A stretch of 64,000 bases of DNA from Hanleya hanleyi (Eukaryota > Mollusca > Polyplacophora > Lepidopleurida > Hanleyidae): the NCBI GenBank assembly GCA_036873755.1, contig JAVTVY010020301.1:1-64000 (forward strand), given 5' to 3'. Positions 1 through 64,000 of the stretch are shown here, in pieces (position 1 is the stretch's first letter; each line of letters opens with the position of its first letter). Position numbers and translations under genes: made by a program. Below the pieces are notes generated by a model. The model was not told the origin of the DNA. It ran no database searches and worked only from the letters and a program-made list of their open reading frames with translations.

Positions 1-840
1 AAATCTACCTCAAATGGTTTTGAAATATATGTGTTTCTGTTTCTTCAAGTGGTAGGTAATTATTTGATAAACCGCCTGCCGTGGGCAATGGCCTCAAATA
101 AAAAAAAGTAGACCTAACCTTAACTGTACTTCTTGACCCGGGTTAATTTTTTATTCGGAGAAAAAAGACAAGTACTTTTACTTGACATATAGTCATGCTG
201 GTATATGACTCCAGCTTCCCGTGGACTTTGGTAAGATAACGTATGGTACGAGTTTTTTAAGGGAACCTGCAGTACATTCGTCTTCATTTAGAAAAGAGGG
301 CATCTTTTTATGGTTTATGATTTAATGTTTTCTAGTAAACAATTGATCTGTTCATAAGATGGCAAACCGCTGGCCCTATACAATCAAAGAGAAATGACCT
401 TGCGAAACTTAAAATTAGAACGAAAGGAAGAAAATCATTGAAACCGCATCATATTGTCAGAAGGTATACTCATTGATGGACTAGACATGCTTGGCTATGG
501 GGATTATCCTACTCGGTGGTTTTACTGAAGAGAGGATAACCGAGTATCATTATTATCCAAAGTTGCCATTGTACCGTATATTGACATGATTTCACCATGA
601 ACATGCACAATCGTGAAACGTGGCAATACATATACAACCCTATACGTCGTCTCCATTGTTCGTTGACTAAATGAGTCTATAATCAAATAGCGTCCATTCA
701 TTCATTAGCCAAACGACAAAATAATAAAATACTGTTCAATCACTGGCCAAATGAGACTATAATAAGATATGAAAACACAAAAATGATGGTTTTGACTTAT
801 TTTTTTATTTTATTTAAATGAACAAGAAGGGAGTTACACT
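1..840. other. Intergenic, no gene recognised
   Basis: AT-rich sequence with no long open frame, no recognisable protein similarity and no clear tandem repeat. I see nothing assignable here. Confidence 0.5.
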
Positions 841-882
841 ATGTACAATAGAATACAGGTAGTATGTACAATAGAATACAAG
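841..882 (+). repeat. GTACAATAGAATACAAG repeat, left of PLE copy 1
   Basis: Two near-identical copies of a ~20-bp unit (core GTACAATAGAATACA) lie directly before the Penelope-like fragment. The same pair recurs directly after it (1961-2004). This looks like a target-site duplication of a short tandem repeat, made when the retroelement inserted. Confidence 0.7.
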
Positions 883-1960
883 TGTTTCTTTGTTTATAGA
901 GTTGCTTGAATTTCTCATTAAAAATATCTATGTGAAATTTGGCAACACAATATATCAGCAGCATATAGGTATTCCAATGGGTACTAATTGTGCACCCCTG
1001 TTGGCTGACCTGTATCTGTTCTCTTATGAATATGACTATATGCCGGCGCTTTCAAAAAGCGATCCATTCAAAGCCCGTTCCTTCTCATTCACCAAACGCT
1101 ATATAGACGATCTTCTCGCTGTGGATAATCGCTATATAAATGACGCAGTGAAGGACATATATCCACCTTCACTGGATTTGAAGGAAACTACAGATAGCCC
1201 TACAGGCACATCTTATTTAGATCTTTACCTCTATAAAAATGAAGCGGGCATTCTCTCTCGTCGACTTTATGACAAAAGAGATGATTACAATTTCGACATC
1301 GTAAACTATCCCTTTCTGGATAGCAATATTCCAGTGGGACCTGCATATAGCGTATACATATCTCGCTTAGTAGCATTTGCTAGATCCTGTGTTAAATGTG
1401 ATGATTTTAATCAACGTCACAAAACATTGTTGCAGAAACTTATAAAAACAGGGCTATTCTACCAAGCGCCTTCACTCAAAGTTTCTCAAATTTGGCGATA
1501 CATATCGCATGCTGATAGCAAAATACGAACGTAGCGTGCAAGATCTATGGGGCTACGTTTCGTAACATGTGTCTAATTCCGCTTAACCCGGGGCTAGGGG
1601 CCGTATGAGCCCATGTACTTCGAGATCCTCATGGTACTCATATGAACAGTCACAATCAAAGCGTGACTGAGGTACATCATTTTTAGATGACGACTCTATA
1701 ACGAATATTATGGATTAAGAATACTGATCAGCGATACGGATTGATATTTTGGAACATCATGATGTCTTGCCGGCATCATTGAAAACTGTTGACCGCTTCT
1801 CTCTTGCAGGAAACAAGCCTATGTTTATGTATACTTTTGTCTTTTTGAATTTGGTGCTAATACTGTTATATGGAAATGGAATAGGTCTTTGGATTATGGA
1901 CGCGGATATTCTCTAATGGACGACGGCTGGATTATGAATGACGGACTAGACGCTTGTAAT
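883..1960 (+). mobile_element. Penelope-like retroelement, 5'-truncated copy 1
   Basis: It carries the C-terminal half of a reverse transcriptase (890-1534) plus a ~425-bp 3' untranslated region ending in GACGCTTGTAAT. The same 3' end is found in copies 2 (10970-13032) and 3 (48282-49011), which fixes the element's 3' terminus. The 5' end is cut inside the RT domain, as expected of target-primed reverse transcription. Both flanks carry GTACAATAGAATACA repeats. Confidence 0.8.
890..1534 (+). pseudogene. Reverse transcriptase, C-terminal fragment (Penelope-like)
   Basis: The frame is open for 214 codons. It contains the RT motif [16 protein letters not shown] (about residues 27-42) and the catalytic box RYIDDLL (about residues 70-76), followed by the family's conserved thumb-side block with [16 protein letters not shown]. 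The fingers and the first catalytic Asp are missing, so it cannot be a working polymerase. Family knowledge: Penelope-like RTs are telomerase-related and usually carry a GIY-YIG nuclease; no such domain is visible here. The first codon is not a true start, because the frame simply runs in from the truncated left edge. It is closely similar to copy 2 and lacks that copy's frameshifts within the shared part. Confidence 0.8.
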
Positions 1961-2004
1961 GTACAATAGAATACAAGTGGTATGTACAATAGAATACAAG
2001 TGGT
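1961..2004 (+). repeat. GTACAATAGAATACAAG repeat, right of PLE copy 1
   Basis: Two copies of the same ~22-bp unit as at 841-882, abutting the 3' end of the Penelope-like fragment. Together the two pairs look like duplicated target sequence. Confidence 0.7.
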
Positions 2005-2016
2005 ACAAAAAATTCT

Positions 2017-2094
2017 GTCAGGAGTAGTATTCGAACCTACGTTCTACATTTCGCAGACCAGCACAGTTAACTGGCGCCTGGCGGCCATCCTGAC
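2017..2094 (-). tRNA. tRNA-Leu-like sequence, degenerate
   Basis: Read on the minus strand this 78-nt stretch has a perfect 7-bp acceptor stem (GTCAGGA with TCCTGAC), then TGGCCG, a CCAG/CTGG anticodon stem, a variable arm, and GGTTCGAATAC, a near match to the Pol III B box. A T6 run (plus-strand A6 at 2007-2012) follows at the right place for a Pol III terminator. The acceptor, anticodon stem and T arm match eukaryotic type II tRNA-Leu. The D loop is shortened by several bases and lacks the usual GG, the anticodon loop has no U33, and one T-stem pair is mismatched. It is therefore probably a tRNA pseudogene or a tRNA-derived (SINE-like) head rather than a working tRNA. It lies just past the stop codon of the Polinton polymerase gene, on the same strand. 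Confidence 0.6.
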
Positions 2095-2145
2095 TTTTAC
2101 AGTTTTTAACTCGTGTATCAAAAGTCATATAGTGTTCGAAATTTT

Positions 2146-5100
2146 TCACAAGTCCAAGTAAGTGGTACTGATGCCATCGGAAAGGTCTTTTCGTTTGGGG
2201 TAAAAGAAAGTAAAGGCGTCTCTTTGCTGGATGTACGTGCGCCTCTGATGGTCCATTACCCGAAATCCTCGGTTAGTGCCACTCGCACTGGCCTGGCTTT
2301 GCAGCACGTTCAGGTACAAGGCTTTGTCAATAGCCGGATCGCGCCAGTTCACCCCTTTGCAGCTAAACTTATTTTCGTCTCCACCATAACAGTAATACGT
2401 CTTGGAGGAGAGAGCAATCATAGCATGCCCACTCCACTCCAGCTTGAATAGGCCCGGCGTACGCTTATCGTACTGGTAATGGTCACGTCGAGGTAACCAC
2501 TGGTCCCGTTCCACCTCATACTGTGCACGTAACTCAGGTTTCACCAGGGACTCCCAATCCGCAGTAGAGACGGCCATGTAGGCCGAGTCCGTATCCATCT
2601 CCATGAGTTGCCAGTCTGATGGATTAAAATACACACCCATGAAATCATATAGAAACTGGAGCATACTCAGCTTGGCCACCTGGTATACCATACATCCAAT
2701 TTGCAGGAGTAGGTTGTAACGGATAGTCTTTTTAGCTGAACTGACTTCATACGTATCGTCATCGATCACCTGCACGGACCGAAACAGGGGAGAATTCACT
2801 TTTTTGTGGGCTTGTTTCGTGGTACAAACGTTCACGGTCACGTGACGGTCCTGGTTCGTTACCGTTTTTCCATATCCGCTGTTCCCAAGTAATTTCCTCG
2901 TTTCCCCGATGATGGCTTTACTGGGGTCGGCGTCTTCTTGGCGACGGGCGGTAGTCACGTCGTTCGCGAACTTCTCAAAACAGGCGTTGGGTACGTACTG
3001 TATCACTTGGTATATTTTCGTAATTTCCAGTCCGTGCCGCATATACCAATGCAGCAGAGGGGTACCGAGCAAGATTTTCTCTGACCACATACTGCCAATC
3101 AACATGCGTCGAGGTCGAGGCAAACACTCGTGTTGCTCAGCATAGGCCCCCATGGTGTCTCCAATATCATCCCGACCCACCAGCGTGTTCTTAAAGATGG
3201 GAGGGCACTGGGCGAAGAGAGGCTTGAGAGTGTCGGGAACATGCAAATCACATTCGACAAAGCCGTAGAGGTGCCCCGAACGAATGGCGTCGAATATCTG
3301 TGGCAGACTCAGGAATCGCGGACGACTCAACGGGAACTCGCGCTCTTTTAGGAAACGCCGTAAATGTGGGAGGGCCTGGCACATGGTATGAAATTCACAC
3401 TCCCACATTTCGATCAGATGGTATCCTCTCTCTTTCACATAATCGCCGTTCTCCTGCACTTCTTCCCGTAATTCTTCCGGTGTTTTTCCACGTCGTTCGT
3501 TGAAGCGTCCAGCGCTGAAATGGCATTCGTGGCCGTGCCAATAGCAACCGTAAAATTGGAATACGGTAGGTGTGCTACCCACCAGGGCAAACCCATCGAC
3601 GGGAAGTCGACGATCTCCTATACGCTTCTCTGTGGCGTTGGTCTGATGGCGTATATAAATTCCCCGTCGATAGGCTTCCCAATCCAACCACTGGTCAGCC
3701 AGATGCTTGTAGGGAGTGCGTTGCGGTGTGAAATGCTGACCTTCCGCCAACCAACGTGTATAATGTCCACTGGGCATAGGTTGGACCAGAGACCACAGGT
3801 ACAAGGCATTCGCATCGAAACCGATGATCTTAGCACAGGGTTTTCCACTGGGGAGAGTAGTGACGTCCTTCTCGTGATAACGGTGAAAAATAAGACTAGG
3901 TCCACCGACAATGTTCTGCTTTAGACAATCATGCATGTCCGCATCTTTTTGCTGTATCAGCGAGAAGTACGTAGGACACTCTTGAAAAAGATGGCGAAGC
4001 GCCAGACCCGGTAAACTCAAGCACTCCTTGAAGATATCGACGTGCATCTCGCGACGAAAGAGTTGAACCATTTTCTCGGCCGCTTCCAGGAAAGGAACCA
4101 CATCTAAGTTATTATACCATATCAGGAAATCTCGCAAGGTCTGCATGTGTTGATCGTTCCATACCTGCTGTAGTTCCCGGTACGTGTCTTCCGGACATTC
4201 CACTTGCTTCAAATCGTCAAAGAACGCATCCCGAGGTGGCAACTGTGTTTCCTCCAAACGGTCGAGCGTCGATATATACGTGTAAGGGAACCTCCCTTTG
4301 GTTTGTGCACAGTCATACGCCTTCACCCACTGATCATAGCTATAATTAGGTGCTAAGTAGTTCCGTACATCCAGGAAATGAAGTGATGTGGTAGTGAGGG
4401 CCATATGATTATTGATCTTCTTGATGACTTCTTGATGACGGATGGTATTAGCCTGGGCCAAGTAGGGGTAGAGAAATTCCTTCACCATGTTCAAGTCATA
4501 TCGCCCCGAGTTGAAACCGAGCATCGGTAACTGGCCTAGGTATTGTAGGAAGCGCGCTTTCAATTTCTCCGCAGACGGTTTCGGTAAAGGCACATCCTGC
4601 GGCTGCATGGGCTCCGTCTCCTCGGGCTCAGACTCGGACTCTTCATCGTCACTAAACGATACACCCGGTATAGGAATCCGATCGTCCAGCTGGTCCAGTA
4701 CGTCCTGGAACTTGGACACCAACAATTCCGTACTGGTCGCACTGACTTCCTCTAAATACTCCATCATGCGGGTGATCAACTCATGGGCGTCCCCGGTAGA
4801 CACGAAACAGACCGGTGCAGCGTCATAGCCAGGTACGTTGGTGGAAATGCTCACACTCAGGGGAATATGGCGCTGCGTCCACTGGGTTTTCGCTGAAAAC
4901 ATGTCCATGGGCTCCAACAGGGCCTCAAAATCGTCACACGTCCGGTAGAGAAAATAACGGTCCGCCTCCGGTATGATGAGACCCTCATCGGCCAGTTCCT
5001 CGAAAATAGTAGGCGTATTATGATACACACCACCAGGAAATTTTCGTTTCACACTGTGGTCACAAATCTTCTCGTGCCGATGTAAGAGACCAGAGTGGTG

Positions 5101-6047
5101 AAACACCCGATGGCATTGAGTACAGCTGTAAGACTGAGCGTACAGGCTCATATTGTAGATCAGCGAAAAATGGCTCACGCCATTGTCGTCGAAGACATTG
5201 ACTTTCATCGTAGAAGCATACCGTTGTGTTGAACGACGAACCAATTTAGTCACAAATGTATCTTCCTCCTCGCATCGTAATCGGTATACAAAGATATTGA
5301 TATTGAACAGTGTTTCCACGTCATCCAAATTCTTGAACGGGACTCCACGGAAGTGCCGCTCATCCAAGTGTTGCTGCTGTAAATACTGTTCCCAATAGTC
5401 ATTGGCCACTCTCTCACAACCATCGGGGTCACACTCGTCCAGATGCACGGCCAAACACCGAAACAGATATTTCCGGTCTTTGTAGGGTCCTTTTTTGCCT
5501 CGCGTTAATGCATACAGTCCGCGTCGATGAAGCAACCAAGGTGGTAGTAGTACAGGAGCACCAATAGGATGATCTCTCATTTTCGTAACGAAAAATGTGA
5601 CGTTGGTCACCATTTCCACAAGTCATTTGGTATTGGGGCGTTGCAACCGGGCCCATTCCACTGGGTCCAACGTAGTCAGTTGGTCAATGAGTGGCTCCAG
5701 AGAAATAGCATCCGTCACCGTGAACGGCTGGTCAAACACATATGTATTATTGCTGGGATAATAATACCGCACCTGGTCCGTCTCCTTGTGCCGTAAAATG
5801 TAACCGAATGTCATATTCAAATTGAACGCTGTCTCCTGGTCTGTGAAAATATTCTCGGCATAGGTAGACAGATACGTGAGGTCCTCCAGTCGATAGTTAC
5901 GGTGTCCAATAGACGACGGTTACGGTGAAAACAATGGCGTATGGTAGCCCAGTGACGTCGATAAATGTCACTCACACTCTCGTCTTCAGGGAAGACTTCA
6001 ACCGGAGGTGCTGCTGGGTCAAATGGAAAATCTTCTCCACGTCTCAT
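2146..6047 (-). pseudogene. polB: Protein-primed type B DNA polymerase of a Polinton (broken)
   Basis: This gene would copy the element's genome from a terminal-protein primer. The main open stretch (2146-5619) has 1157 codons. Counting from its first codon it shows a CxxC...HxxxxC zinc-finger-like block (~165-190), the exonuclease motif GFNSGRYDL (~366-374), polymerase motif A DANALYLWSL (~600), an inserted block with FYGCYWHGHECH that resembles the Vsr-like segment of Polinton polymerases, motif B KLLGNSGYGKT (~905), motif C DTDSAY (~1006) and the later SSKTYYCYG. The coding region continues upstream to an ATG at 6047 but is broken twice: an in-frame TGA at 5623-5625 and a frameshift near 5890-5910. 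All core catalytic motifs look intact, so the breaks are recent or confined to the N-terminal part. It is transcribed inward from the terminus. The identification is firm from the motifs; the start is inferred. Confidence 0.9.
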
Positions 6048-6060
6048 GCTTTCTGCCCTC

Positions 6061-6170
6061 GTCAGAACAAGCTGGTAGGCTGGCAGGCAGGCAGATTTGG
6101 TGAGGCAGGCAGGCAAGCAGGCAGGCAGGCAAGCAGGCAGGCAGGCAGGCAGGCAGGCAGGTCAGGTAGG
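6061..6170 (+). repeat. AGGC/AAGC tetranucleotide microsatellite
   Basis: A run of (GGCA)n with occasional AAGC units. It lies between the polymerase start codon and the TATA box, so it would be in the 5' leader of the polymerase transcript. A matching CCTGCCTG tract lies at the same place after the TATA box in both arms of P2. Confidence 0.8.
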
Positions 6171-6224
6171 TTAGAGCTCCGTAGGGTAGTGCAATGAATA
6201 CACCAAACCACTAAAAATCTCCTC

Positions 6225-6233
6225 CTTTTATAC
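6225..6233 (-). promoter_or_regulatory. TATA box of the P3 polymerase gene
   Basis: The minus strand reads TATAAAAGG about 180 bp before the polymerase ATG. The same arrangement is found in P2 (TATAAAAGGAGTCGATTTTT), where the polymerase gene itself is absent. Conservation between two diverged elements supports a real core promoter. Confidence 0.65.
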
Positions 6234-6236
6234 TAC

Positions 6237-6366
6237 ATGCCGCCATTTTGGACACGCCAGTTTGGGGTAGAATTGCGGCATGCCGCCATTTTGGACACAC
6301 CAGTTTGGGATAGAATGGCGGCATGCCGCCATTTTGGACACACCAGTTTGGGAAACAATGGCGGCA
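6237..6366 (+). repeat. YY1-like CCGCCATTTTGG tandem repeats
   Basis: Three tandem units of ~43-50 bp, each with CCGCCATTTTGGACAC and CAGTTTGGG and ending in AATGGCGGCATG or a variant. CCGCCATTTT matches the YY1 consensus, and each unit can carry it on both strands. The array sits directly upstream of the polymerase TATA box. Confidence 0.75.
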
Positions 6367-6424
6367 TGGGGAAAAACTCCAGACAAACAAGTCTATACAT
6401 GTCCAAAGGTCACGCCTCATTCAC

Positions 6425-6570
6425 ACCAACCGGAAGTGACGTCATATGCAAATTTCTGAGGTCAAAGGTCAACGGACGAAGTTGCGCTCATTTAGCCTTA
6501 CACTACTTGCATAACAACCTTGCACCCCTTCCGACTAAAAGTGGTTTGGCCCGAGGTCAAAAGTCAACGG
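6425..6570 (+). promoter_or_regulatory. ETS-CRE, octamer and DR1 motif cluster at the P3 terminus
   Basis: Within ~45 bp lie CCGGAAGTGACGTCA (ETS site fused to a CRE), ATGCAAAT (octamer) and AGGTCAAAGGTCA (a perfect DR1 nuclear-receptor element). A second DR1-like AGGTCAAAAGTCA follows near 6556, just outside the terminus. Motif identity is read from the sequence; function is inference. Confidence 0.5.
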
Positions 6571-7383
6571 GGATCGTCCCGTGTTTTATATACTGCTGAT
6601 ATCCATCTTCAAGTAAGTTTAACAAATTCGCGAAGATAGCCTTCATTTGTCTATCGCTTGCTCCGTTTTCTTCTACACATTTTTCCCTTTTTGTATATTG
6701 GAGCAAATGCAAAAATGCATTATCATGAGATTTTTCTTCTCTGAGAGATTTCGTTACCGTATGTCAGAAATCGCCCGATATATTACACGAATTCGACAGA
6801 TACAAATTAATGTAGAATGAATAATGAACTAAGTATATCCCTCCAACCTCTCAACAGCCAAACTAGCACCTATCAGACGGAAACTCTCAAATTTACAATT
6901 GATTTTCAGCCTGCCTACATTTTTTTCCTGTCTTTTGGAATGTTAAATCGGCATGGCCATGAACCCATTGTTTTAGTCAGTCACATATAAGGTAAATATA
7001 TAAACAAACACATTGAATATTCGCCATGTGAATTATTTTCAAAGATAGTCTGCTGAGTTCACATATTTTACCGGACCATAAACTCCCATTGAATTCCATC
7101 TTAATTTGTATATTCTCTCATCCATACGAAATGATTTATATAAAAAACAGCATGGTCAAAGTATGAGACTTTTGGATATGCTTTAGTTTCTCGAGTGGCT
7201 CGCCAATATAATACCGTATTCTAGAATGGTTTGCCATCAACTGTTCGTGTGTTAAAGGTCTTCCACTATTTAATAATAAAATGGTAGTCTAGTTACAGAA
7301 ATAATACGATAAAAATCAAAGATGCATGATAATTATCTTTCTCAGTTAACAAAATTGTATGTTACAAGGGAAGTAACTCATGT
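6508..7383. other. Gap downstream of the TMEM272-like gene, no gene recognised
   Basis: AT-rich DNA with no supported coding region. On the minus strand an ATTAAA hexamer at 7269-7274, ~110 bp past the host stop codon, could be the host gene's poly(A) signal. Confidence 0.4.
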
Positions 7384-7568
7384 CTACTCTTTTTTGAAGC
7401 AGGCTACAATACATCCCAAACAGCAACTGAATAGGATCATCACTCCCATCAGAATGTATGTTGCCGTAATCAGCCAGAAGGCAAAGTAATACAGAGTAGG
7501 GTGACAATAGTTTGAAGCTTCGGGATCAGATGTCCATTCGCCACTTGTTCTGTAGACCCAAACGTTCC
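7384..7568 (-). CDS. TMEM272-like gene, exon 6 (last)
   Basis: The acceptor TTTTATTCAG precedes GGAACGTTTGG. The exon encodes [11 protein letters not shown], then [11 protein letters not shown] and a final hydrophobic helix ending CFKKE and a stop. It completes the Gly codon left open by exon 5 (phase 1). Confidence 0.85.
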
Positions 7569-10500
7569 CTGAATAAAACAAAATCGAAATAACCATCCGT
7601 CACGATCATTGTTACACGATACAGTAACAGTCAGCCAAGACATCAGAGCATAGAAATATATCGATGGCCTTTTTACCGGATGTATTTGTAGATTATAACA
7701 AAATAGTTTCCCGTTATACGGCACTATACAACAAAAAGATGAAACACGAAACATGAAACATTTAACCGAAGAACTGGTCTAAGTCTTCGTTCTAGCAGCA
7801 TGTCTATATCCGTAGATATGTTCAAATTCCACACATGATATGCTTTATAACACAAGCTATGGTCAGTAGTAGGGAAAGGCTAAATGGAGGTAACTTTCAC
7901 CCGGATGTAAATATGACGTCACTTCCGACGGTAGCGCCATCTGTACACTTTGGACGCAAGGAAGACAACTCTGGCTGATACATGGGGCATGACCTCTGGA
8001 TATGCCCACACTTGTCATCGGCAGCCGCCAATGACCTTTGTATTCTTAAGTGGTTATGCGGTCATGTCTGGCGGTGATGCGATCGCCTCCGCGGAGAAAA
8101 AGTAGTCCCCAAAATTCAAATACGCTGCATGGTCCGATGGAGTCGAGTGACATATCAAAGTGAAGCCTATGTGAGGGGGCATCCGATGGGCTGGCTGTGG
8201 GGTTGAACTAGTGTCATTCTGCGCATGCGCGGCGGACCAAGGGTATGGAAATAGACGTTTTGGGAGCTAGGGAAGCCAATAATGGGCCAACTGGGTCGAG
8301 TGAGGTATCAATGTGAGGCCTATGTGAGGGGCATCCGATGGGCTGGGTGTGGGGTTGAACTAGTGTAATTCTGCGCATGCGCGGCGGACCAAGGGTATGG
8401 AAATAGACGTTTTGGAGCTAGGGGAGCCAATAATGGTCCGATTGGGTCGAGAGAGGTATAAAAGTGAAGCTTATGTGAAGCGGCATCTGATGGGCTGGGT
8501 GTGGGGTTGGAATAACGTCATTCTGCGCATGCGCGGTAGACCAAGGGTATGGAAATAGACGTGTTGGGATCTAGGGGAGCCACTCATGGTCCGATTGGAT
8601 CGAGTGAGGTATCATTGTGAAGCCTATGTGAGGGGGCATCTGATGGGCTAGGTGTGACGTGGTACTGACGTCATTCTGCGCATGCGCAGTGGACCAAGTG
8701 TGTGGAAATAGACGTTTTGGGATGTAGTGGAGCCACTAATGATCCGATTGGGTCGAGTGAGGTATCCATGTGAAGCATTCGTGAAGGGGCTTCTGACTTC
8801 TGGCTCGGTCGTTGTTACCATTCCGCGCATGCGCAGACAGAAAATTTTGGGAAAAGGGTATGGAAATAGACGATTTTGCGGTCTAGGTGGGCCACGAAGG
8901 GTCCGATGGAGTCGAGTGAGGTATCAAAGTGAAGCATTCGTGAAGGGGCTATGGATAGGGGCATGTAAAATGAGGGATATGACGTCTCTCCCGGTGTGGG
9001 TGAATGGGACTTGTGGATAGGAATGCATGTACTATGACCTGTCTGTGGGGTTATTCCGGCCCGGCCCGCCCCGGCCGCAGTGCGGGCGCGCGTCATCACC
9101 GGCAGTGCGCGCATGCGTAGAATGACACTAGTTCAACCCCACATCCACCCCGTAGGATGCTCCCTCACATAGGCTTCACATTGATACCTCACTCAATTGC
9201 GACATCGATATACAGAGCTTGAATCCCAAAAGGGGATTGTAATTGAGCCTTGGAAGGATGGGCAGGTCCATTTGGACCAATCAGCGGTCGAGAAAAAAGA
9301 GCCAATGAGCGATCGATAAAAACAACCAATGGACGGGATCACTTCTGCGCCTGCATCCGGGTACTGGGATGCTTTCGGCTACGTCCGACTACACCCGTAG
9401 AGCTACACCTAGGCGCGCATGTATGACCTGGTCTATAAAACACGTCCCTCTGGATCCCACACCTTCATTTCTACAGTTGCAGAGCCATGACGGAGATCCA
9501 GCCCTATGTGACTCGCCTTCTACAGCATGCCACCGTGGTTAATTCACTCACGGGTTACCGAGCAGTGGTCCGGTCCATGTTTGCAGATGGCGACGACAAC
9601 GAGGGGCGACGCCAGATCCTGAACGAGTTCACAGAAGCGGTCTTCGACAGAGTGCACTCGATGGAGAGGTGTGCCATCACTCACCACTACTGGACTATGA
9701 CAGCCATCCTTGATGCTCGGGCTATGGACCACGAGCGCTCACACCGGAACCAGCGACGCTGGTTGGCCTAGTCATGGCCTGTGCCCTATTGACCCTGGCG
9801 CTGTGGCATTGACAGTGGACCTGACTATAAATACGAGGGTCCGACACAGTGTGCGTCATTCAACGATCGTCATTGGGTCAAGCATGTCACCAGTCCTACG
9901 AGCCATCCTTCCCCTTACACCCCGGTTGAGGTTACACGTCTATGAAGATAAAGTCACCCTCGTGGAAGACCGTGGAGATGTTTGCTGGTCGCCCGCTGAG
10001 ACCGTATAGAATACGGTTACGCTACACCGTGAGGGCTGGACCAAATTTAAACGGGGCTTGAGCGGCGAGCTCGACGGACACATCCACATAGACAATGCCA
10101 TCTACGTACACCATGGACCCTTCTTCCCACGCCTGGGCCGCTACCAAGACCCTACGCGAGGCTGCACCCTAGACCCCGATCTGTGGACAGCCTTCGAGAA
10201 AATGGTGCCTATCGGACGTTTTACACCGGACGAGCGGTCATCAGACGAGTTGGAGTGGGCTCGTGCCCTGAGAGAAGCGGCGGCAGAACCCAATGAACAA
10301 ATGTCTAGCCATGAACCAGACGACGATGCCATTGATTACCCGGCTAGACTCAGTCAGCCCAGTGACATGACCACCCGATCCTTTGATCTCAAGGGGTTCT
10401 CCCTATAAATACGAGACAGTCAAATCTGGTACCATTCACGTACTGACCATGGCGGAGCATATAATACTGGCGCAGCTCAGCTTGTCCCTCGAGGTTTTCC

Positions 10501-13500
10501 TGCACGTGTATGCGGATAAGGTCGATATCATGGAGGAGGTGGGAGACATCTGTGATGCGGACCATACACAACCGTGCCCGGCCCACATTCGTCTGTCACG
10601 AGAGAGCTGGACCAAATTCAAACGGGTCTTGTCTGGTGAACTGGACGGCGACCTCATCCACTTGTGTCACGATGTGTACATCCGACGCGGCCCTTTCTTT
10701 GCTTAATTGGCACGGCTAGATGGAGGTACAGTGCATTTTACCCTCCACCCTGTTCTATGATCTGCATTGGAAGATGCCGTGGTAGATGTGGATCAAGTGC
10801 TTATCAAGCGGTCATCAGACGAGTTGGACTGGTCATTTACCATGGACACTGTGGAAGCCAACGAAGAAAATCAGAAAGAAACTCCGGCCCAAGATATACC
10901 CGATATAAATAAACGATAGAGCCAGGGTCCATAATCATTTGTCACCATGAAGCGCTGGGAGAATTACTCCTGATGAAGGGACCTAAATATAGAGAGCCAA
11001 GAAGAATAAATCTGAAGGCGGACCAGAAGATAGTCCTGACTCCATTAGAACAGTACGTTATTGATTGGTCTAAGCGAGAAAAAGTTGAACCTACAATACT
11101 CGCTGATTGGCTGGACCTCACCAAGAGTAAGGTCGTTGAAACAATCCGCCATATTGACAGAAGTATTCTTCCCCAAGCAAAACAAGTACTGAGAAACCTC
11201 AATTCGCAAGAAGTTCTAACAAATCTCCAGAGTAAATTCGTCATAGTCCCAGCAGACAAAGCTCCGAATAATATAATATTCATATGTAAATATTACTATT
11301 ACCATGTGCTGGTTAAAGAATTGAGTGTAGACATATCTTCATCAAATACGTCTACTTACTCCCAAACTGCATTTACTCTGGAAGATTTATTTAACAATCA
11401 CAAAAAGTTTCTCAGGGAAAGAGGTATTTGTCTTCCAACCAATCATAGCGACATACCAAAAACATACTGGACTCCCAAAATGCATAAATCACCATACAAA
11501 GCTAGATTCACAGCTGGTTGTAGAAGCTGCACCACCACGCTTCTTTCAACCCTATTGACGAGGGCCCTTCAGGAGGTAAAAGCATTTTGGGAAAGGTATT
11601 GCGCCACTATTTTCAAGAACTCTGGCGTTGAATGTATGTGGATATTGAAAAACTCAAAATGTCTTACGGAAGAACTTGATGTTAAAGGTCACATACCGTA
11701 CAGACATGTATCCACATGGGATTTCTCGACTCTCTATACTACAATCCCTCATCAGGACCTTATTGACCCTATAAGTTCATTAATAGTATCTGTGTTCAAG
11801 AAAACTGATCGTAGATATATTAATGTCGGAAGCCATAAAGCATTCTTTAGCTCGACTACATACAAGAGATATCATTCATGGATGTTTCTTTGTTTATAGA
11901 GTTGCTTGAATTTCTCATTAAAAATATCTATGTGAAATTTGGCAACACAATATATCAGCAGCATATAGGTATTCCAATGGGTACTAATTGTGCACCCCTG
12001 TTGGCTGACCTGTATCTGTTCTCTTATGAATATGACTATATGCAGGCGCTTTCAAAAACCGATCCATTCAAAGCCCGTTCCTTTTCATTCACCAAACGTT
12101 ATATAGACGATCTTCTCGCTGTGGATAATCGCTATATAAATGACGCAGTGAAGGATATATATCCACCTTCACTGGATTTGAAGGAAACTACAGATAGCCT
12201 ACAGGCACATCATATTTAGATCTCTATCTCTATAAAAATGAAGCGGGCATTCTCTCTCGTCGACTTTATGACAAAAGAGATGATTACAATTTCGACATCG
12301 TAAACTATCCCTTTCTGGATAGTAATATTCCAGTGGGACCTGCATATGGCGTATACATATCTCGCTTAGTAGCATTTGCTAGATCTTGTGTTAAATGTGA
12401 TGATTTTAATCAACGTCACAAAACATTGTTGCAGAAACTTATAAAAACAGGGCTATTCCACCAAGCGCCTCCACTCAAAGTTTCTCAAATTTGGCGATAC
12501 ATATCGCATGCTGATAGCAAAATACGAACGTAGCGTGCAAGATCTATGGCGCTACGTTTCGTAACATGTGTCTAATTCCGCTTAACCCGGGGCTAGGGGC
12601 CGTATGAGCCCATGTACTTCAAGATCCTCATGGTACTCATATGAACATTCACAATCAAAGCGTGACTGAGGTACATCATTTTTAGATGACTACTCTATAA
12701 CGAATATTATGGATTAAGAATACTGATCAGCGATACGGATTTGATATTTTGGAACATCATGATGTCTTGCCGGCATCATTGAAAACTGTTGACCGCTTCT
12801 CTCTTGCAGGAAACAAGCCTATGTTTATGCATACTTTTGTCTTTTTGAATTTGGTGCTAATAATGTTACATGGAAATGGAATAGGTCTTTGGATTATGGA
12901 CGCGGATATTCTCTAATGGACGACGGCTGGATTATGAATGACGGACTAGACGCTTGTAATTTGGATTATGGACGCGGATATTCTCTAATAGACGACGGCT
13001 GGATTATGAATGACGGACTAGACGCTTGTAATTGGATAACTTATACTACAGTCCGGCGGCCTATAGTGCATTGTCGGCTCTCTATCGAGCGGCCAAACCC
13101 CAGGGAATACAACGTGCCCAAGTCCGAGATTCGTTAAGAAAACAAGACACCTATACCATACATCGATCTGTCCGTCGACATTTTCTACGGAACCGGGTCA
13201 TCGTGGAAGGAATAGATGCCCAGTGGCAAGCGGATTTGGTCGATATCAGCGCCAAGTTGCCACATGAACAGGTACAATAAAAGCGTACCTGAGATACAAC
13301 ACATATCACGAATCGTTAGATTATTGGTATGTGCTTTAGAATAGGTTAACCAGAAGACGATTCTGTGAAGTCATGTGACGCAGTCAGTATGTCGGCACCT
13401 CTTCCCACTTCCCTTATATGTGTTGTAATTTGCCAAACACAACGATGGGAATCGGTATATCTTGACGTGCATCGATATCCTATTGAAGTATGCGTGGGTG

Positions 13501-16500
13501 GGACCCATCCGGACGAAAACGGGGGCGAATCTCATAGCGGCGTTCAAAGACATCTTCAAGACCGGGCGCAAACCTTTGTATTTGCAAACCGACGAAGGCA
13601 CGGAATTCCTCAAAAGACCATTCCAACAGTTTCTGAAAGCCCAGAAGGTGTTTTTCTTCCATACGTACAACGAGACCAAGGCTTCCGTGGTGGAAAGGTT
13701 CAACAGGACATTCAAAGGCCGCATGTATAAATATTTCACCTATAAGAATACAAGGCGGTACATCGATGCTCTCCCGAAACTTGTGAGGGGTTACAATCGA
13801 GCCTATCATCGGAGTATAGAGAGAGCCCCATTACCGTGACCCAACGCAATGAAGCCCAAGTCCGGCGTGTCTTGTACCCCAGGCCATCGCAGCGAACGAC
13901 GAAGGCGGTGTACAAGGTCGGGACCCTGTACGGATCAGTAAAGTCAAGGGCAAGTTCGAGAAAAGTTACTTGCCCAACTGGAGCGATGAGCACTTCCTGA
14001 TTAAACGGCGCCTACCCTGACAGCAGCGAGTCTATGAACTGGAAGATCTTCAAGGGGAACCGTTGCTAGGGACGTTTTACCAGGCGGAATTACAGCCTGT
14101 GGTAAAAACACAGCAAGACTACTACACGGTGGAGCAGATTTTGAAAACGGAACGTCGACGTGGCAAACTGTTTCATTTCGTCAAATGGCAAGGCTGGCCC
14201 AGTTCCTTCAATTCCTGGGTCGCTGCCAACAAGGTGAAACGACTATAAAGCCAAACATCACTGCTGTCATCCTTCATTCCACGTTTGACCATGGTGCTAT
14301 GGACAAACAGCAGCTGCCTCTGAACACAGCGTCTCCCAAAACGCGCAAAGCGCAAGTGGGCTTTGTGGTGATAGTGCTAACCCTGCTGAGTGTGTTGTAC
14401 CGAGTGGTGTTTTACGACGTAGCCTATGTCAGAACGCTACTTAACCAAGTGAGAACACCAGCCATCAGTCAAACCGGTCTACAGATAGCACCAGTCAACC
14501 CCGTATCGAGCCCAGTCACCACCACACCCCGTGTTCAAGCCACAAGGAGCTCCACACCAAGCTCCGTACCTACACCAAGTACACCCACTACGTCTGAAAA
14601 CCCACCGGATTTTATCCCTCACACTGAACAGACAACGACGACCGACGTTGTACCCACCACCAAGGGCGTAGACAAGTTGTCAGGTTTGGGGAGGCTTGAG
14701 AGGGGGGTATCCCCCCTCGCAGCTCAAGATTTTTTTTTGAAACTTGACTGTAAATTGGCACTCTCTGGGAGCATCTGAGTAGTATAACATTGTAACAACT
14801 GAACCTTGATTTATGCCAATATGTTTCATAACAATGGCGATCACTGCAATGATATACAAGCCGAAATGATCATTCAATCTCGGGTTTGCACTATAATTCA
14901 TGTTACTCCTTGGACAATATTATCCTGCCCCGATAGCAGCGGATAGTTGCATTGCCGCGTGGCTGAGCACATGAGCTTTGGCTGAGCACATGAGCTCCGG
15001 TGCATTAATCGGGTTGCTTTGCTATCTTTTTAACATAGGGAATATTTTTAATCGATGATAACTGGGCTGTTTTCGACCTGCAGTTGTCAGACTTATAAAA
15101 AAAAGCTAAATCAAGAAAATGCTTCTAGTAGTTCTCAATAAAAATTAGATAGGAGATTTGTGAGTTATAGGTTTGACGTCATGACAATGAGAGATCAAAG
15201 TCATCGTGGCCCCAAAATAACATGGTAGATATCAGTGATTTCCGTCAATTCTCAACAAATTTTAATGGAAGACAGGAGTAAAATTAATGTTTTTTTAGTT
15301 TATATACTGTGTGAAGTTTCAATGTTGTATGATAAATTGTCTCCGAAATATCGTCGAAACGTCTATGGTTTATTATCTGGGAAAGACAACAGCTTTATTT
15401 CTTGGGTTTATATATGAAAAGTAATTGAGAGTTTGTATATCTCAACTGAAAAACAAAACAAGTTTATAGTGAAAAAGTTAGCAACAATTCTGCTCACCGG
15501 AAGTTTTGATGTTTTTCGTCCAAATAGGCGGTATTTGATCGGATTTGGAGCACACTATTCCATTCTCGGAGACGATCGCACAAGATTGCAGCCCGAAATC
15601 GTCAATCTATATGGCTTTGGTGTGCACTGATCAATTGCAATCTTACTTTAGGCCTAATGCATTGGCGGTGATAAGTTTACTTCTCCGGTATTAATTGAAT
15701 AAGATACGTGATCTCGTGCTATGTTCATTTTCTTTTTCTTTCTTTCTTTCCTTTTTTTCGTTTGTTTGGTTGTTTTTTTTTTTTGTTTTTTTTTTGCCGA
15801 CCGTCACAATTTGGGGGGATCAAGCCCCCCAAGCACCCCTTTGTCTACGCCCTTGACCACCATCATCCCTCACAGTGAACAGAAAACGACGACCGACGTT
15901 GTACCCACCAGCACCACCACTCCGGTTCGCTCGTACGAAATTTACAAGAGCGGGTTACCACGGCAGCGGATACACCTCGAACCATGGACCCTCGATGGCA
16001 GCATCCCTTCACTTGCGTCATCGCAGGACCGACGGGTTCCGGCAAAACGCACTTCGTCCGGAAGCTCCTTCAACACGCCGACAGCATGATCACCCCACCC
16101 ATTGCCCGACTCGTGTTGTGTTACGGAGAATCGCAGGCAGCGTATGCAGCAATGCCCCACATCACGTTCGTGGAAGGTCTACCTAACCTGGCCGATATGG
16201 AACCCGACACCTTGGTGGTTCTGGATGATCTGATGGCGGAGACGGATGCGCGGGTCACCCAACTCTTTACCAAAGGCAGCCATCATCGACAGCTCAGCAT
16301 CATCTACGTCGTGCAGAATCTGTTCAGTAAAAACAAAGAACATCCGAACATCAGCTTAAATGCCCATTACCTGGTGGTCTTCAAAAACCCGAGAGATACC
16401 ACTCAAGTGCTGCACCTGGCGAGACAGATGTATCCCGGCTGCACACCGTTTGCGTTGGAAGCCTTTAAAGATGCGACAACCCCTCAGCACGGATATATGC

Positions 16501-19500
16501 TCTTCGACCTCAAGCAAACCACCCCCGACCACCTTCGACTACGGACCGGCATCTTTCCCGGAGCGAATCACCACGTGTACTTGCAAAAATAATGTAAACA
16601 CACCCACAGTGGCTCTCCCAGCTGGGCTGTGTGTGTGTTTGATGATGGGGATACTCAAAAGAATGAAGACCACAGCATGGTTGACTTTGTCTCTGTTCTC
16701 TAAAGTAGATAAAAAGAGCAGAGTTGTGGGTTCTAGCATTAGTTGTACATGATGTCTGCGCGAGTACGGAAGCATGCTCCGACGCTCCGTGTATTGAAGA
16801 CGGCCCCTCCCGAGTTGGTCCGAACCATTGTACGTGGTGCGGACACTGACCTTGTACGCTGTCTGTGCGAGATCGGGTACAACCTGTTAAAAGGCAACGT
16901 ACCACTGACTCCGGCTCAGAAGATCAAGTTGGCCAAGCATAAGACAGGTCTCCGAACCCTAGTCCACAAGCGGGTCCCTCAAACACAAAAGAAAAAGGTG
17001 TTACAGAAAGGCGGCTTTCTCGGGGCCATCTTAGCACCGTTGGCCGCTTCCGTGTTGGGTCCAGTATTGGGTGGCCTCTTCGGCCGACAATGAACCACAC
17101 GAAAAAAATGGTCCTCGTCGAACCACGGTTCCTTCAAAACCTCCAATCGCCCTACCCTGTCCTACCTACGGTGAAGACCATAAACACCCTCGATGGAGAG
17201 ATGCAACAGATCTTACAGAGACCGGGGTTAAGCGACAGTGAGAAAGTACAACGGTACATTGAGACGCTTCAACGGTAAATGACGTTCATGGACCAATACA
17301 AAACCCTGTCTATCCCACCACCACCACCACCACGTGACACACCACCGACCTCAGCACCGCTCCAACAGCCGCCATTACCTGGGGTACCACCCACAGCCCC
17401 ACAGTGGGTGGAAGACGAAGTGCTGAAGAGTGTACCTGCATCGTTCAAGAAACAAGCTGGCCTGGTATTACAACGGATGAAACAGAATCCTAACATGACT
17501 TGGAATGATAAAGGCGAACTACTGGTACAGAATCAGGTGGTACCCGGTACCCACATGACGGATTTAGTGAATGACCTGATGCGTCAACGCAGGTCGCACA
17601 CGGATCCTCGAGGATGGGAGGTCTTCGCTCAATGCTTGAAAGACATGCATGTACCACAGGAGTTGGTGGGGAACCCCCACCGCTGGGCCTTTATGCAACG
17701 AACCCAGCAATCGCCGAATGGGCCACTACCTTCTTGGGAATCCGAATGGGAACCGGAGTCACCCCCCAAAACACCACCACCACAACGGGCACCTTCTTTT
17801 CAGACCTTTAAAAAACCATCCTTGATCAGGACACCCAACATCTCCAGAGCCGTGACACGTAGCAAGTCAACGCGACGAACACGACGCTGGACACAACCAC
17901 CCAAGGCCTGGAACACCTATTAAAACCAACAGCAGCAGCAGGACAGCTCAGTCGTCATGTTTTACCTCACTCTACCCAGTAACAGTTCGCTGGATGTGTT
18001 TCCTGACATCACCTTGGCCAAGTACGTGACCCAGTTACCGCAGCTGTTGCATGTACCTGGGCGCTGAGAATGTGGCCTCGTAGATATCCAATATCCTTAC
18101 TCGTGGTACAACGTGCGAGCCAATGAAGTGTGGTACGAGGTGACCTACGAAGGAAAAGACACCCGACTCACCCTCCTCGAAGGCCAATACGATACCCCCA
18201 AGGAGTTCATCGGTGGGCTGTCAAGACTGTTGCATTATAAGGTTCTACGGGAGGTCACGAATACTTCAAAACTCATCAAATCCTTTCCCTTCAAGAATCA
18301 CGTGGACTTCGATTACAACGCACATAACGACAAGGCACAGCTTATCGTCACCGCCAACGCGAGTGTCGTACTGAGTTCTATCCTACAGCAAATGCTGAGT
18401 TTCGATCTACGGACGTTCGTTGGTCCCACCGCCCACCAAGGCGAGATCCCGATTGATATGAAGTCGGGTATGTACGGACTCTACGTCTACTCGGACGTGG
18501 TGGACAACCACATCGTGGGCGATATCAACACACCTCTGTTACGGGTGGTCCCCATTAAAAAGTTGTATGGAGATCAAGTCACCCACAGTTTCACCCACAT
18601 GCTCTACCTACCCGTACGACAAACCCACATCAACGCTATCACGGTGAATATAACAGATGACACGGGACGACCGGTGGCATTCGAACGCGGGAAAGTGGTG
18701 CTGACACTTCATTTTCGACAAGCACGTGCTCCCCACTTTGTATAATGAAGGTGCCTTACGAGTACGATGCACGCAACTATATGGACTATTATGCCCAACA
18801 GGCCGGCGGTGGCCTTCCGGTTTTCAGTGGTGCACGCATGCAACGAGGACATGGACTGGGGAACATACTCGGCAGCATCGTCAAAACGTTCCTGCCCTTG
18901 GTGACGCGTGGGGTGATGGCAATCGCCAAACAAGCGGTACGCAGTGGACTGCAAGTGGCCGGTGATGTCTTGGGGGGTACGGCACCCAAAGAAGCCTTGA
19001 AACGGCTGGCCAAAGAAGCGGGTGGCGTCTTGGTGGCCAAAGCACAACGTACCGTAGGGAATAAAAGACCTGCACCACCGAGACCACGCACCAGTCGACG
19101 ACCGACCCAGCGACGACGCACATCGAAGACCCAGGATATCTTTTCTTAAAACATGTCCTTGATCCACACCGAGTCCTGCCCCTCCACCAACAGTGAATTT
19201 GATTTGTGGACCGTGCCGCCCACACAGACCAGTGCCGAACAAGGATTATGGGTGGAGCATCTCCCGCTCTCCAGCATCAACGCAACAGGGCCCATCGAGT
19301 TCACCATCAGTAATGCGGATACGGCCTATGTGGATTTAGCCCATACATACTTGTATGTGAAAGCCAAGATCGTCAATGGAGATGGCACCAGAATCGCCGA
19401 CCAAGCAACGGTGGGCCCCACGAATCTCTGGCTGCACTCGATGTTTCAACAGGTGGATATATTTCTCAGCGACAAACTCATCAGTGACTCGACCAACACG

Positions 19501-22500
19501 TACCCCTATCGAGCCTACATCGAGACGCTGTTGTCGCATGGGCGAGAGGCTAAAAAATCTCAACTGACAGCCGCGTTATTCTACCAGGACAAAGCCGAGC
19601 ACATGGGCGCAGAGAACGACAATACGGGATATAGCAAACGGAAGGCTTTGACCGCGAACGGCGTCTCGGTGGATCTCATGGGTCGACTGCACGCAGACAT
19701 GTTCATGCACGACCGGTACCTCTTGAACAAGATCCCCATCAAAATCCGACTGATACAGGCGCCTCCGACCTTCGACTTGGTGGCAACTAACGTAAACGGG
19801 CATGCAGCTGACTATAAGATTGTCATCGAAGACGCAGTCCTTTATGTCCGAAAAATGAAACCGAATCCAGCCGTACAATTGGGACACATGAAAGCCTTGG
19901 AAACAAAACCAGCCCAGTACCTTATCCGACGTGTGCAAACCAAAGTGTTCTCTGTGTCTGCTGGAAATATGAGCGCCAACAAAGAAAACCTGTTACTGGG
20001 GGAACTACCCAAGCGATTGATCCTGGCCTGTGTGGAAAATACCAGTTTCAGCGGAGTCTACCCAGAGAACCCGTTTGATTTTAAACATTTCGGCATCAAT
20101 TTTGTGGCCCTGCATGTGGATGGACAACAGGTCCCAGCCAGGGCCTTAACACCGAACTTTGGGCGCGCGAATTTCATTCGAGCCTATCAGAGCCTGTTTA
20201 CAGCCACCGGTCAAATCAACCAGGACGAAGGGAATTTTATCAGCCGGGAGGACTACGTGAACGGATACACGTTGTCCTGTTTCGATTTGACCCCCACCTT
20301 AGAGAACGACCATCAGCTGGCCTTCGCCAAGCAAGACAATTTACGGTTGGAAATTCACTTTCAACGAGCCCTCCGGAGCACCGTCAATGTAATCTGCTAC
20401 GCCGAGTAACTTCCTGTGTGACTTCTCCACCTAACATGGATACAGATCAGAAAACCACCGTGCTGGAGAATGACCCAGAGACACGTATGGTGTTTCAAGG
20501 GGTGTTCGCCCGAGATGTGTTTCCATTAGACCGTATGTATCCTGCTGCTTACGTTCTCAACACGGACCCGATGGATCGGTGAACATTGGGTGGGCGTGTA
20601 CTTGACAGAACAGCAGGGGGAATACTTTGACCCGTACGGCATGCCACCCCTCCATCCCGATTTAACAGACTTCATGGATCAAGGCACAGAGACGTGGTGT
20701 TGGAACAGTCAAACGTTGCAAAGCCTAACCAGTAGCGTGTGCGAACAATATTGCTTGTTTTACCTGTACCATCGATGCCGAAGAAGATCCTTATCTACCA
20801 TCGTACAGATGTTTGACCCCAAGGTAGAGGACCGCGATGTACTCGTATATGACTGAGCCGCCCATCATTTCAATGTACAAGCCCCGTTCTGGGCTTAAGT
20901 TCTTTCAATGTATACACGCCCGCAGTTCTGGGCTTAAGTTTACAAGCCCCCTGTTCTGGGCTTCAGTTCTTTCAATGCACAAGCCCCCTGATCTGGGCTT
21001 CAGTTTTCACGTGGTTGTTCTCACGTTGTTGTTGTTACTGAATAAAAAACAAAATGAGATCTCACCAAAAAACCCTGTCTTGTGTGTTTTATTCATAATG
21101 CATAAATGCCCAATGTGGAGATTCAGTCAAACTAAAATCAGTGGTGTAGGATGGGGCCAAAATATAACCCATCAATGTTAGAATGCAAGAGCACTATAGT
21201 AAAATAGAGAGCCAATGAAATCAGCCCACAGACCAAGTACGTGTTTTGGTCTAGGTTTGGAGCGGGCATTTCATTGAGGTGCGTGTAAAGGAAGACGGTG
21301 AGTGAAGACTCGTCCATAACGTATAGATTAAGTTTATTACTATAAGTTCTATGTATATTTAAATATGGAAAAACCCGGATGTAAGATGAGAACCTGGATG
21401 TAAAACCGCAGTATCCAGATGGAAGACGGAAATAACCCACTGGGAAACTCGGATGTTGAGAAGAACCCGGAAGTAGGCGCGGACGTAGGCGAAAGCATCC
21501 TAGTACCCGGATGTAGGCGCAGACGTGTACCTAGTACCCGTCCATTGGTCGTCGCTATATAGCTGAAATATTGCTGAATGCGACGTTAAACCCTAATTCT
21601 CTCGCTCTCTCTCCCGTCCATTCGTTCTTTTATCGATCGCTCATTGGCTCTTTTTTCTCGACCGCTGATTGGTCCAAATGGAACTGCCCATCCTTCCCAG
21701 GTTAATTTACAATCCCCTTTTGGGGTTCAAGCTCTGACTATCGATGCCGCAACATTGTCGCCGAACCTTGCCGAAAGGGAGACCTTGGACCTTTTGACCT
21801 GGATGTGACCTTTAACCTTTTGACCCGACATTCAGCCACGCACTTCCGGAGAACCCGCGCGCGGGCGCGCGCTGCGGCCGAAGAACCAGCGCTCGCGCGC
21901 GCTGCCGCCGAAAAACCAGCGCTCGCGCGCGCTGCGGCCGGGGCGGGCCGGGCCGGGCCGGGAAAGGTGGAGGTAGTGTTTGAGCATTCTGAAAAACCGG
22001 AAGTGACGTCACACACTTGCTCAGACCCACCAAACCACGTGAATGTTAGTCCAGGTGGATGCTCCCCCACCTAGGCTTCACATGGATACCGCATTCGACA
22101 AAATAGGGCCATGAGGGGCCCACCTAGACCACAAAAACATCAATTTGCATACCCTTTGGTTACCGCGCATGTGCAGAATACCCTATTTCTACCCCTCATC
22201 CACGCCATCAGATGCTCCATTACATAGGCTTCACATGGATACCTCACACGACCCATTGGAACCGAGAATAGCCCATCTCTAACCCCAACACACCCACATA
22301 CACCCCCAAAAATGCATGCTTTCGATGCTACGGCATGCTACGGTTGGAAAGTAGATTTCCAACCGTAAATTGCCTTGCTTGGCGAGGGCCAGCTGATGGT
22401 CGTCCTGTAAGGTGGGGGTCAAATCGAAACAGAACAACGTGTATCCGTTCCCGTAGTCCTCCCGACTGATAAAATTCTCTTCGTCCTGGTTGATTTGACC

Positions 22501-25500
22501 GGTGGCTGTAAACAGGCTCTGATAGGCTCGAATGAAATTCGCGCACCCAAAGTTCGGAACCATTAGTGTAGTCAAGTGCTCCTGCATGAGAGCTTCACAA
22601 TGCTACCTCACTCGACCCTATCGGACCATTAGTGGCCCACCTAGATCCCAACACGTTCGCACCGTGTGGACCTATACACACATTGCCATGCAGTATAGGC
22701 CTATGGGCCTACCCAGGTCTCGGTGACTTTTTTCAAAAATATCACCGTTTCGTGCCGGGACACTTCCTATCATGTTTGTCTTGACGAGACTAAGAAAACA
22801 AATCCAAACAACCATACCGCAAATGTCTAGAAGTAGGTTTCCCACTGGGCAAACATTGGTCCTATACCCCTAGTATGGGACTATATGGGTCTCCCTGAAC
22901 TTTTTCCAAAAATTTCAACGATTCGCTCCGCGACACTCCCTATCATGTTTGTCTTGACGAGACTAAGAAAACGAGACCCCACAACCTATACCGCAAATGT
23001 CGAGAAGTAGGTTTCCCAGAATGGTCCTATACCCCCCATACCCCATATAGGCATTTTCCCGTAATTTAGGATAAAGTCCGTGTTCCGTTTTTTTTTAGGA
23101 AAATTTTTACATACACCCACCCTGGAACTAGGGGGAGATAACTCTATTGATAGGCACTGCCCGCTAAGCCCGGCGACCTATATACCCCCATACCCCATAT
23201 AGGCATTTTCCTGGATTTTTCGATAAAGTCCGTGTTCCGTTTTTTTTTCAGGAAATATTTTACATGCACCCACCCATGACTGGATGCCCCTTCACATAGG
23301 CTTCACATTGATACCTCATACAACTCCATCGGCCCATTAGGGGCTCCCCTAGGTCCCAAAACGTCTATTTCCATACCCTTGGTCCACCGCGCATGCGCAG
23401 AATGGTGACAACGCCCGAGCCGCTAGTCCAGTCAGATGCCCCTTCACGAATGCTTCACATGGATACCTCATATGACCCCATTGGACCATTAGGGGCTTCC
23501 TAGCTCCAAAACGTCTAGTTCATACCCTTTGGCCACCGCGCATGCGCAAAATGACACTAGTTCAATCCCACACCCAGCCCATCAGATGCCCCTGGACGAA
23601 TGCTTCACTTTGATATCTCACTCGACCCCATCGGTCCACTAGGGACCCACCTCGATCCCAAAACGTCTATTTAGGTATAGAGTGTATAGATGACGCTACC
23701 ATCGGAAGTGACGTCATTTTCACATCCGGGTGAAAGTTACCCCCATTTAGCCTTTCCCTACTACTATGGTCACCTGAGACGAAATCTATGAGGTCTGAAG
23801 CGTATTTACACGATAACAGGAACTTCGAACCAATATAGAATGAATACAAACGAATGATCAATGAATTTTAGTATCTTGCGAATGCTGTTTAACGAAATTA
23901 CGAACGAAGATGTTTCCAGGGAATTATGAAATTCAATTACTATGTATCAATACCGAACTCTTTGCTAGGATCTTGTCTTGGCGTTATTGTCAGACCAACA
24001 TAAGATACTCCTATCGAGCCACCCCTTTATGAACTCGAGTTAATATTTTACGACCAGAGTTTACAATTAAGCCGCGACTTATGCAAGGAATTTATGCAAG
24101 GAATAAATAGCATACCTCCAATGAACCAGCCGAGGGAGAAACAAGAGATTGAACCAAGCCACCAGCCAACATAAGGTATTTCCTTCGGTTCTCTTTCGCA
24201 CTGTGCTTTCTTGTAGCGATTCCTTATTTCGACCAATAGTCTGATGACGAAAGCGAGTAGTGCGAAACTTCCGCTGACGATCAGGTATATAGGAATGTAT
24301 CTCTCTGCCGGACAGTCATTATTGTAAATAGAACCTGTGAATATGGAATGGTAGATGATATAACCAACTAAAAGCATGTCGGAACTGTGGTGGTTAATAC
24401 TTAAATCAATACACATAGAGACAGACATTATGGAGTAATCATTAATATTACATGCCCCCATTGTTGTTATCAAAGAAGTCAGCTGAAACACTTAACATTA
24501 TTTATAGAGAAGTTTGGTAATTCTTGAAAGGTTTGATAGTATTTTCTTGCGAAACCACTCTGCAAAAGTTTCTCTGATATGTTGATCCCTCGTGTTTTTT
24601 TCTACAAGGTCTAGCCTTTACTGCTGGGTGAAATGTGTATACCCTATGTGCATTTTCTATGTCACAACATTGTAGAATCTGGCTAGACCATAATTTACCA
24701 TCCAATGCTTGAAAATGCTTTTGTAAAGGGCATGTTTATAGTATTCGATCATTCGTATTCGGGAGGAGCAGGGACCATATGACAGTACCTAATAAGCAAG
24801 CGGTATTCAATGCCGAACAAACAATCAGTGAAAATGTCCGACTGCGACACATGCAAACTGTTCACAAATGCGCGACTATTATCGGCAATGAATATCGCTA
24901 TGGGCGACAACTGACTGTTTTATTATGCCCCCCACCCCCCGAGGGGGGCATATAGCGATCGCTTTGTCCGTCCGTCTGTCCGTCCGTCCGTCGGGGCGTC
25001 CGTCTGTCCGTCCGAGTTTCTTATCCGCGCGATATCGCGGTTAATATTTGATGGACAGGATTGAAACTTGCATGGAATGTGCCCAGTACCTCGTAGTTGT
25101 GCAGCGTAGAGTTTTTTTTCCGAGTTCCGGTATAATTTTCAAGAGTTATGGCCCTTTTCTGAAATCTCTACGAATTGGACTTGTCCGAGCTGGATCTTGG
25201 TTAATATTGTATGGACAAGTATGAAATTTGCACGATATGTGGTCAGTGCCCCACAGTTGTGCAGCGTAAAGTTTCTTCGCGTTTCGCTTATAGTTTCAAG
25301 AGTTATGGCCCTTTGTTCTTGAAATATCCATGAATTGGGACTTGTCCGGGCTGGATCTCGGTTAATATTGTATGGACAATTATGAAATTTGCAGGATATG
25401 TGGTCAGTGCCCTGTAGTTGTGCAGCGTGAAGTTTTTCCACGTTTCGCGTATATTTTCAAGAGTTATGGCCCTTTTTTCTTCAAATCTTTGTGAATCGGG

Positions 25501-28500
25501 ACTTGTAGGGCTGGATCTCGGTTAATATTGTATGGACAAGTATGAGATTTGCAAGATATGTGGTCAGTGACCCATATGTGTGCAGCGTGAATTTTCTCTG
25601 CTTGCGATTATGTTTTCAAGAGTTATGGCCCTTTGTTCATCAAATCTAAGTGAATGAGATATATTTATTTGTCCAGGCTGGATCTCGGTCCATAACTGAT
25701 TTGAACCAGGAAAACGGCTATATTATATGTTATTCTAAATTCCAAAGCAGACAACATAGGTCCTGAAGTATGAAATTGCCCCCAAAAGAGTAAATTGGGT
25801 GCAAAAATCAAAGTTCACTGATCGCTTCGTAATTTCACCACAATATACTCCCAAGGAATGTAGGTCTCATAACCAGGTCACATTTTCGGATTTGGTGAAG
25901 CCCTGGTGACCATCTTGCATCGAAACATCGTATTATCACTTGTTGGTTGATACTTGGAATATGTATTATGTAAGGCATGGCAAAAAAAGTGACAAACAGA
26001 ATTTTATAACTATCCAAATTAGGCCACCAACCAATACAGAACAGAACAGTGGCGGGGCAGTGTCGGATTAAAGCGGAAGAGGGGGGGCGGGGGGGGGGGG
26101 CATAGAATTGAGCACTCTCTGATTGCTTCTTTCCTGTGTTTAGGATTTGATACATTTTGAACAATTCTCAACATACTATGTGTTTGTATGCCCGGAATGT
26201 CAATCAGTTTCCAAATTAATTAGCACTAAACACAGAAGCCGATGAAGTAACCTCCGATTCAAAGTCTATTCATCTGTTTCCGAAGTTTCCGAATTCCTGG
26301 ATATAATATCGTCTCTGTTATGAATGGCATCACCTCATATATGACCATGGAGGACGATTGAGACGCGTTTCAGTGAGTAATCCTCATTTATGGACATAAT
26401 TTCGTCCTTTTCAGCGAAAACCGATTCTGCTGGACTGAAAGGGTGGATGGTTTTATTTGTACAACATTCTTTATTCGAGTAAGCGAAACAATAAACAAGC
26501 GGTAAATTATTTAAAATCTTCTTCCAAAAGTTGGTATAAATGAATCCAATGTGACGCGGAACTCCTGTCCATTCTCCATCGCCAGGCTACCAAGAAACTG
26601 GAAAGATGTCCGAGTTCGTCGCTTGTCGCAAGCGCAAATTCTTCATCTGCTAGCATGTGGCAAACATAGTCTCGACCGAGCTAGATGAATAGAAAACTAA
26701 TTAAATAACGCGTCGAATATAGTCATGGTTCTGTCCTACAATCATGGGAATTTATTTATGAGCAATTAAGAGGATATACCAGATACATCAGTACCTTTAC
26801 GTATATGGAATTACAACACATATAAGGGAAGTGGGAAGAGGTGCCGACAACATCTATCAATGTCCGATACGATACGCCAATTACTAGCCTGTCAGGAGAG
26901 GTCTATCATTCACCATATTCTCCACTCCATGAGAGTTTACCTCGACCCGAACAAAAGACAAGAAAAAAGTATCAAATATTATTTCGTCAACAAGACACTT
27001 TGACAGTCGCGGACATTTGCTACACCTACCAATAACAACCATGGCGATGGGTATTGCTGTTCCAATCATAAGGCATACAAGAACACCAACTGAAATAGAA
27101 ATTAATGTACACGATTACATTGCTCTTATGCATATTGTTGCATTATGTATTCTGAATTTATTCAACCCAGACTGAATTGCAGTGCTGTTAAGCGAAACGT
27201 GTTGTGAATAGACATATCTCTACACACAATTCTTTGGATGGGGGTGAGGTAGATTTTCCAGGTCACAGTCTGCAGCCTTTCGACCAAAAGTGTTCCCGGC
27301 TATCAATGGCCGTTTGATGTCGTCTAACTGTTTGTCAGTGATCCGGTGATATCATGACAAAGCGCTGGGACGGTTCTATCGAAATTGTGGCCGTTCAGTG
27401 ATGACAAAATAGGCTCACACATATATAGTAGGATGTGAATTTGTATTTTACGCTCCCAGTTCCCAGTGGGTATAATATGACCTTTTAATTTTACGTTGTT
27501 CTAAGTCACTATGTGCAACCCCATGGCTATCCTGACGGAGATTTACTACCTTCTAGCCTATTATGTCTTTAGGTTAACCTCAGTGACTCAAGTTAGCTCC
27601 TAAATTTCACGACCTATCAACTAAATGCCCATAACCGTACGGGCCGGACAAACAAACACACAGAGACAGTTATTAAATTATGGTAAGATGTGTATTCGCA
27701 ATGATGCGGTTTTGGAAGGTAATCGCACTCTGCTTGTGTTCCTTTAATGCGGATTTAGACTATGCGCGGAATATAACATAACTTTCACTCACCAGATCCA
27801 CTGATGACAGCACAACACAAAGTACAGGCGTTCCTGGCGAAATCCACATTTCCATCTGACTGCTCTTTAGCTTTTCTAATGTCGCCGTATAGGGACTTGT
27901 AGGATGGAGGAGGATCTATAATAATTATAAAAACGTTTTAAGCATTATTCAGTTGTAAAATGCCGGCTTGATATGAATGAAAATGCGGCTAAAAGATCAT
28001 GGATGGATTGGGTGGAAGAAGGGGGGGTGGAGGTGTAGAACTGTGTAGTTAGTAGAAGAACATCTCACATTTGATAACAAACTCATCCGAGCGACGATTC
28101 TTGAAAGACTGATATTGCTGTGAATGCACATGTCGTTTTCAGGAATTGAAAATGGAAATCAAACAACGGGTGAAATTTTATCAATTGACAATTTTATCTT
28201 TTTCCTTATTAAATAATGTTAAGCTCGAGATTTTGCACATTGAGGCAAATTATATGCATAGGGGCTATTCCTTATTCCGCTCTACTGATATCACTTCGGT
28301 GACATATTTAATCTATTTGCGTTATACGAGCACAATATCCGTGGGCTGATTGCTTCATTGCGTCACCCCTACGCCTTTGTGACCCCGCTCCCCTTTACAA
28401 TAACATGTCATCATTTCTAAGATAAAAAAAATGCCATAGAGATCCACCTCCCCACCAGCAGCACCAGTTGACCTGATATATCACCACAAGTCCCGAGCCA

Positions 28501-31500
28501 GCGTATCTAATTCCGCTCAATTCGGTGCTAGGGGCCGTGTGGGTACTCCATAGTCTCTGCATGAACATCTGAACATCTGCAATAAAAACGCAGCTGATAT
28601 ACTAAGACTCACTCCAACATATTACCTGTATATGGTCGGATTCTGCTAATGGACTGTCAGTCCCCGCCAGCCCTAGCTCTGTACACGTTATTTGATAAAT
28701 ATAAGTAAGTTTATTTTTTTTGGTGGGAAATTAGAGCCGTACTTCGTCGAGCATTACAGGATAGTATTTTCTGGGGATTCTAGCATTTTTAATTTCAGTG
28801 CTGTTTCCTGTTTTTCAGTTCGGCAATGTATCCATACTGCTTCAACTGCTTCAACTGCGTCCATGCAATACTGTTTCAGAGTTGTTATAATTCAGTACTG
28901 TCCCAGTACTTGATAGTAATGTACTGACGCAATACTGACTGTTTTGGATTATTGTACTGTTACAGTGGTTATATTTCAGTACTGTCTCAATACTTAATAG
29001 TAATGTACTGAAATTGTGCTGATTCTATTTAGCGAGTCCATAGCTTTAGCTAAATTTTATGGATTTGAAAATTGTTTCTCGTCACAGCTTCTCAGTCGCA
29101 GCGTAGGTCTCCTGAACCAAGCCCCTCCGACCGTATCCCCACCTCCAACCCTCATATATTCCGGAAGCTTACATCATGCTACAATAATCCAACCCATAAT
29201 CCAACCCATGCACTACCCTCGGAGGTTTGTCCCCATCCATAATTTTGGACTTGTTTCCGTCCACAGCTTTTCACCCGAACCCCATGTTTCCTGAACTAAA
29301 CCACGCCCCCCTGCATAAACCCTGATATATTCTGGAAGCTTACAACCCGCTGCACTTATTCAGTCCATCCACTAACCTCGGGCACACTTTGGTGATAAAT
29401 GGTCACTCTTGTCCAGCTGAATATTACAAAGTTAATTCGCCAAAATGCAGGTCTGACCTCTTTCTCTGCTATAAAACTATCATGTTATTGGCTTATTGGA
29501 AGTGGGACCTTACAGGATCAATCCATGTCTGGGTCATACATGTACATAAGACCTGAAAATTTAAATTGATGCTTCCTGGCTTGGCACTAAGTATTAGGAA
29601 GTTACTTCAGGAACTGGTTGACACCGTGCCCATGATGATTCTGTGTAGTATCATGTTTGCTTACTCGGCTTCAACGAAGCAACTTTTGAATGGCGAAGCT
29701 GGGACCAATCTGTCGCATGAAAGGCACACCACCATATCAAAAAATCATTGGCAGTGAGTCTGATGCTATTCACTCTCACTTGATTGTCTTTTTTTCTGAA
29801 CAGATTTGATCTCTCACTTTTTCAGGATAGATAACAAGCTACAAATGTATAGAAGCCCTCTAAGATAGAATCAAACCACCTCAAAGGAAGAAGCAACTTA
29901 AGCCACTCCTGTCAATTTTTGTGGATAAAACGTGGGACTGTACAAGCATAACTGTGGTTATTCAACGTAGTTGCTTTTAGTTGTACCATATAGCATCGCG
30001 GGGTGTTATAGAGTCTTCATCCGGTTTCAATACCTGCGTTTTCTTCAAGAATGTGGGGGGGGGGGGGGGGGTTAATTTGTTTTGAAGTAAACAACTCTCA
30101 CGTCTGGTTATTTTACGATGTGCTCTCAGAAAGCAAACAATTATGTTGTTTACCTAGTTTAAATGTAAACACTTAAGTATGTGTACGAATGAGGTAGCAA
30201 GCGTGTGGTTGAGGTAGCAGGTGTCAGATTTGGCATTCGATATTCAGCTATCATATATTTCTGCATCAATAATTGAAACAACTATTTCATGTGCCAAAAT
30301 AAAATAATAAAACGCATGCTGGTTCCCTGTAAGACAGAAGCCGTCAAACAGTTTTCAGTGATGACAGCATAACGTCATGGTGTTCTTTACATGAAATCTT
30401 TAACCAAATGAATTTTCAAGTCGTTTCCAGAGTTTATATCTTAGTCACGCTTGGATTGGGCAATGGACCCTTGCCTCGGGTTAAGCGAAATTAGACCGCT
30501 ATGAAGCACAGTGCCAGGAATCTTACAAACTACGACCGCATTGCCATCAGTGTACGATCTATATCACAGAATTTGAGGAACTTTTAGACATTTTTGTAGA
30601 CATTGGTTATGTAGTTTGACAACTTTCTGATAAGGAGCTTTTGAAATTTGGCGTTTTATTAAACAAGTATGCACGTGTGTATGAAATGAGAGCATTATAA
30701 ATTAAGTAGGTGGGGTGGTATGTCGGTGTGTGTGGTGGGGGTTTGTAATAGTCACCAGTCAATCTGAAAGTCTCCTCGAACAAGTATGCTTGTGTTAGAA
30801 TAAATATTTATCGAGTAAATGTGTTACTTTTCTGTTTGGTTAATGCCTTCCGAATTCCTCCAGCCACCGATTTATATTGGTCAGAGATGCAATTACCTGT
30901 GCATGTATGTGGCATTTGTCCACGAGGCAATGGGTACATGCTCTCGGGTATTGGCCATTTTTGTTTTCAACCAAATTGATTATGGACAGCCCATGCCTCA
31001 GCCAGATGTATTGAATCTGCCATACATAAAAGGCAGGGGTGTAAAGGGATATCAAATTTGCTCTCTTGTTATATGGAATGTCCCTTGCATATGCCACACA
31101 TGTATGGGCATGTATGGGGAAAGCAATTTTCCATACATTACCAATACATTACCTTTTTCTTATGCGGCATACATGGATGATATCATAATGTTGTATGGGC
31201 ATGTATGAAGAACGCAATTTTACATATATTGCCCATGCCCGATATTTTGCTATGCAGACTGGTCCATACATATGTAGCAAGTTTATGGAAGCTACCATTC
31301 GTCTTGTATGTGCATGTATGGGAAAAGCAACTTTCCATACGTTACCCATATATGATTTTTCTGTTGGATGCATGGGCCCCATACATATGCCGCATGGGCA
31401 TGTATGAGGAAAGCACGTTGCCATACATAAGCCATATATGATCATTAAATGGACAGTGGCCCATGCATTTGCCAGACATGTATGGAGTTCATTGACGAAA

Positions 31501-34500
31501 GGCATGTATGGGAATAATCCTGTATGTGCATGTATGGGAAAAACAATTTTCCATATATTACCAATACGTAGTCGTTTTATATGGCAAATCTATACATTTA
31601 CTAGACGGTATGGATTCTACCATACATGCAGCAAGGCATGTATGGGAGTTATCTGGGTATGTCTTTTTATGGGCATGTATGGGAAAAGCAATTTTTCGGT
31701 ACATTGCCCAAACGTGGTCTTTTAAATGGACATTGACCCAGACATGTATGGAGATTACCACACATGCAGGGAAGTATGAGAATATTCAAACACGCTATCA
31801 CTGTTATATTATATATGCTGAAGTTGTACCAGCTATGATCTGGGTCAGATAAATGGTGCCTGTAAGCCATCGGCTGCACATTTCTGTCCGCTACTTCACA
31901 TATTTGCTTAACAATAGTCCCATGAGTCAGAATAATCATGTACGCTACAATCAATATTAGGCTTAATAATTAACTGGCAGCTGGCTTATAGTTCTGGTAT
32001 ATTGATTATTTTTCATTATGTTTATCAATTACGATGAAGCTGTGACAATCTCAATCCTAAGTCCACCTCGCGACATCTGTGTACCGGAGGCCTCTGCAGT
32101 TTGAGACATTTGATATTATTAATTCGTCTTCTGAAGGTTAATTATATATTTCAAAATGTATCCATAACCATTACAAATTCAATTATCTGTCAATGGAGTA
32201 TTGGAAGTTTACGACATCTTCAAAATAAAATAGTATATGTAATTCCTATTACTATTGTATTTTATTATACATTTGTGACGCACACTGGTATTATTTCCAG
32301 CGCGTTAAAGTAATTAGCATCACAAAGTTTTCTAAATATTTAGTCACACTAAAAGATAAATGAATGGCTGATGTTAGTATTCTGTTCGTATATGACTCCT
32401 CCATATTTCATTTAATACTTTTATAAGGCACAATCCATTGTTGGCCGGTCCAGGTTCATACAAATTCCAGTGCATCAAAGAATAAAGCTTTTTTACATTG
32501 GCTTATCATGAAATTTGTAAGACCATTCAATGACAGAGTTTCCGTAAAGGTCGCTTGTCATATGCAGCTCACTCATATTTCCTAACTTGAATGAAACAAC
32601 TTGATTTGGCGTCAGAGAAAAGTCATGTTGTCTTGCTGTGGTTCACCGAGTCTAACATTTGAATAACATTTTGAAAATGAAAAATAAATGTGAAAATGTA
32701 TTGTGATTATGGAGGAGTAAATTCTACATGGACGACGACTGCCTAGCGAATGTCAGATCTGACACTTGTACTAGCGAGCTTCTGATAAATACTCACCGTT
32801 CATAGCCTGATTACATGTATATGTGGGCAGTGCATTCTCTTCTTTGTCCTGAAATATAGACACCACATAAATGTCACTGTAAATCATAGCCATCTAATTT
32901 AGCTCAATCTCTATGTATACCGCTACGAATTAGTTCATCTGTTCAAATTCCAGAGGAATTACTCCCTGGTTGACGGTACACATCACTGATTAGCCTGTTC
33001 GAAATCGGTTTGAAGCCATTCTAACTGGCCTCAAAATGACAAGCAGAAGTATTATCTCTAACAGTGGAAGTAGTATACAAAGGCTAAATTGGCGTAATAG
33101 CGCCTCACTGCGCATGCGCAGAACCTTGTGTGACGTCATAAGTGTGTTTGTGCGCATGCGTGATGTGTGGGAGGTGGGTACAAGATGGCCGCGAGTGTGA
33201 GTGAGTGCAAGATGTGGGAGGTGGGTACAAGATGGCCGCGAGTGTCATGTGTGGGAGGTGGGTACAAGATGGCCGCGAGTGTGATCGCCAGTGTCATGTG
33301 TGGGAGGTGGGTACAAGATGGCCGCCAGTGTGAGTGCAAGATGTGGGAGGTGGGTACAAGATGGCCGCGAGTGTCATGATGTGGGAGGTGGGTACAAGAT
33401 GGCCGCCAGTGTGAGTGAGATGTGGGAGGTGGGTACAAGATGGCCGCCAGTGTGAGTGAGATGTGGGAGGTGGGTACAAGATGGCCGCGAGTGTTATTTG
33501 GTGGGAGGTGGGTACAAGATGGCCGCCAGTGTGAGTGGAAGATGTGGGAGGTGGGTACAAGATGGCCGCGAGTGTTATTTGGTGGGAGGTGGGTACAAGA
33601 TGGCCGCCAGTGAGTGCAAGATGTGGGAGGTGGGTACAAGATGGCCGCCAGTGTGAGTGGAAGATGTGGGAGGTGGGTACAAGATGGCCGCCAGTGTCAG
33701 TGAGATGTGGGAGGTGGGTACAAGATGGCCGCGAGTAGTAAAATGTATAAAAGGAGTCGATTTTTAGGGAAAGGGGTGTATTCAATCTGACTTACCTGAC
33801 CTGACCTGTCTCCCTGCCTGCCTGCCTGCCTGCATCCCTGCCTTGCTTGCCTGCCTGCATTCTGCCTGTATGGAATGCATGTACTGACTTGGTTCTGGTT
33901 TTTTCCATCACGGTTGTGCGCAGGTGTATGACGTCACTTCCGGTCTGCGTGAATCGGGTGTGACCTGGGACTATGGGATGCATGTACTGACTTGGTTCTG
34001 GGTATTTGTCATCACGGGGAGGTCACGTGATCAGTTCAAGGTCATATCCATTTTTTTCCATCACGGTTGTGCGCAGATGTATGACGTCACTTCCGGTCTG
34101 CGTGAATCGGGCGTGACCTGGGACTATGGGATGCATGTACTCACTTGGTTCTGGGTATTTGTCATCACGGGGAGGTCACTTGATCAGTTCAAGGTCATAT
34201 CCATTTTTTATCGATATGTCAACCCACACCCAGTCCATTAGATGCTCCTTCACCTCAGCTTCACTTTGATACCTCACTCGTCCCCATTAGACCATTAGGG
34301 GCTCCCCTAGCTCCAAAAAAGGCTATTTTCATAGCCTTCGGCCTTCGCGCATGCGCAGAATCACCCTAATTCAAGCCCACACCCAGTCCTATCAGATGCT
34401 CCTTCACGGCACCTTCACTTTGATACCTCACTCGACCCGATTGGACCATTAGGGACGCCTCTAACCCCAAAAAGGCTATTTTCACACCCTTCGGCCGCTG

Positions 34501-36570
34501 CGCATGCGCAGAAGGCCGATAGTTCAATCCCATACCCACCCCATTAGATGCTCCGTCACTTTACCTTCAATTTGATACCTCACTCGACCCCATTCGTCCA
34601 TTTTAAAAATTTTTTTTTTTTGGCTATCTCCTACCTCCAAAAACGTCTATTTTCATACCTTTCGGCTACCGCGCATGCGCAAAATGCCCATAGTTCAATC
34701 CATACCCAACCCATTACATGCTATTTATAGGCAAGTGGGCTGAAGTGGGAGGTGGGTACAAGATGGCCGCGAGTGTCATGATGTGGGAGGTGGGTACAAG
34801 ATGGCCGCCAGTGTGAGTGAAAGATGTGGGAGGTGGGTACAAGATGGCCGCCAAGTGTCAGTGAGTGTAAGATGTGGGAGGTGGGACAACATGGCCGCCA
34901 GTGTCAGTGAGTGAGTGAGTGAGTGCAAGCTGTGGGAGGTGGGTACAACATGGCCGCCAGTGTCAGTTAGTGCAACAATAGGCTTGCCCACAGTGTTTTT
35001 TTGCTGTGTTACTTAAGCATAAAAATTTCCTATTTTTTCCGATAAATCCGTTTCAATTTTCACGGAATTATGATAACACTGTAATCCATAGTCTACACGT
35101 ATTTGTTTAGCCAAGAAAATCAATTTTATTTCGAATGTACCTGGTGTTTTCATTCTACCGTACACGAACTTTATGGTGCATAATTTCTTCGCCCTTGCAG
35201 CTACACCGGATGTTACTCCAGACGTCTATCAATGTTTTGACAATATATACACTGCATATTAGAAAATATGTTGAAACCACAAGATAAAGACAAAGAAGGC
35301 CCACTGTATAGTGCTGTGTTACCATCGCCCAAGCATTAAAATTTCCTAGTTTTATTTCGAATCATCAGATTTTAGTGCATAATATTGCTGAAATAATGCC
35401 AACAGAAAACTCAGAGTCAATTTAAATATTTATTTGTATTGAGCAAATTACAAGAATTTCGAAGAGAAAAGAGCCGAAATAATGTCTGTCTGTCCTGAAA
35501 ATCAGCTGATCAGCAATAAATCGACATCTCCGTGACCTTCAAGGAGATTTTGACATTAGGTTTTACCCGCTTTTATCACAAATCATTATAAAGAAATTGT
35601 CACACCCGGTGAACTCCTGAAACCCACATCCTACCTGAGAGTTTGGTAAGATATTCCATTCATTCGTTACCGTGGAGTAGAATTTCATCCATCAGTTTTC
35701 ACTGTTGTGGTGCCAAACACAAAAATTGACAAATTATACGGACTGCCACGATAAGCGAATGTATGCAACAAAATAGCGTTCCGTACTGCACATGTCCGAT
35801 AAAATCCCTCCAGTCGTTACAGAATGTTGATTCCACAAAACCTGTTCGGTGGCCTACATCATCGTTCAATCGCTGATCATAAAGGCTGCGTTCAGCTCAC
35901 CAGAACTGTCTACACTTCGAAATCTGTGAAAGAATATCAATTTTCACGTTTCCTGTCTGATATCAGTCACACAAATTGATGCGTCCGCTGGAACACAGCA
36001 CACTCCCTCGATTATAGTCTACGTGTTACATGCAGGCGATGCATGATGCAGATCACATTATTCATCTCAGCGGACACCGAAAGGAACAAAGTTCCGTTAT
36101 AAACTGCGACAGAGAATGTTCCCCAGCTCAGAAAACAACACAATGATCAGTGAAATCGTCCTTCGTATGCAGGACGCTAACAAAACGCTAACAAAATGGC
36201 TACTGAAGACCAAAATTTGCCCGGATAATCGCGTCGTTCAAACCACAGCGCCACCTATACGCTTTGGTGCAAGGGAGACAACTCGGACTAGACCAATTCG
36301 AAGATCATGTCCGCTATATTTGGCCTGTATGGGTATAGGGGTGGTCGGGTTTTTTTTTATGGCTTTTACTATGAGCTATGAGGTTGATCATGTAGAATAC
36401 GATGGAAAAAACTATCAAAGTACCGCGTAGGCTTGTATATAGATCCATATAGACCCATATACACTCATATACTGTATAAATCCATACGGGTGGACATGTT
36501 GGAGTCTAGGTGGAGCACTAGTGGCCCGATGGGGTAGAGTGAGGTCTTATTTTAAAAGCTCTCGAGGAAA

Positions 36571-36601
<31 letters not shown>

Positions 36602-39600
36602 AAAAATCAAAAAAATCGGCGAGTAGTAGACGAAGGGAAAATTGGAAAGTATTGACCATGCCCCAGAATACTTCATATGCATATCACGGCCTTAAGGCCT
36701 ATGTAAGATGTAATCTACTTCACAGTTTAGTAGTATAAAAAGCGCAATTCACCTTGACCCTTCCAAAGAAATAAAATCGGCTCTATTTTACAGGAGTATA
36801 TACGCAGGTGACGTGGGTTGTGACGTCACTTCCGGGTTTTCACTAAACACTACCTCCAAACATACAAGAGTTCCAATGTTCAACCGCCGGGGTGTTTTCC
36901 CGCCCCAGCGCCCCGCAGCGCGTGCGCGCGCGCGCGTCATCTCGCGTCATCCCCGGCAGTGCGCGCGCGCGGACGCGGGTCAAAAGGTCAAAGGGTCACC
37001 TCCAGGTCAGACGGTCCAATGTCCAATGAGACAATGTTGCGGCATCGCTATAGTGAGAGCTTGAGCACAAAAAAAAAGGGGGGGATTCTAGATGAACCTG
37101 GGAAAGATGGGCAGTTCCATGTGGACCAATCAGCGGTCGAGAAAAAGAGCCAATCAGCGGTCGAGAAAAAGAGCCAATCAGCGGTCGAGAAAAAAGAACC
37201 AATCAGCGGTCGAACAATCAGCCAATCGAATTGGGGTATTCACGGTGTGCTTTCGCTGACGTCCGCGCCTACATCTGGGTTCTTGTACACGCGGGTAATG
37301 TTTTTCTGGACATGGATGGGTTACCTTTGGCTCCATTCTAGGCCACTGATGGGCTAATACGGTGTTCAAAGCCACTTTCATGCATTATGCTCATAGAACT
37401 TATACAACATAATCTATACGTGTTGGACGAGTCTCTTCACTCACCGTATACACGTACCTCAATGAAATGCCCGCTCCAAACCTAGACCAAAGAAACACGT
37501 ACTTGGTCTGTAGGCTGATTTCATTATTCTCTATTTTTACTATGGTCTTTCTTTGCATTCTAACCTTGTTGAGGTTACCTAGCACTGACCAGTCATAATC
37601 GACGTGTTGGACGAGTCTCTTCACTCACCACGTATACACGTACCTCAATGAAATACCCGCTCCAAACCTAGACCAAAAACACGTACTTGGTCACCAGCGG
37701 GCTGATTTCATTGGCTCTCTATTTTTACTATAGTGCTCTTGCATTCTAAACTTGATGGGTTACATTTTTGGTCCCATCCTACACCACTGATTTCAGTTTG
37801 ACTGAATCCTCCACATTAGGCATTAATGCATCAGGAATAAAACTTGCACAAGACAGGGTTTTTTTGGTGAGATCATTTTTTTTATTCAGTGAACAACAAC
37901 AACGTGAGCAACCAGGCGAAAACTGAAGCCCAGAACAAGGGGCTTGTCATTAACTGAAGCCCAGAACAAAGGGCTTGTCATTAACTGAAGCCCAGAACAA
38001 GGGGCTTGTCATTAACTTAAGCCCAGAACGGGGCTTGTACATTGAAATGATTCAAGCCCAGAACGGGGCTTGTACATTGAAATGATGGGCGGCCCAGTCA
38101 TAGACGAGTACATCGCGGTCCTCGGCCTGGGGGCACTCGTCAAACATCTGTACGATAGTAGATAAGGGTCTTCCCCGGCATCGATGGTACAGGTAAAACA
38201 AGCAATATTGTCCGCACACGCCACTGGTCAGACTTTGCAACGTTTGACTGTTCCAACACCACGTCTCTGTGCCTTGATCCATGAAGTCTGTTAAATCGGG
38301 ATGGAGGGTGGCAGGCCGTACGGGTCAAAGTATTCGCCCTGCTGTTCTGTCAAGTACACGGCCACCCAGTGTTCACCGGGTCGATCCATCGGGTCCGTGT
38401 TGAGAACGTAAGCAGCAGGATACACACGGTCTAATGGAAACACATCTCGGGCGAACACCCCTTGAAAAACCCTACGTGTCTCTGGGTCATTCTCCAGCAC
38501 GGTGGTTATCTGGTCTGTATCCATGTTAGGTGGAGAAGTCACACAGGACGTTGCGCGCCTTGTCCACTTGAATGATGTTGTCAAACTCGGCGTAGCAGAT
38601 CAAAAAATTCGCCTTGATGGCCACTAACGTAGAGGGTCATGTAGCGGACTATAAGATTGTCATCCAAGACGCAGTCCTGTATGTCCGAAAAGTGAAACCG
38701 AATCCAGCCGTTCAATTGGGACACATGAAAGCCTTGGAAACAAAACCAGCCCAGTACCCTATCCGACGTGTACAAACCAAAGTGTTCTCTGTGCCTGTTG
38801 GAAATATGGGCGCCAACAAATAAAACCTGTTCCTGGGGGAACTACCCAAGCGATTGATCCTGGCCTGTGTAGAAAATACCAGTTTCAGCGGAGCCTACCC
38901 AGAGAATCCGTTTGACTTTAAACATTTCGGCATCAATTTTGTGGCCCTGCATGTGGATGGACAACAGGTGCCAGCCACGGCCTTAACCCCGAACTTTGGG
39001 CGGAGAATTTCATTCGAGCCTATCAGAGCCTGTTAACAGCCACCGGTCAAATCAACCAGGACGAAGGGAATATGATCAGTCGGGAGGACTACGCGAACGG
39101 ATACACGTTGTTCTGTTTCGATCTGCCCCCACCTTAGAGAACGACCATCAGCTGGCCCTGGCCAAGCAAGGCAACTTACGGTTGGAAATCCACTTTGCAC
39201 GAGCCCTGGCGACCACCGTCAATGTGATCTGCTACGCCGAGTTTGACAACATCATTCAAGTGGACAAGGCGCGCAACGTCCTGTGTGACTTCTCCACCTA
39301 AAATGGATACAGACCAGATAACCACCGTGCTGGAGAATGACCCAGAGACACGTAGGGTCTTTCAAGGGGTGTTCGCCCGAGATGTGTTTCCATTAGACCG
39401 TATGTATCCTGCTGCTTACGTTCTCAACACGGACCCGATGGATCGACCCGGTGAACACTGGGTGGCCGTGTACTTGACAGAACAGCAGGGGGAATACTTT
39501 GACCCGTACGGTCTGCCACCCCTCCATCCCGATTTAACAGACTTCATGGATCAAGGCACAGAGACGTGGTGTTGGAACAGTCAAACGTTGCAAAGCCTGA

Positions 39601-41133
39601 CCAGTGGCGTGTGCGGACAATATTGCTTGTTTTACCTGTACCATCGATGCCGGGGAAGACCCTTATCTACCATCGTACAGATGTTTGACGAGTACCCCCA
39701 GGCCGAGGACCGCGATGTACTCGTCTATGACTGGGCCGCCCATCATTTCAATGTACAAGCCCCGTTCTGGGCTTGAATTATTTCAATGTACATACGCCCG
39801 CTGTTCTGGGCTTCAATGTACAAGCCCCTTGTTCTGGGCTTCAGTTAATGACAAGCCCCTTGTTCTGGGCTTCAGTTTTCACGTGGTTGTTCTCACGTTG
39901 TTGTTGTTCACTGAATAAAAAAAAAAAAAATGAGATCTCACCAAAAAACCCTGTCTTGTGTGTTTTATTCCTGATGCATTAATGCCCAATGTGGAGATTC
40001 AGTCAAACTGAAATCAGTGGTGTAGGATGGGACCAAAATGTAACCCATCAAGTTTAGAATGCAAGAGCACTATAGTAAAAATAGAGAGCCAATGAAATCA
40101 GCCTACAGACCAAGTACGTGTTTTTGGTCTAGGTTTGGAGCGGCATTTCATTGAGGTACGTGTATACGGTGAGTGAAGAGACTCGTCCAACACGTATAGA
40201 TTATGTTGATGACTATAAGTTCTAGGTAACCCATCAAGGTTAGAATGCAAGAGCACTATAGTAAAAATAGAGAGCCAATGAAATCAGCCTACAGACCAAG
40301 TACGTGTTTTGGTCTAGGTTTGGAGCGGGCATTTCATTGAGGTACGTGTATACGGTGAGTGAAGAGACTCGTCCAACACGTATAGATTATGACTATAAGT
40401 TCTATTAGCCAATCAGTGGCCTAGAATGGAGCCAAAGGTAACCCATCCATGTCCAGAAAAACATTACCCGTGTACAAGAACCCAGATGTAGGCGCGGACG
40501 TCAGCGAAAGCACACCGTGAATACCCCAATTCGATTGGCTGATTGTTCGACCGCTGATTGGTTCTTTTTCTCGACCGCTGATTGGCTCTTTTTCTCGACC
40601 GCTGATTGGTCCAAATGGAACTGCCCATCTTTCCCAGGTTCATCTAGAACCCCCCCCCCTTTTTTTGTGCTCAAGCTCTCACTATAGCGATGCCGCAACA
40701 TTGTCTCATTGGACATTGGACCGTCTGACCTGGAGGTGACCCTTTGACCTTTTGACCCGCGTCCGCGCGCGCACTGCCGGGGATGACGCGAGATGACGCG
40801 CGCGCGCGCACGCGCTGCGGGGCGCTGGGGCGGGAAAACACCCCGGCGGTTGAACATTGCAACTCTTGTATGTTTGGAGGTAGTGTTTAGTGAAACCCCG
40901 GAAGTGACGTTACAACCCACGTCACCTGCGTATATACTCCTGTAAAATAGAGCCGATTTTATTTCTTTGGAAGGGACAAGGTGAATTGCGCTTTTTATAC
41001 TACTAAACTGTGATGTAGATTACATCTTACATAGGCCTTAAGGCCGTGATATGCCTATGAAGTATTCTGGGGCATGGTCAATACTTTCCACTTTTCCCTT
41101 CGTCTACTACTCGCCGATTTTTTTGATTTTTTT

Positions 41134-41164
<31 letters not shown>

Positions 41165-44100
41165 CCTCGAGAGCTTTAAAATAAGACCTCACTCTACCCC
41201 ATCGGGCCACTAGTGCTCCACCTAGACTCCAACATGTCCACCCGTATGGATTTATACAGTATATGAGTGTATATGGGTCTATATGGATCTATATACAAGC
41301 CTACGCGGTACTTTGATAGTTTTTTCCATCGTATTCTACATGATCAACCTCATAGCTCATAGTAAAAGCCATAAAAAAAACCCGACCACCCCTATACCCA
41401 TACAGGCCAAATATAGCGGACATGATCTTCGAATTGGTCTAGTCCGAGTTGTCTCCCTTGCACCAAAGCGTATAGGTGGCGCTGTGGTTTGAACGACGCG
41501 ATTATCCGGGCAAATTTTGGTCTTCAGTAGCCATTTTGTTAGCGTTTTGTTAGCGTCCTGCATACGAAGGACGATTTCACTGATCATTGTGTTGTTTTCT
41601 GAGCTGGGGAACATTCTCTGTCGCAGTTTATAACGGAACTTTGTTCCTTTCGGTGTCCGCTGAGATGAATAATGTGATCTGCATCATGCATCGCCTGCAT
41701 GTAACACGTAGACTATAATCGAGGGAGTGTGCTGTGTTCCAGCGGACGCATCAATTTGTGTGATATCAGACAGGAAACGTGAAAATTGATATTCTTTCAC
41801 AGATTTCGAAGTGTAGACAGTTCTGGTGAGCTGAACGCAGCCTTTATGATCGGCGATTGAACGATGATGTAGGCCACCGAACAGGTTTTGTGGAATCAAC
41901 ATTCTGTAACGACTGGAGGGATTTTATCGGACATGTGCAGTACGGAACGCTATTTTGTTGCATACATTCGCTTATCGTGGCAGTCCGTATAATTTGTCAA
42001 TTTTTGTGTTTGGCACCACAACAGTGAAAGCTGATGGATGAAATTCTACTCCACGGAACGGTAACGAATGAATGGAATATCTTACCAAACTCTCAGGTAG
42101 GATGTGGGTTTCAGGAGTTCACCGGGTGTGACAATTTCTTTATAATGATTTGTGATAAAAGCGGGTAAAACCTAATGTCAAAATCTCCTTGAAGGTCACG
42201 GAGATGTCGATTTATTGCTGATCAGCTGATTTCCAGGACAGACAGACATTATTTCGGCTCTTTTCTCTTCGAAATTCTTGTAATTTGCTCAATACAAATA
42301 AATATTTAAATTGACTCTGAGTTTTCTGTTGGCATTATTTCAGCAATATTATGCACTAAAATCTGATGATTCGAAATAAAACTAGGAAATTTTAATGCTT
42401 GGGCGATGGTAACACAGCACTATACAGTGGGCCTTCTTTGTCTTTATCTTGTGGTTTCAACATATTTTCTAATATGCAGTGTATATATTGTCAAAACATT
42501 GATAGACGTCTGGAGTAACATCCGGTGTAGCTGCAAGGGCGAAGAAATTATGCACCATAAAGTTCGTGTACGGTAGAATGAAAACACCAGGTACATTCGA
42601 AATAAAATTGATTTTCTTGGCTAAACAAATACGTGTAGACTATGGATTACAGTGTTATCATAATTCCGTGAAAATTGAAACGGATTTATCGGAAAAAATA
42701 GGAAATTTTTATGCTTAAGTAACACAGCAAAAAAACACTGTGGGCAAGCCTATTGTTGCACTAACTGACACTGGCGGCCATGTTGTACCCACCTCCCACA
42801 GCTTGCACTCACTCACTCACTCACTGACACTGGCGGCCATGTTGTCCCACCTCCCACATCTTACACTCACTGACACTTGGCGGCCATCTTGTACCCACCT
42901 CCCACATCTTTCACTCACACTGGCGGCCATCTTGTACCCACCTCCCACATCATGACACTCGCGGCCATCTTGTACCCACCTCCCACTTCAGCCCACTTGC
43001 CTATAAATAGCATGTAATGGGTTGGGTATGGATTGAACTATGGGCATTTTGCGCATGCGCGGTAGCCGAAAGGTATGAAAATAGACGTTTTTGGAGGTAG
43101 GAGATAGCCAAAAAAAAAAAATTTTTAAAATGGACGAATGGGGTCGAGTGAGGTATCAAATTGAAGGTAAAGTGACGGAGCATCTAATGGGGTGGGTATG
43201 GGATTGAACTATCGGCCTTCTGCGCATGCGCAGCGGCCGAAGGGTGTGAAAATAGCCTTTTTGGGGTTAGAGGCGTCCCTAATGGTCCAATCGGGTCGAG
43301 TGAGGTATCAAAGTGAAGGTGCCGTGAAGGAGCATCTGATAGGACTGGGTGTGGGCTTGAATTAGGGTGATTCTGCGCATGCGCGAAGGCCGAAGGCTAT
43401 GAAAATAGCCTTTTTTGGAGCTAGGGGAGCCCCTAATGGTCTAATGGGGACGAGTGAGGTATCAAAGTGAAGCTGAGGTGAATGAGCATCTAATGGACTG
43501 GGTGTGGGTTGACATATCGATAAAAAATGGATATGACCTTGAACTGATCACGTGACCTCCCCGTGATGACAAATACCCAGAACCAAGTGAGTACATGCAT
43601 CCCATAGTCCCAGGTCACGCCCGATTCACGCAGACCGGAAGTGACGTCATACACCTGCGCACAACCGTGATGGAAAAAATGGATATGACCTTGAACTGAT
43701 CACGTGACCTCCCCGTGATGACAAATACCCAGAACCAAGTCAGTACATGCATCCCATAGTCCCAGGTCACACCCGATTCACGCAGACCGGAAGTGACGTC
43801 ATACACCTGCGCACAACCGTGATGGAAAAAACCCAGAACCAAGTCAGTACATGCATTCCATACAGGCAGAATGCAGGCAGGCAAGCAAGGCAGGGATGCA
43901 GGCAGGCAGGCAGGCAGGGAGACAGGTCAGGTCAGGTAAGTCAGATTGAATACACCCCTTTCCCTAAAAATCGACTCCTTTTATACATTTTACTACTCGC
44001 GGCCATCTTGTACCCACCTCCCACATCTCACTGACACTGGCGGCCATCTTGTACCCACCTCCCACATCTTCCACTCACACTGGCGGCCATCTTGTACCCA

Positions 44101-44976
44101 CCTCCCACATCTTGCACTCACTGGCGGCCATCTTGTACCCACCTCCCACCAAATAACACTCGCGGCCATCTTGTACCCACCTCCCACATCTTCCACTCAC
44201 ACTGGCGGCCATCTTGTACCCACCTCCCACCAAATAACACTCGCGGCCATCTTGTACCCACCTCCCACATCTCACTCACACTCGCGGCCATCTTGTACCC
44301 ACCTCCCACATCTCACTCACACTCGCGGCCATCTTGTACCCACCTCCCACATCTCACTCACACTGGCGGCCATCTTGTACCCACCTCCCACATGTCACTC
44401 ACACTGGCGGCCATCTTGTACCCACCTCCCACATCTCACTCACACTCGCGGCCATCTTGTACCCACCTCCCACACATGACACTCGCGGCCATCTTGTACC
44501 CACCTCCCACATCTTGCACTCACTCACACTCGCGGCCATCTTGTACCCACCTCCCACACATGACACTGGCGGCCATCTTGTACCCACCTCCCACACATCA
44601 CGCATGCGCACAAACACACTTATGACGTCACACAAGGTTCTGCGCATGCGCAGTGAGGCGCTATTACGCCAATTTAGCCTTTGTATACTACTAGTGGAAC
44701 AGTATTCAAGAACCTGTTTAAAGAATAAATGTTTTAGAATATATTTAGCGTCCATGGGTTGATGGCAACTCTTTGAATTGCAAGTAGTAATAGCAAGCGT
44801 GCTATAGACCGCACATGCAGCTATCGAGCTTCCTGGGGGGAAAGGTTGGTAACCTCGATCACCTTCACAGGAAAATCATTTCTACGAGCAATGAGGAGAG
44901 ATAAAATGACTTTGTTTCATTATAAAATAGTTCAACTTACCATCACCGTTGAGCTTACATCCCCAGTTGTGGTCAT
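7384..44976 (-). CDS. TMEM272-like membrane protein gene (six exons, 224 aa)
   Basis: A spliced host gene whose introns hold both Polintons. Coding exons on the minus strand are 44941-44976, 32797-32848, 27793-27915, 27030-27089, 24116-24334 and 7384-7568. All junctions follow GT...AG, phases agree at every join, and the sum is 675 nt (224 residues plus stop). The protein has an N-terminal [11 protein letters not shown] motif, then a segment with ARNACTLCC, a hydrophobic segment around [12 protein letters not shown], the family hallmark [13 protein letters not shown], and further hydrophobic segments including FCLASS-type helices near FIGGNVWVY and [11 protein letters not shown]. These match the TMEM272-like family, which is expanded in molluscs and has no well-defined function. 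A plasma-membrane or endomembrane location is inferred. Exon 1 is the least certain, because it is only 12 codons long and rests on ATG, phase and splice site. Confidence 0.8.
7865..9330 (+). repeat. P1 left terminal inverted repeat region
   Basis: It matches, in inverted orientation, pieces of 21610-23765. Shared blocks, from the end inward, are the terminus, an ETS-CRE site (TGACGTCACTTCC at ~7917), units of an NRF1-site repeat, a GC-rich block (~9050-9115) and CCAAT boxes (~9265-9330). The two sides differ by rearrangements and insertions, so this is a mosaic TIR rather than one clean repeat. Confidence 0.8.
8100..9010 (+). repeat. 152-bp tandem repeat with an NRF1-type site in each unit
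   Basis: The palindrome GCGCATGCGC starts at 8221, 8373, 8525, 8678 and 8825, a spacing of 152, 152, 153 and 147 bp. Units share GGTCGAGTGAGGTAT, a GATGGGCTGGGTGTGGGGTT block and TATGGAAATAGACGTTTTGG. TGCGCATGCGCA is the NRF1 consensus. Related units occur in the P1 right end and in both P2 arms. Confidence 0.85.
9265..9340 (+). promoter_or_regulatory. CCAAT-box cluster upstream of P1 ORF X1
   Basis: Three CCAAT boxes, the first as GGACCAATCAGCGG, which fits the NF-Y consensus, followed by CCAATGAGCG and CCAATGGACG. They lie 100-170 bp upstream of the TATA box at 9434. The same block is found inverted at ~21610-21690 and in P2 and the 63-kb copy. Confidence 0.6.
9434..9440 (+). promoter_or_regulatory. 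TATA box of ORF X1
   Basis: TATAAAA 53 bp before the X1 ATG, downstream of the CCAAT cluster. Confidence 0.6.
9487..9771 (+). CDS. P1 ORF X1, small accessory protein of unknown function
   Basis: A 94-residue protein with no family I recognise. It is mostly polar and probably helical, with an acidic middle ([11 protein letters not shown]) and a basic C-terminal tail ([11 protein letters not shown]). The start is the first ATG after a well-placed TATA box and CCAAT cluster, making it the first gene inward from the left TIR. It may have lost a C-terminal extension, because the related-looking genes downstream are longer. The position suggests an early or regulatory gene; that is inference. Confidence 0.55.
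   Translation: MTEIQPYVTRLLQHATVVNSLTGYRAVVRSMFADGDDNEGRRQILNEFTEAVFDRVHSMERCAITHHYWTMTAILDARAMDHERSHRNQRRWLA
9826..9833 (+). promoter_or_regulatory. TATA box of ORF X2
   Basis: TATAAATA, in CTATAAATACGAG, 58 bp before the X2 ATG. The same 13-mer is found before X3. Confidence 0.65.
9884..10408 (+). pseudogene. P1 ORF X2, paralogue of X3, one internal stop
   Basis: A frame of 175 codons from ATG 9884, interrupted once by an in-frame TAG at 10007-10009. It aligns with X3 over nearly its whole length. Shared blocks are LHVY-DKV near the N-terminus, WTKFKR--SGELDG in the middle, YV-HGPFF after that, and RSSDELEW near the C-terminus. The strand-like N-terminal part followed by a W-K-F-K helix is reminiscent of PC4-type ssDNA-binding proteins, but this is only a weak resemblance. 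Its own TATA box suggests monocistronic expression. It is an accessory gene of the Polinton, function unknown. Confidence 0.6.
10404..10411 (+). promoter_or_regulatory. TATA box of ORF X3
   Basis: TATAAATA in CTATAAATACGAG, 45 bp before the X3 ATG. It overlaps the last codons of X2. Confidence 0.65.
10449..10706 (+). CDS. P1 ORF X3, paralogue of X2, probably C-terminally truncated
   Basis: An 85-residue open frame from ATG 10449. It contains [30 protein letters not shown] and YIRRGPFF, all with counterparts in X2. Past the stop at 10704-10706, another frame up to a TAG at 10917-10919 still resembles the X2 C-terminus (RSSDELDW), so the original gene was longer and has been frameshifted. The motif I-LS-E-W-K-K resembles the W-containing strand-helix junction of PC4 coactivators (weak, inference). 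Unknown function. Confidence 0.6.
   Translation: MAEHIILAQLSLSLEVFLHVYADKVDIMEEVGDICDADHTQPCPAHIRLSRESWTKFKRVLSGELDGDLIHLCHDVYIRRGPFFA
10904..10911 (+). promoter_or_regulatory. TATA box of the P1 integrase
   Basis: TATAAATA 43 bp before ATG 10947. It is the fourth gene in a row with its own TATA box 43-58 bp before the start codon. Confidence 0.6.
10970..13032 (+). mobile_element. Penelope-like retroelement copy 2, inside the P1 integrase
   Basis: The longest of the three copies. It contains most of the RT gene and the shared 3' region ending GACGCTTGTAAT. The last ~72 bp occur twice in tandem (about 12889-12960 and 12961-13032). The left boundary is inferred from where the integrase reading stops (about 10968). 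Confidence 0.8.
10973..12533 (+). pseudogene. Reverse transcriptase of Penelope-like copy 2
   Basis: The reading starts [15 protein letters not shown]. The first frame (10973-11899) holds the N-terminal region, [27 protein letters not shown] and motif [12 protein letters not shown] frameshift near 11875-11895 leads to the second frame (to 12219) with [10 protein letters not shown] and RYIDDLL. A second frameshift near 12200 leads to the final block, which ends at the stop at 12531-12533. No GIY-YIG nuclease domain is visible. This is the best template for judging how much the other copies lost. Confidence 0.8.
13278..13442 (-). mobile_element. 165-bp short insertion in the integrase (SINE/MITE-like)
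   Basis: It interrupts the integrase between the first and second catalytic Asp and is flanked by ACAA on both sides. Its right ~45 bp is found again, inverted, at ~26811-26852 in the TMEM272-like intron (core ACATATAAGGGAAGTGGGAA), so it belongs to a dispersed repeat family. The family is not recognised. Confidence 0.55.
14299..16089 (+). pseudogene. P1 Thr/Ser/Pro-rich single-pass membrane protein, split by a transposon
   Basis: The start [13 protein letters not shown] is followed by a hydrophobic helix (about residues 20-36, [19 protein letters not shown]) and a long Thr/Ser/Pro-rich stalk. The stalk holds a repeat ([16 protein letters not shown]) whose second copy ([16 protein letters not shown]) now lies 1.2 kb away, because a hAT-like element (14661-15855) inserted between them. 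The frame after the insertion runs to 16089 and overlaps the ATPase start at 15984, which suggests a downstream frame change or a real overlap. The architecture suggests an O-glycosylated type II or type III membrane protein. Its role is unknown; envelope or entry roles cannot be claimed from the sequence. Confidence 0.6.
14661..15855 (+). mobile_element. hAT-like non-autonomous DNA transposon (1.2 kb)
   Basis: It has perfect 15-bp terminal inverted repeats, CAAGGGCGTAGACAA at 14661 and its complement ending at 15855. The flanks CCCACCAC and ACCACCAT match at 6 of 8 positions, compatible with a worn 8-bp hAT-type duplication, but the ACC-rich surroundings make this ambiguous. It contains no transposase and has a pyrimidine-rich tract at 15725-15795. 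Confidence 0.7.
15984..16592 (+). CDS. A32-like genome-packaging ATPase
   Basis: A 202-residue ATPase of the HerA/FtsK-A32 superfamily, expected to power packaging of the element's DNA into capsids. The Walker A motif GPTGSGKT lies at residues ~15-22, and Walker B LVVLDDLM at ~76-83. A sensor-like YVVQNLF follows at ~111-117. The frame is fully open and the length is normal for Polinton ATPases. The start MDPRWQHPF is chosen because the P-loop follows at the usual distance. It is one of the few P1 genes that look undamaged. Confidence 0.92.
   Translation: MDPRWQHPFTCVIAGPTGSGKTHFVRKLLQHADSMITPPIARLVLCYGESQAAYAAMPHITFVEGLPNLADMEPDTLVVLDDLMAETDARVTQLFTKGSHHRQLSIIYVVQNLFSKNKEHPNISLNAHYLVVFKNPRDTTQVLHLARQMYPGCTPFALEAFKDATTPQHGYMLFDLKQTTPDHLRLRTGIFPGANHHVYLQK
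16593..16748. other. Spacer between ATPase and small basic protein
   Basis: About 155 bp without a coding region; no clear TATA box. It is the only sizeable gap in the structural gene block. Confidence 0.4.
16749..17093 (+). CDS. Small basic capsid-associated protein (adintovirus-type)
   Basis: About 114 residues. A basic N-terminal half contains [19 protein letters not shown], followed by a KKKVLQKGG junction and a hydrophobic Gly/Ala/Leu-rich tail ([23 protein letters not shown]). This layout, basic core then LQKGGFLG and an amphipathic tail, is the well-known small ORF beside the capsid genes in Polintons and adintoviruses, thought to be a virion core or membrane-active protein. The start could be 16749 or 16752 (adjacent ATGs). 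The next gene overlaps by ATGA. Confidence 0.8.
   Translation: MMSARVRKHAPTLRVLKTAPPELVRTIVRGADTDLVRCLCEIGYNLLKGNVPLTPAQKIKLAKHKTGLRTLVHKRVPQTQKKKVLQKGGFLGAILAPLAASVLGPVLGGLFGRQ
17090..17923 (+). pseudogene. Pro-rich structural protein of Polintons, one in-frame stop
   Basis: The reading starts at ATG 17090, overlapping the previous stop, and is broken by an in-frame TAA at 17276-17278. The same frame then continues to 17923. The N-terminal part has [10 protein letters not shown] and LDGEMQQIL, the middle has a poly-Pro stretch, and the C-terminal part has [23 protein letters not shown] and [16 protein letters not shown], followed by a basic [11 protein letters not shown] tail. The same order of blocks is conserved in a structural protein next to the capsid genes of many animal Polintons. 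Its exact function is not established. The downstream ATG at 17279 could allow reinitiation. Confidence 0.7.
17957..18745 (+). pseudogene. Minor capsid protein (penton-like), one in-frame stop
   Basis: The start [17 protein letters not shown] is typical of Polinton minor capsid proteins. An in-frame TGA at 18065-18067 interrupts after 36 codons. The frame then stays open to the stop at 18743-18745, with [15 protein letters not shown] and the end block [19 protein letters not shown]. In an active element it would be the single-jelly-roll vertex protein. The total would be 262 codons plus stop. The next gene starts in a TAATG overlap. Confidence 0.85.
18745..19149 (+). CDS. Capsid-associated protein with amphipathic segment (pVI-like position)
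   Basis: A 134-residue open frame overlapping the minor capsid stop (TAATG). It starts [19 protein letters not shown], then [20 protein letters not shown], a hydrophobic/amphipathic middle, a [19 protein letters not shown] helix and a very basic C-terminus. This QRGHGLG protein is a conserved neighbour of the capsid genes in Polintons and adintoviruses. Comparison with adenovirus pVI is plausible but is inference. No breaks are seen. Confidence 0.75.
   Translation: MKVPYEYDARNYMDYYAQQAGGGLPVFSGARMQRGHGLGNILGSIVKTFLPLVTRGVMAIAKQAVRSGLQVAGDVLGGTAPKEALKRLAKEAGGVLVAKAQRTVGNKRPAPPRPRTSRRPTQRRRTSKTQDIFS
19153..20409 (+). CDS. mcp: Major capsid protein (double-jelly-roll type), C-terminus shortened
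   Basis: A 418-residue open frame 3 bp after the previous gene. Recognisable blocks are [17 protein letters not shown] at the N-terminus, [52 protein letters not shown] and the C-terminal [12 protein letters not shown]. These are hallmarks of the Polinton/adintovirus hexon-like major capsid protein that forms trimers and the icosahedral shell. Comparison with the second copy at 38618-39301 shows a ~35-40-bp deletion just before the stop, so the last ~19 residues are missing. Otherwise the frame is intact. Confidence 0.92.
   Translation: MSLIHTESCPSTNSEFDLWTVPPTQTSAEQGLWVEHLPLSSINATGPIEFTISNADTAYVDLAHTYLYVKAKIVNGDGTRIADQATVGPTNLWLHSMFQQVDIFLSDKLISDSTNTYPYRAYIETLLSHGREAKKSQLTAALFYQDKAEHMGAENDNTGYSKRKALTANGVSVDLMGRLHADMFMHDRYLLNKIPIKIRLIQAPPTFDLVATNVNGHAADYKIVIEDAVLYVRKMKPNPAVQLGHMKALETKPAQYLIRRVQTKVFSVSAGNMSANKENLLLGELPKRLILACVENTSFSGVYPENPFDFKHFGINFVALHVDGQQVPARALTPNFGRANFIRAYQSLFTATGQINQDEGNFISREDYVNGYTLSCFDLTPTLENDHQLAFAKQDNLRLEIHFQRALRSTVNVICYAE
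20436..20898 (+). pseudogene. pro: Adenain-like maturation protease, broken
   Basis: A cysteine protease that would process capsid proteins. Compared with the intact copy at 39303-39776 it has a ~5-bp deletion near 20577 (frameshift just before the catalytic His region) and an in-frame TGA near 20854. The Cys-box region survives as [12 protein letters not shown], with Glu replacing the Gly seen in the intact copy. It lies 26 bp after the major capsid stop and is the last gene before the right TIR region. Confidence 0.85.
20865..21015 (+). repeat. Hairpin array after the protease gene
   Basis: Four copies of a short inverted repeat, AAGCCCCGTTCTGGGCTT and variants, in a context of TTCAATGTACA. 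The first hairpin includes the protease stop codon. An AATAAA follows at ~21041. The same array follows the protease in both P2 arms and in the 63.9-kb copy, so it is a conserved 3' structure. Confidence 0.8.
21016..21600. other. P1 right-end non-coding region
   Basis: No gene. It contains a block conserved in all four Polinton ends (CACCACTG/CAGTGGTGTAGGATGGG and TTTGGTCTAGGTTTGGAGC) and several CCCGGATGTA-type ETS-like motifs. Confidence 0.5.
22341..22365. repeat. 10-bp fold-back scar
   Basis: CGGTTGGAAA and its complement TTTCCAACCG are separated by GTAGA, exactly where the captured capsid fragment begins. A polymerase folding back on its own product would leave such a mark. Confidence 0.7.
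22356..22560 (-). pseudogene. Captured major capsid gene fragment in the right TIR
   Basis: About 205 bp matching the C-terminal part of the major capsid gene (20155-20365) on the opposite strand. It reads [24 protein letters not shown] and [23 protein letters not shown]. It carries no start and cannot encode a complete protein. Its presence outside the coding region shows template switching or recombination within this Polinton family. Confidence 0.85.
22725..23035. repeat. ~150-bp direct repeat (two units)
   Basis: Two units (about 22725-22880 and 22895-23035) share CACTTCCTATCATGTTTGTC-type sequence, CTTGACGAGACTAAGAAAAC and CCGCAAATGTC. They are found only in the right P1 end and are not recognised. 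Confidence 0.7.
23037..23275. repeat. ~95-bp direct repeat (two units) in the P1 right end
   Basis: CATACCCCATATAGGCATTT and ATAAAGTCCGTGTTCCGTTT occur at ~23037-23125 and ~23190-23275. Not recognised. Confidence 0.7.
23772..24115. other. Intron 5 of the TMEM272-like gene, no other gene
   Basis: AT-rich intron sequence between the Polinton insertion site and exon 5. Nothing further was recognised. Confidence 0.5.
24116..24334 (-). CDS. TMEM272-like gene, exon 5
   Basis: The acceptor TATTCACAG precedes GTTCTATTTAC and the donor is GGAG/GTATGC. It encodes the family hallmark [13 protein letters not shown], a transmembrane segment, a basic loop ([14 protein letters not shown]) and the start of the next helix. 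Phase 1 at both ends. Confidence 0.85.
24335..27029. other. Intron 4 of the TMEM272-like gene
   Basis: No other gene. It contains the GTCC microsatellite and tandem repeats (24930-25690), a G-rich homopolymer (26080-26100) and a short relative of the 165-bp integrase insertion (~26811-26852). Confidence 0.55.
24930..25690. repeat. GTCC microsatellite plus ~160-bp tandem repeats
   Basis: A (GTCC)n tract (~24965-25015) is followed by four to five units of ~155-165 bp. Each holds GGTTAATATTGTATGGACAA, GTTGTGCAGCG and CAAGAGTTATGGCCCTT. This is a common layout of dispersed mollusc repeats. The start is a CCCC/GGGG inverted stretch. Confidence 0.8.
27030..27089 (-). CDS. TMEM272-like gene, exon 4
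   Basis: The acceptor CTATTTCAG and donor ATTG/GTAGGTG flank a 60-nt exon encoding [19 protein letters not shown], a hydrophobic helix conserved in the family. Confidence 0.85.
27793..27915 (-). CDS. TMEM272-like gene, exon 3
   Basis: The acceptor ATTATTATAG and donor TCTG/GTGAGT flank a 123-nt exon. It encodes [18 protein letters not shown], the proline/tyrosine motif typical of this family's N-terminus, then a segment with [15 protein letters not shown]. Confidence 0.85.
28502..28570 (+). repeat. Fragment of the Penelope-like 3' region
   Basis: TCTAATTCCGCTCAATTCGG and GGTGCTAGGGGCCGTGTG resemble the 3' UTR shared by the three retroelement copies (TCTAATTCCGCTTAACCCGG, GGGGCTAGGGGCCGTATG). 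A shorter inverted match lies near 30470-30505. Confidence 0.5.
31090..31760. repeat. Degenerate tandem array of CATGTATGGG units
   Basis: About eight imperfect units of 50-110 bp with GGGCATGTATGGGAAAAGCA, CAATTTTCCATACATTACC and CATACAT. Open frames exist here in several phases, but they are by-products of the repeat. Confidence 0.75.
32797..32848 (-). CDS. TMEM272-like gene, exon 2
   Basis: The acceptor CTATATTTCAG and donor AACG/GTGAGT flank a 52-nt exon encoding [17 protein letters not shown]. Its open G joins exon 3 to give the Asp of DPPPSY. Phase and splice sites agree with both neighbours. Confidence 0.75.
33109..33165. promoter_or_regulatory. NRF1 and CRE motifs beside the P2 left terminus
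   Basis: TGCGCATGCGCA (from ~33110), TGACGTCA (~33131) and GTGCGCATGCGTG (~33151) lie within 100 bp of the element end. The same sites occur at 44595-44655 in the right arm. Confidence 0.5.
33167..33735 (+). repeat. YY1-like array, P2 left arm
   Basis: About sixteen units of 30-50 bp, each with GTGGGAGGTGGGTACAAGAT followed by GGCCGCGAGTG or GGCCGCCAGTG. AAGATGGCCGC (complement GCGGCCATCTT) fits the YY1 consensus. The array ends just before a TATA box. Open frames through it on both strands are repeat artefacts. Confidence 0.85.
33746..33754 (+). promoter_or_regulatory. Polymerase-type TATA box, P2 left arm
   Basis: TATAAAAGG followed by AGTCGATTTTTAGGG, the counterpart of the P3 polymerase promoter. 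A CCTGCCTG tract follows (33810-33870), as in P3, but no polymerase coding sequence comes after it. The promoter is orphaned. Confidence 0.65.
33920..34205 (+). repeat. ~155-bp direct repeat with ETS-CRE sites, P2 left arm
   Basis: Two units each carry TATGACGTCACTTCCGGTC, TGGGATGCATGTACT and GTCATCACGGGGAGGTCAC. TGACGTCACTTCCGG is the ETS-CRE composite in reverse orientation. Confidence 0.75.
34210..34735 (-). repeat. NRF1-site tandem repeats, P2 left arm
   Basis: GCGCATGCGC starts at 34347, 34500 and 34671, within ~150-170-bp units related to those at 8100-9010 but inverted. Each unit has CCTCACTCGACCC and TCCTTCAC blocks. Confidence 0.8.
34744..34972 (+). repeat. Second YY1-like array, P2 left arm
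   Basis: Five further units of GTGGGAGGTGGGTACAAGAT-type sequence, some with AACATGGCCGCC in place of AAGATGGCCGC. The mirror copy is at 42770-42990. Confidence 0.8.
34985..36110. other. P2 left arm, unique non-coding stretch
   Basis: AT-rich sequence found only in the two P2 arms (mirror at 41620-42720). No gene recognised. Confidence 0.5.
36116..36430 (+). CDS. Possible small membrane protein, P2 left arm
   Basis: A 104-codon frame starting [18 protein letters not shown], with a basic middle and one hydrophobic segment ([18 protein letters not shown], about residues 67-84). The mirror copy in the right arm (start at 41614) has one T fewer in a T8-9 run and shifts frame inside the hydrophobic segment. 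Part of the frame overlaps sequence that resembles the P1 terminal region near 7930-7970, which speaks against a real gene. Unknown. Confidence 0.3.
   Translation: MFPSSENNTMISEIVLRMQDANKTLTKWLLKTKICPDNRVVQTTAPPIRFGARETTRTRPIRRSCPLYLACMGIGVVGFFFMAFTMSYEVDHVEYDGKNYQSTA
36570..36612 (+). repeat. (AAAT)n microsatellite, P2 left arm
   Basis: Tandem AAAT/AATA units; the mirror copy (ATTT)n is at 41140-41165. Confidence 0.85.
36812..37235 (+). promoter_or_regulatory. ETS-CRE, GC-rich, DR1-like and CCAAT cluster, P2 left arm
   Basis: TGACGTCACTTCCGGG (~36820), a CpG-rich block with alternating GCGCGC (36915-36975), AGGTCAAAGGGTCA (~36986) and four or five CCAATCAGCGG/CCAATC boxes (37125-37230). 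The order matches the P1 right end. Mirror: 40510-40930. Confidence 0.6.
37415..37760. repeat. ~190-bp direct repeat, P2 left arm
   Basis: CGTGTTGGACGAGTCTCTTC and CTCCAAACCTAGACCAAA occur twice (about 37417-37590 and 37604-37760). The mirror pair lies at 40040-40410. P1 and the 63-kb copy have a single unit, so the duplication arose before the palindrome formed. Confidence 0.75.
37925..38090 (-). repeat. Hairpin array after the protease, P2 left arm
   Basis: About five units of AAGCCCAGAACGGGGCTT and variants, alternating with ATTAACTG or ACATTGAAATGA. Counterpart of 39755-39885 and 20865-21015. Confidence 0.8.
38052..38524 (-). pseudogene. pro: Adenain-like protease, P2 left arm (1-bp frameshift)
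   Basis: An inverted copy of 39303-39776. The start [12 protein letters not shown] and the His region GEHWVAVYL are intact. A single missing C near 38307 shifts the frame before the Cys box, which is still readable in the other frame as [12 protein letters not shown]. Confidence 0.88.
38603..39224. other. P2 loop: single-copy centre of the palindrome
   Basis: 622 bp between the two arms. The first ~15 bases (AAAAATTCGCCT) match neither arm nor the capsid gene and may be junction filler. The rest is capsid-gene sequence. Confidence 0.85.
38618..39301 (+). pseudogene. mcp: Major capsid protein, C-terminal half, broken
   Basis: It starts abruptly at about residue 214 of the P1 capsid protein and has no start codon of its own. 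Breaks are a TAA at 38821-38823, a small deletion near 39002 and a frameshift near 39127. The last part continues past CYAE to the natural C-terminus (ending CDFST at 39301), which P1 has lost. It runs from the loop into the right arm. Confidence 0.88.
39303..39776 (+). CDS. pro: Adenain-like maturation protease, intact (157 aa)
   Basis: The only complete protease copy in the window. It belongs to the adenovirus-protease-like cysteine peptidases that mature Polinton capsids. The catalytic His lies in GEHWVAVYL (about residue 52), an acidic residue in GEYFDPYG (~67), a candidate oxyanion Gln in WNSQTLQ, and the catalytic Cys in [12 protein letters not shown] (~110). The start follows the capsid stop by one base, as expected of the ancestral gene pair. 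No promoter of its own is seen. It lies in an element that cannot move alone, yet the frame is undamaged while its mirror copy has a single deletion. Confidence 0.9.
   Translation: MDTDQITTVLENDPETRRVFQGVFARDVFPLDRMYPAAYVLNTDPMDRPGEHWVAVYLTEQQGEYFDPYGLPPLHPDLTDFMDQGTETWCWNSQTLQSLTSGVCGQYCLFYLYHRCRGRPLSTIVQMFDEYPQAEDRDVLVYDWAAHHFNVQAPFWA
39755..39885 (+). repeat. Hairpin array after the protease, P2 right arm
   Basis: Four units of AAGCCCCGTTCTGGGCTT-type inverted repeats; the first contains the stop codon. AATAAA follows near 39914. Confidence 0.8.
40510..40930 (-). promoter_or_regulatory. CCAAT, GC-rich and ETS-CRE cluster, P2 right arm
   Basis: Mirror of 36812-37235. One base change turns the CRE into CGGAAGTGACGTTA here. 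Confidence 0.55.
42770..42990 (-). repeat. Second YY1-like array, P2 right arm
   Basis: Mirror of 34744-34972. Confidence 0.8.
43010..43515 (+). repeat. NRF1-site tandem repeats, P2 right arm
   Basis: Mirror of 34210-34735, with GCGCATGCGC in each of three units. Confidence 0.8.
43977..43985 (-). promoter_or_regulatory. Polymerase-type TATA box, P2 right arm
   Basis: Minus-strand TATAAAAGG, mirror of 33746-33754, likewise without a polymerase gene. Confidence 0.65.
43990..44606 (-). repeat. YY1-like array, P2 right arm
   Basis: About seventeen units of GCGGCCATCTTGTACCCACC; the number and order of variants differ slightly from the left arm, as expected for a tandem array that has changed since the palindrome formed. 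Confidence 0.85.
44941..44976 (-). CDS. TMEM272-like gene, exon 1 (putative)
   Basis: A 36-nt exon, ATG followed by codons for [11 protein letters not shown], ending ATG/GTAAGT. Phase 0 joins exon 2 in frame. The P2 element lies in the intron that follows. With no upstream promoter recognised, this start is a proposal. Confidence 0.5.
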
Positions 44977-47200
44977 ATTATATTATCAGCTCTCATACAA
45001 TCAAGATGATACGCAGAATAGTTTTGATCGGAGATGATTATAACTGTTTAGAAGGGATAGACTTGGACCTGAAAGAGATAGTAACATATCTTTAGCATAA
45101 ATAAAACTTGCAAGACAATACTATTATGGGCGGATCCTCACATTTCCAGGGAAAAAACTGCTGATGACCTGATACCCATGTGTGTAATATGTATAGTGAC
45201 CAATATCATGCACCAAAATATCCCATATCCCACTAACACCAGAAGCATGTGCAAGTTCATCTATCATCAGCTGAAGATGATTTGGCTCATTTACCCGATA
45301 TTGTTTCCAGGATTGAAAAAGTGTTATCATCCCGACCAAACCTCGTCTCTCTCTTCTGTAACATTATCATGTTTTCATGACAAGTGGTACACACCCTGTA
45401 GAGCCTCGTCTCTCTCTTCTGAAGGGAACATGTTCATGCCAAAACAGAGAACGTTGGAAAAATAAATTGCGTAAATGGTTCGTCATTACTGCGACAACAA
45501 CAACATCCGATAATGCAGAGACCTAATTCATATGATATAGCATTAGCTTCAAATTAAAAGAATAAATCATAGCATACAGAAAACTAGGCTAGTTTCCCAC
45601 GACAGATAAGTGGTCAACAATATTCAATGTAGTCCATGGGCCAAGACATCAAATTTCACCGATCGGTACCAATTCTAGTAATGTTTTTCGAAGAGGTACA
45701 TGTGTGTAGATGTCATCCATATGTGATAACCGTTGCAGATCGGTAGCTTAACGGTAACAAAACATACTTTCTTAACCCCACCCCTGCCAGTAATCTTGAG
45801 GTAACAGATTCGGTTCATTTTTTTGTAAAGGGCATTTGCATGCAAATGCTATCCATCTGGAAGAGCCGTTGTATATCGGTTGTTTACGGGTTGTTATAGA
45901 TCATATTCCAGACCCTACCTCTTTCTGTATTCTCAACCCAAGTTTACAGTTAGGGTATGGTCCTTCCGATATTTCCATTATGGTTGAAAAGCTGAAAAGT
46001 AGCAACCTGTGCCTCCATGCATTATTTTTTTTATTGAAGCATCTATTGAAACATTCATCTAATGCTGTGATGACGTCACCGCGACTGAATAATAATGATG
46101 ATAATTTTGGGGTTATTTTATTTTCTCATTTTTACTTGAACCAAATGAAGTGGTGAATCCTGTTATGTTTCTTCAAAGAGCGCAAGCGACGAAACATTGG
46201 CCGCACGGGAGACATGGAGAAGGACAGTTAAGGAAATATTCCGAGATATTGCGATATTTCCATTGATTCTCATCTTGACTACCAATCGTCTTTCCTGCCC
46301 TTATCTTCCCACCTAATTTTGTTCTTCTGTCATTATTGGTATGAATCTGACGAAATCGAACTTTCCTCTTAATCTACCATATATTCGGCCTCCAGATTTT
46401 CGTTATGATTGCAATTAACCTTGAGGAGTACAAATACTTTCTCAATTTAGAAACGCTGCAGCATATGGTCACCCTTTTTGGTGACTTAATGTTTGCTACC
46501 TTAGAATTGGCATCGTTTTTTAGACGTTACCGTACCCTTTCTTCACATCTTGGCCACCGATTGTTTGCTAATCCAGGTTGGTCAACGTGGTATCCCAGCA
46601 AATTTTATGCTTTAGTCCTGCAAACGGGTTGTACGGGCAATTCACTCGGTGGTGCCAACTGCAAATTTGTTTCATAGCCAGAGATGGCCATATGTGTTAG
46701 GCATCTGTATTTGAAATGCGACGTTTGCTTTCTTAAAATGCATAAACATTGCCCTTTTAGAGCTATTCAGAAGGTTTTGATACCACCTTTACCTCTGGGC
46801 ATTATCCCGTGAAAACTGTTGCCTGCTGGGAGCTGCAGAAAATAGAAATACAGAAAATCCAATACCACCAACATCGTCTCCAAACACACATGATAGACCT
46901 ACCGATGAATCTGATGGTGGAAAAATACTACAGGCACATCTTATTTAGATCTCTGCCTCTACATGAAGCTGCGCTATCGAAACCCCTCGGCTCTGAACCC
47001 CAGCTATTATAATGTAAGGGTGTCTCTACCAATTGATTGGCTTGTGGGAAGAAATATTTACCCCTGGTACTGTAAGTGTACTTTCTTTGAAAAAAAAGAA
47101 AAGTTTTCCTCCCCTTAAATTAATTTGTTTCTGGAATAAATTGAAAGAGCTGTATCGATGTCGCACCAAAACAACAGTACACATGGCTAGATAAATACAG
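44977..47200. other. Intergenic, no gene recognised
   Basis: Upstream of the TMEM272-like gene. It contains two inverted units of the ~370-bp repeat (45680-45970). A 90-codon frame at 46405-46677 shows no recognisable domain and no supporting signals. Confidence 0.45.
45680..45970 (-). repeat. Inverted units of the ~370-bp degenerate repeat
   Basis: CATCCATATGTGATAACCGT and CGGTAGCTTAA match, inverted, the units at 51430-51550. Confidence 0.65.
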
Positions 47201-47219
47201 TACATGTATACTAAATGAC

Positions 47220-48232
47220 ACATGTATGTCATTTTCAAAACAGATTTGCAAGCATTCTTTGCATTGTCTAAGAAAATAAATCAATAAATCAGTCATCCAA
47301 TCAATAAATATATGTGATACTATACTAACATGATATAGAAATAATATGCAAACTTAACATAGGAATTAGTGGATTTTGTTAGACAAGGGGCATACTTTCT
47401 GACACGACTCAGTTTTGATAGGCATCTAGTGTCATTTTCAAAACAGATTTGCAGGCATTCGTCGCATTGTGTAAGAGAATAAATCAATAAATCAGTCATC
47501 CAATCAATAAATAAATGTGATAGTATACAAACATGATATAGAAATTATATGCAAACTTAACATAGGAATTAGTGGATTTTATTAGACAAGGGACATAACT
47601 CTGCAAAATACTTTCTGACACGACTCATTTTCGATAGGCATCTAGTACGGGTCAAGAGAAACAACTGTATCATGTTAGGATGTTGTATTTGGAACGGTTC
47701 TGAAATTATCACAATAAATCATAAATGGATTTTTATTTGTAAAAAGGGGCATAACTCTGCAAAATATTGTCCGAGATGACTCATTTTCGATAGGCTTCTG
47801 GTTTACGTGAAGATAAATAGATGTAACAAGTTTGGTTGCCAAGCATGAAACGGTTCTGTAGATATCGCGGTAACGGATTTTATTAGACAAGGGGCATAAC
47901 TCTGCAAAATACTTTCTGACACGACTCATTTTCGATAGGCATCTAGTTCAGGTCAAGAGAAACAACTGTATCACGTTAGGATGTTGTATATGGAACAGTT
48001 ATGAAATTGTCACAATAACAAATCATAAATGGATTTTTATTTGTAAAAAGGGGCATAACTCTGCAAAATATTGTCCGAGATGACTCATTTTCGATAGGCT
48101 TCTGATTTACGTGAAGATAAATAGATGTAACAAGTTTGGTTGCCATGCATGAAACGGTTCTGTAGATATCGCGGTAACGGACGGACGGACGGACGTACGG
48201 ACATACGGACGTACGGACGGACGTACGGACAG
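47220..48232. repeat. Two nested tandem repeats ending in a GGAC microsatellite
   Basis: A ~190-bp unit (AGTCATCCAATCAATAAATA, TATGCAAACTTAACATAGGA) occurs twice, then a ~300-bp unit (GGGGCATAACTCTGCAAAAT, GACTCATTTTCGATAGGC) about twice. A (GGAC/GTAC)n tract (48176-48232) follows. The layout resembles the inverted GTCC array at 24930. Confidence 0.8.
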
Positions 48233-48281
48233 CCGTACATGATGACGACAATACCCCTAGGCCAAAGTTGGCCGAGGGGTA

Positions 48282-49011
48282 ATAAAAATGAAGCGGGCAT
48301 TCTCTCTCGTCGACTTTATGACAAAAGAGATGATTACAATTTCGACATCGTAAACTATCCCTTTCTGGATAGTAATATTCCTGTGGGGCCTGCATAAGGC
48401 GTATACATATCTCGCTTAGTAGCATTTGCTAGATCCTGTGTTAAATGTGATGATTTTAATCAACGTCACAAAACATTGTTGCAGAAGCTTATAAAACAGG
48501 GCTATTCCACCAAGCGCCTCCACTCAAAGTTTCTCAAATTTGGCGATACATATCGCATGCTGATAGCAAAATACGAACGTAGCGTGCAAGATCTATGGCG
48601 CTACGTTTCGTAACTTGTGTCTAATTCCGCTTAACCCGGGGCTAGGGGCCGTATGAACCCATGTACTTCAAGATCCTCATGGTACTCATATGCACAGTCA
48701 CAATCAAAGCGTGACTGAGATACATCTTTTTTTTAGATGACGACTCTATAACGAATATTATGGATTAAGAATACTGATCAGCGATACGGATTTGATATTT
48801 TGGAACATCATGATGTCTTGCCGGCATCATTGAAAACTGTTGGCCGCTTCTCTCTTGCAGGAAACAAGCCTATGTTTATGTATACTTTTGTCTTTTTGAA
48901 TTTGGTGCTAATACTGTTATATGGAAATGGAATAGGTCTTTGGATTATGGACGCGGATATTCTCTAATGGACGACGGCTGGATTATGAATGACGGACTAG
49001 ACGCTTGTAAT
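48282..49011 (+). mobile_element. Penelope-like retroelement, 5'-truncated copy 3
   Basis: It starts inside the RT C-terminal region ([16 protein letters not shown]), directly next to the GGAC microsatellite, and ends GACGCTTGTAAT. An in-frame stop at ~48396 (TAA after the GPA codons) and a 1-bp deletion near 48494 break the remaining ~75 codons. No clear duplication was found. Confidence 0.75.
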
Positions 49012-50600
49012 CCAGGAAATCAACAAGGTTATTCCTGCTTGACTCCAGCCCCCCTACCAGGCCATTCCCTCACAGTGTCTATCTCTTCTACTGTCGAGAG
49101 CCCCGGCAAACGGCTTTTTTGAACGTATATAATTCATTGATGACGTCGCCTACTCTGTCAGCCAATCAGGTGATTCGCTTTGCTTTGATCAAGGGCCACA
49201 TGGTTTGGCGTCGAGGTCAGAATGCCAGTGTGCGCCATTCAGGATCTCAACTCGTCTCATGAATGTTAAGGTAGACCATGGTAGTCGCGATGATGATTCG
49301 TATCTGGATGTATAACTTTGGTCCGAATGAAAACAAACATGTTAAGGGAACCATGCATACGTGGTAACGTCATCATAGGCTCCATCATAGGCTCATCAAT
49401 CGGATTGAAGCCTATACTCCATAGTGAAATGCTGTAAATCTGAAACTGGACTAACAGGCTGTGACACTGCTCGACTGGGATGGTTGCATATATCCTGCTG
49501 ACATCATTGGTGGAATATGAAAAATGTCAGCGCTGATGCAGAGAACATGTCTAAATCGTCAGTGGAAGACGGATAGTTCAATAACAATGTTCATAAGTGC
49601 CCTTATTCACAAGACACTAATAACTCGAACTTCTACACAGGCATAGCAAGGTAGTATTTTATGCAAGGAAATTGACAACAGTTTCGAATAATGCTGAAAT
49701 TGAAGACATCATGCATGATGTTCGTTTCATTCCATTAATCTGGTTGAACATTCATATGGGTCATATACTAAAATCTCCATACAGCCTCATCATTAATGTT
49801 CACAATTGTCGATTCCGGATTGGTTCACTAATTGACACCAGTATCCATTTTACATCACATACAATGTATTATGGTTAGAAACGATTTCCAACTGACAAAA
49901 CCGTTCAGCCGCATTTTATTGACTTGAACAGAATAGTCTCTAGATTTGAATTCTTTGTAACTTTGGTGGTTAAATCTTAGACAGTCCCTTTGTCTCTTCT
50001 ACTCACTGATTGTACCTAAAAAATACCACACCGAAACGCAATGGTAAAGTAACCCGAGCTTATCTACGTTGAAAACTTGACGGGAACATCGTCTGTGCTT
50101 TCAATCGTCCACGCTGATGTTAGCAATCTACTCCTACCACATATTCGATATTCTATACTCTTGCCAACAAGATTCTGATTTCGTTCTTAACACACATTCA
50201 AGTTCTCACGCTGGGGAGAGATATTACCGAGTTGCCATTTGGGATGGACACTCAACAATCATAATACATGTTGCACAGGAAATGTCGAGCAGAAATTGTC
50301 AAAACAAAATAGTAAACTAAATCGGCAGTGTATTTTTACGCAACACTACCACGAGTTAGATTTGCTCTGGCTCCCCATCAGTTGTCATGTTCTTGCATCG
50401 AATAACCCACTATAGATTTAATCGATGGAATATTATCATTTTGATATAACTGTCATTCACCCCCAATGGTAAATAACACCTCCAGCTCACACTTATAATG
50501 AAATAGGAGATGAAAGACATGTGTATATGTGTTACTCTGGCGAGATACGATGATGTAATTCAACGTTGTATCAGTTTATTCAGCATTTTATCATAGCATA
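49012..50600. other. Intergenic, no gene recognised
   Basis: No supported gene, RNA or repeat. Confidence 0.45.
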
Positions 50601-50639
50601 GGAATAAAATGTATAGGGAATAATCGTTTAGCTCTTTAG

Positions 50640-51560
50640 ACATAGATTTAAAGAAAATATCTGGTGGGCCATGCTCCGTCACCCCCAAGGTTTGACTTGG
50701 ATTAAGGATGAGGCCAGGTTTCACAAAACGAGCTATAATTACCCTATAAGCTACTGGACTTAAGAGGTTATGACCTATGAGTAACAACTGCATAATAATA
50801 CCACTTTGAGAACGTTGATTTTCGTTAACAATCTGCTACCTGAAATGGCACCAACTGAATAGGAAATATGTATTGTCAATAGACTGAACGACCGGCAAAA
50901 ACTGATTCCCGATTTATGACGTCATAGTGACGTTCTCAAGAGAATTTAGTTAATTTGTGCTTACTGATTTCTATAAACAAGGTTCTAAACGTACTCTGTG
51001 GAAAATCTCAGCCCTCTAGTAGCAAGAATAATAAAAATATGCGAGGAACTATAACCCACCCCCCATATTTGGGTTAAGAATGGGGGCGGTGTAGGTTTCC
51101 GAAAGTGTGCTACAACTACCCATAAGTTGCCGATCTGCAACTGTTATTCTATATGGGTAACATCTACATAGAAATACCTCTTCAATGAACATGAATCGAA
51201 TCTTCTGTGCAAAGTGGTACCAGCAGAATTTGAAAGGTCAATTTGAAAATGGACAAAAAATAGAGAATGAACTGTTCACTAGGTTATAACGTCACCAAAT
51301 GATTAGGTGAAATGATGTTTGCTTGATTCAATAGAAGAGTACCTATACCCAATGTGTACGAGGTTTTAGATCTCCGGAGGTAAGTATAAGAAAAATATCC
51401 GAGGGACCATACCCCACCCCTAAAGTTTGGATTTAGAACTGGAAAAGGGGTAGGGTTGAAAAGGCGTGGTATACTACCCTTAAGCTACCGATTTGCAACG
51501 GTTATCACATATGGATAACATCTACAGACAAATAACTCTTGAACAAACATTACTAGAATT
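50640..51560. repeat. ~370-bp degenerate tandem repeat (three units)
   Basis: Units near 50640, 51020 and 51380 share AAAATAT-GAGGAACTAT/GGGACCAT, an ACCCACCCC block and CTAC-GATTTGCAAC-GTTAT. Units are only moderately similar, so the array is old. Confidence 0.65.
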
Positions 51561-51788
51561 TGCCACCTCAGGTGGTGCCAGTTTCGACTCTGGCCCATGG
51601 AATAATGGTGCCGGCAAAACATCATGATATTTGAAAAATATCAAATCCGTATCACTGGCCAGTGCGCTTAATCCATGTGATTTTCGTTAACAACCTCGTT
51701 CCCATATGCGTGAGCTCATCAACTGTTCTCCACTGAACTTAATAATCCGTTTCTATGTTCATTAATTCCTATTTTCTGTCAACCTTTG

Positions 51789-52342
51789 TGTAGCAGCAGA
51801 AATTTCGGCACTGCTGAGTGTCGCAAATATCGCAAAGGAAGAAGTCAAGAGTTTTGTTGTATTACAGAAGCTGGTATATTATTGTACTCATCGTTCCCAC
51901 AAATCGCCGTGGTAGTAGTACAAAGTATCGTTGCTCCGTGAAAACTACAAAATACAAATACAAAGTCTATGTAGCTTTCAAAATCGGTACATATCAGTGC
52001 GGTACCTATCAGTGTGTTTACAAATGATTACATGTACAACGTTACGCATACAAACGTCAGCTTACACTAAGAAATCATGCATCATGCATTCGATACCAGG
52101 CTTCAAGTTAAACAATAAATTGTCCGCATAATACAACATGACAAAAGACATATACTAACCACATTGGCTTCTCGTAAGGCTCGCAAGAAACATTTATACA
52201 GCAACCCACTGTGTAACAAGCCCGCTCACACAGCTGTTTTTGGCGCAAAAGAAAGCGATAAAGAAAGCTCCTCCTTCGCTAAGGGAGCTCCAGAAAAGGG
52301 GGATAACTCTAAAGTACAAAATCATTCGTGACAACCATTACA
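51789..52342 (-). repeat. BEL/Pao 3' LTR (554 bp)
   Basis: On the plus strand it starts TGTAGCAGCAGAAATTTCGG and ends CGTGACAACCATTACA. It is closely similar to the uninterrupted parts of the other LTR. Confidence 0.9.
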
Positions 52343-52458
52343 TACCTCCCTAAAATTATACGCATATAATACGCGTACATGTCTACACAGATTTGGGCAA
52401 GATTAATATCAACTACTGGATGGGGCGTTCAAGGAAAGTTATCGGATGTGTGCGTCTC

Positions 52459-54073
52459 CCCTTACTATCGAGTGACGAGTCACCGACCATGAGCTTCAAT
52501 TTACGCACGCGCTTGTCCTCATCGCGAGGCGCTTCGGAGATGCAGGCCAAAGGCCGGTGGCAGCGTGGTAGACTCGAATCATTGATAAAGACGATGTCAC
52601 CTATTTCAAAGTTACGGCGCTCTTTGTTCCATTTTGAACGTACTTGAAGGGTTTGAAGATACTCCTTTCTCCATCTATCCCAACACTCATTGGCAAGGTA
52701 CTGCACTCTTCGCCAGCGTTTTTGGCAGTACATATCAGGTATCTGGAAATCTCCAGGCGGTGGCTATATGATCTTACTTTTCATGGTCAAAATATGATTT
52801 GGCGTAATCGGTACAGGAGCGGTAGGGTCGTTGATATTCTCTACCGCAAGCGGTCGGCTGTTCACGATCGCGGCAGCTTCATGCATGAACGTTCTAAGGG
52901 ACTCGTCGTCCAGTTGCGTGCCAGCGTGTTTCATCAGCGAGGAGAGCACACTACGGATTTGCCGTTCCCATACACCGCCCATGTGACTGGCTGACGGAAC
53001 GTTCATCTTAAACTGAATGTAGTCGCACTGTTTCTTTAGTACTGTTGAATACGGTCATGATCAAGCTCTGAAAGGGCCCCTCGCAGTTCTCTCTCTGCAC
53101 CCACGAAATTGGTACCCCGGTCCGATCGCAGCTGTCTTATCGGGCCGCGAAGAGCAATAAATCGGCGCAAAGCATTGATAAAAGAATCAGTGCTCAAGGC
53201 ATTTGAAGTCTCAATGTGAATGGCTCGGGAGGCCATGCAGGTGAATAATACCCCATAACGTTGCGACCTTCCTTGATTATCCATGAGCCAAAGAGATCAG
53301 TTCCACAAAAAGTAAATGGTGGGGTGGGCTCTAATCGATCCTCTTGGAGATCTGCCATTTTCTGTTCCTCAACTGGCCTACGCATTTCCTACAATGCACG
53401 CATTTGTGTATGACGCTAGACACCACAGAACTATATCCGATGATCCAGTAACCACTGCTTCTGATCTCCATTGTAGTCATACCACGTCCCTGATGTTCAA
53501 CACCGTCATGATAGTGCTGCACCAGAAGCTCTGTAAGGTGGTGTTTCCTAGGCACAACCACCGGATGCTTGCATTCAGTTGGAAAGGTAGCTCTCTTGAT
53601 CCGACCTCCGACTCGTAAGATACCATCGTGATCAAGATAGGGATCCAGCCATTCAGATCCCTAGCACGGTGAGTGGACGCTGATTCAGAGCTGTTGCTAG
53701 AGTCACTCAGGGTCTTGATTTCATCTTCAAAAGATTCTCTCTGAAGCAAACGAATTACGTCTAATTCTGCCTTCTGAAGACCATCAACCGAGAGAGATTT
53801 GTACGATGAACATGTAGAATTGTCGGCTAGGATTGGTGCATTGCCCTGTCTCTTAGTCTGTACACGAAGTCTAAGACGATGCTTCAGTTGACGGCAGACA
53901 GCCACAGCCATTCTCAAACGATGCCAGCTGGAGAAACGTTCAAAGCGTTTCAGCTCGAAAGGCTGCTGTTTCGAGCAAGATGCGGTTGCTAGCACCTTCG
54001 CATGCTTTACTTCTTGATCATCCGGGCTGACAGAAAATGCGGTGTCATCATCCTTCATGTGAATACTATTTTT
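52459..54073 (-). repeat. Tandem duplication unit A (1615 bp) in the BEL/Pao integrase
   Basis: Same sequence as 54074-55688 as far as I can compare. It covers the end of the RNase H region, the integrase and DUF5641. The junction shows 2-3 bp of microhomology (CC). It is either a very recent duplication or an assembly error. Confidence 0.9.
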
Positions 54074-55688
54074 CCCTTACTATCGAGTGACGAGTCACCG
54101 ACCATGAGCTTCAATTTACGCACGCGCTTGTCCTCATCGCGAGGCGCTTCGGAGATGCAGGCCAAAGGCCGGTGGCAGCGTGGTAGACTCGAATCATTGA
54201 TAAAGACGATGTCACCTATTTCAAAGTTACGGCGCTCTTTGTTCCATTTTGAACGTACTTGAAGGGTTTGAAGATACTCCTTTCTCCATCTATCCCAACA
54301 CTCATTGGCAAGGTACTGCACTCTTCGCCAGCGTTTTTGGCAGTACATATCAGGTATCTGGAAATCTCCAGGCGGTGGCTATATGATCTTACTTTTCATG
54401 GTCAAAATATGATTTGGCGTAATCGGTACAGGAGCGGTAGGGTCGTTGATATTCTCTACCGCAAGCGGTCGGCTGTTCACGATCGCGGCAGCTTCATGCA
54501 TGAACGTTCTAAGGGACTCGTCGTCCAGTTGCGTGCCAGCGTGTTTCATCAGCGAGGAGAGCACACTACGGATTTGCCGTTCCCATACACCGCCCATGTG
54601 ACTGGCTGACGGAACGTTCATCTTAAACTGAATGTAGTCGCACTGTTTCTTTAGTACTGTTGAATACGGTCATGATCAAGCTCTGAAAGGGCCCCTCGCA
54701 GTTCTCTCTCTGCACCCACGAAATTGGTACCCCGGTCCGATCGCAGCTGTCTTATCGGGCCGCGAAGAGCAATAAATCGGCGCAAAGCATTGATAAAAGA
54801 ATCAGTGCTCAAGGCATTTGAAGTCTCAATGTGAATGGCTCGGGAGGCCATGCAGGTGAATAATACCCCATAACGTTGCGACCTTCCTTGATTATCCATG
54901 AGCCAAAGAGATCAGTTCCACAAAAAGTAAATGGTGGGGTGGGCTCTAATCGATCCTCTTGGAGATCTGCCATTTTCTGTTCCTCAACTGGCCTACGCAT
55001 TTCCTACAATGCACGCATTTGTGTATGACGCTAGACACCACAGAACTATATCCGATGATCCAGTAACCACTGCTTCTGATCTCCATTGTAGTCATACCAC
55101 GTCCCTGATGTTCAACACCGTCATGATAGTGCTGCACCAGAAGCTCTGTAAGGTGGTGTTTCCTAGGCACAACCACCGGATGCTTGCATTCAGTTGGAAA
55201 GGTAGCTCTCTTGATCCGACCTCCGACTCGTAAGATACCATCGTGATCAAGATAGGGATCCAGCCATTCAGATCCCTAGCACGGTGAGTGGACGCTGATT
55301 CAGAGCTGTTGCTAGAGTCACTCAGGGTCTTGATTTCATCTTCAAAAGATTCTCTCTGAAGCAAACGAATTACGTCTAATTCTGCCTTCTGAAGACCATC
55401 AACCGAGAGAGATTTGTACGATGAACATGTAGAATTGTCGGCTAGGATTGGTGCATTGCCCTGTCTCTTAGTCTGTACACGAAGTCTAAGACGATGCTTC
55501 AGTTGACGGCAGACAGCCACAGCCATTCTCAAACGATGCCAGCTGGAGAAACGTTCAAAGCGTTTCAGCTCGAAAGGCTGCTGTTTCGAGCAAGATGCGG
55601 TTGCTAGCACCTTCGCATGCTTTACTTCTTGATCATCCGGGCTGACAGAAAATGCGGTGTCATCATCCTTCATGTGAATACTATTTTT
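54074..55688 (-). repeat. Tandem duplication unit B (1615 bp) in the BEL/Pao integrase
   Basis: The second unit, continuous with the upstream RT/RNase H frame, so it sits in the original position. Confidence 0.9.
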
Positions 55689-57734
55689 CCTCCAAAGAAA
55701 GTCCGGTCCTATCGTCCACTTAGATCGACTCACAAGTTCTTCAGCAGTAATGCCCCTGGATGCGTCATCTGCAGGATTTTCGTCAGTTTTTACATACTTC
55801 CACTGTGAGGGGTCGGTATACTCCCGTATCTGTTGCACCCTATTCGCAACAAATATATGGAATCTGCGTGATTCGTTACTTATATACCCAAGCACAACTT
55901 TGCTGTCTGTCCAATATGTTTCTGTAACGTTGTCCAACTTGAGTTCATCTTGTAGGAAAGCAATAACTTTCACAGAAACCACAGCCGCAGTAAGCTCCAA
56001 CCGCGGAATGGTAACGGGTTTTAGCGGAGTAACACGGGCCTTACCTATCACCAGCGAGCAATGGACGCGATTTTGATCATCAACCAAGCGCAAATACGAA
56101 GATTGCCCGTAACCCCGGGAGCTGGCATCAGGAAAGTGATGCAGCTCGGTGTGTTTCACCTTACCGAAATCCTTGGGTTTGAAGCAACGTTTCAGTTCTA
56201 AGGCTTCCCGATGGAAAAGATTCCCTCTCCAACGTTCCCACTGCGGACGCAAGGACTCTGCAACTGGGTCATCCCAATTAGCCTGTTCTAAACACATTTG
56301 CTGCAATATGTGTTTACCTGTCAGTATCACTGGGACCACGAACCCAAGTGGGTCATATATCGAGCTAACAGTTGATAAGATCCCACGACGTGTCAACGGT
56401 TGGTCCTTAAGTATGATCCTAAATCCATTTTTTTTCTTATTCAATGGATCATTGGACACCAAGAGCTCTTTCAACAGGTAGCATATCATGAAGTAGATTC
56501 TGGTTCTGTATTCCGACGGCACGGTCTTCTGGCGGAATCGCAGCAATCACCTCTCGTGAGTTGGAAACGAACTTGTGGAGTTTCAATCCACCTCGAGCGC
56601 ACAACTGTTTACTGTTTTCCATCAACTGGATCGCTTTCTCGATAGTAGCAGTAGACTTCAGACCATCGTCTACATAGAAGTCGTGTCGCACAAAGTCTGC
56701 AGCCTCAATGCCAAATTCAGCCTCATTATCATCTGCGGTCTGTTTTAGCCCAAAATTTGCACGACCAGGAGAGGAGACGGCTCCAAAAAGATGCACCTTC
56801 ATCTTGTACTCCACAGGGCTTTGCATGTAGTCTGCATTGCTCCACCATAACAAATGGAGAAAGTTACGGTGTTCTTCGTTCACCTTAAATTGATAAAACA
56901 TTTGCCGGATGTCGCACACGAAGGCGACTGACTCACGTCGGAGCCTGCACAGCACACCTTGGAGGCCATTGGTAAGATCAGAGCCCTGCAACAGATGGTC
57001 ATTCAGGGACTCGCCTTGACATTTCGCGCTACAGTCAAATACTACTCTGATCTTGTCGGGTTTCTTGGGATGGTATACCCCGTGGTGGGGTATATACCAT
57101 ACCGTACCCTGATCGCCACAGCTTTCGAGTCGGGTACCCTCTCTGCAAGGTCGTTGCTTATCACATCTTCCATAAAGGAAACGTAGTCACGAGAGTACTA
57201 TGCATTGCCATGGCCTTATTGTCAGGTAAGTTAGGTTCCAATTCTTTGAAAGGAAGTGGCATCTCATAGTGTCCCACCTCGCGCTTGTGGATGCCGGAGG
57301 AGATCTTGTCAATAAACCGGTGATCTTCCTGAGACGTTTGACGGGATTTTCTCTCGCCGAAATCCATCTCCATCATCCGCACAACATCCACAGGATTTAT
57401 AACTTCCTTAATGGTGGTTCGAAATGCAAAGGAAACTGAAGTAGACTGCTCTCTGGATGATGCATACCCTTCGCTGGCATGATGATACATCTCAGGGGGC
57501 ACTTCGTAAGTCAGAATTCGATGACTTAGGCCGATGTGATCGCAACTCTCAGCGCTGAGTTGTCTCTGATCAACAATACCCACAATGCCCAGCCGAGATC
57601 AGTACGTTGCCCGTAGGGTTCGTTCCGAGCAGTTGAAATAACTTCTCGTGGTGCCAGTGCACGCGAACAGTTGTAGCCAATCAATAAACCTACTGGTACA
57701 TCGGCCAGTGGCAATAACTTTGTGGCTATCGTCT

Positions 57735-59933
57735 TCAGATGTGGCCATCGATCGGCAGTCTGCGGAGTCGGAATATGGTCACGATTGACCGGCAGGGTGG
57801 TAGAGGGGTTTGGAGATCGCTATCATGTCCACGCACAATCAAACCATCGATTTTCCGGCTGTCGATCATCTCATCATGGCAGCTCATCGTGGATAGTCGC
57901 AGCTTAACGGGAGGCCCACTAATACCCAAGCTGTCGCATGTCTCGTCCAGGGCAAAGGTCGTATCGGACTGGGTGTCCAATAGGGCGTACACCATTTTCT
58001 CATGGTCTGGATTATCTCTGTGAGAAATCCATACAGGCACAATCATAGAGCTCTTAGCACTGATTGTCGACTGGTTAAGGTGACTGACCGCCGAATAAGA
58101 ACTTGTCGCAAAAACTTCTCCCTTACTCTCGTCTTTGCTCTCATCCCGACGATCTCCATGGAGTGACGTGGGATGACGTTCAGAACAAACAGAACAAGTC
58201 TTCCTTTGTTTACACCATTTTGACCTATGCCCTTGGCGTAAACAACCAAAACACAAGCCTTTTTCTTTGGCGAAGTCCTTCCGCTGTTGTACGGATTTCT
58301 GCAAGAGCGACTTACACGTATCAATGTCGTGACGCTGCTTACACAGAGGACAGGTGTTGGCATTATCGGACAATGGCACGTTCGTACCTGTAGCAAATGT
58401 GCTCGCGCCTGTGGATCGCTTCCTGTCGTATTTCTCAGTTTTCCAGGTCAGTTCTGATTCTGTGGACTTGCCTGTCTTAATTGCCTGTAGAGATGTGACA
58501 GGGTCACAGGCGATGGTGGCTTCTCTTACTATGAAGCTAACAAACTCTCCAAAAGGCGGGAATGCGTGTTGCCGATCTTTCCATTCAGACACTTTCCTAC
58601 CCCAACGCAGAACAAGCCACTCTGGTAGTTTCGCTAGAATCTTGCGATTTTCACGGTCGTCATTTAGAAACTGTAGACCTTGGATGGTTTTAAGCGCTGT
58701 GTTACACTGCCTCAGAAAATCTGAGAATTTTCGAAGGGCTTGACCGTCTCGAGGGGGTATTTTGTTCCAGGATTCAAGCTTATCACGAAAAGCATTTGCT
58801 ACAACAAACTGGTCGCCATATTGCTGCTCTAGAAGCTTAATAGTTTCGTCGAAAGCTTCGTCATTGGTTAACAGAAAGTAACCCTCTACAGCCTCCTTGG
58901 CGGGTCCGGCCAGATATTTCTTCAAATAGAATATCTTTGCGGATGGTGGAATACCCTTCCGACCTATCAAAATGTCAAACGATGACTTCCAGATCGGATA
59001 TGCGAGTGGGTCTCCAGTAAAGATACCAGGCTCAGGGGGCGAAAGGCGACCAATACTAATCTGTTCGGTCAAAGTATTCATAACATCGACCAGCGAATTA
59101 TTTGGCTGAACCATATAAGTCGATGTTGGGTGTTGTACAGGCCATGTGTATGCGCTTCTGGGAACAAATTCCTCTAAATATACATTAGGGCGCATTGGAG
59201 TTGGTTCCGGAATTTCCGTTTTTGTATCTACTCGTGTCGCTGGTAACACGTTAGATCTCATCGGTGTTGACGCAGGAATATCAGCAGTTTCATTTTGACC
59301 TGAATGGGACTGTAGATAACGAGTAATATTTTCAGTGGTAGTCATTTGCTCATTTGGCAACTGCGGTCTGGCATCGTTATCATGAAGATCGTCAAGTCTA
59401 TCCACATTCGCTATAGCCTCGAGCTTAGCTTCAGCCATGCCCAGCTCCTTAATCGTTTTAGCACGCTCGAATTCAACTCGCTTCTGCTCAAGCTCAACTC
59501 GTTTTTGATCCTCTAAATCCATATGCTTAATACTGTTGTCTAAACCATTGTCTGTCACTTCTTTTATGTGCTCAGACAGTCGCTTCGCCAATGAGTGATT
59601 TTTCCTTTCTTTAGCATCAAAATTTTGAACTATTTCTTCCCCATTGCTAACAGAAGGTAAACTACTATAGCGCTCGTACCAGTTGGTCACATCTTCCATA
59701 AGAGTACCCACCTTGTCACGCTCCTGCTTCAATGCCACGGCGTCTCGCGATTCGGACATAACTGTTTCTAAGTTGGTCGCGCGCCTGGGCCAGGCCGAAA
59801 TCGCTCTACGGAAATTTTGCTCATACTGGCCCACTTGCCACTCAATGTATTTCTGGGTAGGCACCCTTTGTCGCGGGTTAAGTTGCAAATTTTCATCAGG
59901 ACACCCCGGAAACCCAGAACCTGTATTTACCAT
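57735..59933 (-). CDS. gag: BEL/Pao Gag-protease
   Basis: An open frame of about 730 residues from ATG 59933. The first half has coiled-coil-like charged helices (VELEQKRVEFERAKTIKELGMAEAKLE). The DUF1759 capsid-like region follows (FTGDPLAYPIWKSSFDILI, YLKKYLAGPAKEAVEGY). Next come Cys/His clusters, including a zinc knuckle C-FG-C-LRQG-H-RSKW-C. The aspartic protease motif ALLDTQSDTTF lies near the end. The frame shifts at the protease end, after GLIVRGHDSD. Codons upstream of 59933 are open to 59969 but lack an ATG. Confidence 0.88.
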   Translation of the reverse strand: MVNTGSGFPGCPDENLQLNPRQRVPTQKYIEWQVGQYEQNFRRAISAWPRRATNLETVMSESRDAVALKQERDKVGTLMEDVTNWYERYSSLPSVSNGEEIVQNFDAKERKNHSLAKRLSEHIKEVTDNGLDNSIKHMDLEDQKRVELEQKRVEFERAKTIKELGMAEAKLEAIANVDRLDDLHDNDARPQLPNEQMTTTENITRYLQSHSGQNETADIPASTPMRSNVLPATRVDTKTEIPEPTPMRPNVYLEEFVPRSAYTWPVQHPTSTYMVQPNNSLVDVMNTLTEQISIGRLSPPEPGIFTGDPLAYPIWKSSFDILIGRKGIPPSAKIFYLKKYLAGPAKEAVEGYFLLTNDEAFDETIKLLEQQYGDQFVVANAFRDKLESWNKIPPRDGQALRKFSDFLRQCNTALKTIQGLQFLNDDRENRKILAKLPEWLVLRWGRKVSEWKDRQHAFPPFGEFVSFIVREATIACDPVTSLQAIKTGKSTESELTWKTEKYDRKRSTGASTFATGTNVPLSDNANTCPLCKQRHDIDTCKSLLQKSVQQRKDFAKEKGLCFGCLRQGHRSKWCKQRKTCSVCSERHPTSLHGDRRDESKDESKGEVFATSSYSAVSHLNQSTISAKSSMIVPVWISHRDNPDHEKMVYALLDTQSDTTFALDETCDSLGISGPPVKLRLSTMSCHDEMIDSRKIDGLIVRGHDSDLQTPLPPCRSIVTIFRLRRLPIDGHI

Positions 59934-59969
59934 GTCTACTTCCTCTTCAGGGCTTAGCTCAGATTTCAA

Positions 59970-61448
59970 GGGTCAGGTTTTACCTCCCCGTCAGCTATTG
60001 TAATCTTACCCTCATCACCATAATGGCTTTGCCAATCATCACCAGTATACGACATGTTGGTATAAGTAGGGGATTATCCTGAATACAGTTAACGTGGTCA
60101 ATACTTATAAAGAATATGTAAAGTGAGGGGCGAACAATGATATGCAGAAATAAATTACCTGTTCTGCACCGAAAGACAGAAATGTACCAACAATAAAAAA
60201 TGCTGGAACTACAAGTGATCACAAAGAATAATTCTATCGATGAAATTAATCAATATCAAATGGTATCAACTATTTCAATGGTACCGTAAACAAATCCAAT
60301 TTGACTCAATTAATTCTCTCAGTCAATATCAGCTGCATATGGATTGAAATGTATACTTGAAATTCTAATTATATTTGATTCAATGTCACAGAATTATATT
60401 TCATGTATCGTGCAATAATAATTCAGGAATCAAATTTAAATCACTCCGATCAGTTTCCGAACTTCGATTTAGTGCGACAGTGAATGTGGTTGTTTTCCAG
60501 CCTACCAATCTACTGTAGCTGTATAACCAAAATTGTCAGTTCAGGGGAGACAACTGCTGTAGGAATTTTACAACCTTCACTGCTGTGGTCCAAGCTTGGT
60601 CTAATGGTACCCTGTATGTCTGTGTTCTTCCGTCAACGACCGCATAGAAACCCGGCAAACATATCTTGTTGTTCGATGAGAACATTAAATATCAGGTGCC
60701 GCACAACACGATTGATCACTGTTCCAAATTATGAGTGCACACTGGAGGACCGACATCTGATTTTCTTGAACTGTTACCTGAAACTGCTTATCTTGGTCAA
60801 CAGGACTGTCTCGGTTTTCAGTCAAGGGTCCAGACCACTATTAAAATTTACATTGACGGCAATGTTAAAAACTGCTAACGTAATTGCATCTCCCCGATTG
60901 ATTAATTAAGTCTAGACTCCCATATTTCGGCAAGAAGTACCTTTATTCAAGTGCTACAACCGGACAGGCTTCTTGACGGGGGTCGTCCTCGAAATTTTGA
61001 GTTATGCGCGCTCGTACAAATTACGTCACAATTTTGGCTTTTTTCTCTGCTTTCAAAAAGCGGTACACAGGCACCCAAATAGTTCCTCTTAGCAACTCCT
61101 TATTAGGCCTTGAGTTAAAATCAAACTCACAGCGGAACCAAACACATATCATACGCCAATCACACACCACTGGCCTTCAATTATTCCTCGCAAAAAGAGA
61201 CTGGAAAAAATATTGAAAACAATTCACTTCTCTGGCAGAGGTTGCCTAAAGGGGCTTAACGGATCGGCACTATTTTTAATAGTGGGCTGGTACCTCAACG
61301 ATCATACAATTGTCATATCCGTCTCTCTGGATATAACTCAACGAAGAGCGGGGCTCGCACATAAATCAACCGTTTTGGGAAAGTGTTTTACACTGGCCAG
61401 ATGATTTTGCTGTTTTCTGTTATCCTTAACAAAGTGGGGTGTTTTCAC
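59970..61448. other. BEL/Pao 5' leader
   Basis: 1.5 kb between gag and the 5' LTR. The coding strand after the LTR begins GTGAAAACACCCCACTTTG, where the primer-binding site should lie, but I cannot match it to a tRNA with confidence. No gene recognised. Confidence 0.5.
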
Positions 61449-62871
61449 TGTAGCAGCAGAAATTTCGGCACTGCTGAATGTCGCAAATCTCGCAAAGGAA
61501 GAAGTCAAGAGTTTTGTTGTATTACAGAAGCTGGTATATTATTGTACTCATCGTTCCCACAAATCGCCGTGGTAGTAGTACAAAGTACGGGGCGGCGGAA
61601 GCGGGGGGGGGGGGGGAATAATATATCAATAGGTTAATAAATATGCAATAGGTTGCCATAGGTTATCAGTGTAGATTTCATGGTAACCTGTTGAGAGGTT
61701 ACCATCAGCACTCCTTAAATTGAGGCCTGCCCCCCCCCCCCCTAGTTTGGAGAGGGTGGGGGCTCAGCCCCCCAAGCTTCAACAAAAGCTGGGTGACTTT
61801 TTCATGATTTTGGTCCCAATGTGACCCGATATGCAGGCCGGAACTAGGTTTTCACGGAGCGGCGACTTTGCACCGACTGGAGGGGCACGTTGATATTTGG
61901 TTTAAAATGCTCTGATTTGCTCATTCTTGTTCCGTTCGCAATGACCAATAACTGATGTTTTAGATGTTAATTTACACAGAAATTGCATTAACTTTATTGG
62001 CCGATTAGCTGATTATCAAATTTAGAAATCAAAATTGCATTCATATTTTTTTCTTTTTTTGTGTTCACATATTTCTCTTCAAACGTGTCAGCGCTCTCCA
62101 ACCCTCTACTGAAATGTTAATTTCTTCGAGATCACTGTGTATGATTCGAATTTTGGGAAGGAAAACTACTTTTTTTACATTCAAAAGTTATCAACTCAAT
62201 TTTTCTTTTAAATGACGGGAAAAATCACAAAAACAATCTCAAAATGAAGTTGATTATATAGAGATGATATGTCGTTTTATATGCCAGAAATCGGCCAGAA
62301 TGCGTCTACAGCCATCTAGGAGCGCAGAGCTTCCGGGGCCTAGGCGGCCCCCGGACCCTCGCCTAAAGTGCTATGATAGTCGACCCCCCTCACTTTTTGG
62401 GAGCTTCCGCCGCCGCTGAAGCATCGTTGCTCCGTGAAAACTACAAAATACAAAGTGTATGTAGCTTTCAGAATCGGTACATATCAGTGCGGTACATATC
62501 AGTGTGTTTACAAATGATTACATGTACAACGTTACGCATACAAACGTCAACTTACACTAAGAAATCATGCATTCGATACCAGGTTTCAAGTTAAAACAAT
62601 AAATTGTCCGCATAATACAACATGACAAAAGACATATGCTAATCACCTTGGTTCGCATAATACAACATGACAAAAGACATATGCTAACCACCTTGGCTTC
62701 TCGTAAGGCTCGCAAGAAACATTTATACAGCAGCCCACTGTGTAATAAGCCTGCCCACACAGCTGTTTTTGGCGCAAAAGAAAGCGATAAAGAAAGCTCC
62801 TCCTTCGCTAAGGGAGCTCCAGACAAGGGGGATAACTCTAAAGTACAAAATCATTCGTGACAACCATTACA
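61449..62871 (-). repeat. BEL/Pao 5' LTR, split by an insertion
   Basis: LTR parts at 61449-61587 and 62423-62871. A 34-bp local duplication near 62645-62690 (CATAATACAACATGACAAAA) adds length relative to the other LTR. Confidence 0.88.
61588..62422. mobile_element. hAT-like non-autonomous insertion in the LTR (835 bp)
   Basis: The ends carry the inverted repeat GGCGGCGGAAGC (61591-61602) and GCTTCCGCCGCC (62403-62414), in a CGGGGCGG context like many hAT-type ends. It contains G- and C-homopolymers and no transposase. An 8-bp duplication is not evident, so the class is tentative. Confidence 0.6.
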
Positions 62872-62876
62872 CTTTG

Positions 62877-63329
62877 AGCTGAATTTAGATCAATAAAATT
62901 AAAAAAAATGGTATTCTCAATTTTGCAGATAAGTTCTTTGGGAATTCGACTTTGTGACCCCTACATCATAGGGATTCTCCCCTTCGCTTTACAACGAAAC
63001 TGTCCTATGCCCAATAATAAGGCAAAAAGTGTCTTTGAAATATCTCTCAATCTAACATGTGAATAAAACTGGAAATTCTGAATATTTGGTGTATCCAACT
63101 TGGAAATCTGTTAAAATCCGAAATATACTGTATTTTCTATGAGAGTCACTTCAGAGATGTTGAGCCTTGCCAGTACTTGATCGTGAACAATGACATTCGT
63201 ACATGTACTCTTGTGTTTACTAATGAATTTAATTGAAGAACATGTATAGAGTAATCACATCAAATCGTATGACCATCGCCAGCTAATGTTTTGCTTCCTA
63301 TCTCAGCTCCCAAAAGGAGACCACAATCT
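62877..63329. other. Intergenic, no gene recognised
   Basis: AT-rich sequence between the BEL/Pao element and the Polinton fragment. Nothing assignable. Confidence 0.45.
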
Positions 63330-64000
63330 GTCAGTTCCATTTGGACCAATCAGCGGTCGAGAAACAAGAGCCAATCAGCGGTCGAGAAAAAGAACCAATC
63401 AGCGGTCGAACAATCAGCCAATCGAATTGGGAGTACTCACGGTGTGCTTTCGCCGACGTCCGCGCCTACATCTGGGTTCTTGTACACCCGGGTAATGCTT
63501 TCTGGACATGGATGGGTTACCTTTGGCTCCATTCTAGGCCACTGATTGGCTAATACGGTGTTCAAAGCCACTTTCATGCATTATGCTCATATAACTTATA
63601 GTAATAAACTTAATCTATACGTGTTGGACGAGTCTTCAGTCACCGTCTTCCTTTACACGCACCTCAATGAAATGCCCGCTCCAAACCTAGACCAAAACAC
63701 GTACTTGGTCTGTGGGCTGGTTTCATTGGCTCTCTATTTTACTATAGTGCTCTGGCATTCTAACATTGAGGGGTTACATTTTGGCCCCATCCTACACCAC
63801 TGATTTCAGTTTGACTGAATCTTCACATTGGGCATGATGAATAAAACACACAAGGCAGGTTTTTTTGGTAAGATCTCATTTTGTTTTTTATTCAGTAACA
63901 ACAACAACGTGAGAACAACCACGTGAAAACTGAAGCCCAGAACAAGGGGCTTGTACATTGAAAGAACTGAAGCCCAGAACAGGGGGCTTGTACATTGAAA
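63330..64000 (-). mobile_element. Polinton end P4, protease-side, continues beyond window
   Basis: It matches the P2 left arm from the CCAAT boxes (CCAATCAGCGGTCGAG, three copies) through the CAGTGGTGTAGGATGGG-type block to two AAGCCC hairpins at the window edge. The outer terminal repeat is missing, because similarity begins abruptly near 63330. The protease gene would lie just past 64000 on the minus strand. Confidence 0.85.
63340..63425 (+). promoter_or_regulatory. CCAAT-box cluster of P4
   Basis: Three perfect CCAATCAGCGG boxes and a further CCAATCG, fitting the NF-Y consensus. Confidence 0.55.

Follow-up and report, generated by a model that had tools for sequence, protein, structure and literature searches.

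The window, the 64,000-nt stretch analysed here (C17771:1–64000 of a 2.48-Gb host assembly in 52,793 contigs), contains an 11.6-kb palindromic Polinton in which two inverted copies of one Polinton right end enclose a short asymmetric loop. The element is flanked by a 6-bp target-site duplication (TSD), and a related site carries a single copy of the same six bases. We put at roughly one in two the probability that the palindrome arose by terminal arm replacement, the left part of a non-autonomous Polinton having been replaced by an inverted right end before integration.

Architecture of the palindromic element

The arm-loop-arm structure was confirmed with coordinates exact to the base (Table 1). 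The two inverted arms, each of about 5.5 kb and 95.3% identical over 5601 aligned columns, surround a region of 622 nt (38603–39224, AAAAA filler included), giving a layout of the snapback type, in which an asymmetric loop is enclosed by inverted arms that both derive from one end. As the preliminary description had it, the loop and right arm are colinear with other copies of the family and the left arm is an inverted copy of this right end. The size it gave for the single-copy loop also holds, but the five A residues at its left edge fit neither the arm nor the two family copies compared, so the family loop is the shorter interval listed in the table. Both outer tips agree (AGTAGTATAC...) and have in common the sequence AGTAGTATACAAAGGCTAAATTGG; they present the (AGT)2...(ACT)2 motif, as AGTAGT...ACTACT, together with terminal inverted repeats (TIRs), and AGTGGA stands on each side, bearing out the proposed Polinton-type termini and duplication.

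Table 1. Features of the palindromic Polinton in window coordinates
Feature	Position	Strand	Evidence or remark
Left target-site duplication AGTGGA	33063–33068	.	Empty site with single copy
Left arm, inverted right end, from terminus to inner breakpoint	33069–38602	-	Arm comparison
Left tip and 41-bp tandem-repeat array, counterpart of the ~0.7-kb TIR of the normal relative	33069–33850	-	Boundary approximate
Inner part of left arm, 1.7% from right arm at unmasked sites	36642–38602	-	Change point at right-arm 41092
AAAAA junction filler	38603–38607	.	Junction found once in assembly
Single-copy family loop, colinear with right arm; shows homology to a stretch of the capsid-like ORF in the other Polinton of the window	38608–39224	+	
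Right arm, the normal Polinton right end	39225–44692	+	Carries ORF 39228–39776
Right tip and 41-bp tandem-repeat array	43995–44692	+	Tip comparison
Right target-site duplication AGTGGA	44693–44698	.	Empty site

The ORF of the right arm has a weak likeness to adenovirus endoprotease, below the Pfam cut-off, and a PDB sequence search with it returned no convincing match (best E 0.23). No match to PolB, integrase or ATPase was found in the three element ORFs scanned; the element has in addition six ORFs of at least 150 aa in the tandem-repeat arrays, and broken or short frames. These three ORFs thus provide neither a protein-primed PolB nor an integrase of the element's own, and from its coding content we read the element as a non-autonomous Polinton derivative.

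The window holds another Polinton at 7865–23765 (TSD ATGGTC), with an ATPase-like ORF (15879–16592) and a capsid-like ORF (19150–20409); its segment 19771–21355 matches the loop region of the palindrome at 90%. Named homologues of the capsid-like ORF, among 120 listed of 518, occur in the gastropods Littorina and Batillaria and in a sea urchin, which makes an animal host likely, perhaps a mollusc. A double jelly-roll domain was detected in one of three homologues scanned (P0012); the domain scan did not find it in ORF 19150–20409 itself, and a PDB sequence search with this ORF gave no match. A 1158-aa DNA polymerase B ORF (PF03175) lies on the reverse strand at 2146–5622, outside both Polintons. 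Further downstream, a perfect 1617-bp direct tandem duplication (52459–55690) at the edge of a BEL/Pao retrotransposon (ORFs 55092–59972) is either a recent duplication or an assembly duplication.

Insertion scar and empty site

The left flank (32000–33068) has one long second match in the assembly, at C44737:181858–182918 (89%), the other 38 matches listed being short. At C44737 the left flank joins the right flank directly, with a single AGTGGA, and the flank pieces are 86.6–91.8% identical to those of the window. C44737 holds the empty site, allelic or paralogous, in the same genome. The single AGTGGA there shows that all 11.6 kb were inserted, with the 6-bp TSD expected of a Polinton. The proposal that a palindromic Polinton was integrated as a unit accordingly stands as far as a chromosomal derivative with two right ends, a TSD and a known empty site; integration of a ready-made palindrome, with an integrase acting in trans, would be one possible route and rearrangement in place another.

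The duplication and the empty site make a misjoin very unlikely, and a misjoin of two Polintons was rejected on this evidence. An assembly artefact of any kind, fold-back or misjoin, is highly improbable: the structure is read from assembled contigs, and some of these, C29372 and C11561 among them, break off within or close to Polintons, but the two flanks differ, the matching tips carry the 6-bp TSD, the empty site has one AGTGGA, and the arms are separated by both substitutions and indels.

Normal relatives and the natural terminal repeat

A normal member of the family was identified at C19765:61832–76758. It is 14.9 kb long, is bounded by the TSD TACACA, has the tips and a TIR of about 0.65–0.75 kb, and is among the 39 other places matching the loop at 99%, which establishes the nucleotide kinship of the palindrome with full Polinton members. 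Each of 38 other contigs examined (40 matches scored of 4609 candidates) has its right-end segments in a single orientation, as does each of 37 contigs in a further search; the same holds for long right-end matches in 38 of 38 other contigs (40 scored of 9431). Five of the contigs in this last set (C26351, C5261, C12697, C19367 and C39218) have extra repeat matches of 61–75 bp on the opposite strand. The one-orientation right ends and the ~0.7-kb TIR of C19765 rule out that the 5.5-kb arms are a natural long TIR. Among 42 loci scanned, of which three are the window itself and most are only 3–5 kb long, no other arms like those of the window were seen; inverted matches of at least 80 bp, partly in tandem repeats, are also present in L021, L041 and L042.

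The family is hugely amplified, as judged by a 30-mer from the protease region (window 39600–39629) that occurs exactly at 2162 places, 1068 on the plus and 1094 on the minus strand, the two in the window included. No opposite-strand pair of this 30-mer on one contig appeared among the roughly 100 places listed. Contigs C544 and C742 each have two matches in direct orientation, at spacings of 18.5 and 18.8 kb, and may carry head-to-tail Polintons.

The junction

The left arm ends in ...GTAGCAGATCA and is followed by AAAAA and then by TTCGCCTTGATGG. The filler fits neither the sequence in which the arm would continue nor the bases preceding 38608 in the two copies compared, the other Polinton of the window (at 19771) and L002, both of which have ordinary upstream sequence before this point. 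A 31-nt junction pattern, with up to three mismatches allowed, was found at a single place in the assembly. In all 39 other loop matches the alignment begins at query base 8 or 9 (38607/38608; 40 scored of 1447 candidates), so that among scored matches read-through of the junction is limited to the window; on one of the 39 contigs there is another match, of 48 nt. By eye, no stretch near 39225 could pair with a 3' end at 38608. The 5-nt filler and this lack of visible priming homology favour end joining.

The single occurrence of the junction rules out a proliferating palindromic family sharing it. The suggestion of a new class of non-autonomous Polinton is therefore premature: the exact junction is present once, and the one further palindrome, described below, is a candidate.

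Divergence between the arms

With tandem repeats masked, 21 of 1237 sites differ between the arms in right-arm 39225–41099, against 6 of 2598 further outward (Fisher p 1.4e-6). The change point lies at 41092 and was reached by 0 of 500 shuffles. Inner divergence is 1.7%, about 7-fold that of the outer part; the arms, near identical outward, are not alike throughout. Variants were compared with 15 relatives chosen for coverage. Of 57 arm differences in 39225–42760, 32 are private to the left arm (many in bins holding tandem repeats, where the alignment is unsure), eight are private to the right arm and 17 have both variants elsewhere; at four sites the two arms agree with each other and with none of the relatives. 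Across the inner 1.9 kb, the right arm has 48 mismatches to the left arm and fewer, 24, to L011.

Sister relationship of the arms was assessed by AU tests on loci outside the window, L022 and L027 excepted, with rows covering at least 95% of each segment. Sisters were unrejected for 39225–39790 (p 0.47, 40 rows) and 40420–41110 (p 0.38, 25 rows). The result was borderline for 41170–42000 (p 0.049, 15 rows), where the left arm is identical to L044. These tests weaken an early reading of the inner arms as clearly non-sister. Within 42700–44000 both arms carry a tandem-repeat join at 43010 that none of the 38 other contigs showed (40 scored of 9431). What is missing there is the direct join of 42700–43010 to 43010–43996; exclusivity of 42700–43010 itself was rejected, a 35-mer at its end being present in 37 other contigs. 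From the mosaic divergence, the variant sharing, the AU tests and the shared join, the outer arms probably have a recent template in common; the inner left arm either derives from a different copy or underwent conversion afterwards.

A second candidate palindrome

An exact 30-mer from the outer arm occurs at 971 places, and among about 100 listed, on about 90 contigs, opposite-strand pairs were found on two contigs, C3996 and C4263. On C3996 the two copies (2511 and 37666) are 35 kb apart and face the other way. On C4263 they are 3 kb apart, and the surrounding locus L064 (C4263:4000–13900) is palindromic over 1–9857 of its 9901 nt at 97.8%, with 33 nt separating the innermost arms and 18 of 27 arm mismatches within 500 nt of the centre. 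The centre and inner right arm match L021 (98% over 295 nt), which has inverted repeats near by. The right arm appears by eye to reach a 41-bp repeat array resembling the TIR array. Two array patterns sought on C4263 occur once each, unmirrored, so that the palindrome either stops before the array or has a different array on its left side. The locus is a candidate for a second right-right Polinton palindrome with a different junction, and may be an assembly fold-back.

Origin of the palindrome

In the arm replacement that we favour, the left part of a linear Polinton DNA would be lost or left uncopied, most likely while the element replicated outside the chromosome by protein priming, with many related copies present. 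A right end in inverted orientation, for which a second copy served in part as template, would then be joined at 38602/38608 with the AAAAA filler, and the tips now at both ends would let a standard integrase insert the molecule as a unit. This origin is supported by the tips and TSD, the empty site, the unique junction with its filler and the 39 of 39 loop matches starting at the same point; by the normal 14.9-kb member with its short TIR and the one-orientation right ends elsewhere; and by the inner variants found in other copies, the roughly 7-fold inner divergence and the candidate second palindrome with another junction. Replacement before integration is our first choice because the tips are intact at both ends and, if the C4263 case holds, because two different loops exist. 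The second template for the inner arm is putative, sisters being unrejected in two of the AU tests, and the inner divergence could stem from later gene conversion.

The same structure and TSD would also result if a copy were repaired after its integration, and a rearrangement in place is quite possible. A normal Polinton would have inserted with the TSD AGTGGA and later broken in its left part; the left TIR would have invaded a right TIR of its own sister or another copy, and break-induced replication would have proceeded inward until end joining to the capsid-like gene. This route requires no special replication intermediate and has ample templates in the 2162 exact 30-mer copies. The near-identical outer and diverged inner mosaic is expected from template switching in repair, and the filler fits end joining, so it accounts for both equally well as arm replacement before integration. 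The empty site without a Polinton is neutral here. If genuine, the very short loop of C4263 is more suggestive of a fold-back during replication and counts against repair in place.

A snapback from one molecule, in which a nascent strand folds back, copies 5.5 kb and integrates, with the inner differences arising by later gene conversion, is unlikely. The snapback itself was the origin first put forward. Its layout, with loop and right arm colinear with other copies and the left arm inverted, is borne out, as are near-identical outer arms sharing the join at 43010, and the AU tests allow sister inner arms. The inner arms are nevertheless 1.7% apart with variants on both sides found in other copies, and the junction has a filler and no priming homology visible by eye; the need for later gene conversion disfavours the plain form. 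Snapback is itself a particular form of arm replacement, and replacement through template switching or end joining is no less likely than the one-molecule form.

More tentatively, right-right palindromes might in this animal be a recurrent by-product of Polinton replication: mis-copied genomes resembling defective interfering ones, keeping both tips, integrated with the aid of a helper integrase and differing in their junctions (the 622-nt loop here, the 33-nt loop of the C4263 candidate).

Comparison with known systems

In the prevailing view, Polintons replicate in the manner of adenoviruses, as linear DNA capped by protein, and in adenoviruses, whose linear DNA is protein-primed, defective snapback genomes are formed in which one end is inversely duplicated. 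AAV is a parvovirus and replicates from hairpin ends. To our knowledge, Polinton replication intermediates have hardly ever been seen. Judged by their titles, the papers listed in literature searches neither described a palindromic Polinton nor dealt with such adenovirus genomes. If integrated as such, the palindrome would be a fossil of a Polinton replication intermediate, and two right tips would suffice for integration. Polinton-rich genomes with thousands of copies can be searched for right-right and left-left forms, in which loop sizes and junction types would discriminate replication fold-back from chromosomal repair.

The element shares with Polintons/Mavericks the AGTAGT...ACTACT tips, the 6-bp TSD, capsid-like sequence and kinship with a large colinear family. 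The passages of PMC8097293 on intact vertebrate Mavericks state the (AGT)2...(ACT)2 tip motif and give TIRs of 46–1447 bp; relative to the elements described there, the palindrome differs in its 5.5-kb inverted repeats and in the absence of PolB, integrase and ATPase from the three ORFs scanned. In Galileo of Drosophila, as outlined in PMC3573991, non-TIR sequence has likewise been recruited in inverted form, lengthening the TIR, although Galileo, unlike a Polinton, is a cut-and-paste transposon of the P superfamily. The arm replacement described for Streptomyces in PMC5869714 is similar in that a linear replicon capped by terminal proteins exchanges one of its ends for a copy of the opposite end; the discussion there invokes homologous recombination and break-induced replication, with end joining for other repairs, and concerns a bacterial chromosome rather than an integrated element. 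A similar layout is found in the natural defective AAV snapback genomes treated in PMC8235507, self-complementary for the right or left moiety and either symmetric or bearing an asymmetric loop; those are packaged genomes, as opposed to copies that an integrase has inserted with a TSD.
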